A stretch of DNA of 64,000 bases from Zygnema cylindricum (taxonomy: Eukaryota; Streptophyta; Zygnematophyceae; Zygnematales; Zygnemataceae): assembly GCA_037447655.1 (NCBI GenBank), contig JBBHKE010003562.1, positions 207,458-271,457 on the forward strand, read 5' to 3'. The position numbers were made by a program, and so were the translations under genes. Of this stretch, positions 1 to 64,000 are shown one piece after another; position 1 is the first letter of the stretch, and every line of letters starts with the position of its first letter. The notes beneath the pieces are model-generated. The model was given only the letters and a program-made list of their open reading frames with translations. It had not been told where the DNA came from and searched no databases.

Positions 1-75
1 TGGTCTTAGACTAATAGGATAAAGCTACCGGCTACTGGCCACTTTGACGGGCGGCAAGTACCAAGATCAATGTCA
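1..75 (-). repeat. Fragment of a Copia-family LTR (tRNA-like segment)
   Basis: The first 75 bases resemble the inner part of the LTR family found at 17448-18658, 23992-25183, 26708-27984 and 29748-31001. The shared stretch is the tRNA-like block with a GGCAAGTACCAAGATCAA core, compared with GGCAGGTACCAGGATCAA in the copy at 23992-25183. The rest of this LTR is missing or lies outside the window. Confidence 0.5.
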
Positions 76-813
76 TGCATGGTTATATTTATTGCCTATG
101 GAGGATTTTAGATTCTATTACTACTTCATAGGATGTGGTTTCGGATCAATTTTGGAGTTTGTCAATATTGAGCCGGCAAGGCACCAAAAGCCATTTTTGA
201 GAGACGATTATGATCACAAAGATTATTGTTTTGTTCTGTAATCGAACGCCCTATTAAATTCTATATAGCATAGCTAATAGAACTTTATTTCACTTAATTT
301 AGATAACTAGGCTACAAGATATCTGAGGTCAAAGTATTGTTTTGGTGCAGATTTTAGAAACTTTGACGTTCAATATCTTTTCAGCGGCTGGGTTAAACAT
401 GCTGTATATTTTACTGAAATATATAACTTTTTATTACTTTTCTAATGAATGTTTATTTGGATTGATTGGATTGTAATTATTAGAGATATGTTAGAAACTT
501 TGACGTTCAATACCTTTTCAACGGCTCGGCTACAGAAGCTTTATTGTATATTGATAGATAGAACTTTTTAATACCTTTGTAATTAATATTTGTTTTTGAT
601 TGATCGAATGGATATTATTAGAGATATGGCAGTTTTTGTAAACTGCATTATATAGGTTAATTATTGACTTTTTGAAGTAATGATTGCTTTTGCCGATTGG
701 AAATTAGTACAGGCTGTCCAACCGACTTTTCACAAGTCATAAGTTCTGAAATTTTCGGGAATTAAACATAGAATGAGTCCCGTAGTGTCAGTTTTTGAAG
801 CTAAGTATTAGTT
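76..813. other. Non-coding stretch with a 137-bp tandem duplication
   Basis: No gene is recognised. A unit starting TTAGAAACTTTGACGTTCAA occurs at 354 and again at 491, so two diverged copies of about 137 bp lie in tandem (about 354-627). The end at 814 is an abrupt junction with Copia sequence. Confidence 0.5.
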
Positions 814-2264
814 CAAGACCGGAGGGGAAAAATATTGTCGGTTGCAAATGGGTCTACAAAATTAAGAGGAAGGCGGACGGGACCGTGGAGCGTTACAAAG
901 CCCGTTTAGTCGCGAAGGGATATTCCCAAAAGGAGGGGATTGACTACAATGAAACTTTTGCACCGGTTGTGAAATTTTCAAGCTTAAGGAGTTTGGTCGC
1001 GATTGCCGCATTGGAGGGCATGAAGATGCATCAAATGGACGTGAAGACGGCGTTCCTCAATGGAGAGCTTGACGAGGAAATTTATATGGAGCAACCGGAA
1101 GGCATGGTGAAGAAGGGAGAGGAGGACCTTGTGTGCAAGTTAAAGAAGCCTCTCTATGGTCTTAAACAAGGACCACGGTGTTGGAATCACCGTATCGACG
1201 GTGAAATGAAAAAGGAAGGCTTTGAGAGATTTGAGACGGATAGAGCGGTGTATAAGCGTGGAGTAGGAAAATCTCTCACAATTGTGTCTATCTATGTGGA
1301 TGATGTGAACATCTTTGGTTATCTCGATGATGAAATTTTGAAAGTTAAAAGGTTTCTCAAAAGTAAGTTTGAAATGAGTGATTTAGGAGAAACTAATTAT
1401 TTGTTGGGAATTAAAGTGGATATTGATAAAGAGAAAGGCGAGGTGACCATGCACCAAGAGAAGTACGCGAGAGAAGTCCTCAAGCGATTTAATATGGAGA
1501 ATTGCAAGCCGGTGAGCACACCAATGGACACGGGGCTGAAGCTCACGAAAAATATGTGTCCAACGAACGAGGACGAAAGGGAGCAAATGAAGGAAGTACC
1601 GTATCGAGAAGCGGTCGGGAGCTTGATGTATTTGATGGTAGCAACGAGACCGGATTTGGCTGCGGCGGTTGGGAGTGTTTCCCAATTCATGGAGAATCCG
1701 GGAATTATACATTGGCAAGCCGTGAAAAGAATTTTGCGTTACCTCAAAGGAACGGTGAATTTCGGTTTAAAATTCAAGAGAGGAGAATCCGTAGAATTCA
1801 CCGGATATGTCGACTCAGATTGGGGAGGCGACGAAGACACACGGCGAAGCACGACCGGATATGTTTTTACATGCGGAGGCGCAGCAATAAGTTGGAGCTC
1901 CCGAAGACAAAGGACGGTTGCCCTATCGAGCACGGAAGCCGAATATATGGCAGCAACACACGCTACGAAGGAAGCCATATGGTTAAGGGCGTTCTTTAAA
2001 GAGGCGGGATTCGAGCAAGGAACAACGGTGATATACTCGGATAATCAAGGAAGTATTGCTCTCATGAAAAATCCCGTTTATCATGCTCGCACAAAGCATA
2101 TTGACATTCAATTTCATTTTGTTAGAGAATATGTTGAAAGTAAAGAGATAAAATTTGAGTATGTGCATACGAGCATGCAAGCGGCGGATAGTTTGACAAA
2201 GGCAATCTCAAGAGAGAAAGTAAATTTGTGTAATGAGTTATTTGGACTTGTAAGTCATCATTGA
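814..2264 (+). pseudogene. Copia reverse transcriptase/RNase H fragment
   Basis: This is the C-terminal half of a Copia Pol polyprotein. It keeps the reverse-transcriptase segment beginning VGCKWVYKIKR, the YVDD catalytic box, and the Copia RNase H signature (DSDWGGDED, TTGYVF, ALSSTEAEYMA, KHIDIQFHF). Translation from RPEGKN onward appears identical to residues of the Gag-Pol at 10936-14931. There is no start codon of its own: the frame is open upstream only by chance, across the junction at 814. It is a 5'-truncated gene with no likely product unless transcribed from outside. Confidence 0.9.
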
Positions 2265-2287
2265 ACTAACTAATGATTAAGAGGGGG

Positions 2288-3027
2288 TGTTGAGAAAGTA
2301 ATCCTAAGTTAGTTCAGAAGATAGTGCATTAAAGGGAGAGAGCGCAGTGGCGCAATGGAGAAGCACAGTGCAGAAGTGCAAAGTGGAATAACTTTCTTGT
2401 TAAATGGTTAAATCGAGCACGCGACCAGACGATCTTTATCTACAGAGAAAGAGCTTTCGAACGAGCTATAGAGAGCAAGATTTGGATACGTAGATCAAAA
2501 GTAACAGGCGTGCAAAGCAGAAGCTTCTAGAAGGTTCCACAGAAAACGGTATGGACTTTTCCGAGGTGGTTCCTAAGTGTTTCCTTGGAGTTTCGGGGAC
2601 ATGTCTAGTAGGTTCTTGTGACGTGGAGAGCCACGAGAAGGAAACTTGTCAATAAGTTAGAGCTAGAAATGTCTAGAATGTCTAGAAGGGTAGAGTAGAA
2701 AAGAGTATATATGAAGTAGGAGAAGTAGACAAATCAATACAATTGGAGAATTGGTTGTGACCATAGTTGAAGAGATAGTAAGAGTCCCTATAGTGAGAAA
2801 GCATTGTAACTCTGTGTGAGTTGAGATACAAAGATAAGTGAAGCCTTGTAAAGAGAACTTGGAGATAATAAAGTGATTCTTCTTGTGAGGAAAATTTGAG
2901 CAAGTGTGCTTTTACTTTGTGAGTGAATTCTTTGTGGCTTCGGAAGATTCTTGAGTGACCTGTGAGAGAGTTTTTGCTTTGTGAAGCTAGATTGTTGCAA
3001 GATGAGTGAGGCCCACAAAATTCAACA
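2288..3027 (+). repeat. 3' LTR of truncated Copia copy 1
   Basis: A 740-bp LTR starting TGTTGA after the purine tract GAGGGGG and ending TTCAACA. It carries the heat-shock-like tetramer (2520-2537) and a TATATATG box near 2708. It differs from the 3' LTR of the full-length copy at only a few positions. Confidence 0.93.
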
Positions 3028-3149
3028 CTCTCTCGGCAATCATCCAGTTTGCGGAGTGGACCGATTCGGTCGACTTTAACCTCCGGAGACCTTTTCACTA
3101 CGGGTCGAGCAGTAGCGGAGGAAACTGACGAGACGAAGGTCCAACCCCC

Positions 3150-3889
3150 ATGGAGCTCAACGTAATTAATGGGGATAAGGAAGTGGTCAACGTCGTGCTG
3201 AGAAAGAATAAACCTACCAAGACCAAGACCAATGACTTATCCCCCGAGGAAATCCAACGGAGGAGGCAAAATGGATATGCTTCTAGTGCGGTTCCCCGGA
3301 TCATATGGCTCGAGAATGTTCAAAACGGAAAGGTCCTAAAAAGGGAAAACTTACCGTTATGAGGTTAGCCGGTGAAGGAGGAGACCCTTTGATATTTCGG
3401 GGTCAAATTGGAATGAGCGCAGCTTACTTTATCGTGGACTCCGGAGCATCGGGGAACTTCATTAACGAGGCGACGGTGAAAAATTTGAAATTTCCTCTTG
3501 TGGTACTAAAGGACCATCAGTCGGTACAATTGGCCGACGGAAGTTCCTTAACGATTACCCATCGTACCCCGAGGTTACGCGTCGGCATTGAGAAATTTCG
3601 ATGGCACGACATGCTTCATGTATTACCTCTTGGGGACCATGAGGTAATCTTGGGGAAGCCATGGCTGCAAAAATGGAATCCGACGATCGATTGGAGAAGT
3701 GGCGCCATGAGAGTGAAGAAAGGTGAAGAAGAGTTTGAGGTAAAAGCGGGAGCGGCTGGTAAGAAAGCAGAAAAAGGACGCCTGCTTTCGGCCTTACAGC
3801 TGAAGAGGGCACTCAAGAGAGGGGAAACGATTAGTATGGCGATCGTCCAGCTAATGGAGGAGGCGAAGGAGGAGATTCCGGAAGAATAG
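3150..3889 (+). pseudogene. Gypsy gag C-terminus and retropepsin (broken)
   Basis: A CCHC zinc knuckle (C-x2-C-x4-H-x4-C) can be read at 3278-3319 in one frame, but with a TAG at its third codon and a frame change against the flanking sequence. Downstream, a 194-aa frame (3305-3889) carries the retropepsin: active-site motif VDSGAS near residues 46-51, then HEVILGKPWL, the usual fold-closing motif of Gypsy proteases. The protease would cleave the Gag-Pol polyprotein in the particle. Active-site residues are kept although the gene around is damaged. Confidence 0.82.
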
Positions 3890-3999
3890 AAGAAGAAGGC
3901 CCCGACTTTGCCTCAAAAGAGAGGGACGACGTAGGAAAGACTTCCGAAGAGGCCCCGGAAGTTGTGACAAAACTTCTCGAGGAGTACGTAGACGTATTT

Positions 4000-5345
4000 C
4001 CCCCTAAGCTCCCCGAAGGATTACCTCCAAAGCGCGAGGTAGACCATTAGATAGAGCTTGTTCCCGGAGCGGTACCCCCGCCTAATCGGATGTACAAGAT
4101 GAGTTACACCGAGTTAGACGAGCTCAAAAAGCAACTCGCAGAGTTGGTCGAAGCCGGAGCAATCGAACCGAGCAAGTCACCGTATGGAGCCCCCATTCTT
4201 TTCGTAAACAAGAAAGATGGAGGTTTTCGTATGTGTATAGACTACCCAGCGCTAAACAAATTAACGGTGAAGAATGCGTACCCTTTACCGAGGATTGACG
4301 AGTTATAGGATCGACTGCGTGGAGCTAAATATTTTTCCAAGATAGACTTACGGAGCGGCTACCACCAGATCAGAATTGCCAAGGAGGATGTGGAAAAGAC
4401 GGCATTTAGAACTCGGTACGGTCATTTTCAGTTTCGGGTAATGTCGTTCGGGTTGACTAATGCACTGGCAACTTTTATGGATTTAATGAATTCCATCTTT
4501 CGGCAATATCTGGACGCGTTTGTAATCGTCTTCCTCGACAACATCCTGGTGTATAGCCGAACGCAGAAAGAACATATAAAGCATCTGCGACGGTCCTGCA
4601 GGTCCTTCGGGAAAATAAGTTGTACGCAAAGAAAAGCAAATGTGATTTTTTCAAGGAGAAAATTGATTTTCTGGGCCATGTGGTGAGCCAAGACGGAATC
4701 GCAGTGGATCCGAACAAAATGAAGGTAGTGAATGAGTGGCCGCAGCCGGCAAATACTACGGAATTACGGAGCTTTCTAGGATTATGCTCCTACTATCGCC
4801 GTTTTGTCGAAGGTTTCGCAAAAATCCCTACACCCCTCACCGAGTTACTCAAGAATGACGTGCCCTATGAGTGGAAATCGACGCAAGGGGCAGCCTTTAA
4901 CACGCTAAAGGAGCGGTTGGTCACCGCCCTTGTGTTAGCTGTTCCCGACCCAGACTTACCTTGGAGGATAATCACCGACGCCAACGATACGGCTATTGGA
5001 GCAATTCTTATGCAGGATCAAGGAAAAGGCCTTCAACCCATTGCTTACGAAAGTCGAAAACTAAAGGGAGCAGAGCTTAACTAACCACCCATGAAAAAGA
5101 GACTATTGCGATCATCAATGCGCTGGAAGTTTGGAAATGTTACGTCCAGGGAAAACGGATCACTATTATCACGGATCACCACGCCCTACAATATCTGCAA
5201 ACCCAGCCAAAGTTGTCCAAGAAACAAGTGCGATGGATGACGTTTCTTCAGACCTTCGGACCGGAACTTGTCATCGAGTATAAGCCGGGCAAGACGACCC
5301 GGCCAATGCACTGTGAAGAAGACCCGGAGTCGCTGCACCAGTAGC
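4000..5345 (+). pseudogene. Gypsy reverse transcriptase and RNase H (broken)
   Basis: Reverse-transcriptase motifs are plain: [37 protein letters not shown], then [11 protein letters not shown] and [13 protein letters not shown]. The polymerase box reads FLDN at 4531-4542 instead of FLDD, a loss of one catalytic aspartate. A TAG interrupts after IDEL (about 4308). A frameshift separates the palm from the connection domain ([21 protein letters not shown]). RNase H begins [13 protein letters not shown], shifts frame near 5083 and ends with a damaged version of the usual EYKPGK motif. It is inactive. Confidence 0.88.
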
Positions 5346-5562
5346 GGAGCAACGACCGCAAGCATCGCAGCATGTAAACTTGACCTCTGTGAAAGAGAAC
5401 ACCGTAGAGTCGACCGCAGCGCAAGATCCAAAACTCAGCGCAGTCACCAGTACTGTGCAAGTGGACAAACAGTGGTTAAGCAGAATATAGGCCGCCTACG
5501 GCGAGGACAACACACTGAATGAACTCATTAAACGGAAGGTACTAATTCAAACCACCAACGGT

Positions 5563-6985
5563 ATGTGGCGGTACAGACCGAGTAAAAGAATACGAGTGTA
5601 TGTTTCGACAAATATGGAGTTACGTCATACGATTTTTAAAATGAGTCACGATGAGCCTCTCAGTGGACATTTTGGGCGGGATAAAACAATCACGCGTGTC
5701 GCTGAGGCGTATTACTGGCCGAGCATGACTCGTGACATTGCGGAATATGTCCGAACGTGCGACTCCTGTAACAGGAACAAATCAGAACCAGGGCAACAAG
5801 GTCTGTTACAACCCCTTCCCATACCATCTGTTCCTTTGGAAGCAATTTCAATGGACTTCATCGTAGCTCTTCCACTGACGAAGGAGGGTTACGACTCAAT
5901 CTTTGTCGTCGTGGATTACTTAACGAAAATGGCCCATTTCTTACCCACGTCCACCACAGCCACTGCACGAGATATCGCGGACTTATTCTTTCGAGACATA
6001 TTCCCCCATCACGAACTTCCGAAGAGGATCGTCAGCGACCGCGATCGCAAATTCGTGAGCCACTTTTGGCGAAATCTATTTGCGTTGTGTGGCACGCAGT
6101 TGGCCATGTCCACAGCTTACCACCCTCAAACTGATGATCAGATTGAAAGGGTGAATTGAACTCTGGAGGAGGTGTTGCGGGCTTATATCTCGGTGCACCA
6201 AACGGATTGGGTGGACCATTTAACGGCGATCGAGGTGGCGTACAACAGTGCGGTGCATTTGTCTACAAATGCTACGCCATTCTCACTTAATGGACGACAG
6301 CCCACTCTTCCCCAAAACTTATTGGTAGCGGATTGCCATACGCCAGCAGCTCTGGATTTTGCCAAAACGCTAAAGAAACTATGAAAAGGCGACCAAGGCA
6401 CTACAGTTAGCAAAAGATTGCCAAAATTTGCATGTCGACGCTCACCGCATGGACGCCGTCTTTAGCGTGGGGGAAAAAGTTTGCCTCAATATGGCAAACC
6501 TCTCCTTGCCTGGTGCCCTCTCTAAGAAGTTGGCACCGAAATTCACGCGCCCATTCACAGTTCTTTCCTGTGTGGGCGAAGTGGCTTATAAGTTTGATAT
6601 TCCGAAGGACTGGCATATCCATAATGTCTTCCATGTTTCTCTCCTTAAACCATTCCGCGACCCTGATTCGCTGTTTCCTAATCGACGACAAAATACACCT
6701 TTACCACCAGTTCAGGGTACCTCGGACGAGTATGAGGTGGAAGAGATCCTACAGTCGCGCCGCTCTCGGAATTCCAACTCCAGCCAATATTTGGTGTGTT
6801 CGAAGGGCTACGTTGCTGAGGATGACTCTTAGGTGGACGAGGAGGATCTGCATTCCCTTGAGTTGATGCGCCGGTTTCAGCAGAGTGCGGACACTCGGCT
6901 ACACCGGAGGGGCAATCGCAGCGGCCGCAATACAAGAGCGAAGCGCGGTGTCGCAACCATCGCAATTATATTGGGGACACGATAA
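5563..6985 (+). pseudogene. Gypsy integrase with C-terminal chromodomain (broken)
   Basis: The first 198 codons contain the HHCC zinc-binding region (GHFG, then CDSC), followed by the integrase core with ISMDF, VSDRDRKF and DDQIERVN, which supply the D-D-E residues. A TGA at 6157-6159 stops the frame just after the glutamate motif, and a frameshift lies near 6384. The C-terminal part (HIHNVFHVSLLKPF) leads into a chromodomain, EYEVEEIL through KGY to EEDL. Chromodomains bind methylated histone tails and steer insertion into heterochromatin. Here the usual WKGY tryptophan is serine, and a TAG stands where the conserved DDSW tryptophan is expected. Confidence 0.87.
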
Positions 6986-7351
6986 AGGAACGCAGCGGCA
7001 ATGTTACCGCGCCGCAGCGCTATAGCAGCGCAGCCACCGCATCGCAACATGGTTAAGATGCTGTTAGAGGATCGCAGCGCCACCGTTGCGCTGACACGGA
7101 AGCGCAACGGCGCAATTGTGTTTCACCACGTTGGTAACAACGAACCCTCGGTTTCGCCGCAGCTGAAACCGCTTTATAAATGTGTGATGCTGCGATACCC
7201 TTGCACGTTTCGACGCTTCATAAGTGAAACCCTCAACACTCGTTGATAAAGCCGCCATCCACCCTCGCGACCAACCTAGTCTCGGCAGCTTAGAAATTAC
7301 TTCCCTCTGCACACTCAGTTTGCCTTCACTTCTGGAATTACCAGAATTGTC

Positions 7352-8293
7352 TTGTACAACGGTGTCTATGGCCTCGTTGTCCTCGCCACCACCGAAAGAA
7401 AGAGACTTCTACGAGTGGGGCAAAATGATGTGACCCGTCCCCAGAGATTAATAATGGCGGCGGAGGCCATGGTAGAGGCATACCGGAGAAGAGAGGTAGA
7501 AGCGCAGCCGGAACCAGAAGAAACCGCCAGTAGCGAGGCAGGGCCGGCAGGGAGCAGTGGAGGGGAGGGGTCGGAAAGTTCACAGGACCCCGAATACACT
7601 CCAGCCCAGGAAGGGGATCAGGAATATAAAGAAGATCATGAGCTCTCGGAGGCGGAGGAACCAGAACGAGAACCAACTCCTCCGCCAATTGAGGAGCGCG
7701 CCTCGGATCTGGAGGTGATGAGGGACCCCAACAAGGAGAGTACCGTTGACGAGCAGTCCTCCGAAAGGGCGGAAAAGAAAGCGGAAGCACAACACCCTAG
7801 TGGAGACAAGGTGTATATCCTTCAGGGAAATCAAAGGGAGACGGCCGAGGAGAGTGGACAAGGAGAGGAAATTCCAGATTACCTCTTTCAACTTCTTGTT
7901 GACACACAACATCTAGATCTCACCTTCAGCTTCCCGAAACGCTTGATTTGGGATCCTTAGGAGGTGCCCGTGGAGTGGCGTACGGGAAAACCCAGGGATC
8001 CTATCTTTATTCCCGCTAGGGTACCGTCACACCCGGCCTGGAGTTTTATGAGAACAAAAGACCTCGGGAACAATCACAAGGGTTATGTGCAGTTAAACCC
8101 ACATACTCTTCCGTTTGTGGAAGTAGTGGAGGACAACTACCAGTGCAGGATAGATGTTCCTGGGTTACTCCGTCAGTATCACCCGTGGGATGTCCGCCTC
8201 CATGACATCAACTCGACGCCCTTCGCCGGGAGTTTGATGAGTATCGCGAGGAAATATACGATATTAGTCAGTCAAGGTTCAGCGGGACGCTGA
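7352..8293 (+). pseudogene. Unknown acidic reading frame between chromodomain and 3' LTR
   Basis: One reading frame of about 313 codons, with a likely ATG at 7454, is interrupted only by a TAG at 7958-7960. It ends 18 bp before the LTR. The first two thirds are low-complexity and very acidic (runs of E, P, S, Q). The last third is ordinary globular sequence with YVQLNPHTLPFVEV and LLRQYHPWDVRLHD. I recognise no domain, and there is no signal peptide or membrane segment. The position is that of an env or accessory gene in some Gypsy lineages. It could equally be displaced gag of another element. Confidence 0.45.
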
Positions 8294-8311
8294 ATCCTTA
8301 GTGGGAGGCAC

Positions 8312-8794
8312 TATAACAGGGTTACAGGATTTGAGTACTTAGTGGCTAGGGCTAGGCTGCTATAGTTGCGGTTCCAAAACAACGTAGCTGCGATTCCAGA
8401 CCAACGCAGCGTAGCACCATAGCAACTTAGCGGCGTAGCAACTTAGTAGCGCCGCAACATAGGAGCGCAGCATAGCAACGCCGCAGAATGTAGAATGAGC
8501 GGTATAGTTCTGGAAGAATGTTTGGATAGATCTGGGTTGACCAGAAAGGTCCACGTGTACAGTTGTATCGTACTAGGTTGACTAGCAGCTAGCTTGTTTA
8601 AATAGTCAGGTAGGCTTGTAAATATAGGACTGGAAGTAGACCTACGCAGCAAGCGCAACCTTGTACTCTCTTCCAAGTAATAAAGTGCAACCTTGTCTGC
8701 CAGTGCTGTGTGCTACCACTGTTGCCACGAGAAGATCATCGGTGATTTCCGCTGTGCATTGTGGCGTGCTGTGTGCTATATTGTCCCTTTTACA
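8312..8794 (+). repeat. 3' LTR of the chromovirus
   Basis: Inferred 483-bp LTR after a purine tract (TAGTGGGAGGCAC). The start TATAACAGGG and the end CCCTTTTACA are near-perfect inverted ends if the second base has mutated from G to A. It holds an AATAAA signal at about 8679 and GCAGCG-rich sequence. No partner LTR lies in the window, so the edges are inferred from the ends alone. Confidence 0.6.
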
Positions 8795-10213
8795 GCCTCC
8801 TTAACAAGCTACGCCTCCAAAAAGATTGATAACCACTAAGTCCCAGGCAGAAATATCCAGCGTGTCCTTCTTCCGTTGCATGCGATATACAAAGTCCCTT
8901 GGCATAAATCGCCACAGCAAACAACATACGCTCTAGCGTTGATAATACCACAACTGATCTCGGTGTTGAGCCACCTACGATTGCCAATGGCAAGAGGCAT
9001 CTCTCGGTGGAATATCTTGGCCCTGTTGGCGAACAGTTTTTTGATTGTCCCCTTGTCATCCATCTCTGGGAGGACCACCACTTGGGCCGATGCAGCTCCG
9101 GGCAAGACGGGATGTCGTCCAAATAGAATGAAATAAAGGCTATAAGAGTAGAGAGAAGCCTGCTTGTTGAATGTGTAACCCATAGCAATCCAAGGCACTT
9201 TTCTATCCCACTCCCCCAAATCTTCTTCAACTGCATATTTTTGTAGTAACCGTTTCACTGTCTGTACGCACCTTTCGGCCAACCCGTCGGCTTGAGGGTG
9301 GTCACGGCTGGTCAACCGATGGTCAACTAGGCATTTTTCCAAGAGGTTGGAAAATTCTCCAGCAAATTCGGAGCCTTGGTCAGTTAGAACTTCCGCATGC
9401 GCCCTTAATTGGGCTAAAACCCTCAGCAAAAAGGCATCTGCAATTGCCTTGGATTCCTTCCGGGGCAAAACCACCAACTCGATCCACTTGGAAAAATGTT
9501 CTATCATGACAAGCACGAAGCGGTTCCCACGCCTGCTGGTTAAAAGAGGTCCCAAAAGATCCAGCAACCACCGATAAAACATCCCCTGGATACGAACCGA
9601 ATGAAGCTCAGTCCCGCCCTTTTTGTCAAAAGTTGCCTTGACTCAATCGCATGAGGAGCATGTCTGCACAATTTGGTTGACTTGGGTCCGCAACCCCTGC
9701 CACCAATAAGAGCGCGTAACGAAGGAAGTGGTCCGATTTTGCCCAAAGTGTCCACATTGTCGATGGAGATTGGAAATCAGAGTTTCTCGGTCAGAGGGGG
9801 GAGGAATAACTTTCCTCGTGCCGTCGGACCATGTTCGTAGGAGATTGCCTCTGTCCCAATCATACGCAGCCATCCAGGTCTGTACTCGTGATAATTCATT
9901 TCCAGTCAAGTGGGAAAGAGGCGACCCCTGCAGGATAGATTGGAGAGCATCGGGGTCGTTCCACATGTCCTTTCGTCCAGCCCCTATGGGCGCTTGCCCC
10001 CCCACATCGGTCGAGAAATTTGACAGTTCCTCCCTAGATTGGGGAAGCTAGTTGAAAGCGGAGGATGCTCGAATGAGTCCCAAACTGATCTCAGGGTCCT
10101 CATGATGCCGAGCCCCGGTGGAATCCATGGTGGAGGGATCACGATTCCGGCTAAGTCCGTCGGCATTCTCATGGATTTACCCTGCCCTATGAACAATGTC
10201 GAAATCGTATTCC
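8795..10213 (-). pseudogene. Integrase (and RNase H tail) of the DNMT-bearing Gypsy
   Basis: Just inside 10213 lie the last RNase H residues. The DGLSR motif that normally follows RNase H is visible, preceded by a TAA. The integrase zinc domain is at 9643-10005 (HRQCGHFG and CSSC), followed by a TGA at about 9642. The catalytic core frame (8836-9582) has WLLDLLG, LTDQGSEF and DGLAERCVQ, giving a D-x59-D-x34-E spacing typical of the family. The C-terminus shifts frame after about 9000 and stops against the chromovirus LTR. Confidence 0.85.
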
Positions 10214-10445
10214 TGTTGAGAAAGTAATCCTAAGTTAGTTCAGAAGATAGTGCATTAAAGGGAGAGAGCGCAGTGGCGCAATGGAGAAGCACAGTGCAGA
10301 AGTGCAAAGTGGTATAACTTTCTTGTTAAATGGTTAAATCGAGCACGCGACCAGAAAATCTTTATCTACAGAGAAAGAGATTTCGAACGAGCTATAGAGA
10401 GCAAGATTTGGATACGTAGATCAAAAGTTACAGGCGTGCAAAGCA

Positions 10446-10463
10446 GAAGCTTCTAGAAGGTTC
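10446..10463 (+). promoter_or_regulatory. Perfect four-unit heat-shock element in the Copia LTR
   Basis: The bases read GAAGCTTCTAGAAGGTTC, that is GAAnnTTCnnGAAnnTTC, the consensus bound by heat-shock factor trimers. It sits about 180 bp upstream of the TATA box, and the same 18 bases occur in the 3' LTR (15186-15203) and in copy 1 (2520-2537). A second run of spaced GAA units (AGAAATGTCTAGAATGTC) lies at about 10599-10620. Heat induction is an inference by analogy with heat-driven plant Copia elements such as ONSEN. Confidence 0.75.
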
Positions 10464-10639
10464 CACAGAAAACGGTATGGACTTTTCCGAGGTGGTTCCT
10501 AAGTGTTTCCTTGGAGTTTCGGGGACATGTCTAGTAGGTTCTTGTGACGTGGAGAGCCACGAGTTTCGGGGACATGTCTAGTAGTTTCTTGTGACGCTAG
10601 AAATGTCTAGAATGTCTAGAAGGGTAGAGTAGAAAAGAG

Positions 10640-10647
10640 TATATATG
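10640..10647 (+). promoter_or_regulatory. TATA box of Copia LTR promoter
   Basis: TATATATG in the LTR. Transcription would begin about 30 bp downstream. After that point no ATG occurs until 10936, so the leader of roughly 265 nt is AUG-free. Confidence 0.7.
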
Positions 10648-10935
10648 AAGTAGGAGAAGTAGACAAATCAATACAATTGGAGAATTGGTTGTGACCATAG
10701 TTGAAGAGATAGTAAGAGTCCCTATAGTGAGAAAGCATTGTAACTCTGTGTGAGTTGAGATACAAAGATAAGTGAAGCCTTGTAAAGAGAACTTGGAGAT
10801 AATAAAGTGATTCTTCTTGTGAGGAAAATTTGAGCAAGTGTGCTTTTACTTTGTGAGTGAATTCTTTGTGGCTTCGGAATATTCTTGAGTGACCTGTGAG
10901 AGAGTTTTTGCTTTGTGAAGCTAGATTGTTGCAAG

Positions 10936-13900
10936 ATGAGTGAGGCCCACAAAATTCAACATGGTATCAAAGCAAACGAAGCCATGAAGTTCTCCAAGTT
11001 TGCTGGAGCAAATTTCCACATATGGAAAGCGAAAATTAAGCAAGTGCTCAAGATGAAGAAACTATGGGGACACGTTGATGGAACCGACCCGGCACCGGCG
11101 GCACAAGACGAGCTTGTGGTGTGGCAAGGAAAGGAGGAAGAGGCCAAAGGTTACATTTTGTTGAGTCTTGACGACACTCAAGTATCCCACATTTTAGGAT
11201 GCGATTCGGCAAAGGGGATGTGGGACACCTTGCTCAAGGTGTATGAAGATAGTGGAACGGCAAATGTGTTGCAATTAAAGGAGAAACTTGCCACCTTTAA
11301 GATGAAGGAGACGGACTCGATTCAAACGCACGTGAATCGACTTAAGGAGCTTGCGGAGCAACTAACGGCGGTCGGAAAGAAACAAGACGAAGAAGACCTC
11401 GTGCTTACGTTATTGAGGAGCCTCCCAAGTGAATATAAAATGCTCGTGACGGCGTTAAAATCACAAGAGAAGTTAAAGTTGGAGTACGTCGTAAGTCGGC
11501 TACTACAAGAGGAGCTCGACCTCAAGCATGGAGAAAGTGAGGAGTCGGGAGATTCGGCGCTTTTCACAAAAGGACGCAAGAGCACTACTATGAGGAAGTG
11601 CTACAATTGCGGCAAAGCGGGTCACATGGCGAAGAATTGCCGACTATCGAAGAAGGCAAATGAGAGGCCGAAGGGAGGGAGCTCAACGGCATGCTACAAT
11701 TGCGGAAAGGAGGGTCATCGAGCGTATGAGTGCAAACACAAGAAAGGCAACGCGATGACCGTGGAACTTCAACAAGCAAATCTCGTGGAGAAGAAGGGAA
11801 GTTCAAGTGATTGGATTGTAGACTCGGGAGCAACGCATCATATGTGTAATGAAAAGTCGTTGTTTGTAACTCTCACTAAATTGGATACACCAAAAAGAAT
11901 TATTGTTGCTAATAATGAGTCTTTAGAGGTAAATATGGAGGGTGATGTGAGAGTAGATTTACCCACGGGTAGAGGTATAAACCGAGTCACTTTGAAAAAT
12001 GTGTTTTATACTCCGCAATTAAAGAAGAATTTATTTAGTGTGATCCATGCCGTGAAGTTTGGACATAGAGTTGTATTTAAAGAGAAGTATAAGTGTGAGA
12101 TTATTGAAGAGAGCACGGGTAGAGTAAAAGGTGAAGGAATAGCGGAAGGGAATTTATTTAAGTTAAGAGTAAGGATACCAAGAGTGAGAGGGGGATCATT
12201 TATTGCCGAGGGAAATTCAAGTGAGTTAAAGTCCTTTAGTTTATGGCATAAAAGGTTTGCGCATTTAGGAGAGGCCAACTTAAAGAAGTTAATTGAGAAG
12301 AAAATGGTGAAGGGGCTTGAAGGAGTTAGTGGAACTCTAACGGGGGTGTGTGACGGTTGTTTGGAGGGGAAACAACATAGAGAGCCGTTTAAACGCACGG
12401 AGGAGAGAAGAACTCGGGAGAAGCTTGAGCTTGTCCACACGGACATAAGTGGACCGCACCCGAGGAGTCTTGGAGGGAGTAAATATTTCATCACTTTCAC
12501 GGACGATTGTACGAGGAAAGTGTGGATTTACTTCATGAGGGAGAAACGGGAAGCTCTCGAGAAGTTTAAGGAGTTTAAGGCCGAAGCCGAGAAATATTCC
12601 GAAAAGAAGGTGAAGGCGCTACGATCCGACAACGGCGAAGAATACACCTCAGGAGCTTTTAAGTCGTTTTGTAACAAGGAGGGAATTCGGCAAGAATTTA
12701 CTACCCCTTATAGCCCGCAACAAAACGGAGTGGCCGAAAGATTAAACCGAACGTTGGTGGAGGGTGCACGAGCTATGGTCCACTCGGCGGACCTCGACAA
12801 GTCATTTTGGGCCGAGGCGATTTATTGCACCGTGCATGTTAAGAATCGGTCACCAAGCGCAAACTTAGAACACGTTACCCCCGAGGAGGCATGGAGTGGC
12901 TACAAGCCGAGTGTGCAACACTTGCAAGTGTTCGGATGCAAAGCGAGCGTATTTATTCCTTCACAAAAGCGAAAGAAGTTTGATAAGAAAAGTTGGACGG
13001 GAGTTTTCGTTGGATATGATGCGGCGAGAAAGGCGTATCGCGTTTGGGATACGAAAAAGCAAAAGGTCGTATCAAGCCGAGATGTTATTGTCCATGAAAA
13101 ACAAGAGGCTAAAGAGGAGTCATTTGAGGATATGGAAATTAAGGAGCATGAAGAGGAGGTGGAGGTGGAAGAAGAAGCAAGTCCTTCGAGTTCGACTAGC
13201 ACTCCACCCGAGACGGATGAGGCAAATTCAACTCCGGAAACAAGCCCGCAGGCACCGAGGAGATCCGGAAGAGTGAGAACAACACCAAAGAGATTAACCG
13301 CTACGAGACTTGGTGGTGTGAATGAGGAATTTGCCGGATTTGCATATTGTTTTCTTACGGAAGAGGAGGAGCCGCAGAGTTTTCAAGAGGCGATTACGTG
13401 TGCCGAAGCACAAAAATGGAGGGCGGCTATGGACGACGAAATGAGGAGTCTCTATGACAATGACACGTGGGAACTCGTCCCAAGACCGGAGGGGAAAAAT
13501 ATTGTCGGTTGCAAATGGGTCTACAAAATTAAGAGGAAGGCGGACGGGACCGTGGAGCGTTACAAAGCCCGTTTAGTCGCGAAGGGATATTCCCAAAAGG
13601 AGGGGATTGACTACAATGAAACTTTTGCACCGGTTGTGAAATTTTCAAGCTTAAGGAGTTTGGTCGCGATTGCCGCATTGGAGGGCATGAAGATGCATCA
13701 AATGGACGTGAAGACGGCGTTCCTCAATGGAGAGCTTGACGAGGAAATTTATATGGAGCAACCGGAAGGCATGGTGAAGAAGGGAGAGGAGGACCTTGTG
13801 TGCAAGTTAAAGAAGCCTCTCTATGGTCTTAAACAAGGACCACGGTGTTGGAATCACCGTATCGACGGTGAAATGAAAAAGGAAGGCTTTGAGAGATTTG

Positions 13901-14931
13901 AGACGGATAGAGCGGTGTATAAGCGTGGAGTAGGAAAATCTCTCACAATTGTGTCTATCTATGTGGATGATGTGAACATCTTTGGTTATCTCGATGATGA
14001 AATTTTGAAAGTTAAAAGGTTTCTCAAAAGTAAGTTTGAAATGAGTGATTTAGGAGAAACTAATTATTTGTTGGGAATTAAAGTGGATATTGATAAAGAG
14101 AAAGGCGAGGTGACCATGCACCAAGAGAAGTACGCGAGAGAAGTCCTCAAGCGATTTAATATGGAGAATTGCAAGCCGGTGAGCACACCAATGGACACGG
14201 GGCTGAAGCTCACGAAAAATATGTGTCCAACGAACGAGGACGAAAGGGAGCAAATGAAGGAAGTACCGTATCGAGAAGCGGTCGGGAGCTTGATGTATTT
14301 GATGGTAGCAACGAGACCGGATTTGGCTGCGGCGGTTGGGAGTGTTTCCCAATTCATGGAGAATCCGGGAATTATACATTGGCAAGCCGTGAAAAGAATT
14401 TTGCGTTACCTCAAAGGAACGGTGAATTTCGGTTTAAAATTCAAGAGAGGAGAATCCGTAGAATTCACCGGATATGTCGACTCAGATTGGGGAGGCGACG
14501 AAGACACACGGCGAAGCACGACCGGATATGTTTTTACATGCGGAGGCGCAGCAATAAGTTGGAGCTCCCGAAGACAAAGGACGGTTGCCCTATCGAGCAC
14601 GGAAGCCGAATATATGGCAGCAACACACGCTACGAAGGAAGCCATATGGTTAAGGGCGTTCTTTAAAGAGGCGGGATTCGAGCAAGGAACAACGGTGATA
14701 TACTCGGATAATCAAGGAAGTATTGCTCTCATGAAAAATCCCGTTTATCATGCTCGCACAAAGCATATTGACATTCAATTTCATTTTGTTAGAGAATATG
14801 TTGAAAGTAAAGAGATAAAATTTGAGTATGTGCATACGAGCATGCAAGCGGCGGATAGTTTGACAAAGGCAATCTCAAGAGAGAAAGTAAATTTGTGTAA
14901 TGAGTTATTTGGACTTGTAAGTCATCATTGA
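10936..14931 (+). CDS. Copia Gag-Pol polyprotein, intact (1331 aa)
   Basis: One open frame encodes all retrotransposition functions in Copia order. Gag (about residues 15-215) is followed by two CCHC zinc knuckles (from C222 and C253). Then come the aspartic protease (WIVDSGAT, D296), the GAG-pre-integrase HHCC region (H438 onward, CDGC) and the integrase triad D503, D565, E601. Reverse transcriptase has YVDDVNIF (D1011/D1012), and RNase H has DSDWGGDED (D1182) and ALSSTEAEYMA. All catalytic residues seen are intact. The ATG at 10936 is chosen because it is the first AUG after the TATA box. It lies within the LTR and the frame runs through the primer site. A GTG-led extension to 10915 is not credible. 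Confidence 0.95.
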   Translation: MSEAHKIQHGIKANEAMKFSKFAGANFHIWKAKIKQVLKMKKLWGHVDGTDPAPAAQDELVVWQGKEEEAKGYILLSLDDTQVSHILGCDSAKGMWDTLLKVYEDSGTANVLQLKEKLATFKMKETDSIQTHVNRLKELAEQLTAVGKKQDEEDLVLTLLRSLPSEYKMLVTALKSQEKLKLEYVVSRLLQEELDLKHGESEESGDSALFTKGRKSTTMRKCYNCGKAGHMAKNCRLSKKANERPKGGSSTACYNCGKEGHRAYECKHKKGNAMTVELQQANLVEKKGSSSDWIVDSGATHHMCNEKSLFVTLTKLDTPKRIIVANNESLEVNMEGDVRVDLPTGRGINRVTLKNVFYTPQLKKNLFSVIHAVKFGHRVVFKEKYKCEIIEESTGRVKGEGIAEGNLFKLRVRIPRVRGGSFIAEGNSSELKSFSLWHKRFAHLGEANLKKLIEKKMVKGLEGVSGTLTGVCDGCLEGKQHREPFKRTEERRTREKLELVHTDISGPHPRSLGGSKYFITFTDDCTRKVWIYFMREKREALEKFKEFKAEAEKYSEKKVKALRSDNGEEYTSGAFKSFCNKEGIRQEFTTPYSPQQNGVAERLNRTLVEGARAMVHSADLDKSFWAEAIYCTVHVKNRSPSANLEHVTPEEAWSGYKPSVQHLQVFGCKASVFIPSQKRKKFDKKSWTGVFVGYDAARKAYRVWDTKKQKVVSSRDVIVHEKQEAKEESFEDMEIKEHEEEVEVEEEASPSSSTSTPPETDEANSTPETSPQAPRRSGRVRTTPKRLTATRLGGVNEEFAGFAYCFLTEEEEPQSFQEAITCAEAQKWRAAMDDEMRSLYDNDTWELVPRPEGKNIVGCKWVYKIKRKADGTVERYKARLVAKGYSQKEGIDYNETFAPVVKFSSLRSLVAIAALEGMKMHQMDVKTAFLNGELDEEIYMEQPEGMVKKGEEDLVCKLKKPLYGLKQGPRCWNHRIDGEMKKEGFERFETDRAVYKRGVGKSLTIVSIYVDDVNIFGYLDDEILKVKRFLKSKFEMSDLGETNYLLGIKVDIDKEKGEVTMHQEKYAREVLKRFNMENCKPVSTPMDTGLKLTKNMCPTNEDEREQMKEVPYREAVGSLMYLMVATRPDLAAAVGSVSQFMENPGIIHWQAVKRILRYLKGTVNFGLKFKRGESVEFTGYVDSDWGGDEDTRRSTTGYVFTCGGAAISWSSRRQRTVALSSTEAEYMAATHATKEAIWLRAFFKEAGFEQGTTVIYSDNQGSIALMKNPVYHARTKHIDIQFHFVREYVESKEIKFEYVHTSMQAADSLTKAISREKVNLCNELFGLVSHH
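10962..10973 (+). promoter_or_regulatory. Primer-binding site, tRNA-Met type
   Basis: TGGTATCAAAGC follows the 5' LTR directly and matches the usual plant Copia primer site TGGTATCAGAGC, complementary to the 3' end of initiator tRNA-Met, with one mismatch. It is also coding: codons of Gag-Pol span it. Confidence 0.85.
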
Positions 14932-14944
14932 ACTAACTAATGAT

Positions 14945-14954
14945 TAAGAGGGGG
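14945..14954 (+). promoter_or_regulatory. Polypurine tract of Copia copy 2
   Basis: TAAGAGGGGG lies immediately before the 3' LTR. Such tracts prime plus-strand DNA synthesis. The same tract precedes the LTR of copy 1 at about 2278-2287. Confidence 0.85.
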
Positions 14955-15693
14955 TGTTGAGAAAGTAATCCTAAGTTAGTTCAGAAGATAGTGCATTAAA
15001 GGGAGAGAGCGCAGTGGCGCAATGGAGAAGCACAGTGCAGAAGTGCAAAGTGGAATAACTTTCTTGTTAAATGGTTAAATCGAGCACGCGACCAGACGAT
15101 CTTTATCTACAGAGAAAGAGCTTTCGAACGAGCTATAGAGAGCAAGATTTGGATACGTAATCAAAAGTTACAGGCGTGCAAAGCAGAAGCTTCTAGAAGG
15201 TTCCACAGAAAACGGTATGGACTTTTCCGAGGTGGTTCCTAAGTGTTTCCTTGGAGTTTCGGGGACATGTCTAGTAGGTTCTTGTGACGTGGAGAGCCAC
15301 GAGAAGGACACTTGTCAATAAGTTAGAGCTAGAAATGTCTAGAATGTCTAGAAGGGTAGAGTAGAAAAGAGTATATATGAAGTAGGAGAAGTAGACAAAT
15401 CAATACAATTGGAGAATTGGTTGTGACCATAGTTGAAGAGATAGTAAGAGTCCCTATAGTGAGAAAGCATTGTAACTCTGTGTGAGTTGAGATACAAAGA
15501 TAAGTGAAGCCTTGTAAAGAGAACTTGGAGATAATAAAGTGATTCTTCTTGTGAGGAAAATTTGAGCAAGTGTGCTTTTACTTTGTGAGTGAATTCTTTG
15601 TGGCTTCGGAAGATTCTTGAGTGACCTGTGAGAGAGTTTTTGCTTTGTGAAGCTAGATTGTTGCAAGATGAGTGAGGCCCACAAAATTCAACA
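14955..15693 (+). repeat. 3' LTR of Copia copy 2
   Basis: A 739-bp LTR, TGTTGA to TTCAACA, followed by the target duplication ATTCC. It lacks the rearranged patch of the 5' LTR and in that region agrees with copy 1, so the patch is private to the 5' LTR. Confidence 0.95.
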
Positions 15694-17020
15694 ATTCCTG
15701 CAGAATAAAAATCCATCGGGCGTGTTTGTCGGTTAACTTTCTATTTTCCATAATCCAATTCAAGAGTTGGTGATCCGTAATCAAGGTGAAATTGACTCCG
15801 TAAAAATAAGGCTGGAAATGCTGGATGGCCCAAACCGCAGCGAGTAATTCTCCGTAATAACTGCTATAATTCCCCTTTGCCATGTTGTTGCTTCGGCTGC
15901 CATAGGCCACCACATATTCAGCTCCGGCATCATCGACTTGAGCCAAAACCGCTCACAATCCAAACCTGCTCTAATCAGTATAAAGGAGGAAAGGTCTTTG
16001 GTGATCAGGCATCCGGAGAACGAGGTGGTGCTTCAGAGCATCCTTCAAGAACTAGAAGGAGCGCTGTTGTTTTTCTGCCCACCGCCACTCTTGGTCTTTC
16101 CGCAATAGTTGATTAAAGGGTTGGGCGTGACTACTGAACTCGGGGATAAACCGCCGATAGCAATTGGCCAGACCCAGAACTGTGCAAAGTGGCGAGATGT
16201 CCTGTGGTGGGGGAAGAGCGTCAAGGGCAGCCACCTTGACCATGTGGGGACCCAGAGTTCGGGAGTCACCTCATGTCCGAGGTTAATGATTTTATGTACC
16301 CCAAAAATGCCTTTGCCCGGGTGACATTTCAAGCCCGCTGATTGGAGTGCCCGTAGAAGGATCTGGATATGCTCTAGGTGTTCTCTAAAGTTTTGGAGAA
16401 TATAATAACATCATCAATATAGCACCGGGCACAATCGATTCCTCATAGCCCTTCGTCCATTGCCCGTTGGAATTTGGCCGGTGCATTCTTAAGCCCGAAT
16501 GGGCATGTAAATCCATTCATAAAGTATGGAACTAGCCCAAAATGCAGTTCTCTCCCTGTGCTTTGGTTCCATGGCAATCTGGTGAAAACCATTCTTCATG
16601 TCCAAAGTGGAATACATAGTGGCGCCAGTAAGAGAGTCGAATATCTCTTCCGGAGTTGACATCAGATACCGGTCAGAGATGGTGGACGTGTTCAGCCTGC
16701 GATAATCTCCGCACATCCGAAAATCTACAGTCTTCCCGGACGAGTCCTTCTTCGGAGGGAGAATTGTCGCGGAAGTGAACCTATGAAGTCTAATACTTTA
16801 TTGAACCATTCCGGCTCCCACCAAAGTCTAGATTTAAGCCATGATGAATTCATTTTCCTTGAAACTAAGAGGATACTGCTTCTGTCATACACTAGCCGTC
16901 TCATCGATCAAATTGATTCGGAAAGGGGTTCCTTTGTAAATACCGACATCTGTTTATGACCATGAGAACACCTGCTTGTTTTCGACCAATAGCTCGGAGA
17001 GCTGCGCCATCTGTTGAGGA
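15694..17020 (-). pseudogene. Reverse transcriptase and RNase H of the DNMT-bearing Gypsy
   Basis: On the minus strand, reverse transcriptase runs from about 17000 down. N-terminal motifs (VFSWS, GTPFRI) with stops are followed by TSATILPPKKD, DFRMCGDYRRLN and STLDMKNGFHQIAM. The polymerase box YIDD is intact at about 16410-16420. The connection region (KGIFGVHKI, LGHEVT) changes frame. RNase H starts AYGSRSNN and runs through YGELLAAVWAI and TDHQLLNWIM to the Copia insertion at 15694. Key catalytic residues survive but frameshifts and stops break the protein. Confidence 0.87.
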
Positions 17021-17447
17021 TCCAACTACTCCCCTTGTGTCCAATCCATTTTCCCAGGCTCTACAGCAACCCAAGCTTCCGGCGGTCTAGCCCAGAGGAT
17101 AATGTCGAATCCCAATCCTAGTGGTGGATTTGCCTCTACTCCTTCGGCTAGGACGCTACTACTGACAACTTCCGCTAACCTGTCGCCATCTAAGCCGCTG
17201 CCCCCCCCCACTGGGTAAACCTGCGGTGGTTAAATGTGAATTTTTCTTCTCCTTTCTCTCCCCCCTTCAAGCTGCAAAACTTCTTCTATCGCTAACAAGT
17301 GAGGAGCCTGAAGGTAAACAACCCTTGATTCCGAGGACTTGATACTAAAAAAGGTGAGTGCAAGCTTGAGGACCTATGTGATCGAATTCAAATCCATACT
17401 CTGCCCAATTAGGTTGTACCTCTGAAGGTCTAAAATACCTGGTGCTA
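17021..17447 (-). pseudogene. Methyltransferase C-terminus and linker to reverse transcriptase
   Basis: On the minus strand from 17447 down, the frame reads LDLQRYNLIGQSMDLN (17406-17386 for GQSMDLN). This is the segment that ends C5-methyltransferases of the DNMT3 type. A TAG follows at 17374-17376. It then runs through about 110 residues of linker (SSESRVVYLQAPHLLAIEEVL) with frame damage toward the reverse transcriptase. It is the continuation of the DNMT split off by the solo LTR at 17448-18658. Confidence 0.75.
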
Positions 17448-18658
17448 TGTTGATATTTGAGTATTTTCTAGGTCTGTATTAGGATAGAAAAAGAGCTGAG
17501 GCGGTCTGCCTCTAACTCCCCTATCCAAGCCCCCACACTTGTTGTAGTCACTGAAGGCTGGATAAGGAGCAAGAGCCATGGCAGCCTAGGCTCTCTAGAG
17601 AAGACAGGGGGTGAAATATGTAGACTTACCAAAAGTTAGTTGACGGACCCAGGAATTGATCTTGGTACCTGCCTTCCGTCAATCCGCATTAGCCGTTAGC
17701 TTTAGCCGTTAAGTCTAGGACAGATATTAAGATATGTAGGGTTTGACAAATATATAAATCATCATATATAGATTAATCCGTTTAACGGCTAATAGATACT
17801 TAGTACATAGATACAGTTTGATTTAGTACGAAGTACGGTATGTGGACAGAACGGATACCGCGCATTTGTTTCGCTATCAAAACAAATACCGCGCATTTGT
17901 TTCGATAGCGAAACAAACACCGCGCGTCCAATTTCAGCGGCAGGGATTATAGCCGGTTTTGATCAGACGACCACGATAGGCGCCGCGATCACGGAAAAGG
18001 TATTTTTGGCGTTTTACGGTCTTTGCCACGTCAGATGACACGTGGCGTGATAACATTGGACTACGAGAATTCCGGAGATTACAGGAACTAATCCTGATTT
18101 GACACGTGTCAACATTTTGGCCATGTCGTACAATGGCCGTATATAAAGTACACAGGAAACTGTACTTTTCTTTACTACACAGTAATTTGATTTGTGCCAA
18201 ACTTCAGTAGATAGAGTTTTAGAGAGGGAATAGGACTTAGAAAATTTTGGGTAGGCAGCTGCCTCTCCTAGAGAGCACTCTGTATAAATGGCAAACTTTG
18301 GCTAGCCATAACTATCAATTTACTTGACCATTTTTAGTGATTCTTTTTGCTGCACACTCAGGGGAGTCCACGCTACAGAGGGGTGTAGTCGGTCAGAGTT
18401 TTTGTCTGCCAGGGTGGCTGCATTTATAAGGGAAAGTCAAAGTGGGTGAATGTGTCCAAATCTCAAATTCTAACTTTGCATTCTGTGGTGGAACTGAGCA
18501 CACAGAAAGTGTTATTTCATAGGGGTGAATCTATATTGGGATTGTGACTGTCAAGGGGTCAGTCATTTGGGTTTATATTAACTTGGAGTCGGCACTATCT
18601 AGATTAGCTTCTTTTGGATCTGCATACTCTGAGGGCCAATGAAGGTCTCAGAGTTTCA
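17448..18658 (+). repeat. Solo LTR inside the methyltransferase gene
   Basis: A 1211-bp LTR beginning TGTTGATATT and ending GAGTTTCA, belonging to the family whose complete element is at 26708-31001. It interrupts the DNMT frame between the GTTTT at about 18660 and the continuation at 17447. Flanks TGCTA and TGTTG agree at three of five bases, with two transitions, as a decayed target duplication would. No internal retrotransposon sequence is attached, so it is the product of LTR-LTR recombination. Confidence 0.8.
18039..18148 (+). promoter_or_regulatory. LTR promoter: two G-boxes and a TATA box
   Basis: In the transcribed orientation of the LTR, CACGTG occurs at 18039-18044 and 18103-18108, and TATATAAAG at 18140-18148. 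G-boxes are the ACGT-core sites of plant bZIP and bHLH factors. Related LTRs in the window keep the G-box, but the TATA box is mutated in the copies at 23992 and 26708. Confidence 0.6.
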
Positions 18659-19681
18659 TGTTGTCGTGGTGCCTTTATGAAATCTCATCACTTCTTCCAG
18701 TTCTACAATTGTCACTGTTGTCCAGATTCCCACCATACTGTCAAAAATCATTCTCGTTGCTCCTTCCCGATAAGCATGACTATGAGGGAAAGAAACCAAA
18801 GTCGGGAGTGCTCCCGTGGGTACCCCGGTTTGTTGCACGGAAAGAAAGGAGAGCGGTCAGGTCGCGTCACAGGGGTGGCCATTCTGCCTTCCCCAAGTAT
18901 TTGGTGCACCGAATTCTGTGGGTCGGGAATTTGCTTGTCCAACTGTCGCAGGAGTACTACAAACGGGATCATATTGGTCTTATATGCCCTTACTCTGTGT
19001 GCATGGGATCCCATTTGTGCGGAGTCAAAAACCAAGGGAGCTCTTAAAGTCCGGGTTACGTGATTCCAGCTGTCTGCAACCTGTTTCCTTTTATCTTCTC
19101 CCAGGTTGATATTTTCCATAACGTACCCCACCGGTGTGTTTTGGAGTTGTTGAAGCCACGTGATTAATTCGATCATCCGGTTAAATGTCCACTTATGCGA
19201 TCTTGATGCCCTTTTCCTTGTCCCGCTAGGAAGTATTCCTGACAAGGCCAGCCTGCCAACACCAAATCCACTCTTCCCAAACTGGCTAGATGTTGCGCCA
19301 TGACGTTTTCTACATTTTGGGAAAGACTTCGGTGAGTTTTGGAAAAAGCTGTCACTAGAAGTTGTTGAGGATATAGGTGATGAAGTTGATGGAGGCAGTG
19401 TTCGCTGACAGCCCGCGCCTCGGGTGATATTTCCACGACTGCGTATGACTCCACTAGATATCTTGTTTTCAAAACCGCTTCCACATCGGAACTAATTCCT
19501 GAAATAGACATAAGATACGCAGTCCGGAACCAAGAACTGCCAAGGACACCACTTGTCGATTGAACTCCTTGTTACCGGACTTGGGTTTGGAAGCAATTGT
19601 CAATGGTGTAGAAACGGCTTCTTTCAATGTTAAGGCTGAACATGCCTTTTCCACTCCCCGCCGGAGTTTTGCTACCTGCAA
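18640..19681 (-). pseudogene. C5-DNA cytosine methyltransferase domain within a Gypsy element
   Basis: On the minus strand the conserved motifs of C5-cytosine methyltransferases appear in canonical order over three frames. They are a degenerate motif I (VVSLAVLGSG, about 19555-19523), motif II (VVEISPEAR, 19439-19413), motif IV with the catalytic cysteine (LAGWPCQ, PCQ at 19247-19239), motif VI (YVMENI, ENI 19116-19108) and motif VIII (HAHRVRAY, 19005-18982). Then come FPCNKPG, LPTLVSF (about 18805) and ELEEVMRFHKGTT at 18700-18660. The enzyme would methylate cytosine in DNA. The order I-IV-VI-VIII-IX is that of DNMT3, not the rearranged order of DRM. Upstream it is fused in frame to the protease region. 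At least three frameshifts and an LTR insertion inactivate it. Confidence 0.88.
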
Positions 19682-21158
19682 TAATCTATTCTTATATTCC
19701 TCTTCCCACAGCTTAGAAATTGGGAATTGCTAGATTTCTTTGGCGATATCTGTAGAATTGCCAAACAGTTCCGTCGGAGATGATGTAATGTACACTGGGT
19801 AACAACCAGACAGTGGAACATTTGTCTTCCCCCGGTTCCATAAGTCCAAAGGAACCACCACTTTGGTTCCTTCCGGATTTTTGGAGTCCCGAACGGTACA
19901 TTATTCCTTCCACACTCTCAAACTCATATTGAGCCGGGTCCAAGTGGCCATTCCCAACAGAATTTCGAATTGGGTCCCTTCCACCACCAACAAAGGAAGC
20001 TCAATTTTCACCCATTGGCCTCCGTCATGAGAAAACTAGATTTCGATGGCCTTGATTAATCCATGAATGGGTTGATTGCCGCTATATACGGTGCGTAAGC
20101 AAATATTGCTTCGGCAGATTTTGGGACGTTGTTCCTCGCGCATTTTTTGCAAAGCGGAGGTGGTGATGAGGTTGAGGAGCGCCCCGGTGTCGACCACAAC
20201 GTCCTGGTATCCCCCATACCCGTTGAGCTTGAAGTTCCCAATTCGGTTCTGTATAAGGGCCACTGATAAGGCCTTGTAGTCCCTATCCACTATAGGTGTT
20301 TTCGGATCGGTGGACAAAAATACTGCGGTTGGCGGAGTGGTCATGTTGACCACTCCCTTTCCCGAGTGGATCTCCTTTCCCAATGCCTGAATGAGGATTT
20401 CATTGGGCACGTTGTGGGAGGATGCTAAAGTCTTCACGTGAGTGAGGGCATATAGCATGAGGTGCCGGACTAGAATGAGAGCCGGTTTGGAGGAAGGAAG
20501 TGTTGCTTTCGGTGAATATATGGATGAGTTTGGTTCTTGCAGATCTCGATCCTGTATTTCTTTCTCACTCTCGGAGCCGGAATTTGGGATAGGAGGTGTT
20601 TGGGGAGTGTCATTCTCCGGTCATTCAACCATATAATTCTCAAGCCAGTCAAGATTGTCCTTTTTCTCTCGTTCTAGTGACTCTTTCTCTTGTTGCTGTT
20701 TCTCATACTGGTAATTTTCGAAACCAGGAGGCAATTTAGGTTTGGGAGGAAAAGATGGTGGGTGATTGGGTTTGATTCCTAAGCCGATGTCGCTGTTCAG
20801 CAATACTACCCTGAGAGTAAATGACAAAGGCCCTGTAGCTTTCCGGTTGTGATCCCTCTCACTCATTTTTTGCCTGTCCTGTCTTTGCATCGAGGTGGAA
20901 TGGCGGAGTTGGTGGCGGTTGTCTCCCACCCCAACATTCCAAGTTCCGGACATGAATGTTTGGGCATGGTGGGCATTTGGGGGTTCCAAATCACAGCCCA
21001 ATAAGTCATCATCATTGGCAACCGCCGTGCCTTGAAGCTCAAGCTCCGCGAGCTTCTGTAACAACTCTTGTTACTGCTTTTGGAGTCATTGTGCTGTTGT
21101 GAGAGGAGCAGGCCGGGAAGAAGATGCTAAACGGAGGGCAGCCAACTCTGCAGCCATT
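19682..21158 (-). pseudogene. Gag-like region and retropepsin of the DNMT-bearing Gypsy
   Basis: From 21158 down the minus strand encodes a gag-like region (AAELAALRLASSSRP, a proline-lysine stretch at PPSFPPKPKLPPGFENY, then glutamine- and glutamate-rich sequence) with stops near 21065 and 20620. No zinc knuckle is visible. Next is a retropepsin with VVVDTGALLNLI (active site DTG, about 20190-20170) and, after a frame stop, FEILLGMATW near 19970. About 80 residues of linker then run into the methyltransferase. The N-terminus of gag is cut off by the LTR at 21159. Confidence 0.78.
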
Positions 21159-22170
21159 TGAAATTCTATGGGCTCCATTGCCCACAGAATTCGCAGATCC
21201 AAAAGAAGCTAATCTAGATAGTGCCGACTCCAAGTTGATATAAACCCAAATAAATGATCCCTTGACAATAAGAACCCCAATATACCTTCACCCCTGTGAA
21301 AAGAAGACCTTTTGTGTGCTCAGTTCCACCACAAAATGCAAAGCTTCAATATGTGTTTTGGACAATATTCCCCACTTTGACTTTCCCACTGAATAAGTGC
21401 CACCCTGGCACGCAAAGACTCTGACCGACTACACCCTTGTGTAGCTTGGACTCCCCTGAGTCCGCAGCAAAAAGAATCACTGAATTTGCTCACCCGAGCA
21501 TTCAGTTATGGCTGGTCAAAGATGACCTTTATAGTTACAAGCTCTCTTAGAGAGAGAGGTACCTAAATATTACTAAGTCTCGGTCTGCCTACTCACGACT
21601 ACCTACTATTAAACCCTAGTCCAATAGGAACACTATATAGTACAAGAAGGTACAATGGGCGATGTACTTATTGTACGTCCATTGTACGACAAGGTCTACA
21701 AGGTGACACCTGTCAAATCGGAAGCCATGGTTCCTCCTCCCATCTTCTCCGGTCTCAAATAAAGTGGCGCCACGTGGCACCGCGTGACGCTATCTCCGTA
21801 TGCCGCCAAAAGCTCACTTCGCGTGGCGGCTATAATGTCGGCCGTCTGATCAAAACATATTTTACACGGTTCAGATTCGCGTACATGCAGGAATTGCTCC
21901 TTTTGGTTAGTCTGCTGTTAATTAGCTGTTGCGTTAATGTTTATATATTTTTTCGTAAACCCTTAATGGTTAAGGCGTTAGGCTATAGAGATTTTAGAGG
22001 TCGCAGGTTCAAATCTAGACTTAGGCATCATTTTAGTAAAATACCCTTTACTTCAAAAACTGCCACTTTCTAAATATGGCGGCAGCCATGGCGCGCCTTT
22101 GATCCTCACTCTCTTTCTTTAAAACAAAACTAAAATAGGGAAGTGAACTATTAATTACCTCTTTTCAACA
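21159..22170 (-). repeat. LTR of the half-tRNA Copia family, opposite orientation
   Basis: Starts TGAAATTCTATGGGCTCC like the LTRs at 26708 and 29748, and shares with them the GATCC-to-GTGCC block, the SCCACGTG region and the tRNA-like block. The outer end, CTTTTCAACA at about 22170, is a tentative match to the family end TTTCAACA. No target duplication is visible. It points opposite to the solo LTR at 17448-18658, so the two form a long imperfect inverted repeat around the gag-protease-DNMT segment. Confidence 0.6.
21963..22030 (+). repeat. tRNA-like segment with A-box and B-box within the LTR
   Basis: TGGTTAAGGCG (21967-21977) resembles a Pol III A-box/D-arm, and GGTTCAAATCT (22006-22016) resembles a B-box/T-arm. 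The spacing is close to that in a tRNA. I see no proper acceptor or anticodon stem, so it is not called a tRNA gene. Equivalent blocks lie in all LTRs of the family, antisense to the retroelement. Confidence 0.5.
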
Positions 22171-23663
22171 AAATGCCAGTTTCAGTTTACAGTAGACATT
22201 TTTTTGCGTGTTTTTAAAAAGTCACGTACAATACGTAGAAACTGGAAAAAATGAAAAAAACGCGCGTATTGAACAACAAGGGAAAAAATGAAAAAAACTC
22301 GCGCATTGAACAACTAGGGTGGAAACCAAACTTTCGAAAGGAAATCAAGCAAAGATGGGTCTTATGAAGCAATAGTACGAGTGTTTCTTGCAGAGTCTGC
22401 AAAACGTTTTATCATGATTATTCCATATTGTGTGGACTGTGGACTGGTGAAGTGCGATATTCGCACGGAACATTTGCAGACTCTCGATTCATATGAAACA
22501 TCCAGGATCGCTAATAGCTTTTTGTTTTTAGCAACGTCTCGCCCAATTCTCTATGAAGTACAAAGTTGCGTATAATGGTTAACGATACGGCACTCTTGTA
22601 GTACGGTCCTGTATTGATCGCCCGTGCTGCTAGAGTTACGGTATTTGCCCATGTAGCTGGTACCTTGAAGGGATATTAGTGAAGATTTTCCGTACTACTT
22701 TAATTGGCGCTCCAACGTGCGGAAACAAAATTGGAACTTTCAGATGTGACGGTCGTAGACGTAGGTACTTGTGACGGATGAAGACGACTACCAAACTTCA
22801 CACAGTTGATGACCTCTACAAAATTAGCGAGAGATGTAGAGGTCTACTATAGTTTGTATGATATTGTAAATGCGTAGGATTTTGTGACATTGTGCCAGTC
22901 ATGCTTACAGCCATTGTAAATGCCTAGGATTTTGTGACATTGTCACGTCATGTTTACTTGTGACAGCGTGGACATCATTAATTCTAAAACTATCCGCCAT
23001 GGCTTCCATATTATGTTTCTCTTCTTTCCTCACTCGACTTGCAATCAAAATGCGCCCAAAGGTAGTCAAAAATCTTATTTTCTAGAGCTCTTTCATTTCA
23101 TACAGGTAAAGTCATGTTCCATTTCAAGGAGTGAGAGATAAAAGCGGGAGTGTGAAAGGGAGAAGAAGAGGCGACGATGGTGTAAACTTCTACAAAGGAA
23201 CCATGAATGGAATGGAGGTCCCAAACCCCTAAGATATTTTTTCCGTACATGCACGAGACGATAAGCAAAAAGATATTGAGTACTCTTCCTCGTGCTAGAA
23301 ATTTCCACTCATATGGCGCGTGCGTGGAAGTTTTTCATTCACTTTTTGATTGTGCTTTAATTAAAATCAACTAGCCAGAAGATTTTTCATAAAGTTTTTT
23401 TATGAGATGTATTTGCGTGCTCAAAGGTCGAAAAAAGGAAAACGCCAAAACGGGGACATAAGAAAACAAGCACCATGTTTATTCAAGGTATCAAAATGAC
23501 TTCATTATATCGTCGTAATTGCAATTTTTCCGTACGACAAAAGATTTTCTTGTTGGGGGCAAAACTTTGGAGGAAAACGACAAAAAAAACCCACACTTTA
23601 GCACATGGGCAAATACCTTTGTAACTATGAACCACAAACATATACCTTTGTCATTTTGGGTAT
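22171..23663. other. Unassigned non-coding stretch
   Basis: No gene or known element is recognised. Two short tandem duplications are present: a roughly 43-bp unit with GGAAAAAATGAAAAAAAC at 22240-22320, and a roughly 50-bp unit with ATTGTAAATGC at 22864-22960. Confidence 0.4.
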
Positions 23664-25288
23664 TAATGGTGTGTATCGAGAAAAAGCTTATCGCGATAAT
23701 ATTGATATCGTTACTTATCAGTTATCGAATGGTGATGGGTCCTGATATATCGCTATGGAACCAACAAACTCTTTATTGCCGAGAATTGCAAAAAAAATAT
23801 ACTATGTTATATAATAATACTTTATAATTTATTGTATTATATTTTATATGTTATATTGTATGGCATGCCACATATGACATCGTTCCTTACTTATCTATAA
23901 AACAATTCAAATGTACGATTTAACCGTATTATTATAATCGATAATTATCAACCCATATTTACAGTATATAGTCGGTTTTTATTGTGAAAATTGAAACTCT
24001 GAGACCTCCATTGGCCCTCAAAGTATGCAGATCCAAAAGAAGCTAATCTAGATAGTGCCGACTCTAAGTTGATATAAACCCAAGTGACTAACCCCTTAAC
24101 AATCAGAATCCCAATATAGATTCACCACTGTGAAATAACACTTTTTGTGTGCTCAGTTCCACCACAAAATGCAAAGTTAGAATATGAGATTTGGACACAT
24201 TCACCCACTTTGAATTTCCCTTAGAAATGCAGCCACCCTGGCAGACAAAAACTCTGACCGACTACACCCATGTGTTGCCTAGACTCCCCTGAGTCCGCAG
24301 CAAAAAGAATCACTGAAAATGGTCAAGTAAATTGATAGTTATGGCTGGCCAAAGTTTGCCATTTATACAAGGTGCTCTTTGGGAGAGGCAGCTACCTACC
24401 CAAAATTTTCTAAGTCCTATTCCCTCTCTAAAACTCTATCTACTGAAGTACGGCACCAATCAAATTAGTGTGTCGTACAGAAAAGTACAGGTGCCGGTGT
24501 ACTTTCTGTACGGCCATTGTACGACATGGCCAAAATGTCGACACGTGTCAAATCAGGATTAGTTCCTGTAATCTCCGGAATTCCCGTAGTCCAATCATTG
24601 TCGCGCCACGTGTCACATGACGTGGCAATGACTGAAAAACGCCAAAAGTACATAATCCGTGATCGCGGCGCCTATCGTGGCCTTCCGATCAAACCGGATA
24701 CAATTGTAGCCGTTGAAAATATACGTGCGATATTTGTTTCGTGTTCGAAACAAATGCGCGGTATCAGTTTTATAAAATACATTAAATCGTACTCCGTACT
24801 ATACAAAATTGTATCTATGCATTACGTATCTATTTCCGTTAGACGAACTAGTCTACGTGTACAAATATAAATATCTGTCAAACCTATTGTACTCTAGCAC
24901 TATGTTTAGACTTGTTGGTTAAAGCGAACAACTAGTTTGACAGACGGCAGGTACCAGGATCAAATCCTGGGTCCGTCACACCTTTTAGATAACTCTATTA
25001 AGAATTGTTTTCCTGTCCACTTTGGACAGCCTAGGCAGCCATGGATCTAACTCCTTTTCAAGTCTTCAGTGACTGCAACAAGTGTGGGGACTTGAGTGAA
25101 GAGTTAGAGGTAGGTTGTCAGTGTCCCCTTTTTGCCTTTTTATTTTACAATCTCTAGACCTAGAAAATAATTAAGTTTCAACAAAAACAAGTACAGATAT
25201 ATCGAATCGAGCGAATGTAAAGATTAACGGGAAGCTAACACAAAGGGTATATCAATTATCAAGAAATGGTTACCGATGCACAACACTA
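23664..25288. mobile_element. Short hAT-derived element interrupted by a solo LTR
   Basis: The left end TAATGGTGTGTATCG and the right end CCGATGCACAACACTA are versions of the terminal inverted repeat of the hAT at 32251-42638. The subterminal sequence (AAGCTTATCGCGATAA) matches that hAT as well. Without the solo LTR it would be only about 430 bp, the size of a MITE. No 8-bp target duplication is preserved. Confidence 0.6.
23992..25183 (-). repeat. Solo LTR in the short hAT derivative
   Basis: An 1192-bp LTR, TGAAACTCT to TTTCAACA, most like the copy at 17448-18658 (both use the GGCCCTC variant at the inner end). Flanks AAAAT and AAAAC agree in four of five bases, a near-intact target duplication. 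It contains the tRNA-like block with a 17-base T-arm-like hairpin at 24954-24970. Confidence 0.8.
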
Positions 25289-25969
25289 ATAAAAATATCC
25301 TCATCGATTTAGAGGGACGGATATTGTTTTGTATCGAGTACCCTTTTACTTATGACCGATATGTACCAGTTTTGACTCGCCAATACTCAATTTGTCGTTA
25401 TTATTCATAGGAGAAGAAGTTTTCACGGTGGATTATTGATATGTAACCCCGTAGTTATTTTGAATAGTATTTTCATCCAAACAAATTGTAAAATAGTATA
25501 AAATGGATTCTCAAAATTTTCCAAAAGTCCCCTCCCAAATCGATGTTTAACGATATTTCAGTTTGCTCGGGGTAGTATATCACGCTCTCGCAATTAAATA
25601 AGCGATTGTATCAACGTGAAAAGAAATTACATGATGCAAAACTTTACAAATAAGTGCAAACACTCTATCCCAAGGTTGCACAAAATCAACTGAATGTGCG
25701 GTTTTCTCTACAACGAAAACTTTGTGTGTGGTAAATGTGTGAATTTTAAAATGTTGTGTATAGAGTCGAAATGTAAGTTTTCATTGTTGTGAAATTGACA
25801 AGGTTCATGGTTTTACTCATTTTTCTAGCTCCAATAGAACCGCTAATACTTGAAGTCCACAGTTAATTTTTACTTTGCTTCCCATAATTTCCTATTATAT
25901 TTTAAGAGTTTCTAGTAAAGCTTTATAAATATAGGTGAGAAGTATAAATATATGCTACTGAATGTAAAA

Positions 25970-26702
25970 TGTATGAAACAATGGTGGCGGTTTGTGTCAC
26001 AAACACAACGATTACTATGAGAAAAGCCATAAATTGAATCTATACTGATAGACATGGTATAGGAATCACTCACTAGAGTTGATTACTGGATAGTTTTTAC
26101 GGGTTCAAGTATCACCTCACTTAGAAAGAGTGCAAAAAACATTGTAGGGTCATTTAAGAGCTTCAAAGAGGAAATAATGTTATTAAATATACAACAAAAG
26201 TGAGGATAAAGTGGAAAGCCTTAGTATTAGATGTACCAACGAGGTGGTGGTTAACATGTGTTAGGTTAATTCAATTTTTTGTTTGAGAACTCTTTTACGT
26301 GCATCGATGATAACACCAATGTCAAATGATGCAAAGTGTTATAAGAATGTTAGGATGGTCATTGAAAGAGGCGTCATTTTTATAAAACCGTTTATGTTTT
26401 CGCGTTGTGTGTTAAAAAAAGACAGTAAGTCACCTTGAATTTGGTCCAGATAATTAAGAATTTACATCTTAAATGGTTCAAAAATATGGTCGATTACACA
26501 TTCGTTAGGAAATTTTAGGATTTGGCAACTCATGAAATTGCAAATAAAATGGTATTTTATTTTGAGACTCGATTTGACACTTCATGGTTTGCAATTTTAC
26601 CCATAAAGATATATACAAGATATGCATTAAACCCAAATACAAAAAATCTTAATGTTTTATCACAGTTGAAGCAACATAGAGTATGACAAAAACTTGTTTA
26701 AT
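25970..26702 (+). pseudogene. hAT transposase relic, middle part (hAT-2)
   Basis: Heavily decayed, but alignable by eye with the transposase of the hAT at 32778-34839. One frame reads KWKALVLDVPTRWW, against KWKSLVPDVATRWW in the other copy, and the surrounding VGSFKSF and ERGVIFIKPFM segments also match. Stops and frameshifts are frequent. It is cut at 26702 by the Copia insertion and resumes at 31007. Confidence 0.65.
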
Positions 26703-26707
26703 GTTAC

Positions 26708-27984
26708 TGAAATCCTATGGGCTCTATTCCCTTATAAAAATCGCAGATCCAAAGAAGCTTATCTAGATAGTGCTGACTCTAAGTTAATACAAACCCAAAT
26801 GACTGACACCCTGACCGTCAAAACCCCAATACAACTTCACCCTTGTGAAAGAAGACTTTCTGTGTGGTCAGTTCCACCACAGAATGCAAAACGTGAACAT
26901 GTGTTTTAGACAATATTCCCCACTTTGACTTTCTCTTAGAAATATCGCCACCCTGGCAGACAAAAACTCTGGCTGACAACACCCTTGTGTAGTTTGGATT
27001 CCCCTGAGTCGGCAGCAAAAAGAATCACTGAAATTGCTCACCCGACCATTAAGTTATGACTGACCAAAGTCGGCCAATAAATACAGATGCACTCTGGGAG
27101 AGAGGCGACTACCTAATTTTTCTAAGTCCTAAATTACCTCTTTGAGCCTACTACTAGTGTACCCTAACCAATCAAAATATTGTAAGGTATAAGAAGGTAC
27201 AGGTACCGCTGTACTTATTGTACGATTATAGTTCAACATGACCGCTCCGCTGACGCGTGGTAGTTCTTGAGCCGTAGTTGCTCCCCGCGTAATACCCGCT
27301 ATCCAATAATGGCGTGCCACGTGTCATCCACCAACATTGCCTTATAAACCGCCAAATGACCACGGCGGTGCGTCGGCTCCACCATGAGCCGTCAGATCTT
27401 AAACCGCATTTAATCGCGTATATTAAATTCAACGTCGTTTCGTTTCGTAATCCACGAAACGGAGTATGTTGATTAGTACCAGCTTTATATATGTTTCAAA
27501 CTTGATATATGTATTTCTTCATTGAGACCTACGCGATAAGCTTTACCGTTACGTCGTACGGTCTATATCCTGAAGGAACTAGAATCAAATCCTATTGGAG
27601 TCGAACGTATCTATTGTTTAAATACTTCGTTCTCTTTCTCTCTCCTTGCATGGTATTTGTTTATATTAAAGTTAAACCTTATATTATATCATAGTATCTA
27701 CATGTATAGGATAGTACTACCGTCTACACCAGCAGACTACAGATCTTGGTTCAATTCCGCAGCTGTCCATTTATATTTTGGCAGAGTATCCTTTAACCCT
27801 CGCGCTTGTCTCCTTGACTATCTGTGGGTAGACATGTAGTTTCTTCTATCTCTCAGTGACTACGATAAGTATATAGAGAAAGAAGTATTTCGAAGCACCA
27901 GGTAGAAACTTTAAAACCTTTTAATACTATCTTTTATTAAACACATAGAAAAATACAGACCTAGAAAATACTTAAATTTCAACA
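26708..27984 (-). repeat. 3' LTR of the deleted Copia
   Basis: In element orientation it runs TGTTGAAATT to GGATTTCA. It contains a G-box (GCCACGTGTC at about 27317) and the tRNA-like block near 27530-27600. Confidence 0.88.
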
Positions 27985-27996
27985 CTCCCCTTAGTT
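27985..27996 (-). promoter_or_regulatory. Polypurine tract of the deleted Copia
   Basis: On the minus strand AACTAAGGGGAG directly precedes the TGTTGAAATT start of the 3' LTR, as expected of the plus-strand primer. Confidence 0.75.
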
Positions 27997-27997
27997 T

Positions 27998-28501
27998 CTA
28001 GTCACCCTTGTATTTAAAATAGTTTATTGGATGCGCATAAACAAATATAACATCTTGTTGATCACATATCTTATTTTGCATGCCAAAAATCCGAGCCTTT
28101 TGGAGAAAGGATTTTGTCCACCTCAACCCTTTTTCATCCGAGCAAAATTCAAATTTCCTCTTGCAATTCCAACCGCAAGCCTCATCCCCAATTTGAAACA
28201 CATACCCAGATGATAACCATTTTACAGGCACATTTTCATAAGTGACATCACACCAAGTAGTGATGTTAAATCCACCCTCCCCCAAATATATCCAAAAACC
28301 ACTAGTCCCTCCTAAAGTTCTCATAAATTTTACATCTTCCTTCCTCATATTTTTATCCTTGATAATTACCCTATGGAACTTCCTCACTTCTCCCCGACGA
28401 CACTTTATGATTCGATATTTTCTCCCAGAACCTTTATTAATTTCCTTATCGTTTGGAGCCCACTCTGATTCTTTCCATGAATCCTTTGTTCTTTCGACCA
28501 A
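27998..28501 (-). pseudogene. Copia RNase H remnant
   Basis: A 167-codon minus-strand frame with a damaged but recognisable Copia RNase H region: LGGTSGFWIYLGEGGFN, WCDVTYENVP, then SSGYVFQIGDEACGWNCKR, and NKICDQQ near the end. These correspond to the usual RYLKGT, CDADYAGD, STSGYVF, WNSKRQ and CDNQ blocks. Many conserved residues are replaced and the polymerase region is missing, so it is non-functional. Confidence 0.72.
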
Positions 28502-28699
28502 ACCTTAAATATCTGAAAATATCCTTTATTTTAATTTCACCTATTTAATGATCCTACATTTGACTCTTTTCTAAGTCATGCACTCTACACCTTGACATCC
28601 TCGGCCTCCTTCTCGAATCGTTATTAATTTCCTTTGTCGAAATTATGGAAACACTCTTCCCCCTTTACGGATCGGAAAGCTTTTCTTCATCTTGTTTCT

Positions 28700-29700
28700 C
28701 CTCTTCTCCCTCTTCCTCTGCATTCACATTCGAACTTCTTATTTCTTCCAAACAAAGACATTCCGCTATATAGTGACACGGTTCCCTACAAAAGAAGCAA
28801 ACCCTTCCTTTCAAGCTTCTCTTTCTTTTCCTCTTCCTCTCTTTCCACCAAAGTTCCGATAAGGCTTATCTCTACGTTTTTTCCTCTAATCACGCTTCTG
28901 CTAGTCACCGTGATTCCTCTTATCACGCTTCCGCAAATCACCACCAGCTGTTAGTGCATTCACCTGTCACTTCCCCTCCGAAGCTCCAAAGTTCTTTTCC
29001 TCACAAAAATTATCCCCATGGTAATGCTCCAAGTCCATGAGGAGCCATCCATTCTCTGCATACAGTAAATGATGTCTTCGTACTCATCTTGGAGCTTCAT
29101 GATTAGTGTATTATTATTTCTCTCCTTAGATTCTACATATCTTGCACTACTAAGCTCAACATATAACGCAACAATATCATTGCAAAAATCTATCACGCTA
29201 CCGCCTTTATAAACATAGTCCTCTACTTCCTGTTTTACTAACTGCTGCCTTTGTATAGTCTCACTCTTATAAATCTGACTTAGTGTTTCCCAAATTTATC
29301 AAGACTTGGTTAGATTTAAGAGAATGATAGCTATGGACTTAGACACGTATCTAAATATGAGATGTTTTGCTATAGGGTTTTTGTAGTTCAGATTTTTCTG
29401 TCATTTTTTTCAGCTTTTGGTTTAGTTATAACCCCTACAAGTGGAACTTTAGGCAAGAGCCTAGCTCCCCTCACCAAAGATATTCCATAACCCTTCTCAC
29501 ATTTTTCCATCTCCATGGCAATGATTTTCTGTTCACCTTGTGTTGCATCCAAACTCCGGTTGCCTTTCTGGGAAGCCCCAGATGAATCTTCATAGTGAGT
29601 CCCACCAACGCCGGTGGCGGACACTTCACTTGTGCTGAAAGAATTCCCTTTAAGTGCTTTTCGAAAAGCAATCCCTCCATAGTTAATTCCCATTAAGTGA
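28700..29700 (-). pseudogene. Copia gag remnant with zinc knuckle
   Basis: The minus strand starts MGINYGGIAF at 29693. It carries NDIVALYVEL and LIMKLQDEYEDII (28960-29196) and a CCHC zinc knuckle CFFCREPCHYIAEC at about 28763-28804. Gag builds the particle and the knuckle packages RNA. Stops and frameshifts interrupt it. The NDI through LRRGS segment is clearly related to the gag at 59860-60350. Confidence 0.7.
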
Positions 29701-29734
29701 AGTTTGTTCTATCAAAAACAGACACCCTATATGG

Positions 29735-29747
29735 TGGGCCCATAACC
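29735..29747 (-). promoter_or_regulatory. Primer-binding site matching the anticodon arm of initiator tRNA-Met
   Basis: On the minus strand GGTTATGGGCCCA follows the 5' LTR. It is the complement of the anticodon stem-loop of eukaryotic initiator tRNA-Met (TGGGCCCATAACC). This is the half-tRNA priming arrangement known for Drosophila copia, as opposed to the 3'-end priming of the Copia at 10214. Confidence 0.8.
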
Positions 29748-31001
29748 TGAAATTCTATGGGCTCCATTCCCCCACAAAAACTGCAGATCGAAAGAACCTT
29801 ATCTAGATAGTATTGAATCCAAGTTGATACAAACCCAAATGACTGACACCTGAATGGTCAAAACCTCTATACAACTTTACCCTTGTAAAAGAATACTTTC
29901 TGTGTGGGTAGTTCCACCACATAATGCAAAACGTGAACATGTGTTTTGGACAATATTCCCCACTTTGATGTTCCCTTAGAAATACCCCCACCCTGGCAGG
30001 CAAAAACTTTGACCGAAAGCACTCTTGTGTAGCGTGGACTCTCTAAAGTCCGCAGAAAAAAGAATCATCGAAATTGCTCACCCGATCATTAAGTTATGAC
30101 TGACCAAAGTTGGCCAATCAATACAGATGCACTCTAAGAGAGAGGCGACTACCTAATTTGTCTAAGTCCTAAACTACCTCTCTGAGTCTACTACTAGGGT
30201 ACCTTAGCAAATCAAAAGACTGTAAGGTATAAGAAGGTACAGGTACCGATGTAGTTTTTGTACAACCATAGTATGGCGTGACCGCTCAGCTTACGCGTGT
30301 TAGTTATTGAGCAATAGTTTCTCCCGCCGTAATACCCGCTGTCCAATAATGGCGTGCCATGTGTCATCCATCAACCTTTGCTCACAAACTGCCAAATGTC
30401 CACGTCGGTGCGTCGGCTCCACCGTGTGCCGTCGGATCTGAAACTGCATTTAATCGCTCCCGTTAAATTCAACGTCGTTTCGTTTCGTAACCCACGAAAC
30501 GGATTATGTAGATTAGTACCAGCTTTACATATGTTTAAAACTTGATATATGTATTGTTTCATTGAGACCTTCGCGATAAGCTTTACCGCTACGCCGTACG
30601 GCCTATATGCTGAAGGGATTAGGATCAAATCCTATTGAAGTTAAACATGTTTATTGTTAATTACTTTTTTTTGTTTCTTTCTCCTTGCATGGTATTTGTT
30701 TATACAAAAGTTTAACCTATCCCCTTATGACATATATGATAGTACTACCTTCTACACCAGCGGACCATAGATCTTGGTTCAATTCTGTAGTAGTCTATTT
30801 TTATTTTGGCAGACTATCTTGCTTGTCTCCCTGACTATCTACAGGTAGTCATGTAGTTTAATCTATCTCTCAGTGGGTACGACAAGTATATAGAGAAAGA
30901 AATATTTCGAATGTCCAGGTAGAAACTTTAAAACCTTTTAATATTATCACTTATTAAACACATAGAAAAATACAGACCTAGAAAATACTTTAATTTCAAC
31001 A
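29748..31001 (-). repeat. 5' LTR of the deleted Copia
   Basis: In element orientation it runs TGTTGAAATTAAAG to CATAGAATTTCA and is directly followed by the primer site. It is clearly alike to but visibly diverged from the 3' LTR, so the insertion is not recent. Confidence 0.88.
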
Positions 31002-31006
31002 GTTAC

Positions 31007-31216
31007 GTTATATAATTTGATATGGATTCAAGTTGTTATCGACATTCAAACATCGACATTAAATGTTGTTTAGTGGAAACCAAAAACACGTTAGACGGAA
31101 AAGGTATCACTCAAATTGATGATTATGATGATGATATTTTTATTACTTTGAAAATTGACCAACCGATTTCACGGTCTTCTCAAAATCAAATTGCCATTAA
31201 AACCTTTATTTTTTAA
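31007..31216 (+). pseudogene. hAT transposase relic, later part (hAT-2)
   Basis: A short frame (MDSSCYRHSN at 31022) includes GITQIDDYDDDIFITLKIDQPI. This matches GVSTENEDVDDIFLTLRTDLPM, which lies upstream of the dimerisation domain in the other hAT transposase. It continues the gene broken at 26702. The hATC dimerisation region is not recognisable. Confidence 0.6.
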
Positions 31217-32250
31217 GTTGTTGAAAATTTAAGAATATGAGATGTTTGGATTGCTTGGATTTAGAAATCTATTAATTTTGACAATTCAAATTTTGAAAAT
31301 TTTATGAGTTTAAGGTAAGGATATGTAGCTTATAAAATTTAAGAATTCAAATTTAAGAAGACGAGAATTTGAAATTTGAGATGTTTCAAATTTGGGGATT
31401 TGGAGATTTGGTAATTGACATTTTAGATTGTGGAAAATTGTGAGTTAGATAATTTCGAGCTTCAAGAATTTGGGGGTTGTAATTTGGGAAGTCGGGAGTC
31501 TGAGATTATAATATGATTTGACTATGGGGATTCAAAAATTTGGGAATTTTGAATTTTTCAATATTTGAAAAATTTGTGAATTTTTTTTTTGTAAGTTGAA
31601 GGATTTGAGAAATTTTGATAATAAAAGGTTTGAAATCTCGAATTTTTAACATATCGTAATTTGGAAATATCATGTTTTCAAAATTTGTGAATTCTAAACT
31701 TCACTAATGTCCGAAACATGGGAATTTATAGGGACACCAAGTCTCACTTAGAGGTCAAATCCTATATTAAAACAATTTATGGCCAAAATTGGAGAATTCG
31801 AGCGAGGGACTTGTTGGATTTGTGGTGAAAAGTGCTGATACCTCTAAGTTGGGATACTATTAGACTAGTAAACTTACCTTATGTAAGACCATACGCCAAC
31901 TTGATTTGTTGTCAATCTGAGAACATAATGTTTAACCATCCAAAGTCTAGCTCAAGTTGTTTTGTTGTTCTAACTTATAGCAAAATATTTATTAAATGGA
32001 TTAAAAAATAAATCCTAAATCACAAGGGAGCCAAAAGCCCCTTAAGAAGCCCTAAAAAAAACCTGAAATCCAAAAACGACATTCTGGAAGGGTATGAGGG
32101 CATAAAAACCAGTAAAAAACTACAAAAAAAACAAAAATCGCTTTCGATATATCGCATTACTAATATATATCGGACAGACTAATAAAATACCTCGATATTA
32201 TGTTTTTCGATACATCGAAGTGATATTTCGATATCGGGTATTCAAAATAG
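31217..32250. other. AT-rich 3' flank of hAT-2
   Basis: Low-complexity sequence with repeated AAATTTG and GAATTTG words and short ATATCG-type inverted repeats (32140-32240). It resembles the 3' region of the younger hAT. No gene is seen. Confidence 0.5.
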
Positions 32251-32777
32251 TAGTGTTGTGTATTAGTAAAAAACTTATCGCGATAACACCGATACCGATA
32301 GTTATCGGTTATTGAACAGTCAAAGGTCCGATATATCGGCCTGGGACCAACAAATTCCATATCGGCGATAACTTTTTGAAAATATAGTATTCATACAATA
32401 GTACTATATAACACACTGTATTACATTATTTTCATTATATAGCGTAGAATTCCACGTATAAGAATCTGTTCCGCGTATCTATTTAACTGAATTTTTTTAC
32501 GGATAGCGCTGCACATAAACGTAGACAAATATAAATTAATACCTTATTGTTATAAAACTATACTATCGAAACGAAAAAAACAAAATACATAGTAATATTT
32601 CTGAATCAAACTTTTTCCAAAAAAAGACGAACAGACTGAAAGAAGCAGACGAACACACCTGTCAGACTGTCGCCATTTCCAGACGCCATATTTTGAAAAT
32701 TCTGGCAGCAGGAATTTTGAAAATACTAGATTTTTATAAAATACTAAAAAAGCTAAAATTTTATATTTATTCATTCT

Positions 32778-34839
32778 ATGGACTATGAGGAAATTGTAGG
32801 AGGAGAGGAGGATGGGAGACAGATTTTTGATGAGGAGGTAGAAGACATTCAAAATGTCAAAGAATTAGAAAACTTAAAAAAAATTAAGGAGGAATGCAAA
32901 CATTCTAAAAAAAGCATTCCGAAAGGAGCAGTATCAAAAGTATGGCAGCATTTCAAAGTGTTGCATGATGGTAGGTATTCAGATAAAGCATTTTGTAATC
33001 ACTGTGACATGCTTCTTGCCAGAGGGAAGTCGCTAAGCCTTTCAAATTTAGTGTCACACCTAAAACATAAACATAAAAATCTCTTTACAGCTGGGAAACT
33101 AAAGGAGATTGAAGAGAAACTAGGAGCCCTCGAGGACTTCATCAATAAGGGAGTTGCCAACTCTTTTAAAGACAAGCTCATTCGCTGGATGGTTTTGGAT
33201 TCGCAACCGCTAAGTGTGGCGGAGAGCGTGGAGTTTCGAAGATGATCAAAGGGTTGGCACCGAAGACAACAATCCTAGATCGACAAGGATTAACATCTTG
33301 AATGGAGGAGATAAGCATAAAGGTTCGTTTATGTTTAGCAAAACTACTTGAAGGAGAGACACTCAGTGTTTTTTTAGACACATGGACTTTAGTGTTGAAT
33401 GAGTCATACTATTCATTAACCGCCCATTTTATCAATTCAGAATGGGATCTCTTAAATGTATGCTTAGGGTGTTCCCCTTTTCCCGAGGAGTCACACAGCA
33501 GAAGCCATTATAGAGAAGTATAAGGATATGTTGGCAAAGTATAACATTTCTAAAGGTGTTGTGGCAGTTTGTGTTACTGACACTTTAGCTGCTATGAAAA
33601 AGGCTGGTAAAGCTATATCATGTGATTCGCACGGGTGTGTTGTAGCTGCTATGAAAAAGGTTGGTAAAGCTATATCATGTGATTGGCACGGGTGAGTTGA
33701 CCACCTCTTAGAGTTGGCCACCGGGAAATTCTTTGCAGGTCCAGGAGTGTCAACACTAGTAGGGTTGTTTAAGAGCTCCCGAGAGCAAACGACATTCTAA
33801 AAAGTTTTGCCACTCAATTAGGAATTAAGTGGAAGTCATTAGTGCCTGATGTAGCTACTAGATGGTGGTTGCTTCAATTTTATATTTGAAGGAACCATTA
33901 TGTGCTTTGATGATAACCTCGGTTCTAATAAATGCGAAATTAAGCGAAGAGTCATAGATTGTTATTAAAAGAGGAGTTAGTCTTTTGAAGCCTTTTATGG
34001 TGGCTCAAAGAGTTTTGGAAGGAGAAAGTTATGTCACATTGAGTTGGGTTCCCGTTATAATTAACTCACTTCTTAAGGGTTTGAAGAGAGTGGTTTATTA
34101 CACTTCAATTGAAAGTAACACCTCAATTGAAAATGGCACTCGTTTGGCAATTCACCTAATTGCATCCGAAATGGTTTCCGATTTTGAAACCCGGTTTGGC
34201 ACTCTTGATCTTGTGACTCTTCCTATGCAAATGTATATCGCAACAGCGTTGGATCCGAGGACGAAACAACTTGTTTTTTTGTCTTCTTTACAACAAGACA
34301 AAGTTTGGCAAGAAATGCTTTATGTTTTGTTGGAAAAGTTTGACGTGGAGGTGTTAAGTTCTTAACCTTCGGATGTTGGTGACGAAGGGGGAAGTTTGGA
34401 AAGTGGAAATATTTATATCGTGAAAGGGGTGTCTACAGAAAATGAAGATGTGGACGATATTTTCTTGACCCTAAGGACAGATCTACCGATGTGTTCGACG
34501 TCCGGAATAGAAGGTCCCCCTAAAAATTCATATCATGACCTCACTCGAGATGAGTTCAAGGACCATTTACTCCATGAGATAAATCTTTACAAAGGTCGTA
34601 GTATTTTGGAGCATTCGGAGAGTGAGCCCAAGAACCGTTTGAAATGGTGGCCCAAAAAATGTCACCTTTTTCCGTCATTGAGCTCATTAGCTCGAATAGT
34701 TTTAGCAATTCCCGCTACTTCGGCTCCTTCGGAGCGGGTGTTTTCAGCGGCCGGTCAAATTGCCACGGCAAAAAGGAACCGGCTTTGTTCGGAGTCCGTT
34801 AAAAATCTGGTTTTTTTAAAAGGATCGTGGAAAACATAG
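32778..34839 (+). pseudogene. hAT transposase with BED zinc finger and hATC domain (broken)
   Basis: The N-terminal frame from ATG 32778 has an acidic start, then a BED zinc finger (VWQHFKVL, CNHC at 32994-33005, HLKHKH at about 33055-33072), which binds the transposon ends. A frameshift follows near 33240. The middle carries FLDTWTL and VCVTDTLAAMKKAG, with a 57-bp tandem duplication (33587-33700) repeating AAMKK.GKAISCD. The last frame (34396-34839) is the hATC dimerisation domain: WWPKK, LARIVLAIPATSAPSERVFS. Several stops and frameshifts mean no complete transposase. Confidence 0.88.
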
Positions 34840-35049
34840 AGTCTCTCATAAATGTTCGCGACGACAAAGAGAAGGCAAATGAAAGAGAAAGATGTAATGA
34901 TGATAATGTGGGAAATACGGTATTTCGGAATGGAAAACGACTAAGGGAATCGGGAAAAGTACTTGGAGATTGGTAGAAATCTTACTCCAAAAATAATAAT
35001 TGAAGTAATTTTTTATTTATTTTTGGGTACATTTTATAATGTATGGTTT

Positions 35050-35367
35050 AACTATTGCAGATTTTTTGAGATTGAGATGTTAAAAGGTAGGACTTCCAAA
35101 ATTTTCAGATTTTGAATAGAGTGGTTTTGGAAATTGGAAACATTGATGATTAAAAAAGTGATTTTGAAAAATTTGACATTGCAAATTTTTAGAGATTGAG
35201 ATGTTTAAAGGTAGGACTTGCAGAATTTTCAGATTTTGAATAGAGTGGTTTTGGAAATTTTAAACATTGATGATTTAGAATTGGATTTTGAAAAATTTGA
35301 CATTGCAGATTTTTGGAGATTGAGATGTTAAAAGGTAGGACTCGCAGAATTTTTAGATTTTGAATAG
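35050..35367. repeat. 124-bp minisatellite of hAT-1, left block
   Basis: About two and a half AT-rich units recur every 124 bp (AGATTTTGAATAGAGTGG at 35107, 35231, 35355). The last unit is broken at ATAG (35364-35367), where the inner element inserted. Confidence 0.85.
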
Positions 35368-35384
35368 TGTCATGCCGCATCGCG

Positions 35385-35665
35385 TCGGTTGCATGCGCAC
35401 ACGATATCATGCCCGCACGCGCGATATTTGGTGTGCGCGCACGATATAATGCACGCACGCGCGGTATTCTGCACGCACGCGCAGTATTTCTCACGCACGC
35501 GCAGTATTTCTCACGCACGCGCGGTATTTCTCACGCACGCGCGGTCTTTTGCACGCACGCGCGGTATTTTGTATGCACGCGCAGTTTAAGGCACGCGCGC
35601 GCGGTTTCATGCATGCACGCGCGGTTTTATGCATGCACACACGATTTTGGCACGCGTGCATAATT
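35385..35665. repeat. GC-rich 22-bp minisatellite (alternating CG/CA)
   Basis: About a dozen units of roughly 22 bp, core CACGCACGCGCGGTATTTCT, with alternating purine-pyrimidine tracts of 9-12 bp in each unit. Reading frames on both strands (repeated HARAVF-like peptides) are by-products of the repeat. Confidence 0.88.
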
Positions 35666-36414
35666 TGCGTTCCCACGTGCAAGTTTTCGTCGGTTCATGT
35701 GTTTATGATGTGAACGCGATTTGCTTTCACGTACGATGAAATGCATACTAATTTCGTGCGCACGTTTTGTTTTGTTTATTTTCAAGGTACACGATTTTGG
35801 GAGTATCGACGCGGCGCGATTTTCGGAAATATTTCAGACGATATGTTTCATTTCGTGCGACATGTTTTGTTTCGTGCGTATGCACGTAATTTTGTGAGTA
35901 TCGACGCGCGGTATCGTTTGGCGTCGAATCGCGATTCCCGGTGGTATCGGCGGCGCTTCGATACCTTTTATTTATTTAAGTCGCGAACCCATGTAGGTTC
36001 GCGCACATGTAGTTAGGGAGGGTTTTTACCCTTGGACGGTGGATTTTGTTAGGCGTACGGCAGACGATGTTGGCCGCCTATTGGCCAACATCTTAAGTAG
36101 TTTCATGCATGTAAAGTAGACTAGACGTAGGCTAATTTTGCTTAGGCCTAGCGCAGCTCTTACTTAGCCTAATTCTCAGACTTAGAGAATTTAGCTTTTG
36201 GACAAGAATTTTCTCTTGGCGGCGGAGCTTTCTCTTGCTCTCTCTCTCACCGATTGCTCAAGTTTCTTCCTTTCTTTTGCTAGCTAGCTGTAGAGGCTAG
36301 ATAGTTTACGTACATTCTCTCTTGTAATTCTGCCCACGCTTTTAATCCACGCGGCTCAAAGCCAAGTCCGGAAGGTTTCCCTCCAACTTGTGTCATTTTT
36401 GGGAAGTGGTGGAT

Positions 36415-36894
36415 TGGAGTTCGTGTGGAGAAGCATCCGGATCCGGCTGCCCTTCCCACGGACAGCTGAACGATTTGGGTGTTGGTATTTGTGTTGTTTG
36501 TATTTTCGGTTGGGAATGGAAGGGTGATTTTTGGCCGAATTTGGAGTTTTCCTTGTTTTTGGTTGGAATTATTTATTTTGCTTCGCTGGTTTCTTATGAG
36601 ATAACTCTTGTAAAGAATACGTAGAAGACCCAAGAGCCTAGTGGCTACCTTGTGTGGAGTTCGTGTGGAGAAGCATCCGGATCCGGCTGCCCTTCCCACG
36701 GACAGCTGAACGGTTTGGGTGTTGGTATTTGTGTTGTTTGTATTTTCGGTTGGGAATGGAAGGGTGATTTTTGGCCGAATTTGGAGTTTTCCTTGTTTTT
36801 GGTTGGAATTATTTATTTTGCTTCGCTGCTTTCTTATGAGATAACTCTTGTAAAGAATACGTAGAAGACCCAAGAGCCTAGTGGCTACCTTGTG
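36415..36894 (+). repeat. 240-bp tandem duplication
   Basis: Two nearly identical 240-bp units (36415-36654 and 36655-36894), each starting near TGGAGTTCGTGTGGAGAAGC. They differ at only a few bases, so the duplication is recent. Reading frames in it repeat the same peptide and are not convincing genes. Confidence 0.9.
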
Positions 36895-38557
36895 GCTGAG
36901 TATTCTTGTCCAAAAGCTCCACTTTTTAAAAATCACATTTTCTAAAAGTTTATTTTTATAAAAATAATTCATAAAAAAATATATTTCTTTTCAAATTCAG
37001 TTTTTATTCTTGTTTTTTTCTTCCCATTTTCCTGCCTATTTACCTTTCATTTTCAGTTTTACTTCTCAGTTTTGTGTGATAAAATAAAGCTAATGAAAAA
37101 AAAATATAAAAATTACATTATTTTCAATATAAAATCTATTTTTTCATTTCTAGATTTTCTTCCACCTTTTATTTGAGTTCGTTTTTTTTTTTCCTTTTGA
37201 TCTAGCTTTATTTTACTACAAGTTCCATTCTACTTTCTCCCTATTTTTGCTTTCGTTTTCAGTTTTGCATTGGGAAAATATATTATAAAAAAAATTTAAT
37301 TTATAAATTTTATTTTATATAAAAAAAAAAAAACATTTTGTTTTGGTTTTTTGTTTTCTTCTTTCTTGCTTTCATTTCTTGTCTTCTATCTTGCTTTCAC
37401 TCTATTTCTGGTCTGCAGATTTAGGTCTGAATTTGTGTCAGATTTTTAGGGTTAATCTGCAAAATTAGGGTTTGGCCGCAGATTTAGGGTTTGGGCCGCA
37501 GATTTAGGGTTTGGGCGTATTTAGGGTTTATTTTTTGAAATTCTTAACCCTAGGTCAGCATATTACCATTCATTGGTCGCAGATTTTTGGTTTTTCCAGT
37601 GTGGAATTAGGGTTTGGGAAACCTTTTTGCCCAATCTTACCGTATTTTGTGTTTTATTTTGAATTTTTCTCAATATTCCTCATATTTCTTTCTTTTAGTG
37701 CAACTTAATTTGTTAACTAGTGGATGTTTATTTTGTTCGGGATTTGATATTTTCTTTTTTTTTCCTCTTGTCACATTTAATCATTCAGAAAACTTAACAA
37801 AATAAATATATATATATGTTCTATATATCAAGATTGCACGATTTATCACCTATAATTATCACCGCTTTATAGTTGGGCATAGCGTGGCATAGTGCCAATA
37901 CGCTTACCCTAGCAGGATACTAATTGCTTTGGTGTTTAGCGGTGGTTCTTGACACGTTCATTCGGAATCGGATCGGGTTCCATTCCAGGGAGCTTTGCAA
38001 AATCCGACTTGCCTCGACCAAGTCCGGTTCACTTTTAGTACTCACCAGAGTATTAAAGGTGTTTGTAAGTATCACGATGCCTTGCGGGTGCAGGAGCGTT
38101 CCTTTGTAATTTGGACACTCGTGTAGGGGTTCGGTGTGGATTGGTTCTATACGAACCTTTCTATTTGAGCATTTGCATTTTCCTTGTTTTCCTTGCATGC
38201 TATCTGGCCGTGAGTGGCCTTGAGTTTCCCTGTGACTATCTGGATTGGATTTCCTTTCATAGATCTTGTCGTTGGTGGCACTGTTTAGACAATTTTCGGT
38301 CTGTGCCGCTGTAGATCTGCACCGAAAGGTGCCTGGATAGTTTCTCTGTTTGTTTTTATAGATCTGGCCCTTCGGCCTTGCCCCATTGTTTGCAGGGTAG
38401 AGGTTTTGGTATTCCGGCTTTTTGCTAGATCTGACCACCGGGTCTTGCTAGAGACTTCGTGTGTTCACTTATTTTGTCTGGATTGGCCTGTCACTTGACG
38501 CACCTCGGTTAGTACGTCTTGATATTTTAGTCATAATCGAGGGTTTTCTCTTCGTTT
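36895..38557 (+). other. Leader or intron-like region upstream of the 903-aa frame
   Basis: T-rich sequence with poly-A and poly-T runs (37080-37340) and repeated GCAGATTTAGGGTTTGG words (37475-37530). No gene is recognised. It may be untranslated leader or intron of the downstream gene. Confidence 0.4.
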
Positions 38558-41269
38558 ATGCCCACGGATTGGGATAACTTGTGTTATCAATCCGGATCTA
38601 CCCGCGGCGGGACATTTTTCCGTCCACCGCAGTTAGATCTTTCTAGTTTCTCCGAGTCTACGGACGCACCAGTTTCGGTTGCGGCCCTTAGATCTCCGTC
38701 AGTTCGGTCAGTATTGACCACAGTCTCATCATTATCCCCAGTTTTCTCTAGGTCATCCCTAGATAGCACCGAAAGAGACTTTTCAGAAGAAATCTTTTCC
38801 CATCCTCTCACATTTCAGTTTTCGGTCGGTCTAACTTTCGAACCGCTAGTGCATTCTTCTTTTGACGACATGGCTTCCTCTTCAGAGGGAGGCATGGGGA
38901 AAATGCAATTTTGCTTTTCAGGGATGAAGGATACCATGTCTTTATCCCATTTCCGTATGCTCTATAATACCGAAATGCGTGATTTGGCATTTCGCTATCA
39001 AGATCGATTTGATCTTCGTGTGGCATTTTCTCTTCTTGGCCGGTATCTTAGAGGTTCGGCCCTTACATTATATTCCCGCAAGTATGATGCTATACTCGCG
39101 ATGACGGAATTTTCCCCTCCTTTTGCTGGTACAACCGAGGTCATAGGTCAAGCGGATATTCCATTCCAGGCTGCTTTTCCCGAGGTCTTAGATGCCCAAG
39201 GTGTTGTCCTAATTCCCGCAGTCCCAGAAATTCCTCGCCAATATGCTGTGGCCGCTCGTGCTGCTGTCCCAGCACGACCAGGAATGACTATTCCGTTGCG
39301 GGATCCACTATCTGTTATGTTCGATTTCTTAGAAGCCGAGTATCGGATGCAAAACCCTGATCAGGTGAAAGAATTGATGAATTTCACGCGTAAACAAGGA
39401 GAAACCGCGCCTGCTTTACGTGCTCGCATGGAGACTCTGCGAGAAGCTTTACCGGACTTAATGTCCGATGCGGAAGCTGTTCAAAAATTTGTTGGACAGT
39501 TTCCAGATGAATCGAAACGATTTATACAAAGTCATCTCACTCAGACTTACGGTCTGAAATTTACATTTGATCAGGCTGCTCAATATGCGGTAGAATATGA
39601 GATGCAATCATGTTGGTGGGAAGCTCATGATCGTTCGGAAGTCGCTTCCCCACTTTCTCCACGTAGTAGCCCATGGCCCAACAATAGGCCTCCAAAGACG
39701 CCGGCCATGGGAAATCCGCCATTTAATTCAAGAGACCGATTGTGTTTCCGATGTGGAAACACGGGGCATGATGCCCGCATGTGCCCGGATAAGTCTGCCA
39801 CATGCACCCGTTGCAACCAAAAAGGACATTATGTCCACCGTTGCCATTTTAAGGATCCTAATTATTCCTATCAGAATCAGATTCAGAACGGTGGAATTCC
39901 TGCCCGTTCTGCCAAGCCGGTCACTCCTCCTACCGAGACAGAGAAAGAGGTGACTCCGCCTAGGATCTCTCGAAGAGAGAGAGAAAAGGCCGAGTTACAA
40001 GTCATGATGGCCGCCATGATGAAGGAGCAATTTGCTGCCTTCATGGTCGAGATGAAACCCCAATTCACGGGGATGGCAAGGACAGTCGTCCACACGCCAT
40101 CGTTGGTTGGTCGAATCCTCCGGGATTCCACTGTCCAACAACGGGCAGCCACTTTTGATAAGGGATCCCCTGATCATAATCGGGACGGTAAATTACAGAA
40201 TTCCCGTATTCCACTTTCTTTCGAGAAAGAATCTCTCTCTCCTCTACCAGACACAGCTTCCTCCATTGTAGCTGAAGCTCTCACTATTTTGGATAGTACC
40301 ATACATGATGCATATCGAGCCAAGGAACGACTAAGCATCCTTTCTGCCATGATTGATGAGGTCCCCAGTGTCTCTCCTTTTCTTAATGAGGTTCCCAAAG
40401 CCTCTCCCCTTGTTGACGAGTTCGCTGCAGCCGCCGCTTTGAGGGCGTTGCAACTGAACCGTAGTCTTTCTGTTATTCAGCCGGTTACCGCAGATGAGCG
40501 CCGTGACCTTGATCCTCACATCAGTTTCTTGGACAATTCTCGAATGTCCTTCTCCGTTAATGGTGTTTCTCCTTCTCTCCCTCTCATGGACACCGGAACC
40601 AAACCCGTGATCCTTGGATCCGGATTTGCGCTCAAGCTTGGTCTGACAGCAGACAAGCTCCAAGCCACGGCTACTCGGCTTCTTACTTCAGCCGGTACCA
40701 CGGAGTCGGTGCTTGGGATTACCAAGGACCCGCTTGTCTTTCGGTTTCACAACGGAACCGAGAGTGAGTCCGTAGAGGTTTCGGTCCGAGCATTGGTCAC
40801 CAAATCCAACGACTACGAATGCTTAGTGGGACAGGATGTTATCTTCCGAATCGGTGGGGGAGTAGATATGCATGATCAGACCTTCTCATACCGTCCATCT
40901 AATTTTCCGGGACGCAAAATCTGCCTCCCTCTTGTCTCTGCTCGCAAGCCGTTGCCCACTATGGCACATTTGCCTTCCGCTCTCCCTGCATTTTCGAGTA
41001 ACGAACTTCGGGAAGACAATGGCGACCCATTTTTCACGGAACGGATCCATACTGTCGACACCGAAGTCTTTCCACACATTCTAAATGTGGTGGATAGTGA
41101 TACTAATGGGATGTTGAGTTTGCAGAGTGTTTATGCATGTACAGGTGGTGATCAAGGGTTCCACATGGAGTGCCTCTCTTCTCCATTATCTTTCAACCCG
41201 GTTGACCATTGCTACCTCCGTATCGGTTCCAGGCCCTCAGCTGTGTTGGCCAGCTCCTCCACAGGTTAA
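38558..41269 (+). CDS. Gag-protease protein, intact (903 aa)
   Basis: One uninterrupted frame in an otherwise decayed nest. Residues 1-105 are serine/threonine-rich. About 110-170 and 250-350 look like a Gypsy Gag capsid region (HFRMLYNTEMRDLAFRYQ, DPLSVMFDFLEAEYR, LRARMETLREALPD). Two CCHC zinc knuckles follow (C396-C409 and C416-C429). A proline-rich and charged linker leads to a retropepsin domain with active site DTG at 678-680 and ECLVGQDVIF near the end. Gag would assemble RNA-containing particles and the protease would mature them. No polymerase follows: the frame ends before a G-run. It may be non-autonomous, or a gag-pro gene kept for a host function. Confidence 0.85.
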   Translation: MPTDWDNLCYQSGSTRGGTFFRPPQLDLSSFSESTDAPVSVAALRSPSVRSVLTTVSSLSPVFSRSSLDSTERDFSEEIFSHPLTFQFSVGLTFEPLVHSSFDDMASSSEGGMGKMQFCFSGMKDTMSLSHFRMLYNTEMRDLAFRYQDRFDLRVAFSLLGRYLRGSALTLYSRKYDAILAMTEFSPPFAGTTEVIGQADIPFQAAFPEVLDAQGVVLIPAVPEIPRQYAVAARAAVPARPGMTIPLRDPLSVMFDFLEAEYRMQNPDQVKELMNFTRKQGETAPALRARMETLREALPDLMSDAEAVQKFVGQFPDESKRFIQSHLTQTYGLKFTFDQAAQYAVEYEMQSCWWEAHDRSEVASPLSPRSSPWPNNRPPKTPAMGNPPFNSRDRLCFRCGNTGHDARMCPDKSATCTRCNQKGHYVHRCHFKDPNYSYQNQIQNGGIPARSAKPVTPPTETEKEVTPPRISRREREKAELQVMMAAMMKEQFAAFMVEMKPQFTGMARTVVHTPSLVGRILRDSTVQQRAATFDKGSPDHNRDGKLQNSRIPLSFEKESLSPLPDTASSIVAEALTILDSTIHDAYRAKERLSILSAMIDEVPSVSPFLNEVPKASPLVDEFAAAAALRALQLNRSLSVIQPVTADERRDLDPHISFLDNSRMSFSVNGVSPSLPLMDTGTKPVILGSGFALKLGLTADKLQATATRLLTSAGTTESVLGITKDPLVFRFHNGTESESVEVSVRALVTKSNDYECLVGQDVIFRIGGGVDMHDQTFSYRPSNFPGRKICLPLVSARKPLPTMAHLPSALPAFSSNELREDNGDPFFTERIHTVDTEVFPHILNVVDSDTNGMLSLQSVYACTGGDQGFHMECLSSPLSFNPVDHCYLRIGSRPSAVLASSSTG

Positions 41270-41479
41270 GGAGCTGGGGGGGGGAATTATTGGGTTCACT
41301 TCACTCTAGGGGAGTATTCTTTCCCTTCTTTCTTGGGTCATTTTCACCTTTGTTCCTTGTCATGGTGTATATATTTTATTGACTTTTCATATTTATTTCC
41401 GTTGTTGTATATGTTTGTGAGCATGACTTTGCTGGTTGTGATGCATGTTTGCTTGCTTGCCTCTCATGCACGACAATAG

Positions 41480-42010
41480 AGCGGTTTTGGAAATTTGAAA
41501 CATTGATGATTTAGAAAAGGATTTGGAAAAAGTTGACATTGCATAATTTTGAAGATTGAGATGTTAAAAGGTAGGACTTGCGGAATTTTTAGATTTTGAA
41601 TAGAGTGGTTCTGGAAATTGGAAGCATTGATGATTAAGAAATGGATTTTGAAAAATTTGACATTGCAGATCTTTAGAGATTGAGATGTTAAAAGGTAGGA
41701 CTTGCGGAATTTTTAGATTTTGAATAGAGTGGTTTTGGAAATTGGAAGCATTGATGATTAAGAAATGGATTTTGAAAAATTTGACATTGCAGATTTTTAG
41801 AGATTGAGAATTGGTTAGTTAAGAATCTTAGAATTTGCAGAATGTGAAATAAGTGATTTGGCAAGATACGAAGCATTCAAAATTTGAGAATTGAATTTGA
41901 CATTGAAGATTTTGGAGATATAGAATTGATAAGCTAGGAATTTTACAATTTTCAGAATGAGTAATTGGTGATTTGGCAAGATGTGAAGCATTGAGAATAT
42001 GGGAATTCAA
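41480..42010. repeat. 124-bp minisatellite of hAT-1, right block
   Basis: Continuation of the array at 35050-35367 after the insertion: AGATTTTGAATAGAGTGG at 41591 and 41715, again 124 bp apart. It passes into a related but more diverged repeat with GATTTGGCAAGAT (about 41850 and 41970). Confidence 0.85.
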
Positions 42011-42690
42011 TTTTAAACATTATGACATTTAATTGATTATGTATGTTGGTGAATTGAGGCATCGGAGACTTTTATGTTAATGTCTCTAAGTTGGACTGGA
42101 AATAGGACTAAGAAATATGAAATATGTTTTAAATATCGCCATGTATCGAATCAATGTATACGAAATCTGCGAGAATACCTCATAATCATCCAAATTTCAA
42201 CTTATGCATTTATTTTGCTCGGCATAATTTCAGATCGCTTGTAAAATGAACTAAAAATGCTTAAGTTGAAAGCAACAGTCAAAAGGACATTTATGAAGGG
42301 TATGGGAGCGTGGAACCCAAGTAAAACCCCCTTAAATTAGGACTAATGATGGAAAAATCGGGATTTTTTACCGGAATCGGGAGTAAAGGGGTCCGCTGCG
42401 CGTCAGGGGAATAAGACGTACAGTTGCGTTTACAGGCCGTACATTTATCTGTAGTGTCCGTACAGTTATCGCCGATAGTTATCGTTATCGGCGTTATCGC
42501 CGATAAGAACCCAATATTATCAGCTACTTATCGGCGATAAGACCGATGTCGATATATTGTACCAATATATCGATTATCGGGAACCCGAAAAATGGTCCAT
42601 ATCGGTTATCGGTAAATCATTACCGATACACAACACTACAAAATAGGTACTGATTGAATTTCGGAAAGGTGCCCTCGATACACAACACTT

Positions 42691-43413
42691 TCCACTTTCT
42701 ATGCCCGGTTAAATCTGTGTCAGGAATTCAGGATTCATTTGGTCAGAGTTTTATTTTCTGGTTTTTTGTGTGGACATTGCGACGTGCGACCGGATTTGCT
42801 TGGACACTTTAGTAATGCTCGCGAAAAGTGACGCACTGCAACTTTTTCGGGCGACGAAAATTCGCACTGCAACTTTTTCTCCACCAATTGGAGCACAATA
42901 TGCTTTTTTTATCAATGCACATTTCTACCAGGTGCTTCTTATTGGCTCATGTTTTCACTGGAGGAGCGGGCGTGCTACACAATCTTTTCGTGCTCAAAAT
43001 TTGGGATGCGTCGCAACAAAAAAATTGAATCGGGCGGCCCCTATTACTCCCAAAATGTTCCGGGAAGCAGCATTCCCCATATTCAATGCTGAAAGTTAAA
43101 ATCGACGGCTTAGATCACTCATCATCCGTGGGGTGGGGTTTGCCATATTCAATTCCCGTAGTTGCAGGGCCCACTGCCTGTCGCCAGTAAATTTTGCAAC
43201 GGCGGTCGCTCGTCCGCAAGTTGAGGCGCGATTAGCGTCTCTCGCCAGCTCGACTGCCAGAAGTACCTCTTTTGCCTGCCACTTCAGGAAAAAATCATAT
43301 CTTCGCCTGACGAACGCAAGATCTTAAAATCTAACGGTTCTCTTCAGCGGTGGCGTATGAAAGTCGTAACTTATACCCCTTACGACGAAGGGCCTTGTAA
43401 AACCCTCATTATC
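42691..43413. other. Unassigned stretch between the hAT nest and the assembly gap
   Basis: Higher GC than its surroundings. One 109-codon frame (42770-43099) and smaller frames show no recognisable domain, and I do not call a gene. It may be unique host sequence. Confidence 0.35.
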
Positions 43414-43423
43414 NNNNNNNNNN
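43414..43423. other. Assembly gap (10 N)
   Basis: Ten undetermined bases at the border of the AAT-rich satellite. The true gap length is unknown, since short fixed runs of N are usually placeholders. Confidence 0.95.
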
Positions 43424-45210
43424 ATAATAATTATGTAAATAATGACAAGAAGAATAATAATGACGTCAATGAATAATAACACCAATAATGATAATGTCAA
43501 TAATGACAAGAAGAGTAATAATGACGTCAATAAATAACAACGCCAATAATAATAATCATAATAACTGCATTCATAATAAGTACAATAATAATAACTGCAA
43601 TAATTATAACTGTAATAATAATAGCTATGACTGGCTTAACAACTGTAATAATAATAAAAAACTCTAAACGACCGTAGAAAACCCTAAGGGTAATAAATAG
43701 TAAGATTAATAATAACGATTATAATAATAAGAACTACAACAATAATAACTGTAACCCTAATAATAATTCTAATAATACTACTAATTATTGTAATATTATT
43801 AACTGTAATAATAATAATTATAATAATAATAACAACGATAACTGTAATACTAACGACTGTGCTACTAATGACTAAAATAATAACGACTGTAAACAATAAT
43901 GACTAAAGTAATAATAACGATAATAATAATAACAACTGCAATAATAGTGACTGTAATAATAATAACCGCAACAATAAATAACTGCAGTAATAATGAGAAG
44001 AACAGTAATAACTGTAATAGTAATAACCACAATAATAAGTAACTGCAGTAATAATAAGAAGAACAGTAATAAATGTATTAATAATAACCACAATAGTAAA
44101 TAACTGCGGTAATAATAAGAAGAATAGTAATAACTGTAATAATAATAACCACAATAATGAATAACTGCAGTGACAATAAGAGGAATAGTAATTACTGTCG
44201 TAATAATAATTACGATAATAATAACTACAACAACATTAACTGGAAAAATAATAACAATCATAATAGCTATGGCTGTAATAATTATTACTGTAATTATAAC
44301 ACTTATGACAATAACAACTATAATAATAATAAAAATTCTAACAATGATAACCGTAATAATGATAATTGTACTAATAGCGATTGCTGGAATAACCATAATT
44401 ACTGCATTCATAATAAGTACAATAATAATTACTGCAATAATTATAACTGTAATAATAATAGCTATGACTGCCATAACAACTGTAATAATAATATAAAACT
44501 CTAAACGACCGTAGAAAACCCTAAGGGTAATAAATAGTAAGAATAATGATAACGATTATAATAATAAGAACTACAACAATAATAACTGTAACTGTAATAA
44601 TGTACTAATAATAATCGCTGGAATAATAATAACTGTAACAATAGTGATTGTAATACTAACGACTGTACTACTAATGACTAAAATAATAACGACTGTAAAC
44701 AATAATGACTATAGTAATAATAACGATAAAAAAAAAAACAACTGCAATAATAATGACTGTAATAATAATAACCACAGCAACAAATGAGTGCAGTAACAAT
44801 AAGAAGAATAGTAACAGATGTAATAATAATAACCACAATAATAAGTAACTGCGGTAATAATAAGTAGAACAGTAATAGATGTAATACTAATAACCACAAC
44901 AATAATAACCACAATAATAAATAACTGCGGTAACAATAAGAAGAATAGTAATAAATGTAATAATAATAACCACAACAATAAATAAGTGCAGTAATAATAA
45001 GAAGAATAAGAAGAACAGTAATAACTGTAATAGTAATAACCACAGTAATAAATAACTGCAGTACTAATCAGAAGAACAGTAATAACTGTAATAATAATAA
45101 CCACAATAATAAATAACTGCAGTAATAATAAGAGGAACAGTAATAGCTGTAATAATAACGACAGTAATAATAATGGCTGAACTAATAATGACTGTAATAA
45201 TAATAAACTC
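43424..45210. repeat. AAT-rich satellite with a 61-bp unit
   Basis: Degenerate (AAT)n sequence organised in 61-bp units: ACTGCAG or ACTGCGG recurs at 43981, 44042, 44103, 44164. A larger block (TACTGCATTCATAATAAGTAC through CTAAACGACCGTAGAAAACC) repeats about 838 bp apart (near 43566 and 44404). Long reading frames on both strands (I/V/T-rich and N-rich peptides) are artefacts of the repeat. Confidence 0.9.
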
Positions 45211-46069
45211 CCTTTAGTGTTAGGACTTTTTTTTTTTTAGCTTTGGTCGGGAACATTGCCGTCAGCTCTGGCAAGTGCTCTAATAAAGTAAAAATATATA
45301 AAGTAAATTAATAAAGAAGTATTTCTTTGTTTTTTTTTGTTTTATTTATTCGTTTATTTATTCCTTTTTTTTTGTTTTTTTTCTTTTTGGGTTCAGGTTC
45401 CTATATAACGTTTGTGGATCGATTATACGGATCTTCGAAACTTGGAGGAGCCGAAATTCGGCAATTTATTAAGGGTTCGATTTGATTTTTTTTCACTACA
45501 TGACAAAAAATTAATTATAACTGTAATAATAACAACTGTATTACTAATGACTGTAATAATTATAACTGTAATAATTATCACTTTCGATGATAAAACGAGT
45601 GCCGGTATGGTAGATGTCACTTGTAGCGCATTGAAGTCGGAGCAAATCATGTACGCGTTCTTTTACTCCATACCGATTCTACTTTTCTGTTATTATTATG
45701 GCTAATCATTAACAACGAACCCGTTTCATTTGATATTTTTAGGAAGAGGAAGCGATTGGCCTGCTTTTAAATCATTCCTGTGTTCTTTTTCTGCTTACTA
45801 GTTGTACTTCTCGTCGTGCCTTTTTGTTATTATCGTCGTCGTTGTAAATGAATAAATGACCGACCGGTTTCGTTCGATGCCTTGAGGAAGAGGGAGGAAT
45901 CGAATCTGCGTTAAACCGTTTCGATGTTCTTTTTTCTTTACTGTTTCTACTTTTTTCTTTTTTACTTGTTTTCTCCTTTTTTTTTCCTCTGTTTCTTTTA
46001 CTTTTTTTGTGATTGTTATTATGGTTGATCAGCGTGTAATCGACTACTTTCCTTCGTTATTTTTTAGGG
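45211..46069. other. Unassigned T-rich stretch
   Basis: Poly-T runs at 45222-45237 and 45325-45400, and a small island of the AAT satellite at 45510-45590. Frames here mix satellite with flanking sequence. No gene is recognised. Confidence 0.4.
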
Positions 46070-47880
46070 CGACGAGAATACCGAATAAAAGTGATTTTTG
46101 GTCTACACAATCTAAATTGATGTACCGAAACAACGACGTTTAAAGTTATTCAAGCTACGGAAGGAGCAAATAAAACTAGTTGTAAACAACAAATGTCCAA
46201 ATGTAAGTAGCAACGAAGGCGTTTAAAGTCCGGCGACAAAGGTACAAGCAATAAAAAAAAATGGTTAGATTTAAGATTCGAAATCTGAATTTCTCTAGAA
46301 AGATTAGAGAATTATATCGCTCAACCCATGTCACGGATCCCCGTCATTGATTTGTCGTCAAGTAAAGTTGATATAAATAGTTGGTAAGAATTTATGTTCA
46401 AAAATATTTATTTCTAGTTTTTCAAGAAAGCCAACAGGTTCACTCGTATGAGGACACTTGAAAAAATTGATGCTGGAGTACGCTATCTACATCGATGTAC
46501 CAACATAATGTTGTTTAATCAGCCTATAGGGCACAATGTAGACATTTAATGTTAAAGGTAAATAGCAATAAACGCGACCAAGATATCAAATATTAGAATT
46601 GGCGAAAAATAAGGTGTCCAACTCCATATTTCATTCATTTGCGTTCACCGATGTCCTATTTTCTATTGTTTTTTATTTAGATCGCCCAATAATTTGTAGC
46701 AACCTATTTTTGTATCCGTAGCAATGTCAAGTTGCCCGTGTTGTTGGTTTTTATTCTATTTTGTGTGTATTTTGGCAAGCTTTACGTGTAACAAGAATTA
46801 TGACAAGCAAACTTTCATAGAGTTCCCTATTCATTGTATTTTAAAAAAATCGACGTAAAAATCAATGGTCATAAAAAAAATCACAACTACCTCTAGTTTG
46901 TTTTTCCAATCTCGAGATTTTTAGATGTAGAAATGGGAATCTGTGTGACGAAAGAATTTTTTTCGAGTACAACCATTTTCTCTGGAAATTTATGTACTTT
47001 GGAAACACATTTTCCTGTAATAAAATTTGCTGATATTTCGTTTGAATCAGGCTGTCGTTTTTACGGGAGCAAAAAAAGCAACGGTGTTGTAAACATAAGA
47101 ATAGAAATTTAGAAATAGCAAATGTTCCCGTGTGGGCTTTCTAATTTTTTCTCGATTTGTTATCATCTGAATCGGACTAAATATATTCTAAATTTATACA
47201 CTTGTTTTCTTTGTTTTGTAAAGACCTTAAGAATGCTGAATAACATGTGTTAGGTTCGGTGTGAAAATAACAATTCTTTTGCTTCGTCTCAGGTACAGGT
47301 CTATTTTCAAAGTTGTTTCAGTTTCAGTTATGTTGGCATGTGAATTTATGTTGCGTCCGATTCGCGTATTCCTGTACGGTCGTTATTGTTTTTTGTGCAG
47401 TTTTATCGATTTTAGTGCGTTGAATGTCCTTTCAGTTTCGCGCGCCATTCTGTTTCGGGGCTTGAATCTTGTTAGGCTCACCCCGCCTGTGGACTCCGAC
47501 GCCCTTATGTCAGTTTTCTGCTGTGGAGTGGCGGTTAGTTGTCAGTCGTTAGAAGGTATTTTAGCAGGTGTCTAGATCAGTGTTGAACGTGGAGAAAAGA
47601 GGAGGAAGGAACATTGTCTTAAAAGGCTCCAATTGAATATATGACTTTGATTGGAGAACATGTGTGCTTTATTATAATGCATGCTCGCTTCCTCGTATTC
47701 TCTATGTGATGGTGTGAAACATCTCAGAATCTTATATGCCGTGCTCTCTTTCTATAAACATTTTTACTGTAAAGGTTAAAAATGTTGTTTTTTGCTCCAA
47801 ATTCACGAGCAAGTGATTTTGCCTTTTTTTTTTTAATTATACATTGCAGGTCGGAATATATTTTCTTTGGAAATTTATCA

Positions 47881-48880
47881 CGCTGTGCACCGTAGTGAAA
47901 TATGATATGATAGATTCACTTAATAGTAAAAGAAAAGACAAGATAGCATGCGGAAGCAAAGATTGCAAGAAGAGAACACTCCAGAAAAAGGCAAATATAT
48001 TTCACCGGAAATTTTCCCCTCTTACATAAGATAAACTTGTCCGAAAACGACTAAGTCCTAAATACTCCAACTCCAACCAAACAAACTACACCGCGAATCG
48101 TTATTAGTGTCAAAGTTTAAATATCGATGAAGAAAATTTACCTTAATGGATGCTAATTAAGAATTTGAAAATTTTCAAAAAAAAGGTGTATTCTAATTTC
48201 GGCGTTTATGCTAATTTGGGAACAGCAAAATTGAAATATTCGCCGTACGATTATATACATTGATATATGTATCCGTACAAAGTATTAGAAATCGTACGCC
48301 GTCGCGAATTTAAATATCCGTACATGCTATACTACTTTACGTGTCAGAATAATCCCGTTTTTTTGAGCGCAAGTTCCTATGTGTGCGCGTCTGATTTAAT
48401 TCATTTTTTGTAAGTTTTCACTTAAAAAGGTACAGATATGTACGGTCTGATATAGACCGTACACCACACTATTCATATTTTATTGTACTTTCGGGCTTTA
48501 CTTTATTTTGTATGGTACCTTAATTAACGTCAAGGAAAAATAAAAAATCATGTATCCTATTTGAAAAAAAAAAATCAATATTTTAAGAACCCAAATTAGT
48601 GACTTTGACACTAATAACGATTCGCGGTGTACCACTCGATCGCACGTCGTACAAAGGTACGCGCGCGAACCAATTAAAACAGAGTACCAACGAAACTACA
48701 TACTGTACGCGGTACTCCACGAAAACATAAGACCGCCGTACATATATAAAGTACTAAAGCACTACGCGCGCGAAACCACACCAAACTATATTTAAACTAA
48801 ACTAAACACACCGCGCCAAACAAAACCGCACGCTAACTAAATAAATTATGTTACGGCGCTCAACAAAACTGAGACGCCGT
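47881..48880. other. Unassigned AT-rich spacer
   Basis: No gene seen. Many short GTAC and CGTAC words and one shared phrase (AACGATTCGCGGTGTA, forward near 48616 and inverted near 48090) suggest local rearrangement. Confidence 0.35.
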
Positions 48881-49369
48881 TTCACAATGAACCTAACAAA
48901 ATAGTGATAGAGACGGTAGGTATTGCAAAACTTGCGATAGAAGAATCATCAAGGTACGAACGGGGTAAGAATGACAAAAAACTTTTAGTACGTTATTTAA
49001 TATGAACTTTTCGCACTGTCTTTTAAGTACAGTCCGACGTGTAAATTGTAGCACGAAATTACAGTAGAGTAACCCAGGCCGGACTGCCGTACGCAGCACA
49101 AAAGTACGGTATTCCAAAAGGATTTCAGGAGTCAATCCGAAGGACCGTTTTTCGGATGAGACAAGCGGATATTCCTCAGATTTGTTCAAAGTGGCCACGT
49201 CACTTCGGACGGGGGGATGCAAAAAAACCGCCAAAAAATCTTTGCCGGAGTGTATCCTGTTCGTCGTTTGCCTCCCCTTTTTGTCTTTTATTAGGTTGTT
49301 TGAAATCTTCATTGGTACAGCTAGACTGTCCGTTTGTACAGACGTGACATTCAAACCGTACGGATAAAA

Positions 49370-49770
49370 AACTTTGACATATCGAATGTACAAACATTGC
49401 AGTCAGATTGTGCACCTGAAAATCTTTGACGTACGGTCGCACGAAAATTACATTCAGACTCTACGCTTGAAAATCTTTGACGAATGGTCGTACAAATCTT
49501 TTGTACATCTCAAAATCTTCGACGGACAGTACAGTAGTACAAATATTAACGTTCAGACTGTACACCTGAATAACGTTGACTTACGGCTGCACAAATGTTA
49601 CATTCTACGCTTGAAATCCTTTGACGAGGGATCAAACAAAGGTTACATTCAATTTTTAAGGTTGAAAAGCTTTGACTACCGGTCGTACCGGTCGTACGTT
49701 TAGATCGTACGTTTGAATATCTTTGACTAGCGCGCGTACAAATCTTGCATTCAGATAGTACGCTTAGAAA
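49370..49770 (+). promoter_or_regulatory. TTTGAC repeat array upstream of secreted-protein gene 1
   Basis: About eight diverged units of 40-60 bp, each with ACATTCAGA, then CTTGAAAATCTTTGAC or a variant (49374, 49421, 49471, 49569, 49616, 49667, 49715). TTGAC is the core of the W-box bound by WRKY factors, and two units have the full TTGACT form. It ends about 330 bp before the TATA box. Confidence 0.5.
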
Positions 49771-50097
49771 AATCTCTGATTTTTTTCAATATCTGAACAA
49801 AAGATACACCCAAAATATGGCACATACGCGAAGTTAGTACACTGGCACGACCTCGTGGGAAATAGGCCAAATTACCGTACATAAACGCTAGTTTCAAATG
49901 ACCCACTTCCGGCCCGACGGGGAGAAGTCCTTCGGTGCCGTACAAACTCCAACAGATTCCTGTAGCGGCGATTGGCGGCAGCCGTACACTTTTGCCAAAT
50001 TCCCGTGCCGCGTCAATTTAGATCTTTTTCCCAGACAAGAGCCACGCTTCTCCTAAAAGTCTGCTCCCAAAAACCGGAGACCACTCCGACGACGACA

Positions 50098-50106
50098 CTA
50101 TATATG
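50098..50106 (+). promoter_or_regulatory. TATA box of secreted-protein gene 1
   Basis: CTATATATG 132 bp before the ATG, followed by a CT-rich leader (CTCTCTATTTCC, CTCTCTCGCTCTCAG) typical of plant 5' untranslated regions. The same box lies at the same distance from gene 2. Confidence 0.7.
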
Positions 50107-50237
50107 AACAGTTTCCATCTTCAACATCAAACCAGGCTGCCCCTCTTCCTTCCACTTCCGCTCTCGCTCGCTCTCCCGTTATCAACTCGTTTTCTCCTTC
50201 CCCTATTCTCTCTATTTCCTTTCTCTCTCGCTCTCAG

Positions 50238-50702
50238 ATGGCGAATTCTCTCGCTTCCGCACTTCTCTTGGTCATTGCGGCGGCCATGGTTTGCCACGTG
50301 GCAGCCGATTCCCTTCCGAAAAACATATCCAAAGCAGCCTACTCCGTAAGCGATCCTCCGACGTTTTTCGAAAAAAATTATGTCCCTCTGGCCGGACTTA
50401 AACCCGTAGCGCTGAATTCCACCTCTCCTAAGGGAGTCAGTCCTAAGGGATATTGCGCGTGGACCACCACCCAAACATTATATTTCCCCGGCGGATATAC
50501 CTACCAGGGAATTCTGAACAATCGATTTTTACCCAATTCTTACGTCCATTACTTCCAGGTCCTTATCCGTCAAAACAGTTACTATTCGGCTTCTGGAATT
50601 TGGTGGTATGTCGACCGATCCAATTATAATTGCTATCTCGCGGCCAGTTATGTCACTTATTCCGCATCTCGGATCTCATCCCAAGTCTATCTCTGCTGCT
50701 AA
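50238..50702 (+). CDS. Small secreted protein, unknown family (copy 1, 154 aa)
   Basis: A single-exon gene. Residues 1-23 form a clear signal peptide (LLLVIAAAMVCHVAA, likely cut before D24), so the product enters the secretory path. The mature 131 residues are tyrosine- and serine-rich with four cysteines (C73, C132, C153, C154), two N-glycosylation sequons (N29-I-S, N60-S-T) and probable beta-strand stretches (YVHYFQVLIRQN, IWWYVDRSNY). The start is fixed by the TATA box and leader. A possible poly(A) signal AATAAA lies at 50907. I do not recognise the family; small size, secretion and terminal cysteines suit a wall or defence protein, but that is inference. Confidence 0.82.
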   Translation: MANSLASALLLVIAAAMVCHVAADSLPKNISKAAYSVSDPPTFFEKNYVPLAGLKPVALNSTSPKGVSPKGYCAWTTTQTLYFPGGYTYQGILNNRFLPNSYVHYFQVLIRQNSYYSASGIWWYVDRSNYNCYLAASYVTYSASRISSQVYLCC

Positions 50703-52480
50703 TTTGGCGACACGCGGCAGTCAGGGGTCAACGATTGACCACGTGCAACTAAAGGATTGAGCGAGTGGAGCATGGCAGTCCAAGGTTTTACTGTTTCTGC
50801 AACTGAATTTGGCATTTTCCTTTCGGTTAGTGTTTGCCGTTGATCGCTTGACACGCGGCAGACGTACTGCAGTACTAGCCGGCAGAATGTCAATTTATTT
50901 TGAAAAAATAAACAGTTAATTATCCATTCTGGAAATGGCGAATGAGGGTTGCAAGTATTGCAAATGTATTTCCTTGTCTCCCGTTTAGCAAGAAGTTGAG
51001 GATTTGGGATCCTGTAGCTGGTAGGAACGGGTTTCTCACTTTTTGAGAAAAATTTTGGGGTTTTAAAAATTATAGTGGATGTTAGCATGGGTGTTTTCGA
51101 CAAATATAAGTAACTTCTTTGCGTGTTTCTGGTGGTTTTCTTGTTGGATTTTTACTTTTGTCATCTTGGTGCTTTTCTTGGTTCATTGAGATCGGTGGTT
51201 TATTTCCACTTTATAGTAGCTACATCGAACCAATAATACCAAACCTTTTCTGGGGTTTAAATTTTGGACGCTTTTTGTGGAAATTGGGAAAGTCGGTTAT
51301 TTTTTCTTTGTGTTTATTTGTTCGGTTGTTTTTTGTTTTCTTGAAACTGTGCCATCTGTTTCACGTTTGCTTATGATTCGTTACTCTCAAGGAGGTCGCC
51401 ATAGTCCCAAAAATACACATTCACAATAGTTGCCTGAAACATAACAATTTTTTTTTTTTTTTTTTGCTAAAATGTGAATTCTCAAGCAAATAGAGATACC
51501 GAATGTTGTATATTTAGAACAAGGCAGAATTGAATTGTGCTCTTTTCTCTTTCCTCGTTTAAATTTAATGAACATATTGGTAAGTTTCTAAAGGAAGATG
51601 AATTGTGTCGGTTGGTGTTTGCCTTAGTTCGTGAATTTTCAGCAAAAGACAAAATTTTAACACGTGTTTTAATAAACACGTGTTTCACTATTCTTACGAT
51701 CTTCAAATACGAAAATTCAAGTGGATAGGTAATAAATTTAATTAGCTTATTATTATGACAGTAATCGAGAATGCAAAAAGCCCACATAGGAAAATTTGTT
51801 TATCGTTTGAAAGTTTTACTGTTAATTTTTTTTGCCTTTTTCTCTCGTGACTAAAAGTGCCTATTTCAAACGAAATAAAAGCAATTTTCACAACCAGAAA
51901 ACTTGTATCCACAGGAATTTTATAAGAAGAAATTAATATAGTCGAAAAAAAAATCTTTGAAGCACACTGATTCCCACATTTATAGCTGAAAATCGTGAAA
52001 TGAGAAAATAAAATATACATAGTTGTGGTTTTTTTGATGAATATTAATCTTTACACTGATCGTTTTAGCAAACGTTGAATAAGGTAGTACAATAAAAGTT
52101 TGCTTGTCATTGGAAAAAAAAAACAAAAACGACACCGTCGGCAACTTGATGTTATTACCAACATAGAAATCAGTTGCTAATTTTTACCGGGTCATCACCA
52201 CAAAAAATTACATTAATAAGGGTAAGCGAAGAACGTGAATGAGTGACAAATAAATCTAGACTATTTTTTCTTCACAGATTTTTAATCTTCGATACCTTTA
52301 ATCTCCTACTTTAAACGCATTCTTGCTACCTACCTTAATCCGTTTCATGTCTACATTTTGTGTTTTTATATACCTTTTGCACGCTGGGCAAATTTTAGCA
52401 TCATTCTTTTGGAATATCAATTTAGCTAGCATCGACCGAAAATGCTCTCTATCCGGTATTCTCACATGGCGAACTTCTGT
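50703..52480. other. 3' flank of gene 1, duplicated spacer
   Basis: AT-rich non-coding sequence with a counterpart at 56269-58030. Short reading frames are not shared in frame between the copies. No other gene is recognised. Confidence 0.5.
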
Positions 52481-54769
52481 GAGAATAACGAATAAAAGTA
52501 TTTTTGGTCTACACAATCTAAATCGATGTACCAAAACAATGACGCTTAAGTTTATTCAACCTACGGAAGGAGCGAATAAAACTAGTTTTAAACAAGAAAT
52601 GCCCAAATGTAAGTAGCAATGAAGGCGTTTAAAGTCCGGCGAAAAAAGGTACAAACAATAAAAAAATGGTGAAATTTAAGAATCAAAAGCTGAATTTGTC
52701 TAGAAAGATTAGAGAATTACTTCACTGAACCCTTTTAATGAATCCCCGTCATGAATTCGTCGTCAAGTAAAGTTGTTATACATAGATGGTAAGATTTTAT
52801 GTTCAAATGTATTTTTCTAGTTGTTCAAGAAAGCCAATAGGTACCCTTAAAGAGTGCCACGTGTCCATTTTTCAGAGGTTTGTCTTGGCAGGAATTTGTC
52901 TTCGTCGTCTTTCTGCGAGAGTGTGGTGGAGAGGTTTGGTTTCGGAGAGAGGAAGGGAAAGGAGGAGGAGAGAATCCAGAAATCGGAGGAGAGAATCGAG
53001 AAATCGGAGGAGCGTAGGGGAAGGGAGCTACAGTGTTGTTCTATAGAGAGGAGAGAAAACAGAAAAGTGCGAAGACAAAAATAATTTGAAAAGTGCGAAC
53101 ATTTTTCTTTTTCGTGTAAGTGTGAAGACAAATATAATTTGAAAAGTGCGGTAATATCTTTTTTACATGTTTTCTCCTTTTCTTTTCCTCTGTTTATTTT
53201 ACCTTTTTTGTAATTGTTATTATGGTTGATCAGCGTGTAATCGACTAATTTCATTCGGTGTTTTTTAGGGCCACAAGAAATCGAACCTAAAATGATGTTA
53301 GTACGTCAATTAATGTTAATTCCGCTCCGCTTAGTCTTGTACGATTGAGATTGTCCTTTAGGTTTTGCGCGCCATTCTGCTTCGGGGCTTGAATGTCTTG
53401 TTAGGCGCACGTCCGCTTGCGGACTCCGACGCCCTTATGTTAGTTTTCCATTTGCTGTGCAGTGGTTGTTAGTCGTCGTTCGTTAAAATGTATTTTAGCA
53501 GGTGTTTAAATCAGTGTTGAACATGGAAAAAAGAGGAGGAAGGAACATTATTGTAAAAGGCTTCAATTAAATATATGACTTTGATTGGAGGACATTTGTG
53601 CTTTATTGGAATGCCTGTTCGCATCCTCGTATCCTCTATGTGATGGTGTGAAACATCTCAGGTTCTTATTTGTCGTGCTCAATTTCTTTTTATCAACATG
53701 TTTGACGTAGAGGTTGAAAATGTGGTTTTTTGCTCCGAATTCATGAGCAAGTGATTTCTCTTTTTTAAGAAAAGGAAGATATTGCATGACGCAAATAATC
53801 TTTCTTTGGAAATTTAGCTCGCTGCGCACTATATTAAAACGAGGGAAAAGGCAAGAGGGCATTCTTTTCTGTTTACATTTGAATTATTGCATTGCACATC
53901 CGCACTTGCTAGAGAATTGAGTTGTAAACGAAAAGAGAAAAAACGTTGTAGTTCAGGCAAATGTTGTGCGTGTATTTTTTTGGGGAAGGCGGGGACCTCG
54001 TTGAGAGTGGCAAATATGATCAACACATGGCAGAACTTTCAAACAAACAAAAAGAAATGAATTTCCGAATTTCCACGAAAAGCTTTTGAAGCATAAATTC
54101 CATCAACAGTTTGAAAAAGGGTCGTTCAAGGGAGCGACTACAAAGTGGGAATCGGCCAATCCAAAAAACCAAAGAAAGTAAACGAGGAAAAATAATGCGA
54201 GTCGGAAGTCGCAATCGGGTACCCGAATCCGTACCCGACCGACCACGTCGGATCCGGAACCGATTCGGGTGCCAAATTTTGGGAGCCGGCCGGATTCGGG
54301 CCGGTGATTCACAAAAAAAATAAAAATAGGGTACTGTCGGGTAATCCAAAAACAATTTTTTTTGAAGGTTTTGTACTGTCCATACTATCCAACATTACTG
54401 TGATTTGTACTCTTGGTATCGTGGAAGGTATAAGGGAGATGTACGACTAATTTTGTACTTATTCAGGTAGGTACCAGGGGGGAACGAGTAGTCGCAAAAA
54501 TCGAGTTTCGGTTATCTTTTATCATCGTAAACGCGTATCGGGTAACGGATAACAATTTAGTAGCGTGACATAACCCGGTCGGGTATCGGGTGTTCAGATT
54601 TAAAAAAAAAAAATGTCGGTTTTGGGTATCTAAAATTTTGACTTTTGCGACCTCAGATGCGAGTTTTGTCCCGATATTTTTGGTTACCGATTTTGTTGGA
54701 TATCGTAAAGGTAAGTTACTCGAAATGTTGTGTGGCGACAAGAAAATGTTACCGGCGAGATATTTAAAT
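52481..54769. other. Spacer module and unit-specific insert
   Basis: 52481-53870 repeats the 46070-47880 module, with an AG-rich block at 52970-53060 containing GAGAATC.AGAAATCGGAG repeats. 53871-54769 has no counterpart in the other units. It includes GC-rich CGGGTACCCGAATCC words at 54215-54300 and 54560-54595, perhaps a small non-autonomous transposon. No gene is recognised. Confidence 0.4.
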
Positions 54770-55084
54770 GTGAATAAAATACTGTACAGGAGACAGGGAT
54801 TGATACGGTATTGCAAAACTTGAGGTAGAATAATGATCAGGTAAGCACGGGGTAAGATGAAGAAAGTAATTAAGTACGTACTGTACAGTATGCACTTGTA
54901 GCAGTGTCGTTAAGTACAGTCCGACGTGTACATTGTACCACGAAATTACAATACAGGAACCCAGGACGGACTGCCGTACACAGCAAATGGATTCGGGAGT
55001 CAATCCGAAGGACCGTTTTTTGGATAAAGTAAACGGATGTTCCCTTCCTTGGCATCGCTTTTTGTCTTGTTCTTAGGAAGGTTT

Positions 55085-55385
55085 TAAAATCCTAATGTGA
55101 CATTCAAACCGTACGCGTAAAAAACTTTGACGAGCGGCTTGACAAGCATTACATTCAGATTGTAATCTTGAAAACATTCGACGATCGAGATTCTACGCTT
55201 GAAAATCTTTGACGACGGATGAAACAAAGGTTACATTCAGATTTTAAGGTTGAAAAGCTTTGACTGCCGGTCGTACCGGTCGTACGTTTAGATCGTACGT
55301 TTGAATATCTTTGACTAGCGCGCGTACAAATCTTACATTCAGATAGTACGCTTAGAAAAATCTTTGATTTTTTTCAACGTCTGAC
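55085..55385 (+). promoter_or_regulatory. TTTGAC repeat array upstream of secreted-protein gene 2
   Basis: A shorter version of the array before gene 1: TTTGAC cores at about 55120, 55206, 55257 and 55307, plus a TTCGAC variant at 55172. The last 130 bp are almost identical to gene 1's array, including the CGTACCGGTCGTACG block. Two or three middle units are missing compared with gene 1. Confidence 0.5.
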
Positions 55386-55663
55386 ATACGCGAAGTTAGT
55401 ACACTGGCACGACCTCCTTCGTGGGAAATAGGCCAAATTACGCTACATAAACACTAGTTTCAAATGACCCACTTCCGGCCCGACGGGGAGAAGTCCTTCG
55501 GTGCCGTACAAACTCCACCAGATTCTTGTAGCGGCGATTGGCGGCGGCCGTACACTTTTGGCAAATTCCCATGCCGCGTCAATTCAGATCTTTTTCCCAG
55601 ACCAGAGCCACGCTTCTCCTAAAAGTCTGCTCCCAAAAACCGGAGACCACTCCGACGACGACA

Positions 55664-55672
55664 CTATATATG
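55664..55672 (+). promoter_or_regulatory. TATA box of secreted-protein gene 2
   Basis: CTATATATG at the same 132-bp distance from the ATG as in copy 1, with a nearly identical CT-rich leader. Confidence 0.7.
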
Positions 55673-55803
55673 AACAGTTTCCATCTTCGACATCAAACCA
55701 GGCTGCCCCTCTTCCTTCCACTTCCGCTCTCGCACTCTTTCCCGTTATCAACTCGTTTTCTCCTTCCCCTATTCTCTCTATTTCCTTTCTCTCTCGCTCT
55801 CAG

Positions 55804-56268
55804 ATGGCGAATTCTCTCGCTTCCGCACTTCTCTTGGTCGTTGCAGCGGCTATGGTTTGCCACGTGGCAGCCGATTCCCTTCCGAAAAACATATCCAAAG
55901 CAGCCTACTCCGTAAGCGATCCTCCGACGCTTTTCGAAAAAAATTATGTCCCTCTGACTGGACTTAAACCCGTAGCGCTGAATTCCACCTCTCCTAAGGG
56001 AGTCAGTCCTAAGGGATATTGCGGGTGGACCACCACCCAAACATTATATTTCCCCGGCGGATATACCTACCAGGGAATTCTGAACAATCGATTTTTACCC
56101 AATTCTTACGTCCATTACTTCCAGGTCCTTATCCGTCAAAACAGTTACTATTCGGCTTCTGGAATTTGGTGGTATGTCGACCGATCCAATTATAATTGCT
56201 ATCTCGCGGCCAGTTATGTCACTTATTCCGCATCTCGGATCTCATCCCAAGTCTATCTCTGCTGCTAA
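55804..56268 (+). CDS. Small secreted protein, unknown family (copy 2, 154 aa)
   Basis: Paralogue of the gene at 50238-50702, same length. I find four substitutions (I13V in the signal peptide, then F43L, A52T and A74G). All cysteines, both glycosylation sequons and the C-terminal CC are kept. The frame stays open upstream to 55501, but that extension crosses the TATA box and the matching position in copy 1 has a stop, so ATG 55804 is the start. Downstream sequence is also duplicated but has diverged more than the coding part, which suggests the protein is maintained or the copy is young. Confidence 0.82.
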   Translation: MANSLASALLLVVAAAMVCHVAADSLPKNISKAAYSVSDPPTLFEKNYVPLTGLKPVALNSTSPKGVSPKGYCGWTTTQTLYFPGGYTYQGILNNRFLPNSYVHYFQVLIRQNSYYSASGIWWYVDRSNYNCYLAASYVTYSASRISSQVYLCC

Positions 56269-59200
56269 TTTGGCGACACGCGGCAGTCTGGGGTCAACGA
56301 TTGACCACGTGCAACTAAAGGATTGAGCCAGTGGAGCATGGCAGTCCAAGGTTTTACTGTTTCTGCAACTGAATTTGGCATTTTTTATTTCGGTTAGTTT
56401 GTGTTGTTGATCGGTTGACATTTGGTAGACGTACTGCAGTACAAGTCGGCAGGATCAATTTTTTTTTTGAAATTATTTTTGAAAAAATATATAGTTTATT
56501 AGCCAAACTAGAAATGGTGAATGAGAGTTGCAAGTCAGGCTGCTTTATTTCCTTATCTCCCTTCAAATAAAAAGTTGATGATTCGGGATCCTGGAGCTGG
56601 TAGTAAAAGGTTTTTCGCTTTTCGAGGGGAAATTTTTGGGTTTTTATAAGTTATAGCTGATGTTAGCGTGGGTGTATTTTGAGAACTATAAATATATTAT
56701 TTGCTAATTTTTTGTGGTTTTCTTGTCAGATTTTTACTTTTGTCATCTTTCTTGGTTTATTTGGGATAGGTTGATTTCCACGTTGTTTTCGCTAATCTGA
56801 AAAAATAATATCAATCAGTCGGTGGAATTCGAATTTCGGATGCTTTTGATGGAAATTGGGAAAGTCAATTTTTTTACTTCAGTTTTGAAAATTGTGCCTT
56901 GTTTTTCACATTCACTTTTGATTCGTTACTCTCAAGGAGGTCCCACCTTTCGAAAAAGATACAATCACAATAGTTGCCTGAAACATGCATTTTTTTTTTT
57001 TTATATACATTCTGAAATCTCAAGCAATTAGAGATACCAAATGTTGTATATATAAAATAAGGCAGAAATGAGTTTTCTATTTCCTTTTTCCTCGTTTACC
57101 TTCGATGAATAGCAAAGTAAATTTTAAAAGGAAAATGAATTGTGTCCGGTGGTGTTTGTCTTTCCTTTAAAGTAAAAATCACTTGTTTGTGAATTTTCAG
57201 CAAATGACCATTTTTTTAACCTTTTTTGTAAACATGCTATTCAGACTCTTAGATCTTCAAATACGAAAGATACAAGTGGAAAATCGAACAAATATTTAGC
57301 TTGATTATTTTGACAGCAATCAAGAATCTAAAAGCCCACGTAGGAACATTTGTTCATCGTTTGAAAAATTTCCTTTTTAAGAATGTTTACTTTTTCTCTC
57401 GTGAAAATAATTGCGTGTTTTAAACGAAATAAGAGCATGTTTCACCGCAAAAAAAAAGTGTCCGCAGGAAATAATTGTACTCGAAAACAAATCGTCACGA
57501 CACAAAGATTCCCATCTCTATCGCTGAAAATTCCTAATTAAGAATACAAAATAACGTAGTTGTGATTTTCTTCATAAATAACAGTTTTTTCACTGATTTT
57601 TCTAACATAGGTTGAATAAGGTTGAAAGTTTTCTTGTCGTTGGAAAAAACAGACAAAAACTAAAATAAAAAAAACCACACCATCGACAACTTTATGTCGT
57701 TATAAATACAGAAATCGGTTCCTACTTTTCATCCGGTCATCTCCAAGAAAAGTAATTTTAAAAACTGTTAGCAATGAAATTGAATGAATGACAAATGGAT
57801 TTAGACATTTGTTTTTTACCAATTTTCAATCTTTGATATCTTTATTGCCATACTTTAAACGCTTTCTTGCTGCCTACCTTTATACATTTGTTGTGTACAT
57901 TCAGTGTTATTTTTGTACCTTTTGTAGGCTAGACTACTTTAAAAAATCGATCCTTCGATACATCAATTCCGTTAGCATAGACAAAACATGACCTTTATCG
58001 TGTATTCTCACAGGATTGCGCATGATAGCATTTATACTAAGTGAACTTCTAAAAATATATGCTTGACCTTCTGTGTGTACAACTTTATTTGACAGTGGGT
58101 TTCGAAGGATTGAGTAATGTAATAATCCTTTCTATCTGGTCGGATCCTATTTTGAGGATAATTTAAACGATAACATTTATTTTCTTTGCTATTCGCATCA
58201 TCTTAGCAAACGAGTTGTGCAACGCAACTTTTTGACTTTCATGATTAGGAATCACGTTGGAATCCTTTTCCTAAGGTTAACTTGAAATTTTTTCTAGCAC
58301 AAGCGTACAATACGTGTCTCATTGAACCACTTACACATAATACACTTTATTGATTTACTTTGGTCTACGTCATTTAGTTTGACATACCAAAAAAGTAACA
58401 TTTGAAGTTTTGCAGCCTATAGAAGGCATAAAAGGAACTATTTAGTGCATTAAATGTCAAAACGTCATTCGCAACGAAGACGTTTAAAGCACGATCATGA
58501 TATTAATGACCTTAAATTGGGGAAAAATAAGGTGTATAACTTAGGATTTGATCAAAAAGAATGGATTTTTTTATGTAACTCAATCCATTCCACCAATTGC
58601 CGTTGTCGAATTGTTTTCAAATAATGTATATACACATCGACTATAGTAGGAATATATGGTCATGCGTATCACAACTGTTCAAAAACTCTAAATGTTAAAG
58701 GGTTAACTTGTGTGAGAATGCCGAATAAAATTGATTTTTGGTCTATCCAGTCTAAATTGATTTACTTAAACAATGGTGTTTAAAACTGTCCAACCTACGG
58801 AAGGTGCAAATAGAACTAGTTGTAGAAAAATGTTGAAATTTAAGTAGAGACAAGGGCATTTAAAATACACCAACAAAACATCAAACGATTAAAAAATGGT
58901 GAAATTTAAGATGCCGAAACTACGATTTGTTTAGAAAGAACAGAAAAATACTTCGCTCAACCCATTTCACGAATCCGTATCAAGGATTCGTCGTCAAGTA
59001 AAGTTGATGTCTATAAAATGTGGCAAGAATTTATGGTCAAATGTATGTTTCTAGGTGTTCAAGCACTAAAGAAGCCAACAGGTGCACTCGTATAAAGACA
59101 CCATATAAAAGCGATGTCGGTGTACACTATCTGAATTGATGTATAAGAAAAATCGTATTAAACCTCTCCGGCCTAGAGAATGCACAAAAACAAGTAGTTG

Positions 59201-59796
59201 CATACATCTAATGTTAAAGGTAGATACTAATTAACAAGACCAAGATATCAAAGGTTATAAATTGGTGAAAAAAAATGTGTCCAAACCCATATTTCAATCA
59301 TTTGAGTTCTTCAATTTCTCTTTTTTATATTGTTTTTTCTTGAGATCACCCAATAATTTCTAGCAACCTATTTTTGTATGCGTAACTTGCCGGTGTTGCT
59401 GATTTAATTCTTGATTGTGCATGTCTTTTCCTAGCATTATGTGTAACTAGAAATATGAGAATCATAATTTCGTGAGGTTCCGTATTCAACGCATGTTAAA
59501 AAATTCAATGTAAACTTATTGTTCATTGAAAAAGTCAAAGCTACTAGTTTGTCGTTCCAACCTCGAGATTTTCGGATATAGAGATGGGAATTTGTGTCCA
59601 AAAGAAGTTTTTTCAAGTACAATTATTTTCTTCAGATAGTTATTAACATTGGAAACACATTTTCTTGTGCTGATATTTTGTTTGATTAGTCATTTTGAGA
59701 AAAAAGAAAGACATTGCATGACGCAAATCATTTTTCTTTGGAAATTTAGCTTGCAACGCACTATATTAAAACGAGAGAAAAGGCAAAAGGGCATTC
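56269..59796. other. 3' flank of gene 2 and spacer modules
   Basis: Counterpart of 50703-53870, with extra 340-380-bp sub-repeats (GGTCTA words at 58363, 58739 and a variant at 59121). No gene is recognised. Shared sequence with unit 1 ends at about 59796 (AAAGGGCATTCTTTCC), where the Copia fragment begins. Confidence 0.5.
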
Positions 59797-62050
59797 TTTC
59801 CTCAGCAAAAACAGGTGGTAGAAAAATAAGATTGCAACATATAATTATAAGGGAAAAGTATGAATAATTATTGCAATGATTTAGGAGTATTATTTGGAGA
59901 ACTAGAGAGTAGAGGCAACTCGTGGTTTGAGAAACAAAGGGTAAACACATTAATGATGAAACTACCAGAAGAGTATGAGAATATCATAAACCGATTACAA
60001 GATATAGGCGATAGCAATTGGAACTAGGATGATACAGTGGGAATGATTTTAGTGAAAAAGAGCACCATAGAACTTAGGAGAGGGAGTCAAAGTGTCCAAG
60101 CATTGTTTGCGGGATCTGAATGGCGTAAGGTAGATGAGGAGAAAGGAAAAGATCCCTATCAAAACTTTGGAGAAAGAAGACAAGGAGGTGGTAGGTTTGA
60201 TCGATAAGGAAGAGGAACTCCTCGAAGAGGACTATGTCACTTCTGCAAAAAACCGGGACACTATATGGCAGATTGTATCAAACTTGCAGATCTGTGACAG
60301 AAAGATGGACAAGGAACATCAATGGATGGAGGAAACAAAAAGGCTTTTTTGACTCAAGTTCATGGTGAGGAAGAGGTTAAAGCAACCAAACCGGAAAAAG
60401 AGCTAGACGAGCTTCTTCTTCTTAATCGAAAAGCCACTGAGAAGCATGTCGACATTCTATGGAGACAGAAGTGTGCTTTCAGAGGTAAGAGGGACCCACC
60501 AGAGGATGGGTGGATCATATACTCACGGGCCTCAATGCATATGTGCAAAGATAAGAGGTGGTTCACCAAATTGAGAAAGATCCCAACAATTTAGATAGAG
60601 TACGGAGATGGTAGAGTAGAAACCACAAGTCTTGTTGGAACTGTTGACTTGAAGGTACTAGTTCATGGAAAGGCCTCAATTGTAACACTCTTATATGTTC
60701 TTTTACATTCCACGGCTTAGTAAGAACCTAGTCTCTACAGTTGTCCTAGATGAAAATAAGTTTGAAACACGAACTAAGAAAGGAATCTTCACAGCAAGCT
60801 TATATAATGAGGTATATTTCATAGCTGAGAAGGGTAGTCAAAGAATGTTCAATAATTTATTTTGCAATGAAAAGAGTGTTATTCATTCGTGTGCAAGTGA
60901 CATGATGCTTTGGCACAAAAGGTTGGGGCATGTGCATCTAGATAGATTAAAAAAAATGAAGAAAAAGGGAATAATGGATGGCATTACTTTTGATGATGAT
61001 GAGACCTCGGATGATTGTAGTGAAGGTGCCCAAGGGAAGATTCATAGACTTCCATTTCCAAAGGCAACCACATTTAGAAGAGAGAAAGTATTAGATCTTA
61101 TTCACACAGATGTTTGGGGACCTGCTAGGTATGTTTCAAATGTGGGGAAGAGATGGGTGTAAACCATCATAGATGATTCGTCTAGATACACTAATGTATA
61201 CTTTCTCAAATAGAAGTTAGAGGTATTGAGATTTTTCAAAGAGTATAAAGTATGGAGTGAAAAACTACATGAAACCTCAATAAAATAGATAAAAAGTGAT
61301 AATGGGAAGGAATACACCTCAAGGGAATTTGAAGAATTTCTTAAAGAATAAGAAATTAATCATGAGAAATTTGTTCTTTGTAATCCGAAACAAAATGGAG
61401 TAGCACAAAAGAGTGAATCGAACTTTAGGAGATATGTCTAGAAGTATGTTAAATGATAAGAGGATAGGGTTGTAGTTTTGGGTCGAGTCTATGAACTATG
61501 CTAATCTCATCAATAATAGAGTCCTAACTTCAGCAAATAAAGAGGAAACTATGTATGAGAGGTGGATAGGAAAAAATCCAGATTTGTCTACTTTGAGAGT
61601 GTTCGAAAGTCAACTCTACAGTTTGGATTCCGATAAAACAAAATGGAAGTTAGAGGGAAGAGGTAAACCTGGATATCTTCTAGGATATGCTGAGAGCACA
61701 AAAGGATACCAGGTTTATGATTTCAAAAAAAAAGATCTAATGTTGGTAAAACACATACTGGTGATGAATGAAAGAAAGTCTATTGATCCATTCAAATATC
61801 ATAAAGAAGTCAATATCAGATTTGAACCAGATCATTTTTCTGACTTTGACTTTGAGAATGAAGAGAAGGAACATGGAGAAAAGGGAAAATCTGCATATCT
61901 ACCAAATGAGAAGGAGGAAACGACAACATCCAAGGTAACGCCACAAAACAGAGTGGAAGTCGATGAGGAACTTTATGAGATATCGGAATTGGAAGATAGC
62001 GGAGCTGCGATAGATATGAATCTAGTTAGATTACCGGTAGCTTAGTGGTA
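59797..62050 (+). pseudogene. Copia gag-protease-integrase relic
   Basis: Plus-strand remains of a Copia: gag (NDLGVLFGELESRG, MMKLPEEYENII), a CCHC knuckle CHFCKKPGHYMADC at 60235-60276, and a protease whose DSGAS motif has become YSRAS near 60520, losing the catalytic aspartate. Then follow the GAG-pre-integrase region (MLWHKRLGHVHLDRL), the integrase core (LIHTDVWGP, IKSDNGKEYTS, with many stops) and the integrase C-terminus (61491-62045, GYLLGYAESTKGYQVYD). Reverse transcriptase and LTRs are absent. Gag is related to that of the deleted Copia at 26708-31001, so it derives from that family's coding-competent branch. Confidence 0.8.
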
Positions 62051-62391
62051 GCTCAGTGGTAGCTTGGTAGATTAGTAATAGCTTGGCGATTTCACGTACC
62101 TCTCAGGTACACTGGTTTTATCGGTACAACACAAGTATAACATTTAGGACTTAGAACACAAAATGTATCCAGACTTCCAAGTAGTAAACTGCAGACAATT
62201 TTTGGGATTTTTTCGAGTATTACATCTTCAGTATTTTCGAGTCAATTGTGTTGAAACTTTGGGAGTTGTTAGTGTTTATGCTACTCTATAATCTGATAGA
62301 GTTTTGTGAGGTTTGGAAGCTTGTATAAGATTTGGTGAGAAAATTAAAACAAAAGTTTGATAGGATTCTTCATAGCTTCTGAGAGTGTATC
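62051..62391. other. Possible Copia leader or LTR remnant
   Basis: Begins with short GGTAGCT(T/C)AGT repeats (62035-62075). The rest is AT-rich and leads directly to a gag ATG at 62392. It may be a truncated LTR and leader, but no second copy in the window allows proof. Confidence 0.35.
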
Positions 62392-62982
62392 ATGTCTACT
62401 TCTACTACTACTGCTGCTCCTCCACTTGCACCGGTGGTCGTAAAACAACAGGTTATGGGCCTGTCATCGAGAATTCCTATCTTTTCTGTGGAAAAGTATG
62501 TTTACTGGGCGGATATGGTGGAGACACACTTTGACAATGTCAATCTTTTAGACATATTGGATGGTTCGCTAGATGAATCTGATTTGTCATGGTCTAAAAA
62601 AAAATCGCAAGCTTGCTCTATTCTGAAATTTTGTATTTTTGAGGACTTAGCTATGTCTCGGATAAAAATGAAAAAAACAATTGATATTTAGAAATCTTTT
62701 AAAATTGATTATAAAATAGCTTATGTCCAAGAAGAACTCCTATTGGCTAGAAAAATTTGGGATTATAAATACACTAGCGGTACAATGGTTGAATATTCTA
62801 ACAAGTTCCGCATCCTTGTAGATGCACATGCTTGCGCAGGTGGGTTGTTTCCTCAGTTTCAACAGGCAGCATTGCTCATGCTGGGTCTCCCTCGTAGTAT
62901 GAAAGGAGCACTTGATATGCTCCCTCGTAGTATGAAAGGAGCACTTGATATGCTCAAACAGAAAGATAAAGCTAGGTGGAAA
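62392..62982 (+). pseudogene. Second Copia gag fragment
   Basis: Starts MSTSTTTAAPPLAP, then IPIFSVEKYVYWADMVETHF, typical of the N-terminal Gag region of Copia elements (an aromatic-W segment followed by helices). A TAG stops the frame at 62689-62691 and a second frame continues (MARKIWDYKYTSGTMVEYSN from 62743). A 33-bp tandem duplication (62887-62952) repeats LPRSMKGALDM. At 62983 it meets a fragment of the segmental-duplication spacer, so it was inserted into that unit. Confidence 0.65.
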
Positions 62983-63240
62983 TTTTACCGGGTCATCACG
63001 GGGAAAAATAATTTTTAAAAGGGTAAGCGATGAAGGTGAATGAATGACAAATGAATTTAGACAAAAAAAAAATTACCGATACTTTAAACGCCTTTCTTGC
63101 TACCTGCCTTTATATATTTGATGTTTTTTTTATTTGTATTATTAGGGTTTTTTAGGGTTTTTTGGACATCTATGAACATTATTTGTAGGTTTCACAACTT
63201 CTCACTAGCCAACTATGACAAAACTATTTTAACCGAAATC

Positions 63241-63842
63241 ATCTCGTGTTTCGGAAGAATAGACAAACTAGAAAGCCTTTATGGTGGTTCCTTGTTTCTT
63301 TTAATTCTAATTCTTTTGAAATTTTCATATTTTTGTATCGAAGTTTGGGTGTTCTGATACTCCAAATTCAGATTCTAGGCAAACACACAAACGAAAAAAA
63401 AACTGGCAAAGGGTGGAAGCTCCGCAAGCGCCTTCTAACAACTGTAATTATTATTAGTTTTGCTCCAACTATACAAGATTTAACATGTGAACAGGCAACA
63501 AGGGCCGTACAGGATCTACATGACATTTGGTACTAATGCGTCGCTACTTTTTTCGTCGATAAAAACACCAAGTATATAAAAAGGCAAAATGGTTGGCCCA
63601 GAAAAAATACACACAAAAACCACTAAAAAAAAAATTCATAAGATCAAAATTAGATTAAAAAAAGAAATAACAATAAGCTGAGCTACAAGTTAACCATAAG
63701 AATTAAACTTCAAACAAAAAAAGCTTTCAACACAAATCATTTGAATTAAAAGTGCTGTCCAAAAAAAAAAATATCCTATCAGAATAAACCAAAATAATAC
63801 CGGTAAAGAGAAAACAACAAAATTAATAAAGCGAACGACTAC
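63241..63842. other. Unassigned AT-rich stretch
   Basis: A-rich sequence with several poly-A tracts (63606-63770) and small frames without recognisable domains. It could be the intron following the putative exon at 63843-64000. Confidence 0.35.
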
Positions 63843-64000
63843 ATTGAAACCGGAGGAATAACATTGTCGCAGAGCCTGGAAGGCGGCAGTGACAGGAATT
63901 CGTTCCCAGCTCTCTTCTTCATCGAATGCGTGTAGAAGAATCGAAGAACCTCTTTTGACGGACATTACTTCGTCTTTAGTCTCCAAAAGAACCTGGCTGG
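63843..64000 (-). CDS. Possible exon of a host gene, partial at window edge
   Basis: On the minus strand from the window edge, one frame stays open with balanced composition (VMSVKRGSSILLHAFDEEES, then RIPVTAAFQALRQCYSSGFN). It meets a possible splice donor (AT|GTAGTC) at 63842-63841. Beyond it the frame becomes hydrophobic and T-rich, as intron sequence would. I recognise no family. The gene would continue to the right of the window. Support is only composition and the donor, so this is tentative. Confidence 0.3.

Follow-up and report, generated by a model that had tools for sequence, protein, structure and literature searches.

The question raised by this locus, part of the 64,000-nucleotide stretch of DNA that we analysed in full (the window), is whether an LTR retrotransposon once carried a DNA methyltransferase of its own. 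The original prediction had placed C5-methyltransferase motifs in canonical order on the minus strand, between a retropepsin with a DTG triad and a reverse transcriptase (RT) with a YIDD box, and each of these was located where it had been claimed. Our analysis of the sequence indicates that the locus very probably preserves an LTR retrotransposon of the Ty3/Gypsy type, old and no longer functional, with a C5-cytosine DNA methyltransferase (DNMT) in its pol polyprotein between protease and RT; a single copy was seen, and no intact relative. A Gypsy-type element that carries a DNMT is a rare combination, one already described in an alga (PMC5890265); in the portions of the literature searched, retroelements that carry a silencing-type enzyme are reported from few lineages.

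Read along the minus strand, the predicted Ty3/Gypsy order is LTR, protease, DNMT, RT, RNase H and integrase, with two insertions on the plus strand:

21158..22000, minus strand: 5' LTR, recognised because it aligns with four further LTR copies elsewhere in the window; its inner end is near 21158 (...AATTTCA), and the outer limit at 22000 is approximate
20624..21157, minus strand: short 5' internal region, without recognised gag or zinc knuckle
19900..20250, minus strand: retropepsin-like protease (DVVVDTGALLNLIT ... FEILLGMATWTR), by eye from the translation, with two in-frame stops
19499..19555, minus strand: putative DNMT N-terminus with the opening half of motif I (LRILCLF), which shares the protease frame and aligns with motif I of C5-methyltransferases
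19179..19496, minus strand: remainder of DNMT motif I with motifs II and IV (GWPCQ), in the next frame; lies in ORF 19176-19571, which has the profile matches
18823..19185, minus strand: DNMT motifs VI (ENI) and VIII (HRVR), in the third frame, from ORF 18751-19491 and alignment
18659..18823, minus strand: DNMT piece LPTLVSF...EVMRFHKGTTTT, in the first frame again, from translation
17448..18658, plus strand: solo LTR (TG...CA, 1211 bp), inverted inside the DNMT, flanked by TGCTA and TGTTG
17377..17442, minus strand: C-terminal end of the DNMT (PGILDLQRYNLIGQSMDLNSIT, followed by a stop); once the solo LTR is taken out, it continues the frame of the 18659 side
16400..17376, minus strand: linker and RT, with FRMCGDY at 16722 and YIDDV at 16421, one frame further on
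15694..16000, minus strand: RNase H, first part, by eye from the join across the Copia element
10214..15693, plus strand: Copia element nested in the Gypsy, bounded on each side by the 5-bp duplication ATTCC, with 97% similarity between its LTRs and one ORF of 1343 aa
8839..10213, minus strand: remainder of RNase H, then integrase zinc finger (PF17921, 1.8e-15) and core (PF00665, 7.7e-10; both Pfam)

The putative Ty3/Gypsy class is drawn from an rve integrase that follows RNase H in the order protease, RT, RNase H, integrase, the RNase H being recognised by eye from the join across the Copia and the protease by eye only. An RT piece at 16492-16797 matches PF00078 at 6.4e-7 (Pfam). No gag was recognised in the Pfam scan of ORFs, and neither ORF 20624-21070 nor the protease ORF 20039-20620 has a Pfam family at E ≤ 1. 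A single LTR end is present, at 21158; blastn found no 3' LTR within the window.

The minus strand from 21330 to 15900 was read in three frames, leaving the solo LTR aside. On that strand the DTG of the protease has its first base at 20191 and is followed by VVEISPEA (motif II) at 19439, GWPCQ (IV) at 19253, VMENIN (VI) at 19122 and AHRVRAY (VIII) at 19002, then by LPTLVSF at 18808, EVMRFHKG at 18694 and LIGQSMD at 17412; YIDDV, at 16421, lies downstream of all the DNMT motifs. As far as GTTTT the DNMT falls into four frame pieces separated by three frameshifts in the translation, and there is a further frame change within the RT, ahead of YIDDV. The motif order is unpermuted, and so is not the permuted order of DRM-type enzymes. 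No intron interrupts the motifs in translation, and in the alignment the catalytic Cys (of PCQ), ENI and RxR can still be read.

Whether these pieces derive from a C5-methyltransferase was addressed by the profile search that the original prediction had named as its own check. The unjoined 132-aa ORF 19176-19571 (motifs I-IV) matches NCBIfam dcm at E 2.6e-5, a score that falls short of the cut-off this model sets for a whole protein; it also matches four PHROG families named 'DNA methyltransferase', with E values from 1.7e-4 to 4.6e-3; the same ORF reversed has nothing at E ≤ 1 in NCBIfam or PHROG. ORF 18751-19491 (motifs VI-VIII) taken alone matches nothing in NCBIfam, in PHROGs or in Pfam. 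With the pieces joined (304 aa) the values become 9.7e-6 for dcm and 4.1e-6 for PHROG, and PF00145 (Pfam) moves from 0.028 unjoined to 0.0026 joined, both short of its curated cut-off. On the profile match and on motifs IV, VI and VIII standing in order, the predicted domain belongs to the C5-cytosine DNA methyltransferases, its scores staying under the cut-offs that PF00145 and dcm set for a whole protein.

An HMM of ten C5-methyltransferases was also run against the 1614 stop-to-stop segments of at least 25 aa in the window. ORF 19176-19571 ranked 1st (2.9e-7), 18751-19491 2nd (0.11) and 17377-17478, which holds LIGQSMDLN, 7th (6.8), these E values being flattered by the choice of eight of the ten HMM members through the joined sequence's own matches. 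The three segments are collinear in the HMM, and in the reversed window the best E among 1604 segments was 3.6. Single-sequence searches again put ORF 19176-19571 1st, at 0.088 with DNMT3A and 0.014 with M.HhaI, neither significant alone; the reversed control for M.HhaI reached 0.026. Against the PDB at E ≤ 1, the joined sequence drew 14 matches (best E 0.061), 11 of them DNMT3A/3C, two bacterial C5-methyltransferases and one unrelated; singly, the first ORF gave two weak C5-methyltransferase matches (0.73 and 0.84) and the second one unrelated match (0.036). In tblastn at E ≤ 1 there were 78 phage records (best 7e-4 among the 25 listed) and 36 plasmid records (best 0.2 among the 15 listed). 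An annotation lay beneath the match in 16 of the 25 listed phage records, naming a methylase in 14 and a 'hypothetical protein' in two. In a search of IMG/VR for relatives, pattern matching gave eight stretches for the joined DNMT, one for the integrase and six for the RT piece, none of which was confirmed by tblastn.

That the domain was a part of pol is most likely, judging from how the reading frames run. The protease and the start of the DNMT share one frame for 374 codons with three stops, and the DNMT C-terminus shares one with the first part of the RT (17412-16492) for 307 codons with eight stops. When the solo LTR is removed and one copy of its flank is kept, the two sides join in frame as VELEEVMRFHKGTTTT-PGILDLQRYN-LIGQSMDLNSIT, then a stop. 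Because the frame thus freed of the solo LTR joins into LIGQSMDLN and runs on into the start of the RT, the DNMT is probably a pol domain, placed inside the Pol reading frame as in the algal element KnitGypsy-Dnmt3. The distance from protease to RT is 3469 nt, or about 2253 nt without the solo LTR, against 788 nt in an ordinary Gypsy at 3287-6832 on the plus strand, in which tblastn found no DNMT.

Two other explanations of this arrangement have to be weighed. A retrocopy, or a gene fragment, of a host DNMT might have fallen by accident into an ordinary Gypsy of a family that never encoded one, a view that gains from the single copy and from the ordinary Gypsy without a DNMT in the same window. 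It has against it the two shared frames, motifs unbroken by introns, and a published family with a DNMT in Pol (PMC5890265), and we consider it highly unlikely. Less probable again, to the point of being nearly negligible, is a chance resemblance produced by choosing frames by eye: the joined sequence was indeed built from four frame pieces, and several of the tests are weak singly, but the unjoined ORF is significant in two independent libraries where its reversal is not, segments ranked 1, 2 and 7 of 1614 are collinear, and the empty site is in frame. A Gypsy with a DNMT inside pol, as originally predicted, is the best reading because of the frames shared by protease and DNMT and by DNMT and RT, together with the in-frame empty site.

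The copy is dead, since the DNMT alone has three frameshifts, there are stops and two insertions, and no 3' LTR was found; the original prediction was right to call it a fossil. It had not noticed the inverted solo LTR, whose 1211 bp fill nearly all of the 1246 bases that separate GTTTT from LIGQSMDLN. This solo LTR comes from a related LTR family. Its flanks agree at three of five bases; it is 84.7% identical to the 5' LTR over 314 bp and 90% identical to an LTR at 23992-24774 over 785 bp (both blastn). Related LTRs in the window are a solo copy at about 23992-25183 and the pair at 26707 and 29747, which belongs to an element of 4.3 kb flanked by a duplication of GTAAC. The inverted repeat had suggested a DIRS-like or TIR element, a reading that was rejected: the inverted copy has TG...CA ends and relatives elsewhere, and its removal restores the DNMT frame. 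The Copia element splits the RNase H; the two parts together give a Ty3/Gypsy-like RNase H in a single frame, which has one stop close to the end and another further on. No tRNA was found in the window by ARAGORN, and Rfam gave no match there at gathering scores. The Copia primer site TGGTATCAAAGC and a site next to the 29747 LTR, GGTTATGGGCCCA, resemble the plant initiator tRNA-Met, which may hint at a green-plant host.

How the living element may have used such an enzyme can be sketched. Pol would have been cut by the element's own protease, leaving the DNMT in the particle beside the RT, where it could have methylated new double-stranded cDNA before integration. The element later received an insertion in the DNMT, either a solo LTR or an LTR retroelement of which the solo LTR is all that is left, and a Copia in the RNase H. 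Self-methylation of cDNA before integration is a tentative proposal to which we give somewhat less than an even chance. The original prediction had suggested that the element methylated its own DNA copies, and this found no backing in the window, where neither LTR pair transitions nor CpG depletion revealed a CpG-decay footprint specific to the element. In the two full-length LTR pairs transitions were no more frequent at CpG than at the remaining C/G positions (0.133 vs 0.21, and 0.181 vs 0.187). Three short Gypsy-LTR comparisons, with 20-28 CpG sites each, gave two higher values at CpG (0.35 vs 0.236 and 0.286 vs 0.231, from 20 and 28 sites) and a lower value from 25 sites (0.20 vs 0.249), and in unrelated pairs the rate was higher at CpG in all five tested. 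CpG depletion of the element is 0.67-0.74 vs 0.97 for the window, and an unrelated stretch at 59-61.5 kb is poorer, at 0.44.

The same anatomy could have served another use, namely nucleic-acid binding, cDNA protection or restraint of copy number, and not the marking or hiding of cDNA by methylation; the chances of this are close to evenly balanced. De Mendoza et al. list recognition avoidance, cDNA protection and slowed transposition as options, and in their yeast assay no activity was seen for the K. nitens Gypsy enzyme, a result that they call inconclusive, human DNMT3B having failed as well (PMC5890265); the missing CpG footprint points the same way. Against such a use stand the still readable catalytic PCQ, ENI and RxR, and the purifying selection reported on the K. 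nitens domain (PMC5890265). In the same assays, SymbioDIRS DNMT domains methylate CG in yeast (PMC5890265). For a Gypsy with a DNMT in pol, a nested fossil with a readable order of protease, DNMT and RT would help to show the spread and age of the arrangement, and it directs attention to intact relatives, where an element's methylation of its own cDNA could be tested.

The precedent cited in the original prediction (de Mendoza et al. 2018, PMC5890265) is correct for Klebsormidium (Gypsy) and for Symbiodinium (LINE and DIRS). PMC12344493 gives the 2018 finding as 'LTR Copia and DIRS'. Dam- and Dcm-encoding Ty3/Gypsy and DIRS elements are described from many lineages, land plants excepted, in PMC6338049. 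In the literature searched, which included portions of PMC5890265, PMC12344493, PMC6338049, PMC11244446 and PMC9998398, no DNMT-bearing Gypsy was named apart from the one in K. nitens. KnitGypsy-Dnmt3 of Klebsormidium nitens carries its DNMT in the Pol ORF with Ka/Ks<0.2 (PMC5890265), and the present element resembles it in having an intronless, unpermuted C5-DNMT with key residues kept, set within Pol of a Gypsy-type LTR element, a likeness of architecture. Should the host be K. nitens, the element would be one already known. The two may differ in their repeats: those of K. nitens are given as DIRS-like (Fig. 4 legend, PMC5890265); here a single LTR end is seen, and the copy in inverted orientation came in by insertion. 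SymbioDIRS-Dnmt3 and SymbioLINE-Dnmt likewise bear a DNMT on a retroelement, within Pol in the DIRS form, but have a DIRS tyrosine recombinase or a LINE ORF1 (PMC5890265) where this element has an rve integrase and an aspartic-protease-like stretch.

As for the domain itself, the order I-II-IV-VI-VIII-C-terminus is that of DNMT3 and of phage and bacterial C5-methyltransferases. Motif VIII, AHRxR, is like that of DNMT3A, and Y.TN is shared with Bacteroides and Flavobacterium phage enzymes, while DNMT3A has PCN in place of the PCQ seen here. In single-sequence scores eight phage or plasmid enzymes, picked for their similarity, reach 17.0-23.1 bits, DNMT3A 14.1 and HhaI 10.6. It is unlikely, though conceivable, that this DNA comes from a land plant or from some other lineage said to be without methylase-bearing transposons (PMC6338049), and that its PCQ-type domain goes back to a capture separate from those in K. 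nitens and in dinoflagellates; an independent capture would add one more C5-methyltransferase to those acquired by retroelements.

Further features of the window, besides the decayed Ty3/Gypsy element, include:

7280-8293, plus strand: two ORFs, of 226 and 110 aa
26707-31005, minus strand: an LTR element of 4.3 kb, with paired LTRs and a GTAAC duplication
32757-34839: pieces of a hAT transposase (zf-BED and Dimer_Tnp_hAT)

The two plus-strand ORFs lie on the strand opposite to the Gypsy integrase, past its 3' end, and a Pfam scan of both returned no family at E<=0.1. A unit of ~6 kb is present in pieces at 46074-59668, forming 2-3 tandem repeats that are 75-87% alike; ORFs within this region (50022-50702 and 55468-56268) encode a secreted-looking protein, MANSLASALLLV..., and the former matched no Pfam family at E<=0.1. 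CpG is lowest in the window at 59000-61500 (o/e 0.44, in 2.5-kb windows), a stretch overlapped by a decayed Copia-like element.

The LTRs of the 4.3-kb element are 85% alike and its single ORF (168 aa, 28001-28504) matched no family in a Pfam scan. Adjoining the 5' LTR is GGTTATGGGCCCACC, which may represent a half-tRNA primer site, because it appears complementary to the anticodon arm of initiator tRNA-Met.
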